Of a DNA stretch of 64,000 nt, positions 1 to 64,000 are shown in pieces. Origin of the DNA: Microbacterium sp. Clip185 (GTDB taxonomy: Bacteria > Actinomycetota > Actinomycetes > Actinomycetales > Microbacteriaceae); contig NZ_CP117996.1 in assembly GCF_028743715.1 (NCBI RefSeq), positions 2,170,001 to 2,234,000 on the forward strand. The letters are read 5' to 3'. The position numbers were made by a program, and so were the translations under genes. Within the stretch, counting starts at the first letter, position 1, and every line of letters starts with the position of its first letter. The notes under the pieces are model-generated. The model worked only from the letters and a program-made list of their open reading frames with translations. It was not told where the DNA came from and did not search any database.

Positions 1-215
1 CAGAGCGTCGCGCCGCCGAGAAGGAGCTCTCGGCGATCGACCGACGCCTCGCGAAGCTGCAGAGCGAGATCACCGCGCTCGACGCCCGGTTCGCCGACGC
101 CCACGACGACTACGACCGGCTGCTCGAACTGCAGCGCACGCGTGACGGGTACGTCGCCGAGGTCGCAACCCTCGAAGAGCGCTGGCTGGAACTCGGCGAG
201 GCGCTCGACGACTGA
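1..215 (+). CDS. ABC-F family ATPase, C-terminal fragment
   Basis: The window opens inside this gene; the reading frame starts at base 3 and ends at the TGA at 213-215. The visible 70 residues are strongly charged and heptad-like (ERRAAEKELSAIDRRLAKLQ and on), ending LEERWLELGEALDD. This is the coiled-coil C-terminal domain typical of ABC-F (Uup/EttA-like) ATPases, which act on ribosomes rather than in transport. An ABC-F gene next to ispE and rsmA is a familiar actinobacterial arrangement and supports the call. The ATPase domains lie outside the window. It converges on the epimerase gene with 19 bases between stop codons. Confidence 0.7.
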   Translation, partial: ERRAAEKELSAIDRRLAKLQSEITALDARFADAHDDYDRLLELQRTRDGYVAEVATLEERWLELGEALDD

Positions 216-234
216 GCGCCCCACCGAAGGCTCG

Positions 235-1227
235 TCAGGCGGGCACGGCCTCGCGCGGGTGCTCGACGCACCAGGCGAGGCAGGCACGGATCTCGCCCAG
301 CACATCGTCGGGTTCGACGTCGAGGGCGATCGTGTCGGCCACATCCCCCACCGCGCGCTTCTCCCCGAGCAGCGCCGTGTCGGCGGGATGCAGGCCGAAC
401 TCGCGTCCGACCGCCTGCACCTCGGCCTCGCGCGCCTCGGAGGTGGGAAGCAGATCACCCAGCGGCACCACCGCGACATCGTGCGGGTCGCGACCGACCG
501 CTTCGCAGCACAGTTCGAGGAACTGGGAGTGGCTCAGCTCGTAGGCACTCAGCGTGTACCTGCTGCCGTGCGTCCCGCGCTCCATCGCACCGACGGCGGC
601 CTGCGCGACCTGGCGCACCGTGACGGCGGACGTGGACCCTCCCAGCACCGGGATCGGCCCGGCGCTGGCCGCGACCGCATCCAGCACGGCCTGCCAGCGG
701 GGGCGCTGCCCCGCCACGATGCCGAAGATGTACGGCAGGCGCAGCACCATGACGTCCATCGCGCCGTCACCCTCGAGCACGGCGACCTCCTCCTGCGCGT
801 AGCGGGAGCGCGGGTACGCGTTGCGGGTGCGGAACCCGAGTTCGGGCCAGCGCTCCCCCCACTCGGCGGTGTCGGAGCCGAAGACGATGAAGCGCTGCAC
901 CCCGGCCGCGCGGGCGAGGCGCGCGAGGCGCTGCGTCGGGACGACATTGGCCTCGTAGTAGAAGCGGGATGCGGGTGCCGGCGGCAGGGTGCGCTCATCG
1001 GCACCCATCGCGAAGAACACCGCATCCGTGCCGGTGAGCAGATCGGTGAGCTCGCCGTCGGTCATCAGGTTCAGATCGCCCCAGTGGGCGTCGACCTCCA
1101 CCGGCAGCTCCGGCGCGTCGGTCGCGGGCAGCGCGAGCGTCGCGACCCGATAGCCGCGACGCAGGAGCTCCTGCGTGGTGTGGTAGCCGAGGAGGCCGGT
1201 GCCGCCGACGACGAGTGCGCGTTGCAT
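235..1227 (-). CDS. NAD(P)-binding atypical SDR / epimerase-like protein
   Basis: This 330-residue protein starts MQRALVVGGTGLLGYHTTQE, a GxxGxxG Rossmann nucleotide-binding motif of the extended short-chain dehydrogenase/NAD-dependent epimerase superfamily. It has the general length of sugar epimerase/reductase proteins. The usual YxxxK catalytic pair is not evident: the region NAYPRSRYAQEE has tyrosines but no lysine four residues on. It may therefore be an atypical, NmrA-like or non-canonical reductase. I chose the ATG at 1227 over longer in-frame extensions because GAAGGG lies just upstream and the Rossmann motif begins at residue 7. It is last in the minus-strand run but separated from the importer genes by a strong terminator, so it is probably transcribed separately. 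Substrate unknown. Confidence 0.65.
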   Translation of the reverse strand: MQRALVVGGTGLLGYHTTQELLRRGYRVATLALPATDAPELPVEVDAHWGDLNLMTDGELTDLLTGTDAVFFAMGADERTLPPAPASRFYYEANVVPTQRLARLARAAGVQRFIVFGSDTAEWGERWPELGFRTRNAYPRSRYAQEEVAVLEGDGAMDVMVLRLPYIFGIVAGQRPRWQAVLDAVAASAGPIPVLGGSTSAVTVRQVAQAAVGAMERGTHGSRYTLSAYELSHSQFLELCCEAVGRDPHDVAVVPLGDLLPTSEAREAEVQAVGREFGLHPADTALLGEKRAVGDVADTIALDVEPDDVLGEIRACLAWCVEHPREAVPA

Positions 1228-1321
1228 GATGAGCCCTTCCGCGCCGATCCCCTCGGCGCCCTGTGTCTTCGAAGCTAGGCGCGCGCATCCGGACGCAGCA
1301 GGGGCGAAGGTCCCACGACCA

Positions 1322-1360
1322 CGAAGGGCCTCCGGCGCGGTGCACGCCGGAGGCCCTTCG
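1322..1360 (-). terminator. Intrinsic terminator after the osmoprotectant importer operon
   Basis: A perfect 16-bp inverted repeat (1322-1337 with 1345-1360) flanks a 7-base loop, 13 bases past the stop codon of the binding-protein gene. No long T-run follows, as is common in high-GC actinobacteria. Confidence 0.75.
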
Positions 1361-1373
1361 ATGACGGATGCGG

Positions 1374-2288
1374 TCAGCTCAGTCCGTTGTCTGCCAGCCA
1401 CTTCTTAGCGATGTCAGCGGAGGAGGTCTTGTCGACCGTGCTCTCGACGTTCAGCGCGACGAGTCCCTCCGGCGTCAGCGCAGCGCTCACCTTGTTGATC
1501 ACGTCGGCGACGTCACCGGCGACGTCCTTGTTCACGAGCGGAACGACGTTCGACGCGAGGAACAGCGACTTCGGATCATCCAGGACCTTGAGCTTCTGGG
1601 TCTGGATCTGCGGGTCGGCGGTGAACACGTTGGCGACGTTCACCGTGCCGGCCACGAGGTCCTCGACCGTGGTCGCGCCGGTCGCCTGGAAGGTCACGTC
1701 GATGCCGTAGGTGCTCTTCAGCCCCGTGGGCCCGTAGGGGCGGTCGGCGAGCTCGGGCGGTCCGCCCAGCGTCAGCGGCTCGGTGACCTTCGAGAGGTCG
1801 GCGATGGTCTCGAGTCCCCACTGATCGGCGAACGCCTCGGTGACGGTGTAGGAGTCCTGGTCGCTCGCCGTCGACTGGTCGAGCACGGTGAGGTTCTCGG
1901 GCAGGGCCTCCTTGAGCGCCGCGTAGACGTCGTCGGAGGAGCGCGCCTCGGTGTCGGGCTCGAAGAACTGGAGCAGGTTGCCGGTGTACTCCGGGAACAG
2001 CGTGATGGCGCCGCTCTCGAGCTCGGGGAGGTACGCGTCGCGCTGACCGATCGTGAAGTCGCGCTGCACCGTGAAGCCGGCGCCCTCGAGCGCCTGGGCG
2101 TAGATCTCCGCGATGATCTCGTTCGAGTAGTAGTCCTGGGAGCCGACGACGATCGTGTCGGACGGCGCCTTGGTCTGGTCGCCATCGGAGAGCGGGTCGG
2201 AGGAGGACGCGCAGCCGGCGAGTGCCAGCGCGGAGGTGAGTGCGACGGCGCCGATGAGGGCGACGCGGCGGCGGGATGCTGTGGACAT
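1374..2288 (-). CDS. Osmoprotectant (glycine betaine/choline-type) ABC transporter binding lipoprotein
   Basis: This 304-residue protein has an N-terminal lipoprotein signal with lipobox LALAGC, then an OpuAC/ProX-type periplasmic-binding fold (IVVGSQDYYSNEIIAEIYAQ near the start of the mature protein). It would sit on the outer face of the membrane and deliver a quaternary-amine osmoprotectant to the two permeases encoded upstream. The ATG at 2288 is preceded by AGGAAGG at good spacing. It is the last gene of a DUF427-ATPase-permease-permease-binding protein run. The family is clear (OpuC/OsmU-like); whether it binds betaine, choline, carnitine or proline betaine cannot be read from sequence. 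Confidence 0.85.
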   Translation of the reverse strand: MSTASRRRVALIGAVALTSALALAGCASSSDPLSDGDQTKAPSDTIVVGSQDYYSNEIIAEIYAQALEGAGFTVQRDFTIGQRDAYLPELESGAITLFPEYTGNLLQFFEPDTEARSSDDVYAALKEALPENLTVLDQSTASDQDSYTVTEAFADQWGLETIADLSKVTEPLTLGGPPELADRPYGPTGLKSTYGIDVTFQATGATTVEDLVAGTVNVANVFTADPQIQTQKLKVLDDPKSLFLASNVVPLVNKDVAGDVADVINKVSAALTPEGLVALNVESTVDKTSSADIAKKWLADNGLS

Positions 2289-2328
2289 GGTGTTCCTTCC
2301 TGGTGGATTCGGGACGTGTGGGGCGTGC

Positions 2329-3051
2329 TCAGACGGCCTGCACGGGTCGGGAGCGCAGCCGCCGCGGTGAGCGCGACGGCGCCTGAGCACGGACGCCGGC
2401 GGGCACGGCGGCCCGCTGGGCGAGGGCGAGCAGCGCGTCGAGCACGAGAGCGAGCACGGCGACGACGATCGCGCCGCCGAGCACCTGGTCGATCCGCCGC
2501 AGCGGAATGCCCTGGATGATCGGCAGACCGAGGCCGCCGAGACCGACGTAGGCGGCGATCGTCACGGTGGCCACGACCTGCAGCACGGCGGAGCGGATGC
2601 CGCCGACCAGCAGCGGCAGGCCCAGCGGGATCTCCACCCGCCAGAGAATCTGCCACTCGGTCATGCCCATCGCGCGGGCGGCGTCGATGACACGGCGGTC
2701 GATCGCCTCGAGACCGGAGTAGGCGCCGGCGAGCAGCGCCGGGATGGCGAGCACGACGAAGGTCACCACCGCGGCCTCCGGCTTGTGCAGCACGCCCATC
2801 AGCAGCACGAGCAGCACCAGCAGGCCGAACGACGGCACGGCACGGGCGGCACCCGAGATGGCCACCGCGATCTCACGGCCGCGACCGGTGTGGCCGATCG
2901 CGAGGCCGGCGGGAATGGCGATCACGGCCGCGATCGCCACGGCGACGGCCGTGTAGCCGAGCTGCTGCAGCAGGAGCACCTGCAGCGCGCTCGGACCGCT
3001 GTACTGCTCGGGCGAGAAGAGCCAGACGATCGCATCCCAGAAGACGTTCAT
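2329..3051 (-). CDS. Osmoprotectant ABC transporter permease (second)
   Basis: This 240-residue integral membrane protein belongs to the OpuBB/OpuCB-like binding-protein-dependent permeases. Hydrophobic helices cover most of residues 25-215. The EAA-type cytoplasmic loop is visible around DAARAMGMTEWQILWRVEIP, where it docks on the ATPase. The ATG overlaps the stop of the upstream permease gene by ATGA, so the two are translationally coupled. The Arg-rich tail (PSRSPRRLRSRP) is probably cytoplasmic. Confidence 0.85.
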   Translation of the reverse strand: MNVFWDAIVWLFSPEQYSGPSALQVLLLQQLGYTAVAVAIAAVIAIPAGLAIGHTGRGREIAVAISGAARAVPSFGLLVLLVLLMGVLHKPEAAVVTFVVLAIPALLAGAYSGLEAIDRRVIDAARAMGMTEWQILWRVEIPLGLPLLVGGIRSAVLQVVATVTIAAYVGLGGLGLPIIQGIPLRRIDQVLGGAIVVAVLALVLDALLALAQRAAVPAGVRAQAPSRSPRRLRSRPVQAV

Positions 3052-3728
3052 GCCGTGGCCTCCGCTCGGGCGGCGGCGCGTCGGCGAGTCGGGCGGGTGT
3101 TACGGCTCCAGGGCATCGCCAGCCGACCGAGCAGCACGAGCACGAGGTCGACGACGAGAGCGAGGATCACGACGGCGACGACGCCCGCGAAGACCTCCTC
3201 GAGGATGCGGCGCTGCAGCCCGTTGGTGAAGAGGTAGCCGAGATTGGTGACGCCGACGAGGATGCCGACCGTGGCCAGCGAGATCGTCGACACCGCCGTC
3301 ACCCGCAGACCCGCGAGGATCACGGGCCCTGCCAGCGGAAGGTCGACGGCGAAGAATCGCCGGAAACCGCCGTAGCCCATCGCCGTCGCCGCCTGGCGCA
3401 CACCCGCATCCACCGAGTCGAGACCGTCCGTCACAGCGCGCGTGAGGATCGCGATCGCGTAGATCGTGAGTCCGACGATGAGGTTGAACTCGGTCGGGAT
3501 GCGGTAGCCCAGTGCCGTCGGCAGCAGGATCAGCAGCGCGAGCGACGGGATGGTGTAGAGCAGCCCCGTGACGGTGATCACCCAGCCGCGCAGCAGGCGG
3601 TACCGCCAGGCCACCCACCCCAGCGGGATCGACAGGACGAACCCGACGACGATCGCGATGAGGCTCTGGCGCAGGTGGTCGAGAGCCAGCTCGGCGATCA
3701 TGCCGAGGTTCGCGAGGACCCAGGTCAT
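3048..3728 (-). CDS. Osmoprotectant ABC transporter permease (first)
   Basis: This 226-residue permease is of the same OpuB/OpuC family as its neighbour and would pair with it as a heterodimer. The EAA loop appears as QAATAMGYGGFRRFFAVDLP. Two in-frame ATGs compete: 3740 (MAGDMTW) would overlap the ATPase gene by 11 bases, while 3728 (MTW) starts one base after its TGA. I prefer 3728 because the tight junction is typical of this operon and GAGG lies about 12 bases upstream. The downstream end overlaps the second permease by ATGA. Confidence 0.8.
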   Translation of the reverse strand: MTWVLANLGMIAELALDHLRQSLIAIVVGFVLSIPLGWVAWRYRLLRGWVITVTGLLYTIPSLALLILLPTALGYRIPTEFNLIVGLTIYAIAILTRAVTDGLDSVDAGVRQAATAMGYGGFRRFFAVDLPLAGPVILAGLRVTAVSTISLATVGILVGVTNLGYLFTNGLQRRILEEVFAGVVAVVILALVVDLVLVLLGRLAMPWSRNTRPTRRRAAARAEATA

Positions 3729-3729
3729 G

Positions 3730-4551
<822 letters not shown>

Positions 4552-4570
4552 GCCCGGTCCCGGGCGAGGC

Positions 4571-4873
4571 TCACTCGGTGACCTCGACTTCTTTCCAGAA
4601 GGCCACGTATCCCGAGAAATCCGCACCGACCTTCTCGATCGCACCCGGGTAGGGCTCGGGGTACGACCATGCGCGGTCGGTGAGCTCGCGGCCGTCAGCG
4701 GTCACCGTGAAGTAGTGGGCCGCGCCCTTCCACGGACAGGTGTACGGCGTCGGGCTGTCGACGAGGACGCCCTCGGCGATGCTCGCCGGCGGGAAGTACC
4801 AGTTGCCCTCGATGCGGATCAGATCTTCCTTCGGAGCCTCCGCGAGCACCGTGTCACCCAAAAGAGCTTTCAT
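4571..4873 (-). CDS. DUF427 domain protein
   Basis: This 100-residue protein matches the small DUF427 family: MKALLGDTVLAEAPKEDLI, then IEGNWYFPP, then YTCPWKGAAHYFTV, ending near YVAFWKEVEV. The Cys-Pro-Trp-Lys-Gly segment and the tyrosine/tryptophan-rich core are family hallmarks. The biochemical role is not established. ATG 4873 is preceded by GGGAGG; an upstream ATG at 4921 would add sixteen residues with no family similarity. It lies 19 bases ahead of the osmoprotectant ATPase on the same strand and could be cotranscribed with it, without implying a transport role. Confidence 0.8.
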   Translation of the reverse strand: MKALLGDTVLAEAPKEDLIRIEGNWYFPPASIAEGVLVDSPTPYTCPWKGAAHYFTVTADGRELTDRAWSYPEPYPGAIEKVGADFSGYVAFWKEVEVTE

Positions 4874-4990
4874 CGCCGCCTCCCAGCCGCGCCAGATCCC
4901 CGCAGAACAGCGGAGGAGCACCCACGTTACCCACCCTCGGCGACACCGGCGCCGCAGGTTGCGTCACGGGGCGTCATGTGCTCGCCGCTC

Positions 4991-6298
4991 TCAGTACCAG
5001 TAGCTCAGGCGGACGGGTCGGTGCCAGCCGAACAGGCGGGCCAGCGCCACCGGATCCTCCGCGTGGATGCGACCCGCTGCGGCCAGCGTCACCGCCGAGA
5101 CCTGACCGAGCACGATCGCCGCGAGCTCCGCGACGCCCAGGCGCGCGCCGGCGGCATCCTCGGTCCTGGCGACCGATGCGGCACCGTCCTCGCCGACCGT
5201 CAGGCGGAACCGACCGCCCGCGAGATCCAGCGGGTCGTGCACGTCGAGCACGACCGAGCCCGCCCCCTCGTAGCGACGCGAGCCCAGCAAGGCGGGCGTA
5301 TCGAGCACGCGCAGGTAGTGGTGGTCGCGGAGGGTGAGGGTAGCCGCGCGCCGATCCGAGATCATCCACAGCAGCGGCTCGTCGACGGCCAGCTCACTGG
5401 CACGAACTGTCCCGATGAGATCCATCTCGATGAAGAAGCGCCACAGACCCGCGTAGGCATCCGCATCCGCCGCCATCAGGTTCGCGATCGTGACGCTCGA
5501 GCGGGTGAAGTCGTCGTGGTTCTCCTCGACGGAGTACAGCGCGAGCCCCGTGATCTCGCCGGATGCGGCCGTGTACTGCACGGCGCGGGTGTGCCCGGGC
5601 TTCTCGGCATCGGCCCGGGTGCCCGCGAAGCGGTCCAGGTGTCCGCGCGGCATCTCGGCCTCGCCCGGAGTAACCCGCCGGATCGAGTCGAACAGCTCCG
5701 GGGCGTGCTCCCGCCAGCGCTCACGGGGGATGAAGTCCACCCGACCGGAGGGTGCGGGTCCCGCCCAAGAGGCGCGCTTCACGTCGATCTCGATGCTCGC
5801 CGCGGTCACGGCCTGCGCGAAGCCGAACCGTCCGTAGAGCGTGGACTCGCTCACGGTGAGGCTCGCCACCGGCAGGCCCAGGGCCGCGGCCGTGCGCAGC
5901 TCCCCCTCCATCATGGCGCGCCAGATGCCGCGACGACGGTGAGTGGGCGCCACCGTGACGGAGCTGATCGCGCAGGAGTCGACGACACCGCCGGGAACGG
6001 ACAGTTCCGCCACCCACGACGCCAGGGTTCCCACGGGGACCTCGGGCTGCGGAATCGAATCATCGAGCACCGCGATCATCCGTCGGTGTCCGCGAAGCCC
6101 CCGGCCCGTCTCGCGCTGCACGTCGCTGGGCTCGTCGCCGAGGAAGCCGCGGGTGACGGCGGCCTGCCACCCGTCGAACGCACGACCGTCGTCGTCGGCG
6201 AGACACACGAGCCGCAGGCCGTCGCTCGCCAGACGGGCGCCGGATGCGGCGTCGACGGGGCCCTCGTGCTGACGGGCGATGAGGTCGTGGGCAGACAT
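4991..6298 (-). CDS. Eis-like GNAT N-acetyltransferase
   Basis: This 435-residue protein resembles the Eis family. An N-terminal GNAT domain carries the acetyl-CoA loop VTVAPTHRRRGIWRAMM (V/I-x-P-x-x-R-x-x-G), followed by a second acetyltransferase-like lobe. A C-terminal SCP2-like domain ends in LSYWY, so the chain terminates in an aromatic residue carboxylate, as in Eis. Mycobacterial Eis acetylates aminoglycosides and lysines; the substrate here is unknown. The gene follows ispE by 26 bases on the same strand and is probably the third gene of an aldo/keto reductase-ispE-eis transcript. Confidence 0.75.
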   Translation of the reverse strand: MSAHDLIARQHEGPVDAASGARLASDGLRLVCLADDDGRAFDGWQAAVTRGFLGDEPSDVQRETGRGLRGHRRMIAVLDDSIPQPEVPVGTLASWVAELSVPGGVVDSCAISSVTVAPTHRRRGIWRAMMEGELRTAAALGLPVASLTVSESTLYGRFGFAQAVTAASIEIDVKRASWAGPAPSGRVDFIPRERWREHAPELFDSIRRVTPGEAEMPRGHLDRFAGTRADAEKPGHTRAVQYTAASGEITGLALYSVEENHDDFTRSSVTIANLMAADADAYAGLWRFFIEMDLIGTVRASELAVDEPLLWMISDRRAATLTLRDHHYLRVLDTPALLGSRRYEGAGSVVLDVHDPLDLAGGRFRLTVGEDGAASVARTEDAAGARLGVAELAAIVLGQVSAVTLAAAGRIHAEDPVALARLFGWHRPVRLSYWY

Positions 6299-6324
6299 GC
6301 GTATCCTCCTGACGAGCAGCGCGC

Positions 6325-7257
6325 TCAGTCGATGATTCGGGCACCGGGCACGGGCCCGTGCACGTGATGGGCGACGTGCCCGCTCGCGCTGAGCACGATC
6401 TGCAGCTCGATCGCCGCCTCGGCGTCGGCGGCGAGGAACGCGAGGGTGGGACCGGAACCCGAGACCAGGCCCACGAGCGCACCCTCGCGCTCCCCCGCCT
6501 CGAGGACGTCGCCGAGCCCCGGACGCAGGGCCAGCGCCGCGACCTGCAGGTCGTTGCGAGCGGATGAGGCGAGCATGGCCGCATCCCCCGCCCGCAGTGC
6601 GTGGAGCACGTCGTTGTCGACCAGCGGCCGACGCGAGGCCGGTGAGATGTCGAGCGCGTGACGGGCGCGATGCTCGTCGAGCGCCCGGTACACCTCGGGT
6701 GTCGACAGTCCGTCCTGGCTCGTCACGATCACCCAGTCGAAGCGCCCTCGGGCGAGCGCCGGGCTCAGTTCGTCACCGCGTCCGACACCGACCGCGGTGC
6801 CGCCCATGAGGGCGAACGGAACATCGGCTCCCAGCCGCGCGGCGAGCGCATGGAGCTGCGGCGTCCCCAACCGGGTGTCCCAGAGGGCGTCGCAGGCGAG
6901 AAGAGTCGCCGCCGCATCGGCGGACCCGCCTCCCATGCCGCCCGCGACAGGGACGCCCTTGTGGATCTCGAGGTGCACCCCGCCCCGGTGGCCGGTTTCA
7001 GCCGCGAGCAGTCGCGCGGCACGGACGGCGAGGTTGCGGTCGTCGAGCGGCACTCCTGCCACATCGACCGAGCCCGTCACCTCGACGCTGATCGTGTCGG
7101 CCGGCGTCGCCCAGACATCCTCGAAGGCCGACACCGCCTGGTACGCGCTCGCGACGTCGTGGTAGCCGTCATCCTGCACCTGACCGACCTCGAGGAAGAC
7201 GTTGATCTTCCCCGGGGCGCGCACATGGACGCGCGACGACGCTCGCGAGATGCTCAC
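6325..7257 (-). CDS. ispE: 4-diphosphocytidyl-2-C-methyl-D-erythritol kinase
   Basis: IspE phosphorylates CDP-methylerythritol in the non-mevalonate isoprenoid pathway. The 310-residue protein begins with the GHMP substrate motif [13 protein letters not shown]. It has the ATP-binding glycine loop [18 protein letters not shown] near residue 110 and the C-terminal GHMP motif [11 protein letters not shown]. The GTG start at 7257 overlaps the aldo/keto reductase stop as GTGA; a longer in-frame extension lacks similarity. In many actinobacteria ispE directly follows rsmA, but here about 4 kb of accessory genes separate them. Confidence 0.93.
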
Positions 7258-8318
7258 AGTTTCGAGGACACCGCCCAGAGGTCGACGTCGATGCCCTCCG
7301 CGAGGGCGTCGATGCGCTCCAGCTCTTCCGTGTCGAACGCGGGTCCGGCCAGAGCTGCGAGGTTCTCGTCGATCTGCTCGACGCTCGATGCGCCGATGAG
7401 AGCGGATGCGACCGTCGGCTCGCGCAGCACCCACTGGATGGCCATCTGGGCGAGGGTCTGACCCCGCTCCTTCGCCACGACGTTCAGCCCGCGAAGCGCC
7501 GCGATCGTGGCGTGAGAGAGCGGCTTGTCGGGCAATGAGCTTCGCGTCTGCGAGCGATGACCGCGGCCGTCGCCGAGGTACTTGCCCGTGAGCAGCCCCT
7601 GCGCCAACGGTGTGAAGGCGATGGCCGACATCTCCTCCTGACGCAGCACGCCGGTCAGGCCGTCCTCGACCCAGCGGTTGAGGATCGAGTACGCGGGCTG
7701 GTGGATCACGAGCGGCGTGCCGAGGCTACGTGCCACGGCCGAGGCCACGGCGGTGCGCTCAGCGCTGTACGACGAGATGCCGACGTAGAGCGCCTTGCCC
7801 TGGCGCACGAGCGTGTCGAGGGCACCGATGGTCTCCTCGATCGGGGTCACCGGGTCGACGCGGTGCGAGTAGAAGATGTCGACGTAGTCGAGGTTCATCC
7901 GCTTCAGGGACTGCTCGGCACCCGCGAGGATGTGCTTGCGCGAGGCGTAGTCGCCGTAGGGGCCCGGCCACATGTCCCACCCCGCCTTGGACGAGATGAT
8001 CAGCTCGTCGCGGTAGCGACCGAAGTCCTCGCGCATCATGCGTCCGAAGTTCGTCTCCGCGGCGCCGTACGGCGGGCCGTAGTTGTCGGCGAGGTCGAAG
8101 TGCGTGATGCCGCTGTCGAAGGAGTGGCGGAGGATCTCGCGCTGCTTGTCGAACGCGACGTTGTCGCCGAAGTTCCACCACAGACCGAGCGAGATCGGCG
8201 GCAGGTACAGGCCCGAACGGCCGACCTGGCGGTAGTCCATGGCACCGTAGCGCTCGTCGGCGGCGGTGTACGGACGGTGGATCTCGGGGACGTTCGGACG
8301 GAATCGCGGGGCAGTCAC
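7254..8318 (-). CDS. Aldo/keto reductase, YghZ/Gpr-like
   Basis: This 354-residue protein is a classic [18 protein letters not shown] with the catalytic Asp and Tyr, the Lys in [12 protein letters not shown], and the His in FYSHRVD. The combination with an N-terminal [11 protein letters not shown] and length near 350 is typical of the YghZ group (L-glyceraldehyde 3-phosphate/methylglyoxal reductases) or of Kv-beta-like AKRs. The GTG start at 8318 has no Shine-Dalgarno sequence, but a -10 element sits six bases upstream, which suggests a leaderless mRNA. It is the first gene of the ispE transcript. Confidence 0.85.
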
Positions 8319-8324
8319 CCCTGC

Positions 8325-8330
8325 AGCCTA
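8325..8330 (-). promoter_or_regulatory. Leaderless -10 element for the aldo/keto reductase
   Basis: TAGGCT on the minus strand, six bases before the GTG at 8318, so transcription would start at or next to the start codon. No convincing -35 hexamer is seen. Confidence 0.5.
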
Positions 8331-8387
8331 TCCACGGGGACCTATGAACGCGGGCCCTTGCGAAACTCGCCCGTAATGCGCGGGCTC

Positions 8388-8393
8388 TACGCT
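8388..8393 (+). promoter_or_regulatory. Leaderless -10 element for the Stealth gene
   Basis: TACGCT six bases before the ATG at 8400. It favours that ATG over the in-frame ATG at 8376, which lies upstream of the element. Confidence 0.45.
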
Positions 8394-8399
8394 GACGAG

Positions 8400-9977
8400 A
8401 TGGTCTCTCTGTCTGCTCTTCCCGCCGACCCCCACCCCTGGGCGGCGCTCCTGACGCGTGAGGACGTCGTGCTCGAATCGGGCATGCTCCACCTCCGTCA
8501 CGACGATCTCTCCCCCCACGACGCGCATCTCGCGGATCTCGCGATGATCGCGGATGCGTTGACGGATGCCGGCGTCGAGCCACTGCTGGTGCGCCACGGC
8601 CTGCGCGACGAGGCGGTCGTCGTGGACGTGGCCGATCAGGACCGCGCCTGGGCCGCGGTGACAGGGCTGTGCACGAGAGAGCCCGTGTACGTGAAGCCCA
8701 AAGGCCTGAGCACGGTGCCCGCCCCGGATCACGCCCCGCGCCGCGGCGCCCCCAGCGCCCTTCGCGTCTTCCGACCGCGACTCGCGGGGTCGCTGCGCTA
8801 CGGCGCGTCGTATGGCGTGCGCCTGGAGTTCTGGCGCTTCGGCGACGAGACGGTCGAGGCGCCGCACGCCAACGCGCTGACCCGGCGCATCATCGCGGCC
8901 GCAGACCTCGAGCGCGTCACCATCCGCCGTCACGGCCGCACGTGGCAGAGCCTGAGGGGCATGTTCGACCCGCATCCGAACGAGATGGTCGACGACATCG
9001 ACATGGTCTTCTCGTGGGTAGACGGCTCGTCCAGCGAGTTCCAGCGCCAGCGCGCAGCGCAGATGGCGGGCTATGTCGTGGGCGAGGGCGACGACGGCCC
9101 GGCTCGCTACCGCCACGTCGACGAACTGCGCTACGCCCTGCGAAGCGTCCACATGTACGCGCCGTGGGTGCGTCGCATCTTCATCGCCACCGATTCGCCT
9201 ACGCCTGCCTGGCTGGCCGACCATCCGCGGGTGACAGTCGTGCGCAGCGAGGAGTTCTTCGCCGACACCTCGGTGCTGCCGATCCACAACTCGCACGCCG
9301 TCGAGGCGCAGCTGCACCGCATCGACGGTCTCGCCGAGCACTTTCTCTACTCGAACGACGACATGTTCTTCGGGCGACCCGTCGCTCCCGAGCTGTTCTT
9401 CTCCCCTGCCGGCATCTCGAAGTTCGTGGAGTGCGACGTGCGCATCGGCACAGGGCCGAACGCGCCGCACCGCAGCGGCCACGACAACGCGCTGCGCGTG
9501 AACCGGGAGCTCCTGCGCGAGCGCTTCGGACGCACCATCACGCACGACCTCGAGCACTGCGCCACCCCGCTTCGGCGCAGCGTGATGGCCGAGCTGGAGC
9601 AGACGTTCGCCGAGGACTTCGCCCGCACCGCCGCATCCCGTTTCCGCTCGGCCACCGACATCTCGGTGACCAACAGCCTCTATCACTACTACGCCGCCTT
9701 CACCGGTCGCGCGGTCGCGACGACCGCACCGCGCACCCGCTACTACCAGACGACCATGGCCGAGTCACTGCGACGCATGAGCAGACTGTCCGAGCGACGC
9801 GACGTCGACATGTTCTGCCTCAACGACGGCGGTTCGGCCGAGGTTCCCGAAGAGGTACGCGTGCGCGTGGTGACCGAGCTTCTGGAGCGCATGTTCCCGG
9901 TGCGCGCACCGTGGGAGCTGCCCGCGGTCAGCGCAGGATCGGGATGGGAGCGGTCGGAGGCGTCCGTCCAGCGCTGA
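8400..9977 (+). CDS. Stealth family sugar-phosphate transferase
   Basis: This 525-residue protein shows the conserved blocks of the Stealth family (hexose-1-phosphate transferases of capsule and teichoic-type polymers, related to GlcNAc-1-phosphotransferase). CR1 is [19 protein letters not shown]2 is the [19 protein letters not shown] region followed by [15 protein letters not shown]3 is [14 protein letters not shown], then [14 protein letters not shown]4-like aromatic stretch is near YYAAFTG. The first ~190 residues are a variable N-terminal region. It would transfer a sugar phosphate onto a surface glycan, yet no other glycan synthesis genes are adjacent. Its last 50 bases overlap the convergent phosphoesterase gene. 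Confidence 0.85.
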
Positions 9978-10845
9978 CGTCCTGGGCGATGCCCGCCGAG
10001 TGGAGGCGACGCTGCGCCTCGACCGGGTCGATGTACTCGAGCGGATGCGGCGCGTCGACCGCGACGACGGAGTGCACGACGGTCTCGGCGAACACGTGCA
10101 CGAGGTTGTACGCCTGCGAGCCGTCCTGCGGGCGCGTGCCGCCGACGGGGACGGTGAGGTCCTGGGCATAGCAGGTCGAGGACGCGACCGAGACCGGGAT
10201 GCCGGCGAACGTCGCGAAGGTCGAGTAGTGCAGGTGACCGGCGATGATCGCGCGCACGTCGCTGCCGCGCAGCACGTCTGCGAGCGCGCGCTGATCGCGC
10301 AACTCGACGCTCGCCGCGAGCGGTAGCACACTCGGCACGGGCGGATGGTGCATGGCGAGGATCGTGCCCAGCGGTGCGGGCTGCGCCAGTTGCTCCCGGA
10401 GCCAGGCGAGCTGTGCCGGGCGCAGCTCGCCGTGATGCGCCCCGGGGACGGTCGTGTCGAGCGTGATCAGGCGGAGGCCGTCGATCTCGTCGACCCGGTC
10501 GAAGGGGGTCGTGGCAGGGTCCGCATCCAGCAGGCGCGCGCGGAACGCGCCGCGCTCGTCGTGGTTGCCCATCACCCAGAACACGGGCGCCTCCAGCTGC
10601 CGGGCGAACGGCTCGACGAGCCCGCGCAGGGCGGTGTACGCATCCGCCTCACCCAGATCGACGAGGTCACCCGTGAAGACGATGCCGTCCGGACGGATGC
10701 CGCTCGCCTCGATGCGCCCGAGAGCCCGCTCGAGCAGGCGGAGTCCGTCGACGCGGTCGAACAGCTTCGGCCCCGGCGCTCGCAGGTGGGTGTCGCTCAG
10801 GTGCAGCAGTACGCGTTCGGCCGCCGGATACTCCCCAGCACGCAT
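9928..10845 (-). CDS. Calcineurin-like metallophosphoesterase (CpdA-type)
   Basis: This 305-residue phosphodiesterase has all five metal-binding blocks of the calcineurin-like fold in order: [26 protein letters not shown] and AGHLHY. Spacing and length match the cyclic-nucleotide phosphodiesterase CpdA / Rv0805 group, though the substrate cannot be assigned. Start at ATG 10845 with GAAAGGG upstream; the longer frame to 10932 is not needed. The C-terminus ([14 protein letters not shown]) is encoded inside the end of the convergent Stealth gene: the reading frames overlap by 50 bases on opposite strands. Confidence 0.82.
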
Positions 10846-10977
10846 GGGTCCGTCCCTTTCACGGGCCGCTCGGGCGCGGCCATCGTTCCCGCGAATGTTA
10901 CCGGCATGTTTCGTACCGGCGGCTGAACACACGGTGAATCCCTCAGTTGCACCCGGTGACCGTTCGGGGCGGGACGC

Positions 10978-11385
10978 TCAGGAGGAGAGGACGCCCAGCT
11001 CGCCGAGAAGCCGCCGCACGCGCGCTTCGATGTCGTCGCGCACCTCGCGGACCATCTCCGCGCCCTGCCCGGCGGGATCGCGCAGCTCCCAGTCCTCGTA
11101 GCGCTTTCCCGGGAAGATCGGGCAGGCATCGCCGCATCCCATCGTGATCACGGCGTCGGCCTCGCGCACGTCGTCCGTCGCGAGCAGCTGCGGCACGTTC
11201 TCGGTGATGTCGATGCCCCGCTCGGCCATGACCTCGACCGCGACGGGGTTGATCGCGGATGCAGGCTCCGAGCCGCCCGAGCGCACTTCGACCCTGTCGC
11301 CGCCCAGCGCCCGGGCGAAGCCTGCGGCCATCTGCGAGCGTCCCGCATTGTGGACGCATACGAACAGGACGACGGGGACGCTCAT
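10978..11385 (-). CDS. arsC: Arsenate reductase, LMW-phosphatase fold
   Basis: This 135-residue protein carries the Cys-x5-Arg phosphate loop CVHNAGRS (Cys10-Arg16). Further features are SGGSEPASAINPVAVEVMAE and a tail ITMGCGDACPIFPGKRYEDW then LRDPAGQG. That tail is characteristic of ArsC proteins, including the mycothiol-dependent ArsC1/ArsC2 of Corynebacterium. It would reduce arsenate to arsenite in the cytoplasm. The start overlaps the rsmA stop as ATGA, so it is coupled to a ribosome-maturation gene rather than to an ars operon. No ArsR or arsenite exporter is in the window. Confidence 0.85.
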   Translation of the reverse strand: MSVPVVLFVCVHNAGRSQMAAGFARALGGDRVEVRSGGSEPASAINPVAVEVMAERGIDITENVPQLLATDDVREADAVITMGCGDACPIFPGKRYEDWELRDPAGQGAEMVREVRDDIEARVRRLLGELGVLSS

Positions 11386-12227
11386 GCGGACACCCGCGCG
11401 ATCCGCTGGAAGTCGTCGATCGTCAGCTGCTCGCCCCGGAGGGTCGGGTCCACGCCCGCCGCCTCGAGAACGGCACTGGCGGATGCGGCCGAGCCGCCGA
11501 ACAGCCCGGAGAGCGCCTGGCGCAGCATCTTGCGACGCTGCTGGAACGCGGCGTCCACGATGCGGAACGTCGCGACGCGCTCGGTCTCGTCGCCGCGCGC
11601 CTCGGCGTCGCGTCGGAAGCCGACGAGCACACTGTCCACGTTCGGGACCGGCCAGAAGACCTGCCGTGAGACGGTCCCCGCCAGCCGCCAGGCGCCGTAC
11701 CAGGCGGCTTTGACACTCGGGGCTCCGTAGACCTTGGAGCCTGGAGGCGCCGCGAGTCGCTCGCCGACCTCTGCCTGCACCATGACCACACCGCGCTCGA
11801 GGTGACCGAAATGCTCGAGGAAGTGCAGGAGCACGGGCACCGAGACGTTGTACGGCAGATTGGCCACGAGAACCGTGGGCTCCCCCGGCAGATCCCGGAT
11901 GGTGAGCGCATCCGCATCCACCACGCGCAGCATCCCGTCGCGCACCCCGTGCGCACGGGCCGTCGCCGGGAGGCGCTCGGCGAGACGGTGATCGATCTCG
12001 ACCGCCACCACGCTCGCCCCGGTCTCGAGGATGGCGAGGGTGAGCGAGCCGAGCCCCGGCCCGACCTCCACGACGTGCTCGCCGGCGGCGACACCGGCGA
12101 CCTGCACGATCTTGCGCACGGTGTTGGCGTCGACGACGAAGTTCTGCCCAAGTTTCTTCGTCGGAGTGACATCGAGCTCGGCGGCCAGCGCGCGGATCTC
12201 GGCCGCGCCGAGCAGGTGCACGGTCAT
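11382..12227 (-). CDS. rsmA: 16S rRNA (adenine1518-N6/adenine1519-N6)-dimethyltransferase
   Basis: RsmA/KsgA dimethylates two adenines in the 3' terminal helix of 16S rRNA. The 281-residue protein shows KKLGQNFVVD at the N-terminus, the SAM-binding motif VVEVGPGLGSLT and the catalytic NLPYNVS. It ends in the usual helical domain with RRKMLRQAL. Start ATG 12227 is supported by a -10 element seven bases upstream (leaderless). In other actinobacteria rsmA is flanked by tatD-rpf and ispE. Here tatD is about 1.8 kb away beyond a sugar transporter, no rpf gene is present, and arsC follows instead of ispE. Confidence 0.93.
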   Translation of the reverse strand: MTVHLLGAAEIRALAAELDVTPTKKLGQNFVVDANTVRKIVQVAGVAAGEHVVEVGPGLGSLTLAILETGASVVAVEIDHRLAERLPATARAHGVRDGMLRVVDADALTIRDLPGEPTVLVANLPYNVSVPVLLHFLEHFGHLERGVVMVQAEVGERLAAPPGSKVYGAPSVKAAWYGAWRLAGTVSRQVFWPVPNVDSVLVGFRRDAEARGDETERVATFRIVDAAFQQRRKMLRQALSGLFGGSAASASAVLEAAGVDPTLRGEQLTIDDFQRIARVSA

Positions 12228-12234
12228 GCCTATA

Positions 12235-12240
12235 ACCCTA
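12235..12240 (-). promoter_or_regulatory. Leaderless -10 element for rsmA
   Basis: TAGGGT on the minus strand, seven bases before the ATG at 12227; no Shine-Dalgarno sequence is present. Confidence 0.5.
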
Positions 12241-12263
12241 GACAACCGTCGAGCCAAGTCCGA

Positions 12264-12285
12264 CCCTGAGAGAACGCTGTCAGGG
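12264..12285. promoter_or_regulatory. Inverted repeat in the rsmA/sugar-transporter divergent region
   Basis: CCCTGA and TCAGGG arms are separated by ten bases. The left arm occupies the -35 position of the transporter promoter and the right arm abuts its -10, so a bound regulator would block that promoter. The regulator is unknown. Confidence 0.35.
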
Positions 12286-12286
12286 T

Positions 12287-12292
12287 TAGGGT
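12287..12292 (+). promoter_or_regulatory. Leaderless -10 element for the sugar transporter
   Basis: TAGGGT six bases before the ATG at 12299; same hexamer as the divergent rsmA promoter. Confidence 0.5.
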
Positions 12293-12298
12293 GACGAA

Positions 12299-13753
12299 AT
12301 GACCACCGAAGCACTCCCCACGGGGACGTTCTCGATGCGCAGTCCGTTCGGACGCCGGGCGATCGGACTCTCCGTCGCCGCGGCCGTGGGCGGGTTCCTC
12401 TTCGGGTTCGACTCCTCCGTCATCAACGGCGCCGTGAAATCCATCGAGGCCGACTACACGAAGGAGCCCATCCTCACGGGCTTCGTCGTCGCGGTCGCGC
12501 TGCTCGGCTGCGCCGTCGGCGCCATCCTCGCCGGCGCTCTCTCGGACCGCTTCGGGCGTCTGCGCGTCATGCTGCTGGGCTCGGTGCTGTTCCTCGTGAG
12601 CTCGGTCGGCTCCGCTCTGACCTTCAGCGTCCCCGACCTCATCGTCTGGCGTGTGCTGGGCGGACTCGGCATCGGCATCGCCTCCGTGGTCGCCCCCGCC
12701 TACATCGCCGAGGTCGCCCCGCGGCAGATCCGCGGATCGCTCGCGTCGCTGCAGCAGCTGGCCATCACGCTGGGCATCTTCGCCGCCCTGCTGAGCAACG
12801 CCGTGCTCGCCGGAGCCGCGGGCGGCAGCGCCGACAACACTCTGTGGTGGGGTCTCGACGCCTGGCGCTGGATGTTCCTCATCGGCGTGATCCCCGCCGC
12901 CGTCTACGGCATCCTCTCGTTCACAATGCCCGAGTCCCCCCGATACCTGCTCGCGAGGGGCCGCACCCAGGAGGCGAAGGATATCTTCGCCCGACTCGTG
13001 CCCGCCGCCGATCTCGACAAGACCGTCAACGAGCTCACCACGGCCATCGAAACGGATCGCAAGAACGCGAAGGCCAGTCTCGCGGGCCGCGCACTGGGGC
13101 TGAACCCCATCGTCTGGATCGGCATCATCCTGTCGGTGTTCCAGCAGTTCGTCGGCATCAACGTGATCTTCTACTACTCGACGACGCTCTGGCAGGCGGT
13201 CGGTTTCGACGAGAGCAACGCGCTGCTGGTGAGCGTCATCACGAGCGTCACCAACGTGCTCGTCACCCTCATCGCGATCTTCCTCGTCGACCGGGTGGGA
13301 CGTAAGCCGATCCTGCTCACCGGTTCCGTGCTGATGGCGCTCTCGCTGGGTGCGATGGCGCTCTCGTTCTCGTTCGCCACGGGAGAGGGCAAGGACATCT
13401 CGCTGCCCGGCGCCTGGGGGCCGGTCGCCCTCGTCGCGGCGAACCTGTTCGTCGTCGGCTTCGGCGCCTCGTGGGGCCCGCTCGTCTGGGTGCTTCTCGG
13501 CGAGATCTTCCCCAGCCGCATCCGCGGCAAGGCGCTCGGCGTGGCCGCGGGTGCCCAGTGGATCGCGAACTTCCTCGTGTCGTGGACCTTCCCGGAGCTC
13601 TCCGCCTGGTCGCTTCCGCTGACGTACCTCATGTACGCGATCTTCGCGGCCCTGTCGTTCGTCTTCGTGCTCTGGAAGATCCCCGAGACCAAGGGCATGG
13701 AGCTCGAACAGACCGAGACGCTTTTCGTCAAGAAACCCCGTCAGAAGAAGTGA
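12299..13753 (+). CDS. MFS sugar/H+ symporter (sugar porter family)
   Basis: This 484-residue, 12-helix transporter has sugar-porter signatures: GGFLFGFDSSVINGA in helix 1, SDRFGRLRVM in the 2-3 loop, PESPRYLLARG before the central loop, QQFVGINVIFYYS in helix 7, DRVGRKPIL in the 8-9 loop and PETKGMELE at the C-terminus. It resembles XylE/GalP/IolT-type proton symporters; the sugar cannot be fixed. It appears to be transcribed from its own leaderless promoter and is followed 11 bases later by a tiny charged ORF. Confidence 0.9.
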   Translation: MTTEALPTGTFSMRSPFGRRAIGLSVAAAVGGFLFGFDSSVINGAVKSIEADYTKEPILTGFVVAVALLGCAVGAILAGALSDRFGRLRVMLLGSVLFLVSSVGSALTFSVPDLIVWRVLGGLGIGIASVVAPAYIAEVAPRQIRGSLASLQQLAITLGIFAALLSNAVLAGAAGGSADNTLWWGLDAWRWMFLIGVIPAAVYGILSFTMPESPRYLLARGRTQEAKDIFARLVPAADLDKTVNELTTAIETDRKNAKASLAGRALGLNPIVWIGIILSVFQQFVGINVIFYYSTTLWQAVGFDESNALLVSVITSVTNVLVTLIAIFLVDRVGRKPILLTGSVLMALSLGAMALSFSFATGEGKDISLPGAWGPVALVAANLFVVGFGASWGPLVWVLLGEIFPSRIRGKALGVAAGAQWIANFLVSWTFPELSAWSLPLTYLMYAIFAALSFVFVLWKIPETKGMELEQTETLFVKKPRQKK

Positions 13754-13764
13754 GAGGAGCCGGC

Positions 13765-13881
13765 ATGACCAACAACTCGAAGTCGCACGAGGAGATCCGC
13801 GAAGAGCGGGAGAAGGCGCAGAAGGAGAAGGACCGCCTCGAGGCGCAGGAGGAGAAGCGCCTCGACGACGAGGACCGCTGA
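13765..13881 (+). CDS. 38-residue highly charged small protein
   Basis: The ORF is MTNNSKSHEEIREEREKAQK followed by EKDRLEAQEEKRLDDEDR. About two thirds of residues are charged, and it should form a single amphipathic or coiled-coil helix. A GGAG ribosome site lies four bases upstream of the ATG (GGAGccggc-ATG), and the gene sits between the transporter stop and a strong terminator. Translation is therefore plausible. It may act with or on the transporter. I recognise no characterised family. Confidence 0.55.
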   Translation: MTNNSKSHEEIREEREKAQKEKDRLEAQEEKRLDDEDR

Positions 13882-13903
13882 GCCCCGGAGCAGTCGCTCC
13901 CGT

Positions 13904-13966
13904 CGGAGAAACGCACGAAGGTCGGAGGATCGCTACCGTATCCTCCGACCTTCGCCGTTTTCTCCG
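13904..13966. terminator. Bidirectional terminator between the sugar transporter unit and tatD
   Basis: A perfect 15-bp inverted repeat (13916-13930 with 13940-13954, 9-base loop) is extended by a second outer arm (13904-13913 with 13956-13966, one bulged T). The right side contains TTTT. It serves the plus-strand unit and lies 39 bases past the tatD stop. Confidence 0.8.
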
Positions 13967-14005
13967 ACACGCGGAACGGATGCGGGGGCGGCGCGTGCGG
14001 CTGCG

Positions 14006-14884
14006 TCAGTCGAACGAGCCGTAGACCGCGAGCGTGTTGGCGGCGACCTGTGCCGCGAGCTCGTCCGGATCCATGCCCAGCTCGGCGGCCATGAAGCGCA
14101 CCGTCACCGGCACGAGGTAGGGCGCATTGGGACGCCCCCGGAACGGGGTGGGTGTGAGAAACGGCGCGTCGGTCTCGACGAGGATGCGATCTGGCGGCGT
14201 CACAGCGAGCGCGTCGCGCAGGTTCTGTGCGTTCTTGAACGTGACGTTGCCCGCGAACGAGAGGTAGTAGCCGCGCTCGGCCGCGATCCGCGCCATGTCG
14301 GCGTCGCCCGAGAAGCAGTGGAAGACCGTGCGCTCCGGAGCGCCCACCCGTGCGAGCGTCTCGAGCACGGCGTCGTGCGCGTCGCGGTCGTGGATCTGCA
14401 TCGCGATGCCGTGCTTCTTCGCGAGGGCGATATGCGCCTCGAAGCTCTCGTGCTGCGCCCCCAGCCCCTCGGGCTCGGTGCGGAAGAAGTCCAGCCCCGT
14501 CTCCCCGATGGCGCGCACCCGCGGCTGGGCGGCGAGCTCGTCGATGACCTCGATCGCCGCCCCCAGCCGCCCCGCGGCCGCGTAGGCGGGTGCCTCGTTG
14601 GGGTGGATCGCGACCGCGGCGAGCACCCGCGGATGCGAGGCGGCCGCCCACGCCGACCAGCGGCTCGACTCGATGTCGCCGCCGGCCTGCACGACCCCGA
14701 CGATGCCGACGGATGCGGCGCGTTCGAGCTGTTCGTCGAGCGACATCGCCTCGTCGCCGTCCTGGATCTCCAGATGGCAGTGGTTGTCGTAGAGTGCGAC
14801 GCCCAACGGCTCCGGCGCGGGCGGATAGCTGACGTCGCGGCTGCCCTTCTCGCGCTGGCGCACGTATTGGCTGGGATCGCTCAT
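14006..14884 (-). CDS. tatD: TatD family metal-dependent hydrolase
   Basis: This 292-residue TatD-type nuclease/hydrolase has the first metal motif as DNHCHLE. Other metal and active-site blocks are IHPNEAP, GETGLDFFR, IHDRDAHD, FHCFSGD and VETDAPFLTP. TatD proteins are TIM-barrel metal-dependent 3'-5' exonucleases linked to DNA repair and quality control. The ATG at 14884 lies four bases after the metG stop, so the two are cotranscribed, as in many bacteria. Confidence 0.92.
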   Translation of the reverse strand: MSDPSQYVRQREKGSRDVSYPPAPEPLGVALYDNHCHLEIQDGDEAMSLDEQLERAASVGIVGVVQAGGDIESSRWSAWAAASHPRVLAAVAIHPNEAPAYAAAGRLGAAIEVIDELAAQPRVRAIGETGLDFFRTEPEGLGAQHESFEAHIALAKKHGIAMQIHDRDAHDAVLETLARVGAPERTVFHCFSGDADMARIAAERGYYLSFAGNVTFKNAQNLRDALAVTPPDRILVETDAPFLTPTPFRGRPNAPYLVPVTVRFMAAELGMDPDELAAQVAANTLAVYGSFD

Positions 14885-14888
14885 CGGA

Positions 14889-16460
14889 TCACTGCTCGAC
14901 GCGCGGGAACAGCGGGGAGAGTCCGTTGACGCTCGTGCCGGGTCGCAGAGCGCCCCACACGCCCGCCTCGCGCAGCGGCTGGTCCTGCAGGCGCCCGAGC
15001 GACTCGGCCGCCCCGAGGGCGATCCACAGCTTTTCCGTCGCGACGGGCATGACCGGCGACAGCAGCACGGCGAGCGCGCGCAGTCCCTCGGCCGCCGTGT
15101 AGAGCACGGTACCCAGGCGCCCCGCCTGCTCGGGATCCTTGGCGAGCGCCCACGGCTCGTTCTCGGTGATGTACCCGTTGAGCGCGTCGACGATCGTCCA
15201 GATCGCCGCGATCGCCTCGTCGATGCGGAAGCGCTCCATCGCGGCGTCGGCGGATGCGGCCGCATCCGCCACGGTCTGCTGGATCGCCAGATCCGCCTCG
15301 GTGTAGGTCGCCGCGGGCGGGACGATCCCCTCTAAGTAACGCTCGATCATCGCGACCGTGCGCGAGGCGAGGTTGCCGAAGCCATTGGCGAGCTCGGCCT
15401 GATAGCGCGCCGACAGATCCTCCCAGGAGAACGAGCCGTCCTGCCCGAAGGCGATCGCGGAGAGGAAGTAGAAGCGGTACGCGTCGGAGCCGAACACATC
15501 GGTGATCTCGGTCGGCGCGATGCCGGTGAGCTTCGACTTCGACATCTTCTCGCCGCCCACGAGCAGCCAGCCGTGCGCGAAGACGCCGCGCGGCACCTCG
15601 AGTCCCGCCGCCATCAGCATCGCCGGCCAGATGACGGCGTGGAAGCGCAGGATGTCCTTGCCGACGACGTGATAGGCGGGCCAGCGGCGGCCGAAGTCCT
15701 CCTCGTCGACGCCGTAGCCGATCGCGGTCGCGTAGTTGAGGAGCGCATCGACCCACACGTAGATCACGTGCTGCGGATCCCACGGCACCTGGATGCCCCA
15801 GTCGAACGCCGAGCGCGAGATCGAGAGGTCCTTGAGGCCCGAGCGCACGAAGGAGACGACCTCGTTGCGCGCGGACTCGGGACGGATGAAGTCGGGGTTG
15901 TCCTTGTAGAGCTTCAGCAGCGGCTCGGCGAACTCGCTCAGCTTGAAGAAGTAGTTCTTCTCCTGCAGCAGCTCGAGAGGCTTCGAGTGGATCGCGCAGA
16001 CCTTGAGCCCCTCGAACGCGCCCGTGCCGTCGAGGATCTCGGACTCCGGCTTGAACTCCTCGCAGCCCACGCAGTACAGGGCCTCGTACTCGCCTGCGTA
16101 TATGTACCCGCGATCGTAGATGGCCTGTACGAAGCGCTTGACGCCCTCTTCGTGGCGTTCCTGGGTCGTGCGGATGAAGTCGTCGTTGGCGACGTCGAGG
16201 CTCTCCAGCAACGGGAACCATGCCTCGCTGACGAGCTTGTCCACCCACTCCTGGGGGGTGACCCCGTTGGCGGCGGCCGCGCGGAGCATCTTCTGACCGT
16301 GCTCGTCGGTGCCCGTCAGCATCCACGTGTCGTCCCCCGACTGGCGGTGCCAGCGCGCGAGCGTGTCGACGGCGACCGTCGTGTACCCGTGCCCGATGTG
16401 CGGGACATCGCTCGGGTAGTAGATCGGCGTCGTGATGTAGAAGGAACGGCCGTTGCTCAC
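14889..16460 (-). CDS. metG: Methionyl-tRNA synthetase
   Basis: This 523-residue class I aminoacyl-tRNA synthetase charges tRNA-Met. It shows YITTPIYYPSDVPHIGHGYT with the HIGH motif, a single zinc-type knuckle segment (YCVGCEEF), and the KMSKS loop in GGEKMSKSKLTGI. The length fits the short form without the C-terminal EMAP-like dimerisation domain. The GTG start at 16460 lies six bases from a TAGAAT -10 element, indicating a leaderless message. Confidence 0.96.
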   Translation of the reverse strand: MSNGRSFYITTPIYYPSDVPHIGHGYTTVAVDTLARWHRQSGDDTWMLTGTDEHGQKMLRAAAANGVTPQEWVDKLVSEAWFPLLESLDVANDDFIRTTQERHEEGVKRFVQAIYDRGYIYAGEYEALYCVGCEEFKPESEILDGTGAFEGLKVCAIHSKPLELLQEKNYFFKLSEFAEPLLKLYKDNPDFIRPESARNEVVSFVRSGLKDLSISRSAFDWGIQVPWDPQHVIYVWVDALLNYATAIGYGVDEEDFGRRWPAYHVVGKDILRFHAVIWPAMLMAAGLEVPRGVFAHGWLLVGGEKMSKSKLTGIAPTEITDVFGSDAYRFYFLSAIAFGQDGSFSWEDLSARYQAELANGFGNLASRTVAMIERYLEGIVPPAATYTEADLAIQQTVADAAASADAAMERFRIDEAIAAIWTIVDALNGYITENEPWALAKDPEQAGRLGTVLYTAAEGLRALAVLLSPVMPVATEKLWIALGAAESLGRLQDQPLREAGVWGALRPGTSVNGLSPLFPRVEQ

Positions 16461-16466
16461 CCGTAG

Positions 16467-16472
16467 ATTCTA
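16467..16472 (-). promoter_or_regulatory. Leaderless -10 element for metG
   Basis: TAGAAT on the minus strand, six bases before the GTG at 16460. It is the closest of the window's elements to TATAAT. Confidence 0.55.
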
Positions 16473-16497
16473 GGCGGCGCCCGAGGGGCGTGCCGCC
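16473..16497 (-). terminator. Possible terminator of the gan-type regulator gene
   Basis: GGCGGC-GCCC pairs with GGGC-GCCGCC around a three-base loop, with a two-base bulge. It sits between the lacI stop and the metG promoter. Confidence 0.4.
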
Positions 16498-16512
16498 CTG
16501 TGACGAGGCGGC

Positions 16513-17529
16513 TCAGGCGCTGTCTCGCACGACCAGCTCGGTCGGCAGGGTGACGCTGCGCCGCGGGGCGCCCTCGATGACCTCGAGCAGCAACGTCACC
16601 ATCTCGGCGCTGATGCGGTCCCAGGGCTGGCGCATGGTGGTCAGCGGCGGTTCGTGCGCGGCGGCGAGTCCGGAGTCGTCGAAGCCCGCCACCGCGATGT
16701 CCTCGGGCACGCGGAGACCGGCTCGGCGAAGGGCCACGACGGCACCGGCGGCCATCATGTCGGATGCGGCGAACACCGCGTCGATGTCACGGGTGCGCTC
16801 GAGCAGTCGCGACATGGCGAGCGTGCCCGATTCGCGGCTGTAGTCGCCGTGTTCGACGAGATCGGCGTCGAACGCCTCACCGAGCTCCTCCCTAAAGCCC
16901 ACGAGGCGGTAGCGCCCGCCCGGTGTGTCATCGGGCCCCGCGATCATCGCGATGCGCCGGTGTCCTCGATCGAGCAGGTACCGGGTCATCACGCGGGCCG
17001 AGCCCTCCTCGTCGACGGCGACCGCGGCCAGGTCGCCCTGATGCCCGAGCGGAAGCCCGCACGAGACGGTGGGAACACCCGCATCCAGGAGGGAATCGAG
17101 CAGCGGGTCGGCCTCGTGCGACGAGATGAGCAGCACGCCGTCGACGTGGCCTGCGCTGACGAAGTGCGCGACGTTCGCACGCTCCTCGGGCGTACCGGCC
17201 ACGAGCAGCACGAGGGTCATGGACCGCTGGGCGAGCGCTTCGGCAGCACCCCGTAGCAGGAGCGAGAAGTTGGGATCCGCGAACAGCAGATGCTGCGGCT
17301 CGGTCAGCAGGAACGCCAGCGAGCCGGCTCGCCCCGTCGCCAGCGAGCGGGCGGCGTGGTTGGCCGTATACCCGGTGCGCCTGATGGCTTCCTCGACCGC
17401 CGTGCGGGCATCGGGTGAGACCCAGTGCCCGCCGTTGATCACTCGGGAGACCGTGCCGCGCGAGACTCCCGCCGCGGCGGCGACGTCCCGGATGGTGGGG
17501 CGGCGCCGGGCGATGGTCGTGTCTTCCAC
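16513..17529 (-). CDS. LacI family regulator of the galactan operon (GanR-like)
   Basis: This 338-residue repressor has an N-terminal helix-turn-helix (TIRDVAAAAGVSRGTVSRVI, residues ~12-31), the hinge helix around HAARSLATG, and a periplasmic-binding-like effector domain. It is divergent from the GH42-transporter-GH53 operon. Two copies of a 16-bp palindrome lie in the 180-bp space between them, so it probably represses that operon and perhaps itself. The inducer is likely galactobiose or another galacto-oligosaccharide by analogy with GanR of Bacillus. The GTG start is supported by a -10 element six bases upstream. Confidence 0.85.
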   Translation of the reverse strand: MEDTTIARRRPTIRDVAAAAGVSRGTVSRVINGGHWVSPDARTAVEEAIRRTGYTANHAARSLATGRAGSLAFLLTEPQHLLFADPNFSLLLRGAAEALAQRSMTLVLLVAGTPEERANVAHFVSAGHVDGVLLISSHEADPLLDSLLDAGVPTVSCGLPLGHQGDLAAVAVDEEGSARVMTRYLLDRGHRRIAMIAGPDDTPGGRYRLVGFREELGEAFDADLVEHGDYSRESGTLAMSRLLERTRDIDAVFAASDMMAAGAVVALRRAGLRVPEDIAVAGFDDSGLAAAHEPPLTTMRQPWDRISAEMVTLLLEVIEGAPRRSVTLPTELVVRDSA

Positions 17530-17535
17530 GCGAGG

Positions 17536-17541
17536 ACTCTA
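17536..17541 (-). promoter_or_regulatory. Leaderless -10 element for the lacI-type regulator
   Basis: TAGAGT on the minus strand, six bases before the GTG at 17529. Confidence 0.5.
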
Positions 17542-17582
17542 TCGCCTGACCCCGGCCGTGCGGACACGACGTGCCGATCAAC

Positions 17583-17598
17583 CTGTGACCGGTCACAG
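17583..17598. promoter_or_regulatory. LacI-type operator O1
   Basis: CTGTGACCGGTCACAG, a perfect 16-bp palindrome with the central CG of LacI-family operators. It lies 54 bases upstream of the regulator's start codon and 112 bases upstream of the GH42 gene. Confidence 0.75.
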
Positions 17599-17622
17599 TT
17601 CGGTAACGAACGCATCACGGGC

Positions 17623-17652
17623 TTGATCGCGCCGATCCTCGATGCGCAGACT
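17623..17652 (+). promoter_or_regulatory. Possible promoter of the gan-type operon
   Basis: TTGATC (17623-17628) and CAGACT (17647-17652) are separated by 18 bases. The -10 runs into operator O2, which would place the repressor over the transcription start. The hexamers are imperfect. Confidence 0.35.
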
Positions 17653-17666
17653 GTGACCGGTCCCAG
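17651..17666. promoter_or_regulatory. LacI-type operator O2
   Basis: CTGTGACCGGTCCCAG differs from O1 at one base. It is 68 bases downstream of O1 and 44 bases before the GH42 start. Two spaced copies could support DNA looping. Confidence 0.7.
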
Positions 17667-17709
17667 TCGCACCTGACCGGGATCGACACCCTCGACCCGA
17701 CGGAGCGTC

Positions 17710-19731
17710 ATGACCCAGAGCTCACCCTGGCCGCAGCTGGACGGAATCGCCTACGGCGGCGACTACAACCCCGAGCAGTGGCCCGTCGAGATCTGGCACC
17801 AGGACGTCGCGCTCATGCGCGAGGCCGGGGTCAACCTCGTCAGCGTCGGCATCTTCTCCTGGGGTCTGCTCGAGACCTCGGAGGGCGTCTTCGACTTCTC
17901 CTGGATGGACGAGCTGCTCGACCTCCTGCACGCGAACGGCATCCGCGTCGATCTCGGCACTCCCACCGCCTCCCCGCCCGCCTGGTTCTTCGCGAACCAC
18001 CCGGACGCCCGCGTCGTGACCCGCGACGGCACCACGATGGGCTTCGGCTCCCGCGGGATGGCGTCGCACTCCGCCCCGGCCTACCGCGAGGCGTCGGTGC
18101 GTATCGCGACCGAACTCGCCCGCCGGTACGCCACGCATCCGGCGGTCGTGATGTGGCACGTCCACAACGAGTACGGCGTGCCCGTCGGCGAGGACTACTC
18201 GCCTCACGCGGTCGCCGCATGGCGCATCTGGCTGCGCGAGCGCTACGGGAGCCTCGAGGCACTCAACACCGCATGGGGAACCGCATTCTGGGGTCAGCAC
18301 TACGGCGACTGGGAGCACGTGGGCGCGCCCGCGGCAGCTCCCTCCGTCGTCAACCCCGCGCAGCGCCTCGACTTCGCGCGCTTCACCGATCACCAGCTGC
18401 GCGCCTGCTTCATCGCCGAGCGCGACGCGATCCGGCAGCACGCCGACCAGCCGATCACGACCAACTTCATGGCCAACCAGAGCCAGACGACGGACCTGTG
18501 GGCCTGGGGCCGCGAGGTCGACATCGTCTCCGACGACCACTATCTCTGGGCGCCCGATCGCGAGGGCGAGATCGGACTCGCGATCGCGGCAGACCTCAGC
18601 CGCTCGGTCGGCGGCGGCAAGCCGTGGATCCTGATGGAGCACTCGACGTCCGCCGTCAACTGGCAGCCGCAGAACGTCGCCAAGCGCCCCGGCGAGATGG
18701 CCCGCAACTCGCTCACGCACCTCGGACGCGGTGCCGACGCCATCCTCTTTTTCCAGTGGCGTGCCTCGCGCTCGGGAGCCGAGAAGTTCCACTCCGCGAT
18801 GCTGCCGCATGCCGGCGCCGACTCCCGGGTGTTCCGTGAGGTCACCGCCCTCGGCTCCGATCTCGCCGCCCTCGCCGAGGTGCGCGGCTCCCGCGTGAAG
18901 GCCGACGTCGCCATCCTCTGGGACTTCGAGTCGTTCTGGGCGCAGGACCTCGAGTGGCGCCCTTCCGATCTCCTCGACCACGACGAGCGGGTGCGCGCGT
19001 ACTACACGCAGCTCTGGCGTGACGGCATCACGGTGGACTTCGCGCTGCCAGGCCACGACCTGTCGGGCTACTCGCTCGTCCTCGCCCCCGCGCAGTACCT
19101 GCTGACCCAGAAGGATGCGGCGAACCTCACCGCCTACGTCGCCGGCGGCGGAACGCTCCTCGTCTCCTACTTCTCCGCCGTCGTCGACGAGAACGACGCG
19201 GTCCACGAGGGCGGATACCTCGCGCCGCTCAGCGAAGCTCTCGGCGTGCGAGTCGAGGAGTTCCTTCCGCTGCGCGAAGGCGACATCGCCGCGATCGATC
19301 TCGGCGGCGAGCGCCTGACGATCGACCAGTGGAGCGAAGATCTCCGCGTCGACGGCGCCGAGGTGCTCGCCCGCTACGTCGGCGGCCCCGCCGACGGGGC
19401 TCCCGCCGTCACGCGCAATCCGCATGGCGCGGGCGTCGGCTGGTACGTCAGCACGAGGCCGGATGCGGCGGGGCTCGCCGCGATCCTCACGCGGGTGTAC
19501 GTCGACGCCGGACTCACGCCGGCAGGTCTGCCCGCGGGCCTGGAGACCGTGACTCGCCATGGCAGCGACGCCGACTACGTCGTGCTCGTCAACCACTCCG
19601 ATGCGGCCCTCGCCGCCCCGATCGCCGGCACGGACCTGCTCACCGGGGCCGCCACGGGCCACGAGACGGTCGTCGCCGCCGGCGGCGTCGCCGTCGTACG
19701 CACCCCACCGACCCGCGGGGGTGGTCGCTGA
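17710..19731 (+). CDS. GH42 beta-galactosidase (GanA-like)
   Basis: This 673-residue glycoside hydrolase family 42 enzyme has IAYGGDYNPEQWP at the N-terminus, the acid/base Glu154 in WHVHNEYG and the nucleophile Glu310 in ILMEHST. A trimerisation-type domain (DVAILWDFESFW) and a small C-terminal beta domain follow. No signal peptide is present, so it is cytoplasmic. It would hydrolyse imported galacto-oligosaccharides released by the GH53 enzyme at the end of the operon. ATG 17710 follows GGAG. Confidence 0.92.
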   Translation: MTQSSPWPQLDGIAYGGDYNPEQWPVEIWHQDVALMREAGVNLVSVGIFSWGLLETSEGVFDFSWMDELLDLLHANGIRVDLGTPTASPPAWFFANHPDARVVTRDGTTMGFGSRGMASHSAPAYREASVRIATELARRYATHPAVVMWHVHNEYGVPVGEDYSPHAVAAWRIWLRERYGSLEALNTAWGTAFWGQHYGDWEHVGAPAAAPSVVNPAQRLDFARFTDHQLRACFIAERDAIRQHADQPITTNFMANQSQTTDLWAWGREVDIVSDDHYLWAPDREGEIGLAIAADLSRSVGGGKPWILMEHSTSAVNWQPQNVAKRPGEMARNSLTHLGRGADAILFFQWRASRSGAEKFHSAMLPHAGADSRVFREVTALGSDLAALAEVRGSRVKADVAILWDFESFWAQDLEWRPSDLLDHDERVRAYYTQLWRDGITVDFALPGHDLSGYSLVLAPAQYLLTQKDAANLTAYVAGGGTLLVSYFSAVVDENDAVHEGGYLAPLSEALGVRVEEFLPLREGDIAAIDLGGERLTIDQWSEDLRVDGAEVLARYVGGPADGAPAVTRNPHGAGVGWYVSTRPDAAGLAAILTRVYVDAGLTPAGLPAGLETVTRHGSDADYVVLVNHSDAALAAPIAGTDLLTGAATGHETVVAAGGVAVVRTPPTRGGGR

Positions 19732-19853
19732 CCGGCGACTCCCCCGAACCTCGGCGTCCGTCAACGGGCGGACGCTTCCCCCATCCGGTCGTGACGATGC
19801 GACGTCGACGAAGGCGCGCATACTCGACCACCGTTCTGAAAGGAACACGTCAC

Positions 19854-21071
19854 ATGCGCAAGATCATCGGAATCGGCGTCGCTGCCGCCGCATCCGCGCT
19901 GCTGCTCGCCGGCTGCTCCGGCGGCTCGACCGCCGAGCAGACCGCCGACTCGTCGGCCGAGCTGGTCATCTGGACCGACCAGGAACGCGAAGCCGCCATC
20001 ACGGCGGCCGCGAAGGCGTTCGAGGAGGAGACGGGCGCGAAGGTCACGCTCGTGCAGAAGAACTTCGAAGACCTCCGCAACGACTTCATCTCGCAGGTTC
20101 CCACCGGCGAGGGCCCGGACATCACCGTGGGCTCGCACGACTGGCTCGGGGCGCTCGTCGCCGCGGGTGTCGTGGACACGATCGACCTGGGCGAGAAGGC
20201 CGCCGAGTTCGAACCGGTCGCGATCGAGGCGATGACCTACGACGGTCAGCTCTACGCACTGCCCTACTCGCTCGAGACGGTCGCTCTCGTGCAGAACGTG
20301 GACCTCGTCGGCGCCGACGCACCCGCCACGTGGGACGAGATGATCCAGAAGGGTCTGGCCGCGGGCACCGAGCGACCCTTCGTCATCAACACCGCCGGCG
20401 AGACCGGTGACGGCTACACGATGTACGGCTTCCAGACCTCGTTCGGCGCCCCGGTGTTCGTGCAGGACTCCAGCGGCTCGTACACGAACGAGGTCGGCAT
20501 GGGCGGGGCTGCCGGCGAGGCGTTCGCCCAGTGGCTGCACGCCAACGGCTCCGCCGGCACCGGGTACCTCTCGACCACGATCGACTACGACATCAACAAC
20601 GAGCTGTTCGCCTCCGGCAAGGCGCCGTACACGGTGCAGGGCCCCTGGGCGATCAGCTCCTTCCCGGACGTCAACGTCGCCGTGAACCCGATCCCCTCCG
20701 CCGGCGGCCAGCCCGCCGCCCCCTTCGTGGGTGTGCAGGGCTTCTACCTGAGCTCGCAGAGCAAGAACGCCCTGCTCGCCCAGGAGTTCCTCGTGAACTA
20801 CCTCGGCACCGAGGACGCGCAGCGTGCGCTGTACGAGGCGGACCCCCGCATCCCGGCCTGGACCAGCCTGGCCGACGAGGTCGCGAGCGACCCGATCATC
20901 GCGGGCTTCCTGGCCTCGTCGAAGAACGGCGTGCCGATGCCGTCGATCCCCGAGATGGGCTCCGTGTGGGACTTCTGGAACGCGGCCGAGTCGCAGATCA
21001 TCAGCGGTGCCGACCCGTCGGGCACTTGGAACAAGATGATCACCGACCTTCAGGGCACCCTCGCGGGTTGA
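19854..21071 (+). CDS. Galacto-oligosaccharide ABC transporter binding lipoprotein (GanS/MalE-like)
   Basis: This 405-residue extracellular solute-binding protein (family 1) has a signal peptide and lipobox LLLAGC, then LVIWTDQEREAAITAAAKAF and PDITVGSHDWLGALV, as in maltose/maltodextrin binding proteins. It is encoded between the GH42 enzyme and two MalF/MalG-like permeases, matching the Bacillus ganSPQAB set, so the ligand is probably galactobiose to galactotetraose. AAAGGA precedes the ATG at 19854. The 122-base gap upstream contains no copy of the O1 palindrome. Confidence 0.85.
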   Translation: MRKIIGIGVAAAASALLLAGCSGGSTAEQTADSSAELVIWTDQEREAAITAAAKAFEEETGAKVTLVQKNFEDLRNDFISQVPTGEGPDITVGSHDWLGALVAAGVVDTIDLGEKAAEFEPVAIEAMTYDGQLYALPYSLETVALVQNVDLVGADAPATWDEMIQKGLAAGTERPFVINTAGETGDGYTMYGFQTSFGAPVFVQDSSGSYTNEVGMGGAAGEAFAQWLHANGSAGTGYLSTTIDYDINNELFASGKAPYTVQGPWAISSFPDVNVAVNPIPSAGGQPAAPFVGVQGFYLSSQSKNALLAQEFLVNYLGTEDAQRALYEADPRIPAWTSLADEVASDPIIAGFLASSKNGVPMPSIPEMGSVWDFWNAAESQIISGADPSGTWNKMITDLQGTLAG

Positions 21072-21133
21072 CCGCGACGGGGCGGGCCCTGTGGCCCGCC
21101 CCGCTCGTGGCCGTCGAACAGGAGACGACACAC

Positions 21134-25973
<4,840 letters not shown>

Positions 25974-25975
25974 TC

Positions 25976-26017
25976 CGCGACGCCGGCTCCCCCTCTCGAT
26001 GTGGAGCCGGCGTCGCG
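25976..26017. terminator. Bidirectional terminator between the galactanase and rsmI
   Basis: A perfect 15-bp inverted repeat (25976-25990 with 26003-26017) with a 12-base loop, two bases past the GH53 stop and 14 bases past the convergent rsmI stop. Confidence 0.8.
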
Positions 26018-26030
26018 CCTGGCAGATGCG

Positions 26031-26849
26031 TCAGCCGCGAACGGCGAGCGCCGCCTGATAGAGCTCGCGCGAGGAGTGACCCGTCGCCTCGGCGACCTCG
26101 CCCGCCGCATCCTTCAGGCGCACACCGGTGCGGACGATCTCCAGCACCTGCGTGACGGCGTCGGGGAACGCCACGCGGGCGCGTTCCGCGCCGCCGACGA
26201 CGATGACGAGCTCGCCGCGCACCCCGTCGGCGGCCCAGGCTGCAAGCTCCGACAGCGGCCCGCGCACGGTCTGCTCGTAGAGCTTGGTCAGCTCCCGCGA
26301 GACGGATGCGGGGCGGTCGGCGCCGAAGGCGTCGGCCAGATCTGCGAGGGTGTCGGCGAGACGGGTGGGCGCTTCGAAGAACACCAGCGTGCGCTCCTCG
26401 CCGGCCAACCGGGCGAACATCGCCCGACGCTCGCCCTGCTTGCGCGGCACAAAGCCCTCGAAGGCGAAGCGGTCGGTGGGAAGTCCCGAGACCGCGAGGG
26501 CCGTGAGCACGGCGGAGGGCCCCGGAAGCGCGATCACCTCGACGCCCTGCGCCACGGCCTCGGCAACGAGCCCGTATCCCGGGTCGCTCACCGTGGGCAT
26601 GCCCGCGTCGCTGAGCACCAGCACGTCCTCGGTCGCGGCACGGCGCGCAAGCTCTGCGGCGCGCTGCTTCTCGTTGTGATCGTGCAGGGCGATCAGCTGC
26701 GGGCGGTTGGCGACGCCGAGCCCTGCGAGCAGTCGCTGCGTCGTGCGCGTGTCCTCCGCGGCGATCACGGTCGCGGCTTCCAGCGCCTCGACGAGCCGAC
26801 GGGTGGCATCCCCGAGGTTTCCGATCGGCGTCGCCGCAAGGATGATCAC
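26031..26849 (-). CDS. rsmI: 16S rRNA (cytidine1402-2'-O)-methyltransferase
   Basis: RsmI 2'-O-methylates C1402 in the decoding centre. The 272-residue protein opens IILAATPIGNLGDATRRLVE. It has the tetrapyrrole-methylase-type blocks AAEDTRTTQRLL, LVLSDAGMPTVSDPG, ALPGPSAVLTAL and SRELTKLYEQ typical of the family. The GTG start at 26849 lacks a ribosome site and has a TATGCT -10 six bases upstream. It is divergent from the protein mannosyltransferase gene across only 23 bases, as in Mycobacterium (Rv1003/Rv1002c). Confidence 0.93.
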   Translation of the reverse strand: MIILAATPIGNLGDATRRLVEALEAATVIAAEDTRTTQRLLAGLGVANRPQLIALHDHNEKQRAAELARRAATEDVLVLSDAGMPTVSDPGYGLVAEAVAQGVEVIALPGPSAVLTALAVSGLPTDRFAFEGFVPRKQGERRAMFARLAGEERTLVFFEAPTRLADTLADLADAFGADRPASVSRELTKLYEQTVRGPLSELAAWAADGVRGELVIVVGGAERARVAFPDAVTQVLEIVRTGVRLKDAAGEVAEATGHSSRELYQAALAVRG

Positions 26850-26855
26850 GGCCCC

Positions 26856-26861
26856 AGCATA
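26856..26861 (-). promoter_or_regulatory. Leaderless -10 element for rsmI
   Basis: TATGCT on the minus strand, six bases before the GTG at 26849. It overlaps the plus-strand -10 of the mannosyltransferase by two bases. Confidence 0.45.
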
Positions 26862-26865
26862 AGCT
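26860..26865 (+). promoter_or_regulatory. -10 element for the protein mannosyltransferase
   Basis: TAAGCT seven bases before the GTG at 26873. The intervening GGAGGG could also serve as a ribosome site if transcription starts further upstream. Confidence 0.4.
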
Positions 26866-26872
26866 GGAGGGC

Positions 26873-28402
26873 GTGACCTCGAGCGCCCCGCCGACTGCGC
26901 CCGCGCCGCGCCGCTCGGCGATCGACGCGTTCTCCGAACGCATCCGCCGCTCCCGCGCCCTCGATCGGCGCGTGCAGGTGTGGACGCCCGTCCTGCTGAC
27001 TCTGTTCGCAGGAATCCTGCGGTTCGCGAACCTCGGAACGCCGTCCTCCCTGGTCTTCGACGAGACGTACTACGTGAAGGACGCGTGGTCGCAGTGGCTG
27101 CTGGGGTACACGGCCAACTGGCCCGAGGGAGCCGACGCCCTGTTCGCCCAGGACGACGTCCCGGCGCCGCTCGTGACGGGGAGCTTCTCCGTGCATCCTC
27201 CGCTGGGCAAGTGGCTCATCGGGCTCGGGATGTGGCTCTTCGGTTCCGGGGACTCGGTGGGCTGGCGCGTCGCAGTGGCCGCCGCGGGCACCCTCACCGT
27301 GCTCATCGTCTACTTCGTCGCGCGCACTCTGACCGGTTCGACGGCCGTGGCAGCGATCGCCGGCGGCCTCATGGCCATCGACGGTCTCGCCATCGTGCTC
27401 AGCCGCATCGCTCTCCTGGACGGCATCCTCGCGCTGTTCGTGGCGCTCGGCTTCTGGTTCGTCCTGCTCGATCGCCGCACGCACCTCGAACGCCTGCAGC
27501 GAGCACTCCCCGCGCGCGAGGAGGATGCGACCGGACCCGCGTGGGGACCGGTGTTCTGGAACCGGCCGTGGCTCGTCGCCGCCGGAGCGGCCGTCGGCGC
27601 CGCAACAGCGGTGAAATGGTCGGGCCTGTACGTGCTCGCAGCCCTCGGCCTCTACGTCCTCGTCACCGATGCCCTCGTCCGACGCCGACTCGGCATCCTG
27701 CAGTGGCCCGCGGATGCGGTGCGCCAGGGCGCTGCGGCGTTCGTGCTGCTCGTGCCTGTCGCAGCGATCGTGTACCTGGCCTCGTGGGCCGGCTGGCTCG
27801 CCAGCGCCGGCGGGTACGGGCGCGCGGCCGCATCCGAGGGTCTCGGCGGGGCGCTTGCCAGCCTCTGGCGCTACCACGAAGCGATCTACGCGTTCCACGT
27901 CGGGCTCACCACCCCCCACGGCTATCAGAGCCCGGCCTGGCAGTGGCCCCTGCTCGTGCGTCCGACGTCGATGTACTGGCACCAGAGTGGCGACACCGTC
28001 CAAGCGGTCTCGAGCATTCCCAACCCGCTGATCTGGTGGGCCGGCATCGCTGCGGCGCTCTACCTGCTCTACCGCTTCATCCGGACCCGCGACGCACAGG
28101 CGGCTTTCGTTCTCGTCGCCCTCGCCGCCACCTACGTGCCGTGGCTGCTGTACCCCGAGCGCACGATCTTCCAGTTCTACACGGTCGTGATGCTGCCGTT
28201 CCTCGTGATCGCCGTCGCTCTCGCGGCCCGGCGCATCGCCGGCTCGGCCGACGCCGACCGCCGCATCGCGGGCCAACGTGTGGTCGCGGTCTTCCTCGTC
28301 GCCTGCGTGGTGTTGTCCGCGTTCTGGTATCCGGTGTGGACGGCGATACCGGTGCCCTACGAGTTCTGGCGGCTGCACAACTGGCTGCCGAGCTGGGTCT
28401 GA
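26873..28402 (+). CDS. Dolichyl/polyprenyl-phosphate-mannose protein mannosyltransferase (PMT)
   Basis: This 509-residue GT39 membrane enzyme has about ten helices. The essential acidic pair is in the first outside loop (LVFDETYYVKDAW), followed by SFSVHPPLGKWLIG and IDGLAIVLSRIALLDGILA. PMT O-mannosylates Sec-exported proteins using polyprenyl-phosphate mannose. Substrates may include secreted proteins encoded in this window. It converges with the next small gene, two bases between stops. The orientation relative to rsmI matches other actinobacteria. Confidence 0.9.
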   Translation: MTSSAPPTAPAPRRSAIDAFSERIRRSRALDRRVQVWTPVLLTLFAGILRFANLGTPSSLVFDETYYVKDAWSQWLLGYTANWPEGADALFAQDDVPAPLVTGSFSVHPPLGKWLIGLGMWLFGSGDSVGWRVAVAAAGTLTVLIVYFVARTLTGSTAVAAIAGGLMAIDGLAIVLSRIALLDGILALFVALGFWFVLLDRRTHLERLQRALPAREEDATGPAWGPVFWNRPWLVAAGAAVGAATAVKWSGLYVLAALGLYVLVTDALVRRRLGILQWPADAVRQGAAAFVLLVPVAAIVYLASWAGWLASAGGYGRAAASEGLGGALASLWRYHEAIYAFHVGLTTPHGYQSPAWQWPLLVRPTSMYWHQSGDTVQAVSSIPNPLIWWAGIAAALYLLYRFIRTRDAQAAFVLVALAATYVPWLLYPERTIFQFYTVVMLPFLVIAVALAARRIAGSADADRRIAGQRVVAVFLVACVVLSAFWYPVWTAIPVPYEFWRLHNWLPSWV

Positions 28403-28404
28403 GT

Positions 28405-28668
28405 TCAGGCGCCCTGTTCGTCGGCGTGCATCTGCAGGATCTCCTCGGCCCCGGACTCCACGTCGACGGGCACCGCGATCGGCCGCCCGCCGGTGAATGC
28501 GTCGTACTCCCTCGCGACGATCGCCTCGATCTCCGAGACGCGCATGAGCGGATAGCGCGCCTGCAGGCGCGCGACCACACCGGCGTACGAGGTGAGCAGC
28601 CAACCGTCGACCATGTGGGTCCTGTCGTGCTCACCGACGGCGTCGGGTGAAAGGGTCATGCTGCCCAT
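28405..28668 (-). CDS. Small protein, probably a three-helix bundle domain
   Basis: This 87-residue protein has a core of VARLQARYPLMRVSEIEAIV followed by AREYDAFTGG. It resembles the small stand-alone three-helix bundle dimerisation domains found in actinobacteria, also seen at the N-terminus of some arsenate-reductase/phosphatase-like proteins. Function is unknown. The ATG at 28668 or the one at 28659 could be used; neither has a strong ribosome site. A recognisable promoter lies about 40 bases upstream. Confidence 0.6.
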   Translation of the reverse strand: MGSMTLSPDAVGEHDRTHMVDGWLLTSYAGVVARLQARYPLMRVSEIEAIVAREYDAFTGGRPIAVPVDVESGAEEILQMHADEQGA

Positions 28669-28707
28669 GCTGTCACCGCCGCGCGGATCGGGGGCCGTCC
28701 GAGCGGG

Positions 28708-28735
28708 TAGCTAGCCTGACGAGCAAGACTCGCAA
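28708..28735 (-). promoter_or_regulatory. Promoter of the three-helix-bundle gene
   Basis: On the minus strand TTGCGA (28735-28730) and TAGCTA (28713-28708) are separated by 16 bases, giving a leader of about 30 bases. Confidence 0.4.
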
Positions 28736-28752
28736 CGAGCCATATGGGTCGC

Positions 28753-29271
28753 TCAGCCGACGGTGGAATGGGCGTCGACCTGGTCGACCGCGGCCTGCAG
28801 CCGGCCCAGGCACTCCATGACGATCCGCATATCATCCGCAGACATGTCGATGACGGCATCCATCATCCGCTCGTGCATGTCACCGAGAGTGCGGCGCACT
28901 TCCTCATCGCTATCGACCGTCGGAACGACCCAGATGCTGCGCCGGTCCGTCTCGTGCCGCTCGCGCCGCACGTGCCCGGACTTCTCCAGCCGGTCGACCA
29001 TCGCCGTCATCGAGGCGGTGGAGACCCCGAGGTAGCGGGCCAACTCACCCGGCGAGACGCGCTCGCCGCGCTGCTGCGCGCGCAGCAGGTAGCGCAGCAC
29101 GAGCAGATCGTTCTCGCCCATCGACATCGCCTCGCGCGTGCGCCGTCTCATGGCGACCTCCGCGGCGCGGTACACCCGGAACGCCTGCAGCAGATCGACC
29201 GCTCGGCGCTTGCGCGACTCGTCGTCGTCGGCGTACCAGTAGCCGCTGTGCGGCTCCTCCAGCTCTGGCAT
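28753..29271 (-). CDS. MarR family transcriptional regulator
   Basis: This 172-residue winged-helix regulator has VSPGELARYLGVSTASMTAM as the recognition helix region, then VDRLEKSGHVRRERHETDRR as the wing. The last half (MHERMMDAVIDMSADDM) forms the dimerisation helices. Ligand and targets are unknown. A -10 element lies seven bases before the ATG, within the 21-base gap after the YyaL-like gene, so it has its own leaderless promoter as well as possible readthrough. Confidence 0.85.
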   Translation of the reverse strand: MPELEEPHSGYWYADDDESRKRRAVDLLQAFRVYRAAEVAMRRRTREAMSMGENDLLVLRYLLRAQQRGERVSPGELARYLGVSTASMTAMVDRLEKSGHVRRERHETDRRSIWVVPTVDSDEEVRRTLGDMHERMMDAVIDMSADDMRIVMECLGRLQAAVDQVDAHSTVG

Positions 29272-29278
29272 GCTCTCG

Positions 29279-29284
29279 ATGATA
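29279..29284 (-). promoter_or_regulatory. Leaderless -10 element for the MarR gene
   Basis: TATCAT on the minus strand, seven bases before the ATG at 29271. Confidence 0.45.
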
Positions 29285-29292
29285 GGACGACT

Positions 29293-31140
29293 TCACACCA
29301 CCGGCGCGGCAAAACCGCTCGCGTCGTGGATGGGCAGGCGGCACACGAACTCGCGGCAGTCGTACGCCGTGGCCCGTCCGTCGGCGGCCGTGCGAGCGGT
29401 GAACAGCGAAAAGCCCGCCTCGGACCACGCCGCCGCATCCGCCTCACTCACCCGAACGACGACATCGGTCCCCGTCGCGTGGGCGGCACGGGCCAGCGGA
29501 TGGTCGTCGCTGTCGGCGACCACCACGATCTGGCGACCGGCGCTCTCCAGGAGCGCTGCGACACGCAGCACGGCGGCGTGCGAGAACGGATCCTCGACGG
29601 CGCGCGTCGCGCGCGCCGCCACGATCGTGCCGGCCCGGCGCCGGTACCGCTCCCCCGCCCCCAGACGCCACAGCGTGAGGGAGGCTTCGGCGAGCGATGC
29701 CGCCCCCGACGGACGGTCGGTGTCGGCGTCGTCGACCGCAGGCGCTCCGAGAGCCGCCAGCACGGTGTCGCGTCCGCCGGGCACGACCGCCGCCTCCTCC
29801 GTGGGCCAGCACAGGTCGACGAGCCGGCGCGCCTCGACGGCATAGGCGACACGCCCTGTCGCCATCGCGAGCACCGCGAGCCCCTGGGCGAGGGCACCGT
29901 AGTCCTCGAGCGTCGCCGGTGCGCCCGAGAGGATCTCATCGAGCGAGGCGCGGCGCAGAGTCCCGTCGTCGGCGAGGTTCGACTCCTCGACGGCCAGGGC
30001 GGCGCGCACGGCTGCGCTCACGAACTCCTCACGGCCGAGGCGGGCCCCCGTCGCGGCGAGCGCCCCGATGGCCAGGCCGTTCCAGCCGCTGACGAGCTTG
30101 TCATCGATGCGCGGCGGCTCGAGTGCGCCCCGCTCGTCGAGGGGGCGCAGGTAGAACCCTCCCTCGCTGCGCTCGCCATCGATCCAGGACTCGGAGTCCT
30201 GCGCGGCGGCGAATCCACCGGAGGGCAGCTGGAGGGTGTCGATGAGAAACCCCGCCGCGGCGGATGCGATGTCGGCGCGCCCTGCGGCGAGCGCGACCAG
30301 GATGAGGCCGGCGTTGTCGGTCAGCATGCGCTCATAGTGGGGCACGCTCCAGTCGCGACGGGTGGCGTACCGGAAGAACCCGCCGTCTGCATCGCGCAGC
30401 GGCGAGCGGGCCATACGGTCGAGGGTGCGCCGGGCGAGCTGCGTCGCGGTCTCATCGGGCTCGGTCTGCAGGAAACGCAGCACCGGCCACACCGGGAACT
30501 TCGGGGTCGCCGCATCCGCTCCCGCCGGGGCGAAACCACCGAACTCGGGGTCTTCGCGCGCCGCGATGCGCGCGGCGAGCTGTGCGCGGACCTCGGTGGT
30601 CGGCCACGCGGGCTCGAGCGCCTGGTCTCCCCGCTCGCGCGCCGCCGCGTCGAGCGCTCCTTGCAGTGCGTGGGACGTCTCGACCACGGCCTCCCGGCGT
30701 TCGCGCCATGCCTGATCGACCGCGGCGATGACGTCGGCGAACCCCGGGAGCTGACCCCTCGCCGTCGGAGGCCAGTACGTCCCGGCGAAGAAGGGCTTGC
30801 CCTCCGGCGTCGTGAACACCGTCAGCGGCCACCCCAGGTGAGGGGTGAACGCCGCCGCCGCTGCGAGGAACACCGCATCCACCTCGGGATGCTCCTCCCG
30901 GTCCACCTTGATCGAGACCATCCTCTGATTCAGGTGCGCCGCGATGTCGGGGTCGGAGAAGGACTCCGCCGCCATGACGTGGCACCAGTGGCACGTGGCG
31001 TAGCCGATCGACACCATGACCGGCACGTCACGCCGTCGCGCCTCCTCGAAAGCCGCCTCGCCCCAGGCGTGCCATGCGACCGGCTGCTCCGCGTGCTGAC
31101 GGAGATAGGGGCTGGCCGAACGGGACAGTTCAGAGCTCAT
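29293..31140 (-). CDS. YyaL/DUF255 thioredoxin-fold and alpha-barrel protein
   Basis: This 615-residue cytosolic protein has an N-terminal thioredoxin-like DUF255 domain with SIGYATCHWCHVMAAESF (Cys50-x-x-Cys53) and VDREEHPEVDAVF. A long (alpha/alpha)6-barrel-like region related to glycosidase/epimerase folds follows. This is the YyaL/SPATA20 architecture. The biochemical role of the family is unresolved; redox or carbohydrate metabolism have been suggested from fold alone. Start at ATG 31140 fits the family N-terminus (RSASPYLRQHAEQPVAWHAW) and has a TACGCT -10 six bases upstream. It is divergent from the kinase locus. Confidence 0.88.
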   Translation of the reverse strand: MSSELSRSASPYLRQHAEQPVAWHAWGEAAFEEARRRDVPVMVSIGYATCHWCHVMAAESFSDPDIAAHLNQRMVSIKVDREEHPEVDAVFLAAAAAFTPHLGWPLTVFTTPEGKPFFAGTYWPPTARGQLPGFADVIAAVDQAWRERREAVVETSHALQGALDAAARERGDQALEPAWPTTEVRAQLAARIAAREDPEFGGFAPAGADAATPKFPVWPVLRFLQTEPDETATQLARRTLDRMARSPLRDADGGFFRYATRRDWSVPHYERMLTDNAGLILVALAAGRADIASAAAGFLIDTLQLPSGGFAAAQDSESWIDGERSEGGFYLRPLDERGALEPPRIDDKLVSGWNGLAIGALAATGARLGREEFVSAAVRAALAVEESNLADDGTLRRASLDEILSGAPATLEDYGALAQGLAVLAMATGRVAYAVEARRLVDLCWPTEEAAVVPGGRDTVLAALGAPAVDDADTDRPSGAASLAEASLTLWRLGAGERYRRRAGTIVAARATRAVEDPFSHAAVLRVAALLESAGRQIVVVADSDDHPLARAAHATGTDVVVRVSEADAAAWSEAGFSLFTARTAADGRATAYDCREFVCRLPIHDASGFAAPVV

Positions 31141-31146
31141 GTGTCA

Positions 31147-31152
31147 AGCGTA
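31147..31152 (-). promoter_or_regulatory. Leaderless -10 element for the YyaL-like gene
   Basis: TACGCT on the minus strand, six bases before the ATG at 31140. Confidence 0.45.
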
Positions 31153-31209
31153 GGTTTCCGAATCGGATGCTCGCGCGACGCTGTGATAGGAAGGTTCGGC
31201 AGAGTCCCG

Positions 31210-31239
31210 CGCGTACGTCGGGTGTGCACGTCGTACGCG
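31210..31239 (+). promoter_or_regulatory. Hairpin just upstream of the kinase ribosome binding site
   Basis: CGCGTACG (31210-31217) pairs perfectly with CGTACGCG (31232-31239) around 14 bases and ends right before AAAGGGGGG and the GTG at 31256. It could be a repressor site or an RNA element in the leader of the eight-gene locus. Confidence 0.4.
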
Positions 31240-31255
31240 GAAAGGGGGGACGCCG

Positions 31256-32395
31256 GTGGCGCAGAGACTGCCCGCGGCCCCGCCCGTTCTCCCCGGCTTC
31301 ACTTATGTGCGCCCCCTCGGCACGGGCGGTTTCGCCGACGTCTTCCTGTTCGAGCAGGACATGCCCCGCCGCCCGGTCGCCGTCAAAGTCCTCCTCGAGG
31401 ACATCGTCGACGACGGCCTGTTGCGCATGTTCAATGCGGAGGCCGATGTCATGGCGCGTTTGAGCGCGCATCCCTCGATCCTCACGATCTACCAGGCGAG
31501 CATCTCGTCCGATGGGCGGCCCTATCTCGTCATGGAGTACTGCCCCGGGTCCCTCGGCTCGCGCTACCGGCGTGAGGAGATCCCGCTGGCGGAGGTGCTC
31601 CAGGCCGGCATCCGGATCGGCTCGGCGCTCGAGACCGCGCACCGCTCGGGGCTGCTCCACCGCGACATCAAGCCCTCGAACCTCCTGGTGACGGCGTTCG
31701 GCGCGCCCGTTCTGGCCGACTTCGGTATCGCCACCGCTGTGGGCGGACGCGGCGACGAAGAAGTGTTCGCCATGTCGGTGCCGTGGAGCGCGCCCGAGAT
31801 CATCGACGAGCGAATCGCGGGCTCCGTACCCGCCGAGGTCTGGGCGCTGGGGGCGACCGTGTACTCCCTGTTGGCGGGACGAAGCCCCTTCGAGCGCCCC
31901 GGAAGCGGCCAGAACGGTCGCGATCAGCTCAAGGCCCGCATCCGCCGAGCCGTTTACACCCCCGTCGGCCGGGCCGACGTCCCCGCGAGCCTCGAGGCCG
32001 TACTGGCGCGCTCGATGCACCGCGACCCGGCCGGCCGCCACCCCTCGGCCGCCCAGTTCGCGTACGAGCTGCAGCTGATCCAGCACGAGCTCGGCCTGCC
32101 CCACACCCCGATGGAGGTCGCGGTCGACGAGTGGGCCTCCGCCGGAACCCCCGTGAACTTCGCCGACGATCGCGCCCGCGGTCCGGTGCGCCCCAGCGTG
32201 CAGTACGAATCGCGGCGGCCGGTACGCTCGCGCGACCGCGGCGGGCGTCGCCCCGATGAGGGCACGGTCCTCGCGGGTGCGTCGCCGCGCGGCCGCGGAC
32301 TCTCGGGTGGCATGATCGCCCTGCTCATCGGCGGCGCCGCCCTCGTGGCTGCGGCAGCCGTCCTCGTGACCGTCCTCGTCCTCGGAGGAGCCTGA
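31256..32395 (+). CDS. Membrane-anchored Ser/Thr protein kinase (PknB-like) without outside sensor
   Basis: This 379-residue Hanks-type kinase has G-loop LGTGGFADVF (21-30), Lys44 in VAVKV, Glu62, the catalytic loop HRDIKPSN (135-142) and DFG at 155-157. All key catalytic residues are intact. After the kinase domain (~15-285) comes a basic linker containing DEGTVL (Thr337). A single C-terminal membrane span (~353-376) leaves almost nothing outside, so no PASTA or other sensor. The GTG at 31256 has AAAGGGGGG upstream. It is the first gene of the eight-gene locus and is separated by one base from the giant surface protein, the likely partner on the outside. Confidence 0.9.
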   Translation: MAQRLPAAPPVLPGFTYVRPLGTGGFADVFLFEQDMPRRPVAVKVLLEDIVDDGLLRMFNAEADVMARLSAHPSILTIYQASISSDGRPYLVMEYCPGSLGSRYRREEIPLAEVLQAGIRIGSALETAHRSGLLHRDIKPSNLLVTAFGAPVLADFGIATAVGGRGDEEVFAMSVPWSAPEIIDERIAGSVPAEVWALGATVYSLLAGRSPFERPGSGQNGRDQLKARIRRAVYTPVGRADVPASLEAVLARSMHRDPAGRHPSAAQFAYELQLIQHELGLPHTPMEVAVDEWASAGTPVNFADDRARGPVRPSVQYESRRPVRSRDRGGRRPDEGTVLAGASPRGRGLSGGMIALLIGGAALVAAAAVLVTVLVLGGA

Positions 32396-32396
32396 G

Positions 32397-35300
32397 ATGG
32401 CCGAGGCCCCCCGCACCGGACTCGCCGACCGCCGCGGCTGGATCATCGGCGGCTCCATCGCCGCCGTGCTGGCCGTCGTCACGACGCTCGCCGTGGTGTG
32501 GCCCGGCTTCGACGCCCAGCAGACTCCGCCGGACGACGGCACGATCTGGGCGATGCAGTCCGGCGAGGGCCGACGCTACGCCCGCGTCAACACGACGGTC
32601 GGCGAGATCGACACCGTCAAGCAGGTCGAGAACCCCAGCGCGCTCATCCAGAACGCGAACCGCCTGCTGGTCTATGCCGAGGGCGACACCCGGTTCGCGG
32701 ACGTCGACATGGCGATGCCGGCCGATCTCAACGCCGACGCGGAGGACGCGTTCCAGAACACTCCGCCCGGTACCGTGGATGTCGTCTCCACCGGCGACAC
32801 GATCGCCTACCGCACCGACAACGGTGCCGTCTTCGCCGGCTCGCTCGCCTCACCGTCCAGCACCGTGCCCATCGACCCGTACGCCGAGACCCAGGTCGCC
32901 GAGGGCGAGGAACGGCCCGTCTTCGTCGCCGACAGCGTCACGGTCGGTGTGGACGGGATCGTCTACGCGTACTCATCCGCCGAGGAGCGCGTCGTGCGCG
33001 CCGACGCGCGCACCGGCAAGATCGAGGGCTCGGATGCGGTGACCGACGCACCCGCATCCGCCACTCTCAGCGCCGTGGGCACGACCTGGGCGCTGCTCGA
33101 ACCCGACTCCGGCCAGCTCTGGCTCCGCGGACGCGATCAGCCCCTCGATACCGGGACGATCGGCGGGCTCCTGCAGAAGTCGGGCTCGTCGCGCGACGAG
33201 GTCTACATCGCCGACACCACCGGACTCGTCGCCGTCCCCCTCGACGGCTCGGGCCCCGAGCGGGTCGTCGACGCCGCCCAGGGCACCCCCGCAGCTCCCG
33301 CGGAGGCGAAGGGCGTGATGTACGCGGCCTGGCTGCCCAACAGCCAGGCGCAGGGGACGCTCTGGAGCTCGGATGCGGGGCAGAGCGATCTGGACTATGC
33401 CGGAGGTTCGCTCGGCGACGAGGTCGCGCCGGAGTTCCTGAGCAACGGCTCGCGCATGATCTTGAACGAGACGCGCTCGGGCTGGGTCTGGACGCTGCCG
33501 AACGGGGCTCTCGTGCCCTCCTCGCAGCAGTGGGACTCCGATCAGGACGTGCCGACGCAGCAGCAGGAGGACATTCAGGCCGAGCGCGTGATCGATCCGA
33601 AGCCGCCCGTCGCCGTAGACGACGCCTTCGGTGTGCGCGCCGGTCGAAGCGCCGTGCTCCCGGTGCTGCTGAACGACCACGACCCGAACGAGGACGTGCT
33701 GAGCATCGTGGCCGCATCCGTCGAGGGCCTCGATCCGGCGTTCGCAACGGTATCGGTCTCGAACGAGCAGCAGGAGCTGGTCGTGCGCGTATCGCCGGAG
33801 GCGAGCGGGTCGACGACCTTCCGATACCGCGTCACGGACGGCACGACCAGCGACGGCCTCACCTCGCAACCGGCGACCGTCACCCTCACCGTCTCCCCAC
33901 CCGCGGCCAACACCGCACCGGTGTGGTGCGGTGTCGACGCCTGTCTCGCGACGTGGCCGTCCCCGCAGGTCGTGCCCGGCGGAACCGTCTCGGTCAACGT
34001 CCTCGAGGGCTGGGTCGATCCCGACGGCGATCCGATGTACATCTCCTCGGCCGTGAACCAGAGCGGAATCGGCTCGGTCGCCCTCGACCCGCAGGGCACC
34101 ATCACCTTCCAGCATCCCAATCCGAACCAGACCGACGCCCAGTCGGTCACGATCCTTGTGACTGTCACCGACGCCAGGGGCCTGTCGACCGAGAAGCCGC
34201 TCGAGATCGCGATCACTCCGAGCCCGCAACTGACTGCCGCGTCGTTCGCGGCGGTGGGAACCATCGGCGCACCCACCACGATCGACGTGCGCCCGCACGT
34301 GACCGGCGTCAACGGTGCCATCACGATGCGCAGCGCGAACTCCATCACGGATGCGGCGGCGCAGATCACCGTCAACGGTGTGGCCGGCACCTTCGTCTTC
34401 TCCGCCGCGAACCCCGGTTCGTACCTCGTGCAGTACACGGTCTCGGATGCGCTCGCCGAGGCCACCGGCACCGTGCGGGTCACCATCGTCGACCCCGCGG
34501 CGACACAGATCTCCACTCCGCCGCTCACCGCTTTCGTCCGTCCCGGAGAGGACGCGACGATCGATGTGATCTCCCCCGTGTCCAATCCCGCGGGCCTCGT
34601 GCTGCTGGCTAGCGATGTCACGGTCTCACCCGATCCCAGCGCCTCGCTGAGCGTCGACCTCGTCGGACAGAGCATGCTGCGGGTGGCCGGATCCACCGAC
34701 AACGCCCAGCCCGGGACGCTCGGCGTGGTGACGTACACGATCTCGGACGGAACCGGCAACGGCTACACCACCACGACCGGCGAGACGACCGTCGTGCTGC
34801 TGCCCTCCCCCACCGCGGAGCCGCCCATCGCCGTCGACGACGCCGTGACGGTGCGTGCGGGGGCGCAAATCGACATCCCGGTGCTCGACAACGACACCGC
34901 GCCGACGGGAGCGCAGTTCGCGATCGACCCGTCCCGCATCACGAACGAGTCAGGCGCGGGCCTCGCGTTCGCGACGGGCCGGCTGCTGCGCTACCTCGCC
35001 CCCTCTGAGCCCGGCACGTACAAGCTCGGCTACACGATCTACCGCATGGGCTTCCCCGACATGACCGACACCGCCACGGTGACCGTCACGGTCCTGCCCG
35101 AGGACTCGAACTCCGCTCCCGTGCCGCGCACGCTGGTCGGTCGCGTGTTGAGTGGTGCGACCGTCTCGATCCCGTTCGAGCGATACGCGATCGATCCCGA
35201 CGGCGACGCCGTGACGCTGGATCGCATCACAGCGCAGCCGGATCGCGGCTCGGCGGCCATCTCGCCCGAAGGCGACGCCATCCTCTACACGAGCTCGCCC

Positions 35301-38300
35301 GGCGACAAGGGCCAGGTCTCCTTCACCTATCAAGTGAAGGACGCGCTGGGCGCAGTCGGCGTGGGCGAGGTGCGCGTCGGCGTGCTGGATGCCGAATCGA
35401 ACCCGGCTCCGGTGACCTACAGCGACTACGTACAGGTGCAGGCCGGCGCCGACTCGGAGGCTGTCGTGCGCCCCGCCGACAACGACCTCGATCCCTCCGG
35501 CACCACGCTCGAGGTGATCGACGTGCGTCCGAACGCGGATGTGGGCTCCGAGGAGTACCGCGCGATGGACGCGATGATGCAGGGCGTCAAGGACAACGAG
35601 GTGCGCCTGAAGGCCGGCACGCAGCTCGGCACGTACTCGTTCGCGTACACGGTGCGCAACGCCCAGGGAGACACGGCCATCGGTCTGATCGTGCTCAAGG
35701 TCGTCCGCGATCCCGTACCCGACTACCCGTCGGTGCGCGACACGACGCTGACGGTCGAGACGCGGGAGGACTTCCCCGACGGCGTCGACGTGCTCAGCGG
35801 CAAGGTGTCCTGGAACGCGGGCGACGTGGGTGCACTGAAGCTCTCCCTGTGGGGCGATCCCGACGGCGTCTCGGTCGAGGGTCGCAAGATCTCGGGTCGC
35901 CTCCCCGACAAGACGGAGCTCATCCCGTTCCAGGTGACGGGCACAGCCTTCGACGGCAGCGAGGTGACGTCATACGGGTTCCTCAAAGTGCCCGGCACGA
36001 AGGACCTGCAGCTGAGCCTGCGCTCGTCCGCGGCGTCGGTGCAGGTCGACGAGCGCGGCACGGTGGATGTCGACCTCAGCCGTGCGGTCGCGCTGCCCCC
36101 GAACGCTGAGATCGAGATCGACGCGTCCCGCGTCGCCGCCGGCGGCGGCCGGGCCGAAGCCACGTGCGCCCTCGTGTCGGGCACGACCGTGCGATACTCC
36201 GCGGGCGCCGGCGCGCCCTGGACCGACAGTTGCGTCGTCCCGGTGCGCCTTCTCGGGCAGGACACCTACACCTACCTGACGATCCGCGTCGACGTCATCG
36301 CCGAGGACCCCCAGCCCGAGCTGCGCGCCGCGTCGCTCACCGTGAGCCCCGGCTCCTCCGCGACGTTCGAGCTGCGAGACATGACGACGTGGGCGGGCAC
36401 AGAGGACTGGGGTGCGCTGCAGTACGCCACCTCGTACGCCGGCGACCAGTTCACGATCTCGACCTCCGGCTCGCAGGTGACCGTCACGGCCCGCGACGCC
36501 GCACGTCCCGGCCGCCAGGAGCCGGTCACCGTCACCCTGCCGAGCCACCGCGACGTGCGCCCCGCCACCCTCGCCCTCCAGGTGGGGCCGGCTCCCTCGA
36601 CCCTGCCGAAGGGCGCGACGCTCACCCAGTCGTGCTTGCAGTCCTCGGGCAACGGCTGCACGATCGACGTCATCGGTCAAGGCGGCGAGATCAACCCGCT
36701 GCCCGGCACGCCTCTGAAGCTCGTCGCCGTCGGAGGCGCCTCGGGCGGCAGCTGCAATGGCGTCTCCTTCGGCGTCGCCAGCTCCACAGCCATCCAGGCG
36801 AACTGGTCGCCGGATGCCGACGGCACGCGCTGCACGGTGAGCTTCACGGTCGAGGACGCGCAAGGACGCCAGTCCGCGGGCGATCGCAACGGCCAGGTGA
36901 CGCTCGATCTGCAGGGATATCCCAAGGCGCCCAACAGCGTCACGCAGGTCGGTTTCGGCGATCGCACGATCACGCTGCGCGTCGATCCCGGCGCCGCGGG
37001 CAACGCCTACCCCGCGCTGCAGGGCTTCCACATCCTGCAGGGCGGCCAGCAGGTGACGACGTGCTCCGCCGCCGGAGCGTGCGAACCGTTCCAGGTCTCC
37101 AGCAACGGCGACCGCCGCACGTACGAGGCTCGCGCGTTCAACACGGTCGGCGAATCCCGCACGGGCGTGACGGTGCAGGCCTGGGCCTATCGGCAGCCGG
37201 CCGTCGGCAACGTCACCGCCGTGCCGGTCTACGACCGCAATCGGACGACCAATGATGCGGGCGCGGTGAAGATCGACATCCAGAACATCGACCCCGAGGT
37301 GCGCACCTACTCGGTCACGGGCGCGAATGGGGACGTGCCGCGCTCGGGAGGCGACACGACGGAGGTGACGGTCACGCTTCCGGTCGGTCAGGCCACGGTC
37401 ACGGTCACAGCCAACAGCGCGAACTCGGCGCCCGACGGCAGCGGCTCGATCGGTCAGACCAAGAACGTGGGCGTCCAGGTGGCGGGCCTGCCCCGCACCG
37501 ACGCTGTCGGAATCGCGGCCGAGCAGAAGAATGCGCTGGTCGTCACCGGGCCGAACGTGGATATGAACTGGAGCAACCGCGGCCGGGAGATCATCTACGT
37601 CGCGTACCGAGCCGGCTGGGGCGACTTCTCTTGCGATGTCGGCCCCGACGGCACGGGCCTGCGCGCGAACGTGAACGGGCAGACATCGCAGACGACGACC
37701 ATCAACGGCCTGCAGGAGAACCAGAAGTACACCGTCGGCGCGTGTGTCAGCAACGGCTTCGGCGCCGCGAAGAGCGCCACCGCCGACGGGTGGGCCTGGC
37801 AGCAGCCGGAGGCTCCCGCCGGCGGCACCTACTCGATCCGCCGCTCGACCGACTGGGACGGCAGCGTCTCTTACCGCGTCAACAACGTGGATGTGCCGGG
37901 CAAGTCCGGGTTCGAGACGGTGATCAACAACCGCGAGCCCGACTTCGGCCAAGAGGGTCAGATCACGGCGAAGTACTGCGTGAACGGGTCGAATCAGGAG
38001 CGCTGCAGCCCCGAGAGCGCGGTCGGCCCGGCTGACGCGACCAAGGCTCGTCAGGAGAAGCTCTCCAATCCGCAGATCACGCAGTGCACAGTGGGCAAGA
38101 ATCTGACGGTCGCGGTGAGCCAGGTGATCGGCGGACTCGGTAACGCCCGGATCAAGGAAGGCTCCGTCACCTACTACGGCGACGGCGTTCTCTTCCCCCA
38201 GCGCATCGATCCCGACCCCGCGAACCCGTTTAAGGTCCCGAACGGCACCAAGCGCGTCACGGCGACGATCGAGTTCGTGTGGTCGAACGGCGCCGCGACC

Positions 38301-38387
38301 TACCAGACCGAGACGTTCGATGTCCGTGCGGACTGCCAGGGCACCGTTGACCCGCCCGCCAACAACGACCCCACCACCGGAGGCTGA
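32397..38387 (+). CDS. Giant single-span surface protein with Ig/cadherin-like and FN3-like repeats
   Basis: This protein has 1996 residues. A short basic cytoplasmic tip is followed by one membrane span (~15-37). A propeller-like region (~45-395) comes next. Repeated beta-sandwich modules begin around 403 (PPVAVDDAFGVRAG), 507, 809 (PPIAVDDAVTVRAG), 907 and 1004. FN3-like modules run from ~1510 to ~1900. It holds sixteen cysteines that fall into eight close pairs, mostly in the C-terminal half, suggesting disulfides. There is no sortase signal, so it is anchored by the N-terminal span. The role is unknown; it may be the substrate or sensor of the kinase/MoxR/DUF58 machinery encoded with it. 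ATG 32397 is one base after the kinase stop. Confidence 0.85.
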   Translation: MAEAPRTGLADRRGWIIGGSIAAVLAVVTTLAVVWPGFDAQQTPPDDGTIWAMQSGEGRRYARVNTTVGEIDTVKQVENPSALIQNANRLLVYAEGDTRFADVDMAMPADLNADAEDAFQNTPPGTVDVVSTGDTIAYRTDNGAVFAGSLASPSSTVPIDPYAETQVAEGEERPVFVADSVTVGVDGIVYAYSSAEERVVRADARTGKIEGSDAVTDAPASATLSAVGTTWALLEPDSGQLWLRGRDQPLDTGTIGGLLQKSGSSRDEVYIADTTGLVAVPLDGSGPERVVDAAQGTPAAPAEAKGVMYAAWLPNSQAQGTLWSSDAGQSDLDYAGGSLGDEVAPEFLSNGSRMILNETRSGWVWTLPNGALVPSSQQWDSDQDVPTQQQEDIQAERVIDPKPPVAVDDAFGVRAGRSAVLPVLLNDHDPNEDVLSIVAASVEGLDPAFATVSVSNEQQELVVRVSPEASGSTTFRYRVTDGTTSDGLTSQPATVTLTVSPPAANTAPVWCGVDACLATWPSPQVVPGGTVSVNVLEGWVDPDGDPMYISSAVNQSGIGSVALDPQGTITFQHPNPNQTDAQSVTILVTVTDARGLSTEKPLEIAITPSPQLTAASFAAVGTIGAPTTIDVRPHVTGVNGAITMRSANSITDAAAQITVNGVAGTFVFSAANPGSYLVQYTVSDALAEATGTVRVTIVDPAATQISTPPLTAFVRPGEDATIDVISPVSNPAGLVLLASDVTVSPDPSASLSVDLVGQSMLRVAGSTDNAQPGTLGVVTYTISDGTGNGYTTTTGETTVVLLPSPTAEPPIAVDDAVTVRAGAQIDIPVLDNDTAPTGAQFAIDPSRITNESGAGLAFATGRLLRYLAPSEPGTYKLGYTIYRMGFPDMTDTATVTVTVLPEDSNSAPVPRTLVGRVLSGATVSIPFERYAIDPDGDAVTLDRITAQPDRGSAAISPEGDAILYTSSPGDKGQVSFTYQVKDALGAVGVGEVRVGVLDAESNPAPVTYSDYVQVQAGADSEAVVRPADNDLDPSGTTLEVIDVRPNADVGSEEYRAMDAMMQGVKDNEVRLKAGTQLGTYSFAYTVRNAQGDTAIGLIVLKVVRDPVPDYPSVRDTTLTVETREDFPDGVDVLSGKVSWNAGDVGALKLSLWGDPDGVSVEGRKISGRLPDKTELIPFQVTGTAFDGSEVTSYGFLKVPGTKDLQLSLRSSAASVQVDERGTVDVDLSRAVALPPNAEIEIDASRVAAGGGRAEATCALVSGTTVRYSAGAGAPWTDSCVVPVRLLGQDTYTYLTIRVDVIAEDPQPELRAASLTVSPGSSATFELRDMTTWAGTEDWGALQYATSYAGDQFTISTSGSQVTVTARDAARPGRQEPVTVTLPSHRDVRPATLALQVGPAPSTLPKGATLTQSCLQSSGNGCTIDVIGQGGEINPLPGTPLKLVAVGGASGGSCNGVSFGVASSTAIQANWSPDADGTRCTVSFTVEDAQGRQSAGDRNGQVTLDLQGYPKAPNSVTQVGFGDRTITLRVDPGAAGNAYPALQGFHILQGGQQVTTCSAAGACEPFQVSSNGDRRTYEARAFNTVGESRTGVTVQAWAYRQPAVGNVTAVPVYDRNRTTNDAGAVKIDIQNIDPEVRTYSVTGANGDVPRSGGDTTEVTVTLPVGQATVTVTANSANSAPDGSGSIGQTKNVGVQVAGLPRTDAVGIAAEQKNALVVTGPNVDMNWSNRGREIIYVAYRAGWGDFSCDVGPDGTGLRANVNGQTSQTTTINGLQENQKYTVGACVSNGFGAAKSATADGWAWQQPEAPAGGTYSIRRSTDWDGSVSYRVNNVDVPGKSGFETVINNREPDFGQEGQITAKYCVNGSNQERCSPESAVGPADATKARQEKLSNPQITQCTVGKNLTVAVSQVIGGLGNARIKEGSVTYYGDGVLFPQRIDPDPANPFKVPNGTKRVTATIEFVWSNGAATYQTETFDVRADCQGTVDPPANNDPTTGG

Positions 38388-38391
38388 ATCG

Positions 38392-39353
<962 letters not shown>

Positions 39354-39357
<4 letters not shown>

Positions 39358-40718
39358 CCGATTCCTCCTCCCGCATCACCCGGATCGGCTCGACGTCCAC
39401 CTCGACGTCGACCGCCGGGAGCACGCGCACGCGCTACGACACGTCGCGTTCCACGACGGTCATCGTCGTGGGCGGCATCCGCTTCTGGCGGCGCGTGCGA
39501 CGAGCCGTCGCCCGCGCCTCCCGCGCGGTCGCCGACACCGTCACCGCGGGAGGATGGCTGCTGATCGGTGCGGCCGCCATCGGTCTGAGCCTGGGCATCG
39601 TGTTCGGGTGGATCGAGTTCGTCCTGGCCGGTGCCGTCGCCGCCGTCCTCGTGCTGTGCGCGGCGCCCTTCCTGTTCGGCGCACGTGCCTACCGCGTCAG
39701 CCTGGGCCTCGCGCACGATCGCGTGGTCGCCGGCAGCGAGGTCGCCCTGTCGCTGCGCGTCGTGAACGTCGGTAAGGGCGTCGCCCTTCCCGGCCGCGTC
39801 GACGTGCCTGTCGGCGAAGGCCTCGTCGACGTCGCGATCCCTCTGCTGCGCCACGAGGCCGCGCACGAGGAGGAGTTGACGATCCCGGGCCTGCGTCGTG
39901 GCGTGCTCGACATCGGCCCCGCGCGCGCCGTCCGCGGCGACCCGCTCGGCATCCTGCGCCGCGAGGTCGTGTGGGAGGACATCCACACGCTGTACGTGCA
40001 CCCCGTCACGACCGCGATCCCGAGCACCGCGACCGGCTTCATCAAGGACCTCGAGGGCAATCCCTCCTCGCTCGTCGTGGACGCCGACATCTCGTTCCAT
40101 GCGATCCGCGAGTACGCCCCCGGCGATTCGCAGCGCCAGATCCACTGGAAGTCCACCGCGAAGACCGGAACCCTCATGGTGCGCCAGTACGAGGAGTCCC
40201 GCCGATCGCGGATGGTGATCGTGCTGGCCACGGGCGAGGAGGACTACGCCGACGACGAGGAGTTCGAGCTCGCCGTCAGCGCCGCGGCCTCGCTCGGCGT
40301 GCGCGGCATCCGCGACGGACGCGACGTCTCCGTCGTCGTCGGCGGCGAGGTACCGGAATTCGCCCGGCGGGCCGTCCGCTCCTCCCGGGACCTCGCGACC
40401 ATCACCGCGCGAACCCTCCTCGACGAGCTCGCCGGCGTGGAGAAGGGCGAGCGCATCACCGGGCTCCGGGATGTCGCGAGCCTGGCGGTGGAGGCGCACC
40501 GCGACGTCTCCATCGGCTTCCTCATCTGCGGCTCCACCCCGACCCTGCGGATGCTGCAACACGCCGCCCTGGCCTTCCCCGCCGACACGGGCGTCGCCGC
40601 CATCGTGTGCGACCCCACAGCGGAGCCCGGCTTCCGCACGATCGGCGGTGCGTCGATCGTGACGATGGGTCTGCTCGAGGACCTCCGCCACATCCTCGCC
40701 CGGAGCGCACAGTCATGA
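39354..40718 (+). CDS. DUF58 membrane protein
   Basis: This 454-residue protein has a Ser/Thr-rich cytoplasmic N-terminus and two membrane spans (~62-105). The DUF58 signature is FHAIREYAPGDSQRQIHWKS, then TAKTGTLMVRQYEE, followed by a VWA-like alpha/beta domain. DUF58 proteins pair with MoxR ATPases; a metal-ion-dependent adhesion-like domain is proposed for the family. The GTG start at 39354 overlaps the moxR stop by four bases, and the end overlaps the next gene by ATGA. Confidence 0.88.
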
Positions 40719-43216
40719 GCGCCCCCGCCGCACGCGCCCGGGCGCGCCGACCCCGCCGCAGCGATCGCGACATCGCGTTCCTCGTCGGCAACATCGCCTT
40801 CATCGACGCGCTCCTCGCGATCGGCGCCGCATCCGCGTGGGCGATCTACCGCAGCGGCTGGTTCGTGCTCGTCGCGGCGGTGGCGATCGTGGTCTCCACC
40901 GGGATCGCTCTGCTCGCCGTGTGGCGGCCGATGCGCTGGTGGCAGCTCGCTCTGATCACCGCAGGGGCGTACGTCGTCGTGGGTGTGCCCGTCGCCGCGC
41001 CGACGATGATCACCGACCCTGCGACGATCCTGCCGGGCATCTGGGGCGTCGTGAGCGCACCGGTCACGGGGTGGAAGAACCTGCTGACGCTGGAGCTGCC
41101 GCTCGGCGTGTACCAGGCGACCCTGGCGCTCCCCCTCTTCCTGATGCTCTCGCTCGGCACGCTGGCTCTCCTGCTCGCGCTTCGCGCCCCCAGGCTGTGG
41201 GTGCTCGCGGCACCCCTCGCGCTTGTGATCACCGCGTTCGGCGTGCTGTTCGGCTCGAGCGCCGTGGACGGCTCGTGGCGCATCGGCGCCTGGGAGCTCG
41301 ACGGCGTCTGGGAGGCGGTGGTCGGCCTCGGCGCTCTCCTCACGGGCTTCGCCTGGTACGTCTGGCGCAATGTTCACACGCGTCGGGTCGCCCTGCGCGT
41401 CGCGCGCACAGCGAGCGGCGTGCGCTCCTCCGTGCGTGTCGCGCGTACTCTCGGAAGCCGCATCGCCCTCGCCGCCGGGATGCTCGTCGTCGCCCTCGCG
41501 CTGGGGCTCGCGCTCGCGCCCTGGGCGATCGCCGGCTCGTCACGCGACGTGCTGCGCACCGCGGTGGACCCCGTGCTGAAGGTGCGTCAGACGCTGAGCC
41601 CGCTCGCCGACTACCGCGCCGCGTTCTCCGACGAGCGGTTCGACGACGTGCTGTTCACCGTCGCCGCCGACTCGGGCGTCGACCGGGTGCGTCTGGCCAC
41701 GCTGAGCTACTACGACGGCCGCGTGATGCGCGCCACCGACCCGCAGACGGGCGACCGCTCCGACAGCACCGAGTTCCGTCGGGTGCCCGCATCCCTGCCC
41801 GCAGACACGGGCGATCGGGCCTCTGCCACCTTCACGATCGGCGACTACACGGGCATCTGGGTGCCCGCAGTGGGAGATCTCACCTCGATCGACTTCTCGG
41901 GATCGACGCGAGCAGCACTGTCGGACGGCTTCTTCTACAACCCGGACTCCGCCACGGGCGTCGAGCTTTCGGATCCGGGACTCGCCTCCGGTGTCACCTA
42001 CACGCAGACCGGTGTCGTCACAGACGCTCCGCGTGACCCGGGGACGCTCACGCCGTCCCGTTCCGGGACGTTCGATCCGGCCTTCGTCCCCGAATCCCTC
42101 GAGGAATGGGTGAGCGCGCAGGATGCGCCCTCCGGCGGCGCCGGGCTCGTCGAGCTGATCTCGCGCCTGCGGGCGCGCGGGCTGCTCTCGCACGCGCTGA
42201 CGCTCGATCCCGGAACCGTTCCGATGTGGGCGCAAAAGCTCGGCGACTACACCTTCGAGCCCAGCCGCAGCGGGCACTCCACCGACCGTATCGGCGACCT
42301 GTTCAGCGAACTGCTGAAGAAGCAGAACGAGACCGGTGGCACCGATGACTCGCTGCTCGTGTCGGCAGCCGGTGACGACGAGCAGTTCGCCGTGGCGGGC
42401 GCCCTCATCGCGGATCACCTGGGCTTTCCCGCCCGGGTCGTGCTCGGCACACGACTGAGCAGCGATGATGCGGATCTCCCCGTGTGCGAAGACGGCACGT
42501 GCACGAGCGGTGACCTCGCCGCATGGATCGAGGTCCGCGACGCGGACGGCACGTGGACGGCGATCGACACGACCCCGCAGCACCGCGTACCGCTCTCGCC
42601 CGACATCCAGCAGCGTCGCGACCCGCAGAACATGACACCGGTCGAGCCGGAGCAGGCGGACACGGTCCTCCCGCCCGAGGCGGACCCTGCCGACGCCACC
42701 CCGCCGCAGAGCGACGAGCCCACCGATCCCCTCGACCTCGCGTGGCTGTGGGCGACCCTGCGGATCTCCGGCATCGTCATCTTCGCCCTCCTCATCCTGC
42801 TGATGCCCGCGATCGCGGTGCTCGCGGCGAAGATCATGCGCCGGCGAGCCAGACGCTCCTCGGCCGATCCCGTCGACCGCGTGGTCGGCGGCTGGGAAGA
42901 GTACCTCGACACCGTGGTCGATCACGGTCACCGCATCCCGCCCGCTGCGACCCGTTCGGAGACCGCGAGCGCCGTGGGCGTCGCGGAGTCGACCGACCCC
43001 GCGACGCTGGCGGCTCTCGCCGACCGCGCGGTGTTCGCGCCGGGAACGACCACCGAAGCGGAATCCACGAGGTTCTGGGAGCTCATCGACCAGGAACGAC
43101 AGCGTTTCGCGTCCACAGGCGGCCTGTGGACGCGTTGGAAGGCTCGGCTGTCGCTACGCTCGTTCGCACGCGGATTACGCGAGGCTGCGTCGCGAGATGG
43201 AAGGGGACGACCATGA
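40715..43216 (+). CDS. TgpA-like transglutaminase-fold membrane protein with degenerate active site
   Basis: This 833-residue protein has about seven N-terminal helices (20-270), a large outside region, and a final span near 690-712, followed by a ~120-residue cytoplasmic tail. The outside region holds a transglutaminase/protease-like core, but the canonical Cys-His-Asp triad is broken. The block corresponding to GxCExFA reads GDDEQFA (Asp555 in place of Cys), and HAWxEV reads AAWIEV (Ala603 in place of His). Only the Asp (618, AIDTTP) remains. It is unlikely to be a cysteine transglutaminase and may be a structural or binding module. ATGA overlaps couple it to DUF58 and PP2C genes. Confidence 0.82.
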   Translation: MSAPAARARARRPRRSDRDIAFLVGNIAFIDALLAIGAASAWAIYRSGWFVLVAAVAIVVSTGIALLAVWRPMRWWQLALITAGAYVVVGVPVAAPTMITDPATILPGIWGVVSAPVTGWKNLLTLELPLGVYQATLALPLFLMLSLGTLALLLALRAPRLWVLAAPLALVITAFGVLFGSSAVDGSWRIGAWELDGVWEAVVGLGALLTGFAWYVWRNVHTRRVALRVARTASGVRSSVRVARTLGSRIALAAGMLVVALALGLALAPWAIAGSSRDVLRTAVDPVLKVRQTLSPLADYRAAFSDERFDDVLFTVAADSGVDRVRLATLSYYDGRVMRATDPQTGDRSDSTEFRRVPASLPADTGDRASATFTIGDYTGIWVPAVGDLTSIDFSGSTRAALSDGFFYNPDSATGVELSDPGLASGVTYTQTGVVTDAPRDPGTLTPSRSGTFDPAFVPESLEEWVSAQDAPSGGAGLVELISRLRARGLLSHALTLDPGTVPMWAQKLGDYTFEPSRSGHSTDRIGDLFSELLKKQNETGGTDDSLLVSAAGDDEQFAVAGALIADHLGFPARVVLGTRLSSDDADLPVCEDGTCTSGDLAAWIEVRDADGTWTAIDTTPQHRVPLSPDIQQRRDPQNMTPVEPEQADTVLPPEADPADATPPQSDEPTDPLDLAWLWATLRISGIVIFALLILLMPAIAVLAAKIMRRRARRSSADPVDRVVGGWEEYLDTVVDHGHRIPPAATRSETASAVGVAESTDPATLAALADRAVFAPGTTTEAESTRFWELIDQERQRFASTGGLWTRWKARLSLRSFARGLREAASRDGRGRP

Positions 43217-44052
43217 CCGGGATCGTCGTCATGGCCGGAGCGCGCTCCGACGTCGGCCGCGTCCGCAAGCTCAACGAGGACGCGGTGCTCGCGCAGTACC
43301 CCGTGTTCCTCGTCGCCGACGGCATGGGAGGCCATGAGGCGGGCGATCTGGCCAGCGCCGCGGTCGTGGATGCCTTCCGTCACCTCGTGGGTCGCGACGA
43401 CGTTCAGCCCGAGGAGGTGGTCACCGCCGTCGAGTCGGCGCACACCGCTGTCTCTCAGGTCGCCGGACGCCACGCTCGCGGCGCCGGCTCCACCCTCGCC
43501 GCCCTGGTCGCCGTGGTGCAGAACGGATCGCACGCGTGGCTCGTCGTGAACATCGGCGACTCCCGCGTGTACCGACTCGTCGGCAGTTCCCTCGAACAGC
43601 TCACCGTCGATCACTCGGTGGTGCAGGAGCTCGTGGATGCCGGCAAGATCAGCCGCTCCGAGATGTCGACGTATCCGGGTCGCAACGTCATCACCCGCGC
43701 CGTCGGCGACAGCCAGAGCCCCGCCGACTACTGGCTCTCCCCCATCGTGACCGGTGAGCGCATGCTGCTGTGCTCGGACGGGCTGTCGAACGATCTGAGC
43801 GACGAGGCGGTGCTGGCCGGCCTCAGCCTCGGCGGCTCCGCCGAGCAGACCGCGCACGCGTTGGTGGACCAGGCGCTCGCCCGCGGCGGCCGCGACAACA
43901 TCAGCGCCGTCGTGGTCGACGTGCGCTCGGGGGGACTCGCTCCTCGCGCCGACGAGGTCACGGGCGGATTCGCGACGAGCGAGCAGGCCGCGGTGCAGCC
44001 CATCGAGGTGGACACCATCACCTCGCGCAGAGAACGGCCGATCCGTGGCTGA
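43213..44052 (+). CDS. PP2C-type Ser/Thr protein phosphatase
   Basis: This 279-residue soluble phosphatase has the metal-binding and core motifs KLNEDAVL, VADGMGGHEAG, GSTLAALV, VNIGDSRVYRL, LCSDGLSND and GGRDNISAVVVD. It is the expected counterpart of the kinase at the start of the locus. About 30 residues follow the catalytic core, ending VDTITSRRERPIRG, which loosely resembles the Thr-repeat motif of the last gene. It overlaps the upstream gene by ATGA and the FHA gene by eight bases. Confidence 0.93.
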   Translation: MTGIVVMAGARSDVGRVRKLNEDAVLAQYPVFLVADGMGGHEAGDLASAAVVDAFRHLVGRDDVQPEEVVTAVESAHTAVSQVAGRHARGAGSTLAALVAVVQNGSHAWLVVNIGDSRVYRLVGSSLEQLTVDHSVVQELVDAGKISRSEMSTYPGRNVITRAVGDSQSPADYWLSPIVTGERMLLCSDGLSNDLSDEAVLAGLSLGGSAEQTAHALVDQALARGGRDNISAVVVDVRSGGLAPRADEVTGGFATSEQAAVQPIEVDTITSRRERPIRG

Positions 44053-44986
44053 GCGGACCTGGTTCGAAGGCCCCCTGCCCGCCATCGCCACCGGTACGCT
44101 CGCGGTGATCGTGGGGGGCGACGCCGCCGTCGCGGCGGCACGACGCGTGCTGTCGACGGGCACGATGCCCGGGACACCCGAGATCCTGGACGCCCTGATC
44201 GCCGACGGCATCGCCGCGGTACCGGCTTTCGCCGTGGTTGCGTTGGATGACGACCGCCTCACCGCGTTCGTCCGCGGCGAGTTCGTGCTCCGCTTCGAAG
44301 ACCGCTCGCGACGAGTGTGGCGTGTCGACGGCGTCGGCGCCCACACCTGGCGCGAGGTGGAGGCAGCATCGGTGGTGCGCGCCTGGGCAGGCGCCCCTGA
44401 CGCCGAGCCGAAGCTGTTCGATCTGGGTCCGACGCCGGAGCGTCCCGTGCGCGTCGGACCGACGACGGCTGCGGGCATCATGCTCCGCGGGCGCCCCGCC
44501 GTGGCACGGCCTTCGATCCCCGCGGCCCCTCCCGCCGCTGCGGCCCCCGCGCCACGCCCGACCGCGGCCGAGCCCCCGGACGACGAGACCGTCGTGACGA
44601 GCTCGAGCGCTCTCGCTCCGAAGCCTGCGCCGCGCACCCCACGTGCGCCGCGCGCCATCGAGCTGCCGGGCGGCGAAATCGTGCCGATCCACGGCACTCT
44701 GCTGGTCGGACGAGGTCCCCGCAGCTCCCGCGTGGAGGGCGACGACCTGCCGACCCTGGTGGCACTCGGCGACGTCTCGCGCGATGTCTCTCGTGCGCAC
44801 GTGAAGATCTGGACCGACGGAACGCGCGTGCAGATCGAAGACCTCGCGACGCCGGGCGGGACCGCCGTCATCGACGCGGACGGCGTCGCACGGCTGCTCG
44901 TCCCCGACCGCGCGGTAGAGGTGCGCGAGGGTGCGAGCGCCGAGCTCGCCGGCGGCGCCCGCATCCGCTTCGTGGGAGAAGCATGA
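44045..44986 (+). CDS. FHA domain protein
   Basis: This 313-residue protein has an unassigned N-terminal domain (~1-130), a Pro/Ala-rich linker containing DDETVV (Thr182), and a C-terminal FHA domain. The FHA domain has the phosphothreonine-binding signature: LLVGRGP (Arg223), SRAH (Ser249-His252) and the later Asp/Thr-Gly turn IEDLATPGGTAV. FHA domains read phosphothreonine. With a kinase, a phosphatase and a Thr-repeat protein in the same operon, its ligand is probably made in the locus. The GTG start overlaps the phosphatase stop by eight bases. Confidence 0.87.
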   Translation: MAERTWFEGPLPAIATGTLAVIVGGDAAVAAARRVLSTGTMPGTPEILDALIADGIAAVPAFAVVALDDDRLTAFVRGEFVLRFEDRSRRVWRVDGVGAHTWREVEAASVVRAWAGAPDAEPKLFDLGPTPERPVRVGPTTAAGIMLRGRPAVARPSIPAAPPAAAAPAPRPTAAEPPDDETVVTSSSALAPKPAPRTPRAPRAIELPGGEIVPIHGTLLVGRGPRSSRVEGDDLPTLVALGDVSRDVSRAHVKIWTDGTRVQIEDLATPGGTAVIDADGVARLLVPDRAVEVREGASAELAGGARIRFVGEA

Positions 44987-45921
44987 CCGACGCAGACGAC
45001 AACACCCGGCTCTCGCGCCGCGGGCCCGACGCGAGCGAGCAGCCCGAGGACAGCACCCAGCTCGTGAGCCGGCGCGACCGACGCAACGCCTCACCGCCGC
45101 CCGCCGACGCCACGGCCATCGTGCCCCGCGAGGCGCCGGCGCCGCCCGCCGACGAGACCGTGATGGTGGACCGCGCATCCACCGCCTCTCCGCCGGCCGA
45201 AGACGCCGACGACCGCACCGCGCTCGTGCGGCGTCCCGCCTCATCCCCCTCCCCCTCGGCGGATCAGGCGCCGATCTCCGACGAACCGGACGACGGCACG
45301 CTGCTGGTGCGCCGGCCCGCTCCGGCCACGGATGCGACCGCGGTCGTCCGGCGGGCCGAGCCGGTCCCCGCCGCGGACGACGACGAGCACACGATCCTCA
45401 CGCCACGCTCGCCCGTGACAACCGACGAGCTCGACACCGACGACACGGTGCTTCGTCCCCGTGACGAACCGCAGGACGCGACCTTGCTGCGCCGCCGCGA
45501 ACGCCCGGCGAATGCCGCCGCGGATGCGGATGCGGATGCGGATGACACCGTGCTGCGTCCGCGGGATGCGGTCGCCGAGGACGCGACGAGCCTGTCCCCG
45601 CGCGGGGCGACGTCGGCTGCCGCGCCGCGTCTCACACGAGCACGCCGCTCCGTCGCGACACAGACCGAATCGTTCGCGCCCGATGCCCGGACCGACCGCA
45701 CCCCCGCCCGCGAGCGGTACGCGATCCGCACCCCCACGATCTCGGCCGCGCCGAGCTCCACCGCCTCTGCGCCCGAGGTCGTCGACCTCGGCGATGGTGG
45801 GCTCGCGGCTCGGATCGCCCGACGTCGCGCCACCCGCACCCGGCTGACGATTCTCGCGGGCGTCTCCGCGGTCGTGTTCGTCGGGTCGATCGTGGGTCTC
45901 GCGACGCTGCTGAGCATCTGA
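44983..45921 (+). CDS. Tail-anchored disordered protein with twelve Thr-centred repeats
   Basis: This 312-residue protein is predicted disordered for its first ~280 residues and has one C-terminal span (~286-310), so the repeats lie in the cytoplasm. Twelve copies of [DE]-x-T-x-[LIVM]-x-x-R are centred on Thr8, 25, 44, 59, 79, 106, 119, 137, 155, 167, 189 and 202; examples are DDGTLLVRR and ADDTVLRPR. Position -2 is Asp in eleven copies and Glu in one, +2 is aliphatic or Met in all, and +5 is Arg in all. I infer multi-site kinase substrate and FHA docking platform; no characterised family is recognised. The start overlaps the FHA gene by ATGA. Confidence 0.8.
   Translation: MTDADDNTRLSRRGPDASEQPEDSTQLVSRRDRRNASPPPADATAIVPREAPAPPADETVMVDRASTASPPAEDADDRTALVRRPASSPSPSADQAPISDEPDDGTLLVRRPAPATDATAVVRRAEPVPAADDDEHTILTPRSPVTTDELDTDDTVLRPRDEPQDATLLRRRERPANAAADADADADDTVLRPRDAVAEDATSLSPRGATSAAAPRLTRARRSVATQTESFAPDARTDRTPARERYAIRTPTISAAPSSTASAPEVVDLGDGGLAARIARRRATRTRLTILAGVSAVVFVGSIVGLATLLSI
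45520..45543 (+). repeat. Hexanucleotide tandem repeat inside the Thr-repeat gene
   Basis: GCGGAT is repeated four times, encoding Ala-Asp pairs just before repeat 11. Slippage would change the linker length in frame. Confidence 0.85.
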
Positions 45922-45935
45922 GCCTCTGCTCGGGT

Positions 45936-45941
45936 TAGCAT
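45936..45941 (+). promoter_or_regulatory. Leaderless -10 element for hrpA
   Basis: TAGCAT eight bases before the GTG at 45950, in the 28-base gap after the Thr-repeat gene. Confidence 0.4.
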
Positions 45942-45949
45942 CGAAGGCT

Positions 45950-48900
45950 GTGTCAACGCCGGAACCCGTCATCTCGTTCCCTCCCGAGCTGCCCGTCAGC
46001 GCGGCCCGGGAGGAGATCGCGCGCGCCATCGAGGATCATCAGGTCGTGATCGTCGCCGGCGCGACGGGTTCCGGCAAGACGACGCAGCTCCCGAAGATCT
46101 GCCTCCAGCTGGGGCGCACGCGTATCGCGCACACCCAGCCCCGCCGCATCGCCGCTCGGACGATCGCCGAGCGCATCGCCGAAGAGCTGCAGGTACCGCT
46201 CGGCTCCACCGTCGGGTACAAGGTGCGCTTCACCGACAAGGTCTCCGTCGACACCCGTGTCGCGCTGGTGACCGACGGCATCCTGCTCAACGAGATCCAC
46301 CGCGATCGCCTTTTGCGCCGCTACGACACGATCATCATCGACGAGGCGCACGAACGCTCCCTCAACATCGACTTCCTGCTCGGGTACCTGCGCCGCATCC
46401 TTCCCGAGCGCCCGGATCTGAAGGTCATCGTGACCTCCGCCACGATCGATCCCGAAAGCTTCGCACGCCACTTCGCCGATGCCGACGGCGTCCCCGCCCC
46501 GGTCGTCGAGGTGTCGGGACGCACCTACCCCGTCGAGATCCGCTACCGGCCGCTCGTCCCGGAGACGGACGACGAGGCAGAGAATGCGGCCGCTCCCGAG
46601 GCCGACGACGAGGTGACCGCCATCGTTCAGGCGCTGCGGGAACTCGACGCCGAAGCACCCGGCGACGTCCTCGTGTTCCTGCCGGGCGAAGCGGAGATCC
46701 GGGATGCGGCGGATGCGGTGCGCGCGGCCTATGCCTCGGCCACCGCGCCCACCGAAGTGCTCCCCCTGTACGGCCGGCTGTCGGCGGCCGAACAGCATCG
46801 GGTGTTCGAGCGATCTCGCGTCGCGGGAGTGCGACGCCGGGTGATCCTCGCGACCAACGTCGCCGAGACGAGTCTGACGGTTCCCGGCATCCGTTACGTC
46901 ATCGACACCGGCACCGCCCGCATCTCGCGGTACAGCAACCGGTCGAAAGTGCAGCGGCTGCCGATCGAGGCCATCTCCCAGGCCTCCGCGCAGCAACGCT
47001 CCGGCCGTGCCGGACGAACGGCGCCGGGCATCGCGATCCGCCTGTACGGGGAAGGCGATTTCGAGCGGCGCCCCGTCTTCACGGAGCCGGAAATCCTCCG
47101 GACCTCTCTCGCCGCCGTCATCCTGCAGATGCTCGCGCTCGGATTCGGTGACATCTCCGCCTTCCCGTTCCTCACCCCCCCGGATTCCCGGGGCGTCCAG
47201 TCGGCGTTCGACCTGCTCGTCGAGCTGCAGGCCGTCCGTCAGAGTCGGCAGGGTTCCTCGCTCACGCAGCTCGGGCGGGAGATCTCCCGGCTGCCGATCG
47301 ATCCGCGTTTCGCACGCATGCTCGTCGAGGCGCGGCGCACCGACGTCCTGCCCGACGTGCTCGCAATCGTGGCCGGCATGTCGATCCAGGACGTGCGCGA
47401 GCGTCCCGAGGAGCGCCGCGAGGAAGCGGATCGACTGCACGCGCGCTTCGTCGATCCCACGAGCGATTTCCTGACTCTCCTGAACCTGTGGAACCACCTG
47501 CGCGAGCAGCAGGACGAGCTCGGTTCGAGCGCGTTCCGTCGGCTGTGTCGGGCGGAGATGCTCAACTACGTGCGCGTGCGGGAGTGGTTCGACGTGCACC
47601 GGCAGCTCTCACAACTGCTGGGCCTGCGCCGCGACGCCGAGCGTACGGGTGGCGCAGCGGACCCCGCCGCGGTGCATCGCGCTCTGCTGTCCGGGCTGCT
47701 CTCGCACATCGGCATCCTCGATGAACGAGAGAAGGGCAGAGAGGGCAAGGGCACGCGGTCGGAGTACCGCGGGGCTCGCGGCACACGTTTCGCGCTGTTC
47801 CCCGGATCCGGCCTGCGCAAGAAGCGGCCGACCGCGGTCATGGCCGCGGAACTCGTCGAGACGAGCCGGCTCTTCGCCCGCACGGTCGCGGCGATCGATC
47901 CGGCCTGGGCCGAGCCGCTCGCAGGGGACCTCGCCAAGCGGCAGTTGAGCGAGCCGCACTGGTCGAAGGATGCCGGCGCCGCCACCGCCTACGAGAAGGT
48001 CACCCTGTTCGGCGTCGAGATCATCCCGCGACGACGCGTGCAGCTGGCCCGCTTCGATCGCCCCCTCGCGCGTGAGATGTTCGTGCGCCACGCGCTCGTC
48101 GACGAGGAGTGGGATCCCTCACGCCTGGCGAAGCCGCTCACCGCATTCGCGCGTCGCAACCTCGAGCTGCGCCGCCGGCTGGAGAAGGTCGAGGAACGCG
48201 AACGTCGCCGTGACATCCTGGCCGGCGACGAGGCGGTCTACGCCTTCTACGACGCGCGCATCCCCGCGGATGTGTTCGACGCCCGCTCGTTCGAGTCCTG
48301 GTGGAAAGACGCGATCGCACGAACGCCCCGCTTGCTCGATCTGAGCGAGGAAGACCTGCTGGACGGCGCGGAACGCGCCGACGAGCGCGCCTTCCCGACC
48401 CGCTGGAGGCAGGGCGATCAGGTTCTCTCGCTCGCGTACCGGTTCGAGCCGGGGGCCGCCGACGACGGCGTGACCGCGGTCGTCCCGCTCGCGCTCCTGG
48501 CGCAGCTGTCGCCGCAGGGGTTCGACTGGCAGGTACCGGGACTGCGCGACGAGCTCATCACCGCACTGCTGCGGGCGCTGCCCAAGTCCATCCGACGCCA
48601 CGTCGTGCCGGCGGCGGATTGGGCGGCGCGCTTCGCCGAGGAGCTCGCCGGCGCGGGCCCCGAGGACCACGCGGGGCTCCCGCCGCTCTCCCTTCGAGAC
48701 GCCCTCGCCTCGCGCATCCAGCGGGTCGCCAACCAGCCCGTGCGCGCGTCCGACTTCGAGATGGAACGGGTGCCCGATCACCTGCTGATCTCGTTCCGCG
48801 CGGTCGACGAGCGGGGCCGCGCGGCCGGTTCGGGCCGAGACCTGGGCGACCTGCAGGAGCGTTTCGCCGATCGCGCACGCTCGTCGGTCGCACGCTCGCT

Positions 48901-49849
48901 GCGTCGAGGCCCCGCCGCGTCCGCCGCCACCGTCGCGCGCGGAACCCCCGGGGCACCCATCGCGGCGAGCGCCGACGGCTTCGCCGAGCGCGCGGGTGTG
49001 ACCGACTGGGACTTCGGTACCCTCCCCGAGCAGGTCGACACGCGCGTGGCGGGCGGCGTGGTCCGCGGCTATCCCGCCGTCGTCGACGACGGCGCGAGCG
49101 TGTCGCTGCGCATCGAGGCGACGCCGGACGCGGCGGCGCGCGCGACGCGGGCGGGCATCCGTCGTCTCGTGCTCCATGCGGCGCCCTCCCCCGTGTCCTA
49201 CGTTCTCGACCACCTGACCGCGAACGAGAAGCTCGCCCTCGCTGCCTCTCCCTACCCCTCCGCGAAGGCCCTCGTCGAGGACGCGCGGGTCGCGGTCGCG
49301 GATGCGGTCATCACCCGCGCGGCCCCGGACGGGATCGTGCGAGACCGCGCCGGCTTCGAGTCCCTCCGCGACGCGTTCAGCGCGGCGGTGACGGACGAGC
49401 TGTTCGCCGCCACGAGCCTCGTCGCCCGCATCCTGCTCTCCCTGCGCGACATCGAGCGCGCCATGAAGCGGCAGAACTCGCTCACCCTGCTCGGCGCGCT
49501 CGGCGACATCCGCGCCCAGCTGGCGGGGCTCGTCTACCCCGGTTTCATCTCCCGGACCGGGCCGGCGCGTCTGGCCCACCTGCCGCGCTACCTCGCGGCG
49601 GTCGCCGAGCGACTCGCGCAGCTGGCCGACCAGCCCGGGCGAGACCGGCAGCGCCTCACCGAATACGAGCGCTCCGCCGCCGCGTACACGGATGCTGGCG
49701 GCACGATCCCGCTCGCCGATGACGCACCCGCCTCTCTCGCGCATGCCCGTTGGCTGCTGGAGGAGTACCGGGTGAGCCTGTTCGCGCAGAGGTTGGGAAC
49801 GGCCGAACCCGTCTCCGCTCAGCGCATTCTGAAGACGCTGCGCGGCTGA
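45950..49849 (+). CDS. hrpA: ATP-dependent RNA helicase HrpA
   Basis: This 1299-residue DEAH-box helicase has motif I GATGSGKTTQ, motif II IIDEAHERS, motif III VTSATID and motif VI QQRSGRAGRT. HA2 and OB-fold domains and the long C-terminal DUF3418 region of HrpA follow. HrpA resolves stalled or collided ribosomes on mRNA in E. coli. Full length matches the family. The start is GTG 45950. It follows the signalling locus with its own apparent leaderless promoter and is probably functionally unrelated to it. Confidence 0.95.
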   Translation: MSTPEPVISFPPELPVSAAREEIARAIEDHQVVIVAGATGSGKTTQLPKICLQLGRTRIAHTQPRRIAARTIAERIAEELQVPLGSTVGYKVRFTDKVSVDTRVALVTDGILLNEIHRDRLLRRYDTIIIDEAHERSLNIDFLLGYLRRILPERPDLKVIVTSATIDPESFARHFADADGVPAPVVEVSGRTYPVEIRYRPLVPETDDEAENAAAPEADDEVTAIVQALRELDAEAPGDVLVFLPGEAEIRDAADAVRAAYASATAPTEVLPLYGRLSAAEQHRVFERSRVAGVRRRVILATNVAETSLTVPGIRYVIDTGTARISRYSNRSKVQRLPIEAISQASAQQRSGRAGRTAPGIAIRLYGEGDFERRPVFTEPEILRTSLAAVILQMLALGFGDISAFPFLTPPDSRGVQSAFDLLVELQAVRQSRQGSSLTQLGREISRLPIDPRFARMLVEARRTDVLPDVLAIVAGMSIQDVRERPEERREEADRLHARFVDPTSDFLTLLNLWNHLREQQDELGSSAFRRLCRAEMLNYVRVREWFDVHRQLSQLLGLRRDAERTGGAADPAAVHRALLSGLLSHIGILDEREKGREGKGTRSEYRGARGTRFALFPGSGLRKKRPTAVMAAELVETSRLFARTVAAIDPAWAEPLAGDLAKRQLSEPHWSKDAGAATAYEKVTLFGVEIIPRRRVQLARFDRPLAREMFVRHALVDEEWDPSRLAKPLTAFARRNLELRRRLEKVEERERRRDILAGDEAVYAFYDARIPADVFDARSFESWWKDAIARTPRLLDLSEEDLLDGAERADERAFPTRWRQGDQVLSLAYRFEPGAADDGVTAVVPLALLAQLSPQGFDWQVPGLRDELITALLRALPKSIRRHVVPAADWAARFAEELAGAGPEDHAGLPPLSLRDALASRIQRVANQPVRASDFEMERVPDHLLISFRAVDERGRAAGSGRDLGDLQERFADRARSSVARSLRRGPAASAATVARGTPGAPIAASADGFAERAGVTDWDFGTLPEQVDTRVAGGVVRGYPAVVDDGASVSLRIEATPDAAARATRAGIRRLVLHAAPSPVSYVLDHLTANEKLALAASPYPSAKALVEDARVAVADAVITRAAPDGIVRDRAGFESLRDAFSAAVTDELFAATSLVARILLSLRDIERAMKRQNSLTLLGALGDIRAQLAGLVYPGFISRTGPARLAHLPRYLAAVAERLAQLADQPGRDRQRLTEYERSAAAYTDAGGTIPLADDAPASLAHARWLLEEYRVSLFAQRLGTAEPVSAQRILKTLRG

Positions 49850-49901
49850 GCCGGGCCCGGGGAGGACAGTCGCACACGCGAAGCGCCCCGGGCACCGCAC
49901 G

Positions 49902-49914
49902 ACGTTGACAACGT
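49902..49914. promoter_or_regulatory. Operator-like palindrome overlapping the GH43 gene -35
   Basis: ACGTTGACAACGT, with perfect six-base arms around one base, covers the TTGACA of the promoter. It resembles a LacI-family site. Confidence 0.45.
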
Positions 49915-49934
49915 CTCGGCGCAGCCAATACGGT
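49905..49934 (+). promoter_or_regulatory. Promoter of the secreted GH43 gene
   Basis: TTGACA (49905-49910) and TACGGT (49929-49934) with an 18-base spacer give a start near 49941 and a leader of about 150 bases. Confidence 0.5.
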
Positions 49935-49948
49935 GATCGAAGGCCGAG

Positions 49949-49966
49949 ATTGTTCTCGGTAACAAT
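49949..49966. promoter_or_regulatory. Operator-like site downstream of the GH43 promoter
   Basis: ATTGTTCTCGGTAACAAT; seven of nine positions pair. It sits just past the expected transcription start, where a LacI-family repressor would block elongation. The cognate regulator is not identified. Confidence 0.5.
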
Positions 49967-50089
49967 GACTGCCGACCGCCGCATCCGCGGCACACGATTG
50001 CGCGAAGACGCTCAACCGATCGCCGCGGGGACCGTGACGTCCCCGCGCACGCCGCGTCTCGCCCTTCGATGAGAGCGAGGAGGCTCCGC

Positions 50090-53011
50090 GTGAGCACGCG
50101 CCACAGATCCCGAATGCTGACCAGAGGCGGAGCGGTGTGGACCGCTGTCGCGCTCGCCGTCGCCGGAGCGGTCGTCCCCTCCGCCGCTCAGGCCGCGACT
50201 CCCGCACCTCTCCTGCACTACACCTTCGACAGCGCCGCGGGCACGACGATCCCGGATGCGAGCGGCAACGGGTTCGACGCGACGCTGCAGCAGAGCGGGG
50301 GTGCCGTCGCCGACGGCAGTCTGTCGCTGCCCGGAGGAGCCCGCGGCACCGCCGCCTACCTCGACATCCCCACGACCGGCCTCGTCGGAAAGAAAGACCT
50401 CACCATCTCCACGTGGCTCTCGCCGCGCACGGGCGCAGGCAACACCGCCGCGGCCTTCATCGGAGCACCCGTCGCCTCCGGCGCCTCCTACTCGTCGGGG
50501 TACTGGCTGCTCAACCCCGCCAACCCCAACGGCTACGTCAAGTCGGTCGTCACGAGCGCGGTCTCCCCCGGTTCTCCCTGGACCACCGAGGTCGGGCCCG
50601 GGGCCACCAACGCCGCAACCTCCGGCATCCGCACGCCGGCGGGCCTCAGCCTCTACACGACGGTCATCGACGGCACTACGGGCCAGCTGCGCGTCTACGT
50701 GAACGGCGCGCGCATCTCGCAGAACGCGATAGCCCGCGACATCGCCGCGTTCGGCTCGAACCTCGTCGCGGCTCTCGGCCGCTCGACGTACAACGACGCG
50801 AGCTGGAGCGGACTCGTCGACGACTTCGCGATCTACGGCCAGGCATTGAGCGACGCCGATGTGCTGGCGCTCTACAACGCCGAAGCCCTCGATCGCGCCG
50901 TGGCGGCGGTCTCGGTCGCCCCGACCGCCGAGGCCGACTTCACGCTGCCCACCACCAGCGCGGGCGTCGCGATCGGATGGGCCTCGAACAACGCCGCCAT
51001 CGCCGTCAGCAACGGTACGGCCGCCGTCACCCGGCCCGCGGCGGGCGCGGGCGACGCGAACGTCACGCTGACCGCCACCTTCGCCGTGGGCGATGCCACG
51101 CGGACCCAGACCTACACGGTGCGTGTGCCGCAACTGCTGTCCGACGCCGAGCGCGTGGCGGCGGATCTCGCGGCACTTCAGATCCCGAACCTCGACGACG
51201 TCCGCACCAACTTCTCCGTGCCAGCCTTGGGTGCCCACGGGTCCACGATCACGTGGACGGTGGATGCGGCGCATGCGGCGTCCGCGGCGCTCCGGGCGGG
51301 CGTACGGGACGACTCGCGCACCGTCGAGGTGACGCGGCCCGCGCACGGGTCCGCCGAGGTCGTCGCGGAGCTGACCGCGGTCGTCACTCACGGACAAGCG
51401 ACCGACAGCCGCACGTTCTCCGCCCGTATCCAACCCCTGCCTGCGGGCGACGAGGAGACCGAGGCCTACTTCTGGACGTTCTTCACGGGCGAGGGCCAGG
51501 GCGCCGAGCGTGTCAGCATCGCCGCATCCAAGGGCAATGACGCGCTCAGCTGGAACACCCTCAACGACGGACAGCCCGTGTTCACCTCCACCGTCGGTAC
51601 CGAGGGGCTGCGCGATCCCTTCATCATCCGTGCACCCGAGGGTGACAAGTTCTACATGATCGCGACGGATCTAAAGATCGACGGTCTCGCCGGCGGGTTC
51701 ACGACCGCACAGATCTCCGGTTCGCGCTACATCGAGGTGTGGGAGTCCGACGACCTGGTCAACTGGTCAGATCAGCGTCACGTGAAGGTGTCGAGCGACT
51801 ACGCCGGGAACACCTGGGCCCCGGAGGCCTACTGGGATGAGGAACTGGACACGTTCGTCGTCTTCTGGGCCTCGAACCTCTACCCGACCACGAATGCCGC
51901 CGATCGCACGGCCGTCACCTACAACCGCATGATGTACGCGACGACGGATGACTTCGTGACCTTCTCCGACCCGCAGATCTGGAGCGACGTGCGCCGGGGC
52001 GCGGGGCTCGGCCTGATCGACTCCACCGTCGCGAAGGTCGACGGCGTGTACCACCGCTTCACCAAGGACGAGGCGAGCATGACGATCCGACACGAGAAGT
52101 CGACCGATCTGCTGGCGACGATCACGGGCACGCTGCCCGGCACCACCGGCCCCGCAGACGAGTGGACGCTCGTGAAGGAGAAGGTCGCGAGCGGTCTGCC
52201 CAACGGCGAGCCGGGCGGCACGTTCACCAGCGGGGAGGGCGCCAACATCTTCCCCGCCAATGCCGGCGACGTGAACGGCTTGGACTGGTTCCTCTTCATC
52301 GACCAGCCCAACTACCACGGCGGCCCCAACCACTACGTCCCGTTCGGCACGACGAACCTCGAGGACGGGAACGCCTGGCAGCCACTCGGGGCGAAGCTGC
52401 GCCAGTCGCTCCCCCACAACGCCGACGGCGGCAAGCCGCGTCACGGCACGGTCATCCCGATCACGCGCTCCGAGTACCAGCGCGTCCTCGAGGCCTACGC
52501 GGCCGACATCGCCGTCGCATCGGTCGACGAGATCGCGGTGACCACGAGGGCGGGAGTCGCGCCGACCCTGCCCCAGGCGCACCTGACGAAGGCGGACGGC
52601 TCCGAACAGAGCGTCGACGTCGCCTGGGACGCCGTCCCTCCCTCCGCCTACGCCACGGCGGGAGAGTTCACGGTCGCCGGCATCGCGCAGGACGACTCAC
52701 GCATGCCGGTGGAGGCCACCGTCACCGTCACCCCGGCGGTCTCTGTGCACGCGACGACCAGCACGCGCTGCCTGGCGGGCAAGGCCGTCGTCTCGGTGGC
52801 CGTCAGCAACACGGGCGACAGCTCGGCCGTGGCCACCATCGCCACCGTGTACGGGTCGAAGGCCCTCACCGTGGGACCCGGGAAGAGCGCATCGGCCGCC
52901 TTCACGACGCGACTGGGCGCGATGCCGGCGGGAACGGCGACGGTCTCGGTGACCCAGGCAGGCGCGACCGCGAACCTCACCGCGCCGTACAGCGCGCTCG
53001 CCTGCGGCTGA
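50090..53011 (+). CDS. Secreted GH43-type arabinan/xylan-active protein with LamG and Ig-like domains
   Basis: This 973-residue protein has a Sec signal peptide (TAVALAVAGAVVPSAAQA), then a LamG/concanavalin-like domain (~35-270, LLHYTFDSAAGTTIPDASGN). Two atrophied Ig-like domains follow (~272-455). A five-bladed GH43-like catalytic region (~460-800) has base Asp in GTEGLRDPFII and TWAPEAYWDEE for the pKa-modulating pair. A bacterial Ig-like domain and a small C-terminal beta domain close the chain. Likely activity is alpha-L-arabinofuranosidase or arabinanase, but GH43 subfamily cannot be fixed by eye. I chose GTG 50090 because GAGGAGG lies upstream at normal spacing; an ATG at 50069 would precede that site. 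Confidence 0.8.
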   Translation: MSTRHRSRMLTRGGAVWTAVALAVAGAVVPSAAQAATPAPLLHYTFDSAAGTTIPDASGNGFDATLQQSGGAVADGSLSLPGGARGTAAYLDIPTTGLVGKKDLTISTWLSPRTGAGNTAAAFIGAPVASGASYSSGYWLLNPANPNGYVKSVVTSAVSPGSPWTTEVGPGATNAATSGIRTPAGLSLYTTVIDGTTGQLRVYVNGARISQNAIARDIAAFGSNLVAALGRSTYNDASWSGLVDDFAIYGQALSDADVLALYNAEALDRAVAAVSVAPTAEADFTLPTTSAGVAIGWASNNAAIAVSNGTAAVTRPAAGAGDANVTLTATFAVGDATRTQTYTVRVPQLLSDAERVAADLAALQIPNLDDVRTNFSVPALGAHGSTITWTVDAAHAASAALRAGVRDDSRTVEVTRPAHGSAEVVAELTAVVTHGQATDSRTFSARIQPLPAGDEETEAYFWTFFTGEGQGAERVSIAASKGNDALSWNTLNDGQPVFTSTVGTEGLRDPFIIRAPEGDKFYMIATDLKIDGLAGGFTTAQISGSRYIEVWESDDLVNWSDQRHVKVSSDYAGNTWAPEAYWDEELDTFVVFWASNLYPTTNAADRTAVTYNRMMYATTDDFVTFSDPQIWSDVRRGAGLGLIDSTVAKVDGVYHRFTKDEASMTIRHEKSTDLLATITGTLPGTTGPADEWTLVKEKVASGLPNGEPGGTFTSGEGANIFPANAGDVNGLDWFLFIDQPNYHGGPNHYVPFGTTNLEDGNAWQPLGAKLRQSLPHNADGGKPRHGTVIPITRSEYQRVLEAYAADIAVASVDEIAVTTRAGVAPTLPQAHLTKADGSEQSVDVAWDAVPPSAYATAGEFTVAGIAQDDSRMPVEATVTVTPAVSVHATTSTRCLAGKAVVSVAVSNTGDSSAVATIATVYGSKALTVGPGKSASAAFTTRLGAMPAGTATVSVTQAGATANLTAPYSALACG

Positions 53012-53021
53012 GGCCGCGCCA

Positions 53022-53063
53022 GCGCCCCGCGGTGCACCGGCTCGCCGGTGCACCGCGGGGCGC
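53022..53063 (+). terminator. Strong intrinsic terminator after the GH43 gene
   Basis: A perfect 19-bp stem (53022-53040 with 53045-53063) closes a CTCG tetraloop, 10 bases past the stop codon. Confidence 0.85.
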
Positions 53064-53103
53064 ATTGCGTCGCAGACCGGCACAGGGCAAAGTGGCGAGC
53101 ACC

Positions 53104-54045
53104 ATGACACACGCGATCGTCTACTCCGAGCACGGCGGCCCCGACGTCCTCACCCTCACCGACATCGAAATCCCCTCCCCGGATGCGGGTCAGGTGGCGG
53201 TGCGTATCGAAGCCGCCGGCGTCAACCCGATCGATGCGAAGCTGCGAGCGGGCCTGCGCGGTCCCGTGCCGATGACCCATCCGCGCCGTATCGGCAGCGA
53301 CGGCGCCGGTGTCGTGACGGCCGTCGGCGAAGGCGTGGACGGGTTCCGCGTCGGCGACCCCGTCGTGATCTTCTCCGCCGGCGGGCTGTACGCCGAGCAG
53401 GCGATCGTCAAGGTGGGCTCGGTCCAGCCGCGGCCGCCTCAGGTGGATGCCGCGACCGGAGCCGCCCTCGGCATCCCCGTGGGAACCGCCTACCAGGTGC
53501 TGCGCTCGCTCGATGTGCGAAGCGGCGACACCCTCGTGGTGCACGCGGGCTCGGGAGCCGTCGGCCAGGCCGCCGTGCAGTTCGCCGTCCTGTGGGGCGC
53601 GACGGTCGTCGCCACGTCGTCGCCGTCGCGTTTCGACCGCCTGCGCGAACTCGGCGCGATCCCCGTCGCATACGGCGAAGGACTCGAGCAGCGCCTCCGC
53701 GAAGCCGCGCCCCAGGGCTATACGGCAGCCTTCGACGCAGCCGGAACGGACGAGGCCATCGCCGCCTCGCTCGCTCTCGTCGAGGATCGCTCGCGCATCG
53801 CCACGATCGTCCGCGGTGCAGACGCGGCGGGATTCGGCATCCGCGCGTTCTCCGGCGGCTCCCCCGAGCCGCTCACCGAGCAGCAGCTCGCGTGGCGGGC
53901 CGAGGCCGTTCCCGTCGTGCTGGCGCTGCTCGCGACCGGACGCTTCTCGGTCGAGCTCGGCGAGCAGCTCCCGCTGGCCGACGCCGCCCGAGCGCACCGA
54001 CTCGTCGAGGCGCACTCCCCCGGCAAGATCACGCTGGTGCCCTGA
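53104..54045 (+). CDS. Zinc-independent quinone oxidoreductase (MDR superfamily)
   Basis: This 313-residue medium-chain reductase opens IVYSEHGGPDVLTLTDIE and has AAGVNPIDAKLRAGL and GSDGAGVVTAVGEGVDGFRVGD. A Rossmann motif follows in VVHAGSGAVGQAAVQFA. Structural and catalytic zinc ligands of alcohol dehydrogenases are absent. It would reduce quinones or enones with NADPH in the cytoplasm. ATG 53104 gives a family-like N-terminus. It lies between a terminator and an LLM monooxygenase gene 69 bases downstream. Confidence 0.88.
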   Translation: MTHAIVYSEHGGPDVLTLTDIEIPSPDAGQVAVRIEAAGVNPIDAKLRAGLRGPVPMTHPRRIGSDGAGVVTAVGEGVDGFRVGDPVVIFSAGGLYAEQAIVKVGSVQPRPPQVDAATGAALGIPVGTAYQVLRSLDVRSGDTLVVHAGSGAVGQAAVQFAVLWGATVVATSSPSRFDRLRELGAIPVAYGEGLEQRLREAAPQGYTAAFDAAGTDEAIAASLALVEDRSRIATIVRGADAAGFGIRAFSGGSPEPLTEQQLAWRAEAVPVVLALLATGRFSVELGEQLPLADAARAHRLVEAHSPGKITLVP

Positions 54046-54114
54046 CGCCCCGCATCCATGACGCCGGATGTCGGCGTTGTGGCCGCGTCCGCACTGCGGT
54101 GTGAGACTCGCCGC

Positions 54115-55551
54115 ATGGCAAAGCGCATCATCCTGAACGCCTTCGACATGACGTGCGTCAGTCACCAGTCCGCGGGCACCTGGCGTCACCCCGACAGCAG
54201 GGCCACGACCTACAAGGACCTCGAGTACTGGACCGAGCTCGCGAAGCTGCTCGAACGCGGCCGGTTCGATTCGCTGTTCATCGCCGACGTGCTCGGCACA
54301 TACGACGTGTACCGGGGTTCCGCGGCCACGGCGCTCGGCGATGCCGACCAGGTGCCGGTCAACGACCCGTTTCTGCAGGTTCCGGCGATGGCGCTCGTGA
54401 CGGAGCATCTGGGCTTCGGCGTTACGGCGGCGCTGACCTACGAGCAGCCGTACGCGCTCGCGCGCAAGTTCTCGACGCTCGACCACCTGACGAAGGGGCG
54501 CGTCGCCTGGAACGTCGTGACGAGCTACCTGAACAGCGCCGCGATCAACCTGGGCCTCAGCAAGCAGATCGCCCACGACGACCGGTACGAGATCGCCGAG
54601 GAGTTCGTCGACGTCACCTACAAGCTCTGGGAGGGCTCGTGGGAGGAGGACGCCGTCGTGGCCGACCGCGAACGCGGGGTGTACACCGACGCGACGAAGG
54701 TGCATCCGATCGGCCACCAGGGCACCTACTACTCCGTGCCGGGCATCCATCTGAGCGAGCCGTCGCCGCAGCGCACCCCGGTGATCTTCCAGGCCGGCGC
54801 CTCACCGCGCGGCCGGGCCTTCGCCGCCCGCCACGGCGAGGGCGTCTTCATCAGCCCCGCGAACCCGGCGCAGGCTCGCGAGATCGTCCGCGACATCCGA
54901 TCCCGCGCCGCGGCAGAGGGCCGCGACCCCGACGATGTGAAGACGTTCGCGCTGGTGACTGTCATCACGGCCGAGTCGGATGCGGCGGCCGAGGCCAAGT
55001 ACCAGGACTATCTGTCCTACGCCTCCGGCGAGGGGATGCTCGCCTTCTACGGCGGTTGGACCGGCATCGACTTCGGGCAGTGGGATCCGGATCAGCCGCT
55101 GGAAGAGGTGGAGAACGACAGCCTGCGCTCCGTGCTGTCCTCGCTCGCGAAGATCGATCCCGAACGCCGGTGGACCCCCGCCGACATCGTCGCGCAGCGT
55201 TCGATCGGCGGGATGGGGCCGGTGATCGTCGGCGGCCCCGAGACCGTCGCCAACGAGCTGGAGCGATGGGTCGACGAGGGCGAGATCGACGGCTTCAACT
55301 TCGCCTACGCGATCACGCCGGGCTCCTTCGAGGATCTGGTGGAGTTCGTCGTGCCCGAGCTTCAACGTCGCGGACGGGCCCAGACCGAGTACGCGGGCTC
55401 GACGCTGCGCGAATCCCTCTACGGCGCAGGCCACGCGCGAGTCGCGGACACGCATCCGGCCGCGCGTTACCGTGGGGCGTTCGCAGGCGGCGCGAGCGCC
55501 GCAGACGGCACGCTGCCCTCGCGCATCGCCGAGCGGCTCGCCGTTCGCTGA
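54115..55551 (+). CDS. LLM-class flavin-dependent monooxygenase (NtaA/SnaA/DszA group)
   Basis: This 478-residue protein begins KRIILNAFDMTCVSHQSAGT. It carries the NtaA/DszA-type blocks DSLFIADVLG, ALTYEQPYALARKFSTLDHL, GRVAWNVVTSYLNSAA and PVIFQAGASPRGRAFAARH. These FMNH2-dependent enzymes oxidise sulfur or nitrogen compounds or chelators, and need a flavin reductase that is not adjacent. GAGACT six bases before the ATG may be a weak leaderless -10. A hairpin terminator follows at once. Confidence 0.9.
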   Translation: MAKRIILNAFDMTCVSHQSAGTWRHPDSRATTYKDLEYWTELAKLLERGRFDSLFIADVLGTYDVYRGSAATALGDADQVPVNDPFLQVPAMALVTEHLGFGVTAALTYEQPYALARKFSTLDHLTKGRVAWNVVTSYLNSAAINLGLSKQIAHDDRYEIAEEFVDVTYKLWEGSWEEDAVVADRERGVYTDATKVHPIGHQGTYYSVPGIHLSEPSPQRTPVIFQAGASPRGRAFAARHGEGVFISPANPAQAREIVRDIRSRAAAEGRDPDDVKTFALVTVITAESDAAAEAKYQDYLSYASGEGMLAFYGGWTGIDFGQWDPDQPLEEVENDSLRSVLSSLAKIDPERRWTPADIVAQRSIGGMGPVIVGGPETVANELERWVDEGEIDGFNFAYAITPGSFEDLVEFVVPELQRRGRAQTEYAGSTLRESLYGAGHARVADTHPAARYRGAFAGGASAADGTLPSRIAERLAVR

Positions 55552-55560
55552 CGAGGGTAA

Positions 55561-55596
55561 GAAGAAGGGCCCCGCCGATCGGCGGGGCCCTTCTTC
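55561..55596. terminator. Perfect 36-base palindromic bidirectional terminator
   Basis: Positions 55561-55578 are exactly reverse-complementary to 55579-55596, forming a GC-rich hairpin with a small loop. It separates the convergent LLM and mmsB genes; the plus strand ends in TTCTTC. Confidence 0.85.
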
Positions 55597-55607
55597 GTCT
55601 GCGGCGC

Positions 55608-56825
55608 TCAGTTACCGGAGCGTCGCTTGTTGTACACGTCGAAGGCGACGGCGAGAAGGAGCACGAGGCCCTTCACGGCCTGCTGCCACTCGATGCCGAT
55701 GCCCATGATCGACATACCGTTGTTCAACACACCGATGATCAGACCACCGATGATCGCGCCACCGATGGTTCCGACCCCGCCCTGCACCGCCGCACCGCCG
55801 ATGAAGGCGGCCGAGATGGCTTCGAGCTCGAAGCCGTCACCCGCCTTGGGCCCGGCGAGGTTCAGGCGAGCGGTGAAGATGAGGCCGGCGAGCGCCGCGA
55901 GCAGTCCCATGTTCACGAACAACCAGAAGTCGACCCGGCGGGTCTTGATGCCCGACAGCTCCGCCGCGTGGCGGTTGCCACCGATCGCGTAGATGTGACG
56001 ACCGAAGACCGAACGGTTCATGACGATGCCGTAGACGAGCACGAGCACGGCCAGCACGATCAGCGTGACCGGGACGCCCTTGTACGCGGCGAGGGAGTAC
56101 GTGAAGAACGCGATCGCGGCGGAGATCAGCACGAGCTTGGCGATGAACCAGACGATCGGCTCGACGTCCTGTCCGTACTTGCGGCGTCCGGCACGGGTGC
56201 GCCACTGCTGCACGACGAGGGCGATGATGCCGACCGCTCCGATGAGCAGCGTGAACACGTCGGGGTCGCCCCCGAAGATGCCGTCGAGGAAGCCGTTGCC
56301 GAGAGCGCGGTACTCGTCGGGGAACGAGCCGATGTTCGCGTTGCCGAGCACCACGAGCGCGAGCCCGCGGAAGATGAGCATGCCCGCCAGGGTCACGATG
56401 AAGGCGGGGATGCCGACGAAGGCGACCCAGAAGCCCTGCCACGCACCCACGAGCGCGCCAATGGCGAGCGACAGGATGATGGCGAGCCACCAGGGCAGTC
56501 CCCACTGCACCGCGAACACGCCCGAGACGGCGCCGATGAAGGCGGCCACGGATCCGACCGACAGGTCGATGTGCCCGGCGATGATGACCATCACCATGCC
56601 GATCGCGAGCACGAGGATGTAGCCGTTCTGCACGACCAGGTTCGAGATGTTCTGCGGACGCAGCAGGATGCCGTCGGTCAGGACGGCGAACAGCACCACG
56701 ACCGCGAGCAGCGCGATGAAGATGCCGTTCTTGCCCAGATCCGTCAACACGTGCGTGATCCAGCGGGTGGCCTTGTTGTCGACCGGGTTGATCGTCGCCC
56801 CGGCAGCGGTGTCGTTGTTCGACAT
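55608..56825 (-). CDS. Monosaccharide ABC transporter permease (MmsB/GguB/XylH-like)
   Basis: This 405-residue permease of the ribose/xylose type has about ten helices. MVMVIIAGHIDLSVGSVAAF near residue 80 is the family's first signature. FGRHIYAIGGNRHAAELSGI and GTIGGAIIGGLIIGVLNNG near the end are others. It forms the pentose channel with the ATPase encoded 23 bases upstream. Among relatives it is closest in layout to the chvE-mmsA-mmsB (gguAB) importers for several aldoses. Confidence 0.88.
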   Translation of the reverse strand: MSNNDTAAGATINPVDNKATRWITHVLTDLGKNGIFIALLAVVVLFAVLTDGILLRPQNISNLVVQNGYILVLAIGMVMVIIAGHIDLSVGSVAAFIGAVSGVFAVQWGLPWWLAIILSLAIGALVGAWQGFWVAFVGIPAFIVTLAGMLIFRGLALVVLGNANIGSFPDEYRALGNGFLDGIFGGDPDVFTLLIGAVGIIALVVQQWRTRAGRRKYGQDVEPIVWFIAKLVLISAAIAFFTYSLAAYKGVPVTLIVLAVLVLVYGIVMNRSVFGRHIYAIGGNRHAAELSGIKTRRVDFWLFVNMGLLAALAGLIFTARLNLAGPKAGDGFELEAISAAFIGGAAVQGGVGTIGGAIIGGLIIGVLNNGMSIMGIGIEWQQAVKGLVLLLAVAFDVYNKRRSGN

Positions 56826-56848
56826 GTCGTTGTCTCCTGCGAGCCCCG

Positions 56849-58378
56849 TCAGCGGGGCTTCTCCATGGTCATGAGCTTGAGAACGGATTCGGGGCTCGCC
56901 TCTGCGATCGGCAGCTCACCCGTGATGCGACCCTCCGACAGCGCGTACACGCGGTCGGAGATGCCGAGCAGTTCGGGCAGCTCGGACGAGATGACGATGA
57001 TGCCCTTGCCGGATGCGGCGAGCTTGTTGATGATCGTGTAGATCTCGTACTTGGCGCCCACATCGATGCCGCGGGTCGGCTCGTCGAGGATCAGCACATC
57101 GGGATCCGAGTAGATCCACTTCGACAGCACGACCTTCTGCTGGTTGCCGCCGGAGAGCTTCCCGGTCTTGACCAGCACGCTCGGGGCCTTGATGTTCATG
57201 TCGCGGCGGTACTCGTTCGCGACGCGGTACTCCTCGTTGTCGTTGACCAGCCCGGCCTTCTCGAGCTTCTTGAGCGAGGCCATGGAGACGTTGCGCTTGA
57301 TGTCCTCGATGAGGTTCAGGCCGTACGTCTTACGGTCTTCGGTCGCGTAGGCAAGTCCGTTGTCGATGGCCTCGGAGACCGTGCGCGTCTTGATCTCCTT
57401 GCCGCGCATGAACACCCGGCCCGAGATCCGCGTCCCGTAGCTGTGGCCGAACAGGCTCATCGCGAACTCGGTGCGGCCGGCACCCATGAGACCCGCGATG
57501 CCGACGATCTCCCCGGCCCGCACCGTGATCGACACGTCATCGACGACGACGCGCGAGGTGTCGACGGGATGGTGAGCCGTCCAGTTCTCGACCCGCAGCA
57601 GCTCTTCGCCGATGTGGGGTTCGTGGTCGGGGTAGCGGTGCTCGAGGTCGCGACCCACCATGTCCTTGATGATGCGGTCCTCGGTGACATCGTTCTTCGC
57701 GATCGTCTCGATCGTCTTGCCGTCGCGGATGACGGTGACGGTGTCGGCGACCTTCTTGATCTCGTTGAGCTTGTGGCTGATGATGATCGACGTGATCCCC
57801 TGACCCTTCAGGTGCAGGATCAGATCCAGCAGATGCGCCGAGTCCTCGTCGTTCAGCGCGGCGGTCGGCTCGTCGAGGATCAGCAGCTTGACCTCTTTGG
57901 AGAGCGCCTTGGCGATCTCGACGAGCTGCTGCTTGCCGACACCGATCTGGTTGATCTTCGTCGTGGGGTTCTCCCGCAGACCGACCCGGGCCAGGAGCTT
58001 GCCCGCCTCGAAGTTCGTCGCGTTCCAGTCGATGAGACCGAGCGGGCCGCGCTGCTCGTTGTTGAGGAAGATGTTCTCGGCGATCGACAGGTACGGGCTG
58101 AGCGCCAGCTCCTGATGGATGATCACGATGCCCTTGGCCTCGCTGTCGCGAAGGTTGCGGAACGCGACCTCCTCGCCGTTGTAGACGATCTGTCCGTCGT
58201 ACGTGCCGTGGGGGTACACACCCGACAGCACCTTCATGAGCGTCGACTTACCGGCGCCGTTCTCACCGCAGATGGCATGCACCTCGCCGCGCTGAACGGC
58301 GAGATTCACGTTCGAGAGCGCTTTGACTCCCGGGAATGTCTTGGTGATCCCACGCATCTCGAGGATGTTCTGGGACAT
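56849..58378 (-). CDS. Monosaccharide ABC transporter ATPase, tandem domain (MmsA/GguA/XylG-like)
   Basis: This 509-residue protein has two fused ABC domains. The first is intact: Walker [10 protein letters not shown] and Walker [14 protein letters not shown]. The second has an altered Walker A (GLMGAGRTE) but signature LSGGNQQKV and Walker [13 protein letters not shown]. That asymmetry is normal for sugar importers of the RbsA/XylG class. It energises uptake with the MmsB-like permease and ChvE-like binding protein of the same operon. Confidence 0.92.
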
Positions 58379-58452
58379 CGTTGCTCCTCTTTCCTGTCGC
58401 CGACGGGAGTGTGCCGGGCGGCACGGGGCCGCCCGGCACGGATCCTCGGTTA

Positions 58453-59580
58453 TCAGCCGTTGATCTCGTCTTCGGTCCAGTAGCCGCTGTCGACCAGGAC
58501 CTCCTTGATGTTGTCCTTGACCACGATCTGCGACTCGAGCAGGTAGGACGGGACGACCTTCTTGCCGTTGTCGTAGTCCTCGGTGTTGTTCACCTCGGGC
58601 TCCTCGCCCTTCAGCAGAGCGGAGGCCATGTCGACCGCGACCTCGGCGAGCTTGCGGGTGTCCTTGAAGATGGTCGCGTACTGCTCACCCGCGACGATGG
58701 CCTTCACGGAGTCGATCTCGGCGTCCTGGCCCGAGATGATCGGCCATTCGGCACCGACCGAGTAACCGGCGTCGGTGAGGGCCGAGATGATGCCGCGCGA
58801 GATGCCGTCGTAGGGCGAGAGCACTGCGTTGACCTTCGAGCCGTCGGAGTACGTCGAGGTGAGGATGTTCTCCATGCGCTTCTGCGCCGTCTCGCCGTCC
58901 CAGCGCAGCGTCGCCGCCTGCTGGAAGTCGGTCTGACCGCTCTTGACGACCAGGATCTTCTTGTCGATGTAGGGCTGGAGCGTGTCGATCGCGCCGTTCC
59001 AGAAGAACGTGGCGTTGTTGTCGTCGGGCGAACCGGCGAACAGCTCGATGTTGAACGGGCCGGCCGGCGCCGATGCCGCTGCCTTGCCGTCGAGGTCGGT
59101 GAGACCCAGACCGTTCAGCAGCGAGTTCGCCTGCTGCACGCCGACCTTGTAGTTGTCGAACGACGCGTAGTAGTTGACGTTCTCGCTGTCGCGGATGAGG
59201 CGGTCGTACGCGATGACGGGGATGTCGCCATCGGCCGCCTCCTGCAGGACGCTGGTGAGCGTCGTGCCGTCGATCGAGGCGATGATCAGGGCCTTGGCAC
59301 CCTTGGTGATCATGTTCTCGATCTGGGAGACCTGCGTGGGGATGTCGTCCTCTGCGTACTGCAGGTCGACGGTGTAGCCCTGGTCCTCGAGCTGCTTCTT
59401 GACGGCGTTGCCGTCCTGAATCCAGCGCTCGGAGCTCTTGGTGGGCATGGCGACGCCGATGAGTCCGCCGTCTCCGCCGCTGTCCCCGCCGCTGCCGCCG
59501 GCGCTGCTGCCGCAGCCCGAGAGCATGAGCGCGCCGGCGGCAACGGTTGCCGCGGCGAACAGGAACTTGGTGCTCTTCAC
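58453..59580 (-). CDS. Monosaccharide-binding lipoprotein (ChvE-like)
   Basis: This 375-residue binding protein has a lipoprotein signal (LMLSGC), a Gly/Ser linker, then a type I periplasmic fold: [33 protein letters not shown] and [10 protein letters not shown]. The arrangement matches ChvE/multiple-sugar-binding proteins that take arabinose, xylose, galactose or glucose. The GTG start at 59580 has AAAGGA upstream; a longer frame upstream belongs to no family. The neighbouring araD gene points to L-arabinose as the main ligand. Confidence 0.88.
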
Positions 59581-59641
59581 AGTGTGTCCTTTCGTAAGAC
59601 GTCTCTGTCTGCTGTGTTCAGTTGTACGTAGGGGGAAGTCT

Positions 59642-60397
59642 TCAGGCGGCCGAACGCGGGGTCCGGCTCGGATCGCCGTGCTGGCCGTACACGTGCTGGT
59701 ACCGGTCGTACAGGCGATCGATCGCCTGCTGCGGCAGGGGTGTGAGCGGTCCGCGCTGACCCGCGATGTGCACGGTTCGGGCGACGTCCTCGAGCATGAC
59801 CGCGGCCTTGACCGCATCCCGCGCCGTGGCCCCGATCGTGAACGGCCCGTGCCCGGCCATGAGCACCGCCGGCGAGCGGTGACCGGCGAGCGTGTCCACG
59901 ATGCCCCGACCGATCGAGTCGTCGCCGATGATCGCGAAGGGTCCGACCGGGATCGGACCGCCGAACTCGTCGGCCATCGCCGTGAGGACGCACGGGATCT
60001 CCTCGCCGCGCGCGGCCCAGGCCGTCGCGTAGTCGGAGTGGGTGTGCACGATGCCGCCGACCGCAGGCATGTTCCGGTAGACGTATGCGTGCGCGGCCGT
60101 GTCGCTGGAGGGCTGGCGGTCACTGCCGGGGGTGTTGGCGACGACGACGCCGTCGAGGTCGCAGAGGATCATGTTCTCCGGAGCCAGGTCGTCGTAGGAG
60201 ACCCCCGAGGGCTTGATGACGAACAGATCCGCACCCGGGACACGCTCCGAGATGTTGCCGCCGGTCCACACGACCAGCCCGTTGCGCACGAGCTCGCCGT
60301 GCAGGGCTGCGACCTCCGCGCGCACGCGAGCGATGACGACCTCGGTCTTCACCCCCGTGGCATAGCCCTCGCCTCGAGCGGCATCGGTTGCGGACAC
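59642..60397 (-). CDS. araD: L-ribulose-5-phosphate 4-epimerase
   Basis: AraD converts L-ribulose 5-phosphate to D-xylulose 5-phosphate in L-arabinose catabolism. The 251-residue class II aldolase-fold protein shows the phosphate site [10 protein letters not shown], the zinc ligands [11 protein letters not shown], and [11 protein letters not shown]. No araA or araB is in the window. The GTG at 60397 is chosen because AAGGAG lies seven to eight bases upstream; an internal GTG at 60352 is the alternative. It is the first gene of the importer operon. Confidence 0.85.
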
Positions 60398-60439
60398 GCC
60401 TCGACTCCTTCGTCTTTCGAAACCCCGTTGTGACGATCG

Positions 60440-60455
60440 ATGTGACCGTTCACAT
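60440..60455. promoter_or_regulatory. LacI-type operator of the araD-chvE-mmsAB operon
   Basis: ATGTGACCGTTCACAT, palindromic but for one pair, lies just downstream of the -10 element and would cover the transcription start. Confidence 0.7.
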
Positions 60456-60464
60456 TGCTGCGCA

Positions 60465-60495
60465 AGTGTAACGCCACAGATCGGCTTCCTGTCAA
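60465..60495 (-). promoter_or_regulatory. Promoter of the araD-chvE-mmsAB operon
   Basis: On the minus strand a consensus TTGACA (60495-60490) and TACACT (60470-60465) are separated by 19 bases. The leader would be about 60 bases. Confidence 0.6.
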
Positions 60496-60527
60496 CCCGC
60501 TGAGAGATCTCGGGTTGATAACGCCCG

Positions 60528-61544
60528 TCAGATCGGCGCGACCGGCCCCGTCGAGCCCCGGACGATGAGCTCCGGCACGATCGGCGCCACGACCGCATCC
60601 GAGCCGTCCGCCGGCCCCAGCAGGATGTCGACGCAGCGCCGTCCGAGGTCGGCGAAGTCCTGGCGCACCGTCGTCAACGGGGGCCAGAAATGCGCGGATT
60701 CGGGGATGTCGTCGAAGCCCACCACGCTGATGTCCCCCGGGACGTCGAGGCCCTCGTCGCGGATCGCGTGCAAGAGGCCGAGCGCCATCTGATCGTTCGA
60801 GGCGAAGACCGCGGTGAAGTCGCGCACGCGCAGCAGCTCCCGGCCCGCGTAGTAGCCGAACTCCGCGGTCCAATCCCCCAGGATGGGCGCCGTGGTGGGC
60901 ACATCGTTCGCGCTCATCTCCTCGAGGAAGCCCCGCATCCGCGCTTCTGCCTCGATCCAGTCCTGCGGACCGGCGAGGTGGTAGATCCAGCGATGACCGA
61001 GCTGGATGAGATGCCGTGTGGCGAGTCGGGCGCCCGCGATCTGGTCGACCGAGAGCGCGTGCTGCGGGTCGAGCTCGGTGGACTGCAGGGTGACGTAGGG
61101 CACGTCGAGCTGCTGCTCGGCGAGCGCTCGGAAGACGCGGACCTGCGGCGCGATGACGACCAGCCCCTCGACGGACTGCGCCATCAGGTGCGCGATGCCG
61201 TCGGGGATCGAGTCGGGGTCGTGGGGCGAGATGTTGGCGGTGCTCACCCAGTAGCCGCGCTCACGGGCTGCGGACTCGATGGCCGCGATGCTGGAGGCCG
61301 GTCCGTACTGCGTGCTGGAGGCCGACAGGATCCCGATGGTCTGAGAGCGGCTGGTCACCAGCGCCCGCGCCGCGCGATTAGGCCGGTACTGCACCTGCGC
61401 CATGACCGAGAGCACGCGTTCGCGCGTCTCCGGCCGGATGCTCGGATGGTTGTTGATCACCCGGGAAACGGTCTGGTGGGAGACCTCCGCCAAGCGCGCG
61501 ACATCGCGGATACTGGGCCGTCGCCCCGTCGCATCGTCGCTCAT
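60528..61544 (-). CDS. LacI family regulator of the pentose operon
   Basis: This 338-residue repressor has an N-terminal helix-turn-helix SIRDVARLAEVSHQTVSRVI, then NRAARALVTSRSQTIGIL and a sugar-binding effector domain. It lies immediately upstream of araD on the same strand. An operator-like palindrome is present at the araD promoter, and a related site lies in its own leader, suggesting control of the operon plus autoregulation. The inducer is probably arabinose or a related pentose. GGAG precedes the ATG. Confidence 0.85.
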   Translation of the reverse strand: MSDDATGRRPSIRDVARLAEVSHQTVSRVINNHPSIRPETRERVLSVMAQVQYRPNRAARALVTSRSQTIGILSASSTQYGPASSIAAIESAARERGYWVSTANISPHDPDSIPDGIAHLMAQSVEGLVVIAPQVRVFRALAEQQLDVPYVTLQSTELDPQHALSVDQIAGARLATRHLIQLGHRWIYHLAGPQDWIEAEARMRGFLEEMSANDVPTTAPILGDWTAEFGYYAGRELLRVRDFTAVFASNDQMALGLLHAIRDEGLDVPGDISVVGFDDIPESAHFWPPLTTVRQDFADLGRRCVDILLGPADGSDAVVAPIVPELIVRGSTGPVAPI

Positions 61545-61559
61545 TGGATCTCCCGGGCC

Positions 61560-61575
61560 GTGCGCACGGTCACAC
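61560..61575. promoter_or_regulatory. Possible autoregulatory operator of the pentose regulator
   Basis: On the minus strand GTGTGACCGTGCGCAC matches the araD operator at 12 of 16 positions. It lies between the -10 and the start codon. Confidence 0.45.
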
Positions 61576-61585
61576 GCCCGTTGCC

Positions 61586-61591
61586 ATTATG
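61586..61591 (-). promoter_or_regulatory. -10 element of the pentose regulator gene
   Basis: CATAAT on the minus strand, giving a leader of about 35 bases that contains the operator-like site. No clear -35. Confidence 0.4.
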
Positions 61592-61628
61592 CACGCCACA
61601 CCCGCTCACGCCCGCTCCCGCGGGCCGT

Positions 61629-61641
61629 TGTGACAGTCACA
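61629..61641. promoter_or_regulatory. TGTGAC-A-GTCACA palindrome in the lacI/small-peptide divergent region
   Basis: Perfect six-base arms around one base. The half site is shared with the LacI operators, but spacing is one base odd, so a different protein (for example a CRP-like regulator) may bind. Confidence 0.4.
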
Positions 61642-61708
61642 TGGTGCGCATCGGCGTTTCATCGGAAATCCCTCATCGGGCGACAGCAACCGTTCACCCG
61701 CTCCGCCA

Positions 61709-61714
61709 TACGAT
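61709..61714 (+). promoter_or_regulatory. -10 element of the small secreted peptide gene
   Basis: TACGAT with a leader of about 27 bases ending in a strong AAAGGAG ribosome site. Confidence 0.35.
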
Positions 61715-61747
61715 CGACTAGCGAATCCCCGACAAAAGGAGAATCCG

Positions 61748-61930
61748 ATGATCGCTCAGTCCGCCGTCCGCATCCGTTCCGTCCTTATCGCCGCCGCCGT
61801 GGCGGTCGGCATGGGTCTGGCACTGACCCCCGCACTGTTCGCGGCGACGCCCTCGCTCTCGGCCCAGGCCGAGGTCATCCACTACACGCCCAAGGTTCCG
61901 ATCTCGAGCGGACCCACCATCCACTACTGA
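61748..61930 (+). CDS. 60-residue secreted peptide precursor
   Basis: The ORF encodes a basic N-terminus, a hydrophobic core (VLIAAAVAVGMGLALTPALF) and a plausible signal-peptidase site after SAQA. That leaves a 19-residue mature peptide EVIHYTPKVPISSGPTIHY, in which IHY occurs twice. AAAGGAG lies at ideal spacing before the ATG and a strong terminator follows, so it is a stand-alone expressed unit. It may be a signalling or surface peptide; I recognise no family. It is divergent from the pentose regulator, with a palindrome between them. Confidence 0.6.
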   Translation: MIAQSAVRIRSVLIAAAVAVGMGLALTPALFAATPSLSAQAEVIHYTPKVPISSGPTIHY

Positions 61931-61946
61931 TCCTCGGACCGGGCGG

Positions 61947-61975
61947 TCGGGGCAGCGGCAGCGCCGCTGCCCCGA
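61947..61975 (+). terminator. Terminator after the small secreted peptide gene
   Basis: A perfect 13-bp stem (61947-61959 with 61963-61975) with a three-base loop, 16 bases past the stop. Confidence 0.75.
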
Positions 61976-62017
61976 TCGCTGCCGTCACCCGCCCTGTCCG
62001 TCGAGACGGGCGACGTC

Positions 62018-62023
62018 TACTGT
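62018..62023 (+). promoter_or_regulatory. Leaderless -10 element for the hypothetical gene at 62030
   Basis: TACTGT six bases before the ATG. Confidence 0.45.
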
Positions 62024-62029
62024 GGTGTC

Positions 62030-62578
62030 ATGGCGGATTTCCTCGGACGTCTCCCCCTGAGCAACGGGGAGCGCCGAGACGAGTCCGCGGTGAGCGGCGA
62101 TCGGCGCGCGGCCATCGGCGACGCTCTCGACGAGGCGGCACGTCTGCTCGCCGAATCCGCGTCCGACGACGCGGAGCACCGCGCCAGGGCGCGTCGCTTC
62201 CTCGAAGAAGCAGGCCTCGGCACGGGGGCAGCGGGCGGAACGGCGGACGAGCTCCGGGCTCTGGCGAGCGCCGTCCGCCAGGGGCGCAAGCGCACCATCC
62301 GGATGCTCACCCGCGTCATCCGCGCGCTCCTCGTGCTCGGCGATGCGCTCGCGGTCGCCCCGCGCGTGGATGCCACGGTGTCGGGAGCCGTCGCCCTGTA
62401 TGCGGCGACCACCGCGCCGTTCGATCGACGCGCGGCCCTGCGCGGCCACACCGTTCGCGCCAGCGATGAGGAGTGGGAGTTCGGGCGCGGCCCCGTGATC
62501 ACGGATACCGGCCGAGCCATCCTGCGATTCGTGCTGGCGCTCGACGATGTCGCTCCGCGCCCCGTCAGCCGCCCGTGA
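62030..62578 (+). CDS. Hypothetical helical protein
   Basis: This 182-residue protein is Ala/Arg-rich and mostly helical. A charged N-terminal half (GDRRAAIGDALDEAARLLAE) precedes a hydrophobic helix (~95-125, VIRALLVLGDALAVAPRV). The C-terminal part contains DEEWEFGRGPVITDTGR. There is no clear signal peptide or known domain. I do not recognise it. A leaderless -10 and codon use like its neighbours support a real gene. Its last 14 bases overlap the convergent M20 peptidase gene. Confidence 0.6.
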   Translation: MADFLGRLPLSNGERRDESAVSGDRRAAIGDALDEAARLLAESASDDAEHRARARRFLEEAGLGTGAAGGTADELRALASAVRQGRKRTIRMLTRVIRALLVLGDALAVAPRVDATVSGAVALYAATTAPFDRRAALRGHTVRASDEEWEFGRGPVITDTGRAILRFVLALDDVAPRPVSRP

Positions 62579-63893
62579 TCAGATCGCGGTAGAAGCCGAT
62601 CCCCCGAAGCCACACTTCCACCCGGATGCGTTCGTTGTGCGCGTGCAGGGCCTCCCGCTCGGCGCGGGTGAGATGGAACGGCGTGAACCGGTAGACGTTC
62701 TCGCAGATACCCGTGAACCACCGGCTGTCGCTCGCGCCCAACTGGATATAGGGCGTCGCCACGATCTCGCCGCCCAGGGAGGAGTCGATCGCGCGCGCGA
62801 TCCGACGCCACGGCTCACCGCGCCACGGCGAGACGGGTGAGGGCTCGCTCGCGGCGCGGACCTCGACGTCGATGGCCTCGTCCGCGATCACGCGGCGGAT
62901 CCGTGCCACGGCGGATGCGGCCGTGTCGCCCGTGAGCAGGCGCACGTTGACCGCCGCGCGCGCGGTCGCGGCCAACACGTTCTCCCCCGGCGCCCCCTGG
63001 AGCTCGGTCGCCACGGCGGTCGTGCGCACGAGAGCGTTCGTCTCGGGACCCAGCCGGGCCAGGACGCGGGCGATGAGCGGACCGGTCAACGCCACCGAGC
63101 GCAGGGCTGCGCCGAGCGGTTTTGGCGCATGCGGGGCGAGTGTGCGCAGCATCGCGCGCACCGGCGGGGCGAGCCGGACCGGGAACGGACGCCGGGCCAG
63201 TCTGTCGACGGCGCGCGCGAGCCGCGCCGTCGCGGGATGCAACGGCGGGGTGGATGCGTGGCCGCCCTGCTCGCGCGCCGTCAGCCAGACGGTCATCGTG
63301 CCGCGCTCTGCGACGCCGATCATCGCCGTCGAGCGCGAGATCCCTGGCAGTACCCCGTCGACGACGGCACCGCCCTCGTCGACCACGAGCGACGGCCGAA
63401 CACCGCGCTCGCGCAGCACCTCGGCGATCGCACGCGCACCGTCGCCGGCCGTCTCCTCGTTGTGCCCGAAGGCGAGGTACACGTCAGTCTCGGGCACGAC
63501 CTCGCGCATCAGCAGTTCTTCGACGGCTTCCAGGATCGCGACGAGCGCACCTTTGTCGTCGATCGCGCCCCGCGCGTAGACGGCCTGATCGGCGCCGTCG
63601 CCGACGAGGTCGGCGCCGAACGGATCGCGATCCCAGTCCGCCTCCACTACGGGGACGACGTCCTGGTGCGCCATGAGCACGAGCGGCCGCTGGGACGTGC
63701 GCCCCGGCCACCGGAACAGGAGCGCGTGCCCTACGACGACCTGCCGCTCCAGCCGAGTGTGGACGAGGGGATACAGGCGCTCGAGCGCGGCGTGGAACTC
63801 GTCGAACGCCGCCGTGTCCACCCGCGACTCGTCCGCGTACGAGACCGTCGCGATCCTCAGGAGCTCGCGCAGTCTGTCCAGTGCCGTCGCCAC
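62565..63893 (-). CDS. M20/M25/M40 family metallopeptidase (carboxypeptidase S/PM20D1-like)
   Basis: This 442-residue dizinc amidohydrolase has metal ligands visible in order: His in LMAHQDVVPV, bridging Asp in YARGAIDDKGAL, catalytic Glu-Glu in GHNEETAGDGA, Asp in VVDEGGAV, and the last His in YRFTPFHL. A dimerisation domain interrupts the catalytic domain as usual. It resembles carboxypeptidase S/PM20D1 and would hydrolyse N-acyl amino acids or peptides. The GTG start at 63893 has TAGGCT six bases upstream. It is divergent from the Gfo/Idh/MocA gene across 41 bases. Confidence 0.88.
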   Translation of the reverse strand: MATALDRLRELLRIATVSYADESRVDTAAFDEFHAALERLYPLVHTRLERQVVVGHALLFRWPGRTSQRPLVLMAHQDVVPVVEADWDRDPFGADLVGDGADQAVYARGAIDDKGALVAILEAVEELLMREVVPETDVYLAFGHNEETAGDGARAIAEVLRERGVRPSLVVDEGGAVVDGVLPGISRSTAMIGVAERGTMTVWLTAREQGGHASTPPLHPATARLARAVDRLARRPFPVRLAPPVRAMLRTLAPHAPKPLGAALRSVALTGPLIARVLARLGPETNALVRTTAVATELQGAPGENVLAATARAAVNVRLLTGDTAASAVARIRRVIADEAIDVEVRAASEPSPVSPWRGEPWRRIARAIDSSLGGEIVATPYIQLGASDSRWFTGICENVYRFTPFHLTRAEREALHAHNERIRVEVWLRGIGFYRDLITGG

Positions 63894-63899
63894 GACCCG

Positions 63900-63905
63900 A
63901 GCCTA
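63900..63905 (-). promoter_or_regulatory. Leaderless -10 element for the M20 peptidase
   Basis: TAGGCT on the minus strand, six bases before the GTG at 63893. It sits 17 bases from the opposing -10, in that promoter's -35 position. Confidence 0.5.
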
Positions 63906-63922
63906 GTGCGGCACCCCTTGGG

Positions 63923-63928
63923 TACGGT
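63923..63928 (+). promoter_or_regulatory. Leaderless -10 element for the Gfo/Idh/MocA gene
   Basis: TACGGT six bases before the ATG at 63935. Confidence 0.45.
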
Positions 63929-63934
63929 GGTCGC

Positions 63935-64000
63935 ATGACCACTGTCTCGAGTCCTCGCCTGCGTTGGGGCATCCTCGCCACGGGCAACATCGCCCACACG
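63935..64000 (+). CDS. Gfo/Idh/MocA family oxidoreductase, N-terminal fragment
   Basis: The window ends after 22 codons: a short polar tip, then LRWGILATGNIAHT. This is the beta-alpha start of the Rossmann fold typical of Gfo/Idh/MocA sugar dehydrogenases (WGILGTGxIA). Substrate cannot be assigned from the fragment. Confidence 0.6.
   Translation, partial: MTTVSSPRLRWGILATGNIAHT

Follow-up and report, generated by a model that had tools for sequence, protein, structure and literature searches.

A probably tail-anchored protein with twelve acidic threonine motifs closes a PFNA-like gene run in Microbacterium and is a candidate FHA-read scaffold

The SDTD repeats of MDC1, with NBS1, are a well-known case of threonine motifs read by FHA domains. 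MDC1 is a vertebrate protein carrying several phosphothreonine motifs for such reading (PMC11884936); the protein described here resembles it in offering FHA-type motifs on one scaffold, but MDC1 is eukaryotic and belongs to the DNA-damage response, and no sequence relation is claimed. Among bacterial proteins, the FHA domain of GarA binds an ETTS phosphosite lying in the unstructured extension that precedes it (PMC5448819). Rv1747 of Mycobacterium tuberculosis contains an FHA-linker-FHA module that forms membrane clusters and whose condensation is favoured by phosphorylation (PMC9312465). In the TseK/TseJ case of type VII secretion system e, FHA, PPM phosphatase and kinase are accompanied by a protein with one span and a short, unstructured stretch in the cytoplasm (PMC11217815); it differs from the present case in the shortness of that stretch and in its machinery, and the available part of the report mentions no repeat. 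In one T6SS system the kinase forms condensates with Fha; the Fha foci there depend on the kinase being active, and the phosphosite of Fha is dispensable for them (PMC12607579). In literature searches over open-licence papers, no title or abstract beginning described a dedicated bacterial scaffold with multiple motifs, which is weak evidence of absence. Multivalent FHA-read phosphothreonine scaffolds of eukaryotic DNA repair and bacterial proteins bearing both FHA domains and sites are known.

The PFNA operon of Bifidobacterium has the gene order pkb2-fn3-aaa-atp-duf58-tgm-prpC-hypothetical-fha, and the parts of the two accounts available for comparison do not mention a repeat scaffold (PMC8430577, PMC6803598). 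In the window, i.e. the whole 64-kb stretch of Microbacterium DNA that was analysed, a same-strand run resembling this operon comprises the following genes and is closed by the gene of the repeat protein.

31256..32395, plus strand: Ser/Thr kinase with a C-terminal hydrophobic span (Pfam Pkinase, 1.9e-37)
32397..38387, plus strand: giant protein of 1996 aa with bacterial Ig and cadherin-like domains
38392..39357, plus strand: MoxR-type AAA ATPase (Pfam, run on a longer frame starting at 38320)
39354..40718, plus strand: DUF58 protein (Pfam)
40715..43216, plus strand: membrane protein with a transglutaminase core, used as the synteny anchor
43213..44052, plus strand: PP2C phosphatase, with the C-tail EVDTITSRRERPIRG
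44045..44986, plus strand: FHA protein of 313 aa, with a PP2C-like part (1-151, from a structure model), a disordered linker and an FHA domain (202-313)
44983..45921, plus strand: repeat protein of 312 aa, with a disordered N-terminal region holding twelve motif copies and a C-terminal hydrophobic span

Kinase, giant protein, MoxR, DUF58 and transglutaminase, followed by PP2C and FHA, stand in the PFNA order, with genes overlapping or nearly touching; the ATG of the repeat gene overlaps the stop of the FHA gene. The PFNA giant protein has fn3 domains, whereas a Pfam search of the window protein (E 0.01) gave no fn3 and only Big_9, Cadherin_5 and Cadherin_4; hence the locus is called PFNA-like. 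Downstream of the repeat gene lies a DEAH-type helicase with DUF3418. A gene of the Protein O-mannosyltransferase family is found a few kb before the kinase (26873-28402). Several Microbacterium loci (L082, L084, L085, L087 and others) have an additional FHA gene immediately before that of the operon kinase, a place taken in the window by a DUF255 thioredoxin-like gene on the opposite strand. Whether the repeat protein might correspond to the seventh gene of the bifidobacterial PFNA operon was checked at a presumed bifidobacterial locus (L205) and not borne out, as the gene between PP2C and FHA there (10927-11740) encodes a product lacking a motif array. The FHA protein beside it has WDSTVLSP before its domain.

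Within the repeat protein the following elements are recognised, all on the plus strand.

44998..45603: array of twelve strict matches to [DE]-x-T-x-[LIVM]-x-x-R
45004, 45055, 45112, 45157, 45217, 45298, 45337, 45391, 45445, 45481, 45547, 45586: Thr codons of the array
45718..45729: Y-A-I-R box, a second conserved element ahead of the hydrophobic span
45844..45912: C-terminal hydrophobic span, with basic residues just before it

A sequence-only reading of this DNA had counted twelve copies, and the recount agrees: the threonines are residues 8, 25, 44, 59, 79, 106, 119, 137, 155, 167, 189 and 202, against 0.12 copies expected from composition shuffling of the part before the span, and twelve were reached in none of 500 shuffles. 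The spacing had been given as 11-27 residues; the upper value stands, but the shortest Thr-to-Thr distance measured is 12. The motif occurs in eight frames of the window (stop-to-stop, at least 80 aa), the seven others having one copy each. All Thr codons of the array are ACC or ACG. A scan of positions 44900-46000 found no tandem DNA repeat spanning the array, only a 25-base GCGGAT run and a 19-base one at the stop; hence the copies of the window are kept at the protein level. In the AlphaFold2 model (no alignment) the mean pLDDT is 49.9 and a single helix, 273-311, is confident, in line with the disordered chain and single C-terminal span proposed earlier. Most simply, the protein would be a cytoplasmic disordered N-terminal tail held by a C-terminal span, a predicted topology that fits the basic residues ahead of the hydrophobic stretch.

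Relatives were collected with the transglutaminase gene as the anchor, which had matches at 1e-30 in 163 of 198 family genomes; a scan over named genomes yielded 199 loci, of which the best 80 were kept, mostly from Microbacterium and Cryobacterium and a few under other names. The repeat protein itself was a poor query (2 of 150 family and 2 of 59 genus genomes matched, its own genome being included both times), and the FHA protein was dropped as an anchor, with matches in 142 of 199 genomes and many paralogues. From 101 anchor loci, five duplicates (L160, L161, L162, L163, L165) and 13 with less than 2.2 kb after the transglutaminase were left out. A repeat gene, defined by motif copies and a C-terminal span, lay within a few kb in 77 of the 83 usable loci, nearly all of them from Microbacteriaceae, and none was recognisable in the other six (L099, L129, L153, L164, L169, L173). 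Since a gene was picked only if its product had a hydrophobic stretch at the C-terminus and one or more copies, strict or loose, this presence count is biased upward; the Thr/Ser ratio of further copies is not. The 78 proteins, that of the window included, hold 318 strict copies (4.9 expected) and range from 0 to 14, the maximum being in L175: none in three, one in nine, two in 16, and three or more in 50. With 28 of the 78 below three strict copies, three of these having none at all, high valency is not general. The element Y-x-[PIV]-R is present in 46 of the 78 (3.6 expected), at a median of 41 residues ahead of the span, and may serve as a docking site.

In a second family of the same order, a repeat gene with 2 to 7 strict copies was found in 11 of 11 fetched loci, drawn from 18 genomes with a match; the assignment of this family to Bifidobacteriaceae was dropped (G+C 0.66-0.75). 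No array was seen in 20 loci of other families; at one of them, L197, a short protein with one span contains two loose copies. At several loci of other families (L195, L196, L198, L199, L200), what follows PP2C is a continuation of the operon with FHA and kinase genes, not a repeat gene. A set of 5.8 billion proteins gave 17, 1 and 18 matches, each among about 8000 best-sharing candidates.

On the sequence evidence, we regard it as fairly probable that the repeat protein is the tail-anchored scaffold of a PFNA-like envelope operon, written by a kinase, read by FHA and erased by a phosphatase. The earlier reading placed the array beside its kinase, phosphatase and FHA reader; all three do belong to the same run, but the kinase gene is not adjacent: although it shares the strand, some 12.6 kb separate it from the repeat gene downstream. 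Because of this distance and the five matches above the Pkinase cut-off in the genome, the writer kinase is not fixed. The window kinase keeps the Hanks-type catalytic Lys, HRD and DFG (VAVK at 41, HRDIKPSN at 135, DFG at 155), and DEGTVLAG stands shortly ahead of its span (Thr337, codon 32264). Similarly, all 72 upstream kinases have HRD-[IV]-KP-x-N and DFG, and 67 of the 72 carry [DE]-x-T within 45 juxtamembrane residues (16.4 expected), often as DEGTVLAG or RDEDTDIS. In seven Microbacterium loci (L082, L085, L087, L089, L090, L095, L096) a kinase-like protein carries the array as its tail. The L082 fusion retains HRDIKPGN and DFG; those of L085, L087, L089, L090 and L095 have neither HRD loop nor DFG and are the second kinase-like gene of their operon. 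The PknA motif of M. tuberculosis has acidic residues at -1 and from -3 to -6, Leu or Val at +3 and Lys or Arg at +4 (PMC7164672); the repeat motif is similar but not equal to it.

The identity of the reader is the aspect in which the earlier proposal, the FHA protein of the preceding gene, has become doubtful. This protein is recognised as FHA by both fold and sequence profile and keeps the phosphate-holding Arg and Ser of the phosphothreonine site (R223, S249), but Gly271 replaces an Asn that is kept in 97% of 120 aligned FHA domains, and its linker has DDETVV (Thr182, codon 44588) without Arg at +5. Its residues 1-151 (44045-44497) adopt a PP2C-like fold in the structure model and are probably a pseudophosphatase fused to the FHA domain; BLASTP of this part against the operon PP2C gave short weak matches only. 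The repeats may instead recruit an unlinked FHA protein, i.e. the paralogue at about 2.799 Mb of the same genome (L216) or one of GarA/FhaA type. That paralogue keeps the Asn, carries EDTVIASR before its domain, and is 62% identical in its N-terminal part, over 117 residues, to the operon FHA protein of L121; a profile search of the 19 kb around its gene found no other operon gene. It sits outside the operon, its relatives inside. In favour of the neighbouring FHA protein are its retained Arg and Ser and the overlap of its gene with the repeat gene. An unlinked reader is quite possible though rather doubtful; since it is a variant of the scaffold reading, the odds of the two overlap.

The motif is also found beyond the array. 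The FHA domain adjoins the transglutaminase in 82 of 96 loci, and 67 of these 82 operon FHA proteins have the strict motif in the 60 residues or fewer before the domain (0.7 expected by shuffling), the Thr standing 15 residues ahead of the profile domain start in 61 loci. Elsewhere in the operon it is below chance (MoxR, transglutaminase and Ig proteins) or has 13 copies vs 9.7 expected (DUF58). Both an FHA-side motif and one or more strict array copies are present in 61 loci; in 17 lineages drawn from these, the variable positions of the two agree at 0.281 within a locus vs 0.201 when permuted (p 0.00045). The likeness tracks relatedness, however: over all 61 loci, agreement is as high with the arrays of near relatives (0.289) as with a locus's own array (0.274), and common descent may account for some or all of it.

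With array and FHA-side motifs matching, both could be substrates of one kinase, and the repeats might then act as a sink or timer: the kinase would use up its activity on many sites, so that the FHA switch is phosphorylated with a delay or in a buffered manner, with no FHA binding to the repeats. A copy number that varies around a constant motif would suit such a role. A sink, however, needs only the kinase consensus, and Hanks kinases accept Ser in many substrates. When the centre of [DE]-x-X-x-[LIVM]-x-x-R was left free, Thr occupied 318, Ala 24, Ser 5 and other residues 35 of 382 centres in 76 regions (two kinase-like proteins with no strict copy, L168 and L170, were left out), vs an overall composition of 8.4% Thr and 6.5% Ser; in three of the five Ser-centred matches Thr adjoins the Ser. 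With one representative for each of 17 lineages, delimited by transglutaminase identity from the 61 loci, Thr was found at 89 and Ser at none of 106 centres. A Thr that is among the least variable positions and almost never Ser would be what FHA reading demands, and the sink appears unlikely.

Drift of the threonines among homologues, named earlier as a refutation, was looked for and not seen. In nine close homologues, identity is 98.1% at the motif Thr, 96.3% at the acid and 98.1% at the Arg, vs 52.4% in the linkers and 48% at the remaining Ser/Thr of this part. A total of 362 sites give the consensus D-D-x-T-V-[LVI]-[SVA]-x-R-R, and the Arg follows in 88% of them. The acid at -2 and the Arg at +5 are thus about as fixed as the Thr, as would also be true of a non-phosphorylated linear docking motif (e.g. 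for the pseudokinase or MoxR) with Thr fixed for packing. The presence of the motif before FHA domains, the acidic Thr in kinase juxtamembrane tails and the run of kinase, PP2C and FHA, however, are a usual setting of phosphothreonine sites, which makes docking alone quite improbable. Low-complexity expansion without a function of its own is disfavoured and very improbable on the sequence evidence: copy number does vary, and L088 (the only relative tested) shows near-identical DNA repeats (36-bp unit, 5 copies, 97% match), but in the window the array is no such repeat, and the linkers drift around a conserved Thr, acid and Arg.

For the FHA-read scaffold, we infer the following course. The repeat threonines would be substrates of the operon kinase or of some other Hanks kinase in the cell, and the FHA proteins of the system would bind the phosphorylated copies, several together. 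As the FHA partner in most relatives has the same motif about 15 residues ahead of its domain, it may bind itself when phosphorylated, as GarA does, and the repeat tail would compete with this intramolecular ligand. The array would bring FHA molecules together with kinase and phosphatase at the membrane, its copy number setting the valency, and the operon PP2C would reset the repeat phosphates. The output may be control of the MoxR/DUF58/transglutaminase/Ig machinery. A broader version is offered tentatively, falling somewhat short of an even chance: one motif may have two uses. In cis it would be a single self-inhibitory phosphosite beside the FHA domain of a reader; in trans, up to 14 copies would form an array on a tail-anchored disordered scaffold. 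Phosphorylation would convert self-bound readers into a multivalent membrane cluster, with repeat number tuning the threshold, and in some species the device would be built into a pseudokinase.

This proposal shares with GarA/OdhI the Thr motif in a disordered stretch before the FHA domain, seen in the operon FHA proteins and in the unlinked one; it differs in that the operon FHA proteins are larger and that a separate protein bears many motif copies. Rv1747 combines a disordered, phosphorylated segment with FHA domains, kinase and phosphatase control and membrane clusters, features that the proposed scaffold system would share. Rv1747, however, unites FHA domains and disordered linker in a single protein, whereas the window has a dedicated, probably tail-anchored protein with motifs only. 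The independence of T6SS Fha foci from the Fha phosphosite would by analogy count against the scaffold reading. The earlier interpretation as a whole is partly supported by the sequence comparisons.

If the scaffold reading is true, the natural copy numbers, from none to fourteen in two actinobacterial families, would make the effects of valency on switching and clustering measurable in living bacteria. It would also suggest a signalling logic for a widespread run of kinase, MoxR, DUF58, transglutaminase and giant surface-type protein genes, the regulation of which is little understood.
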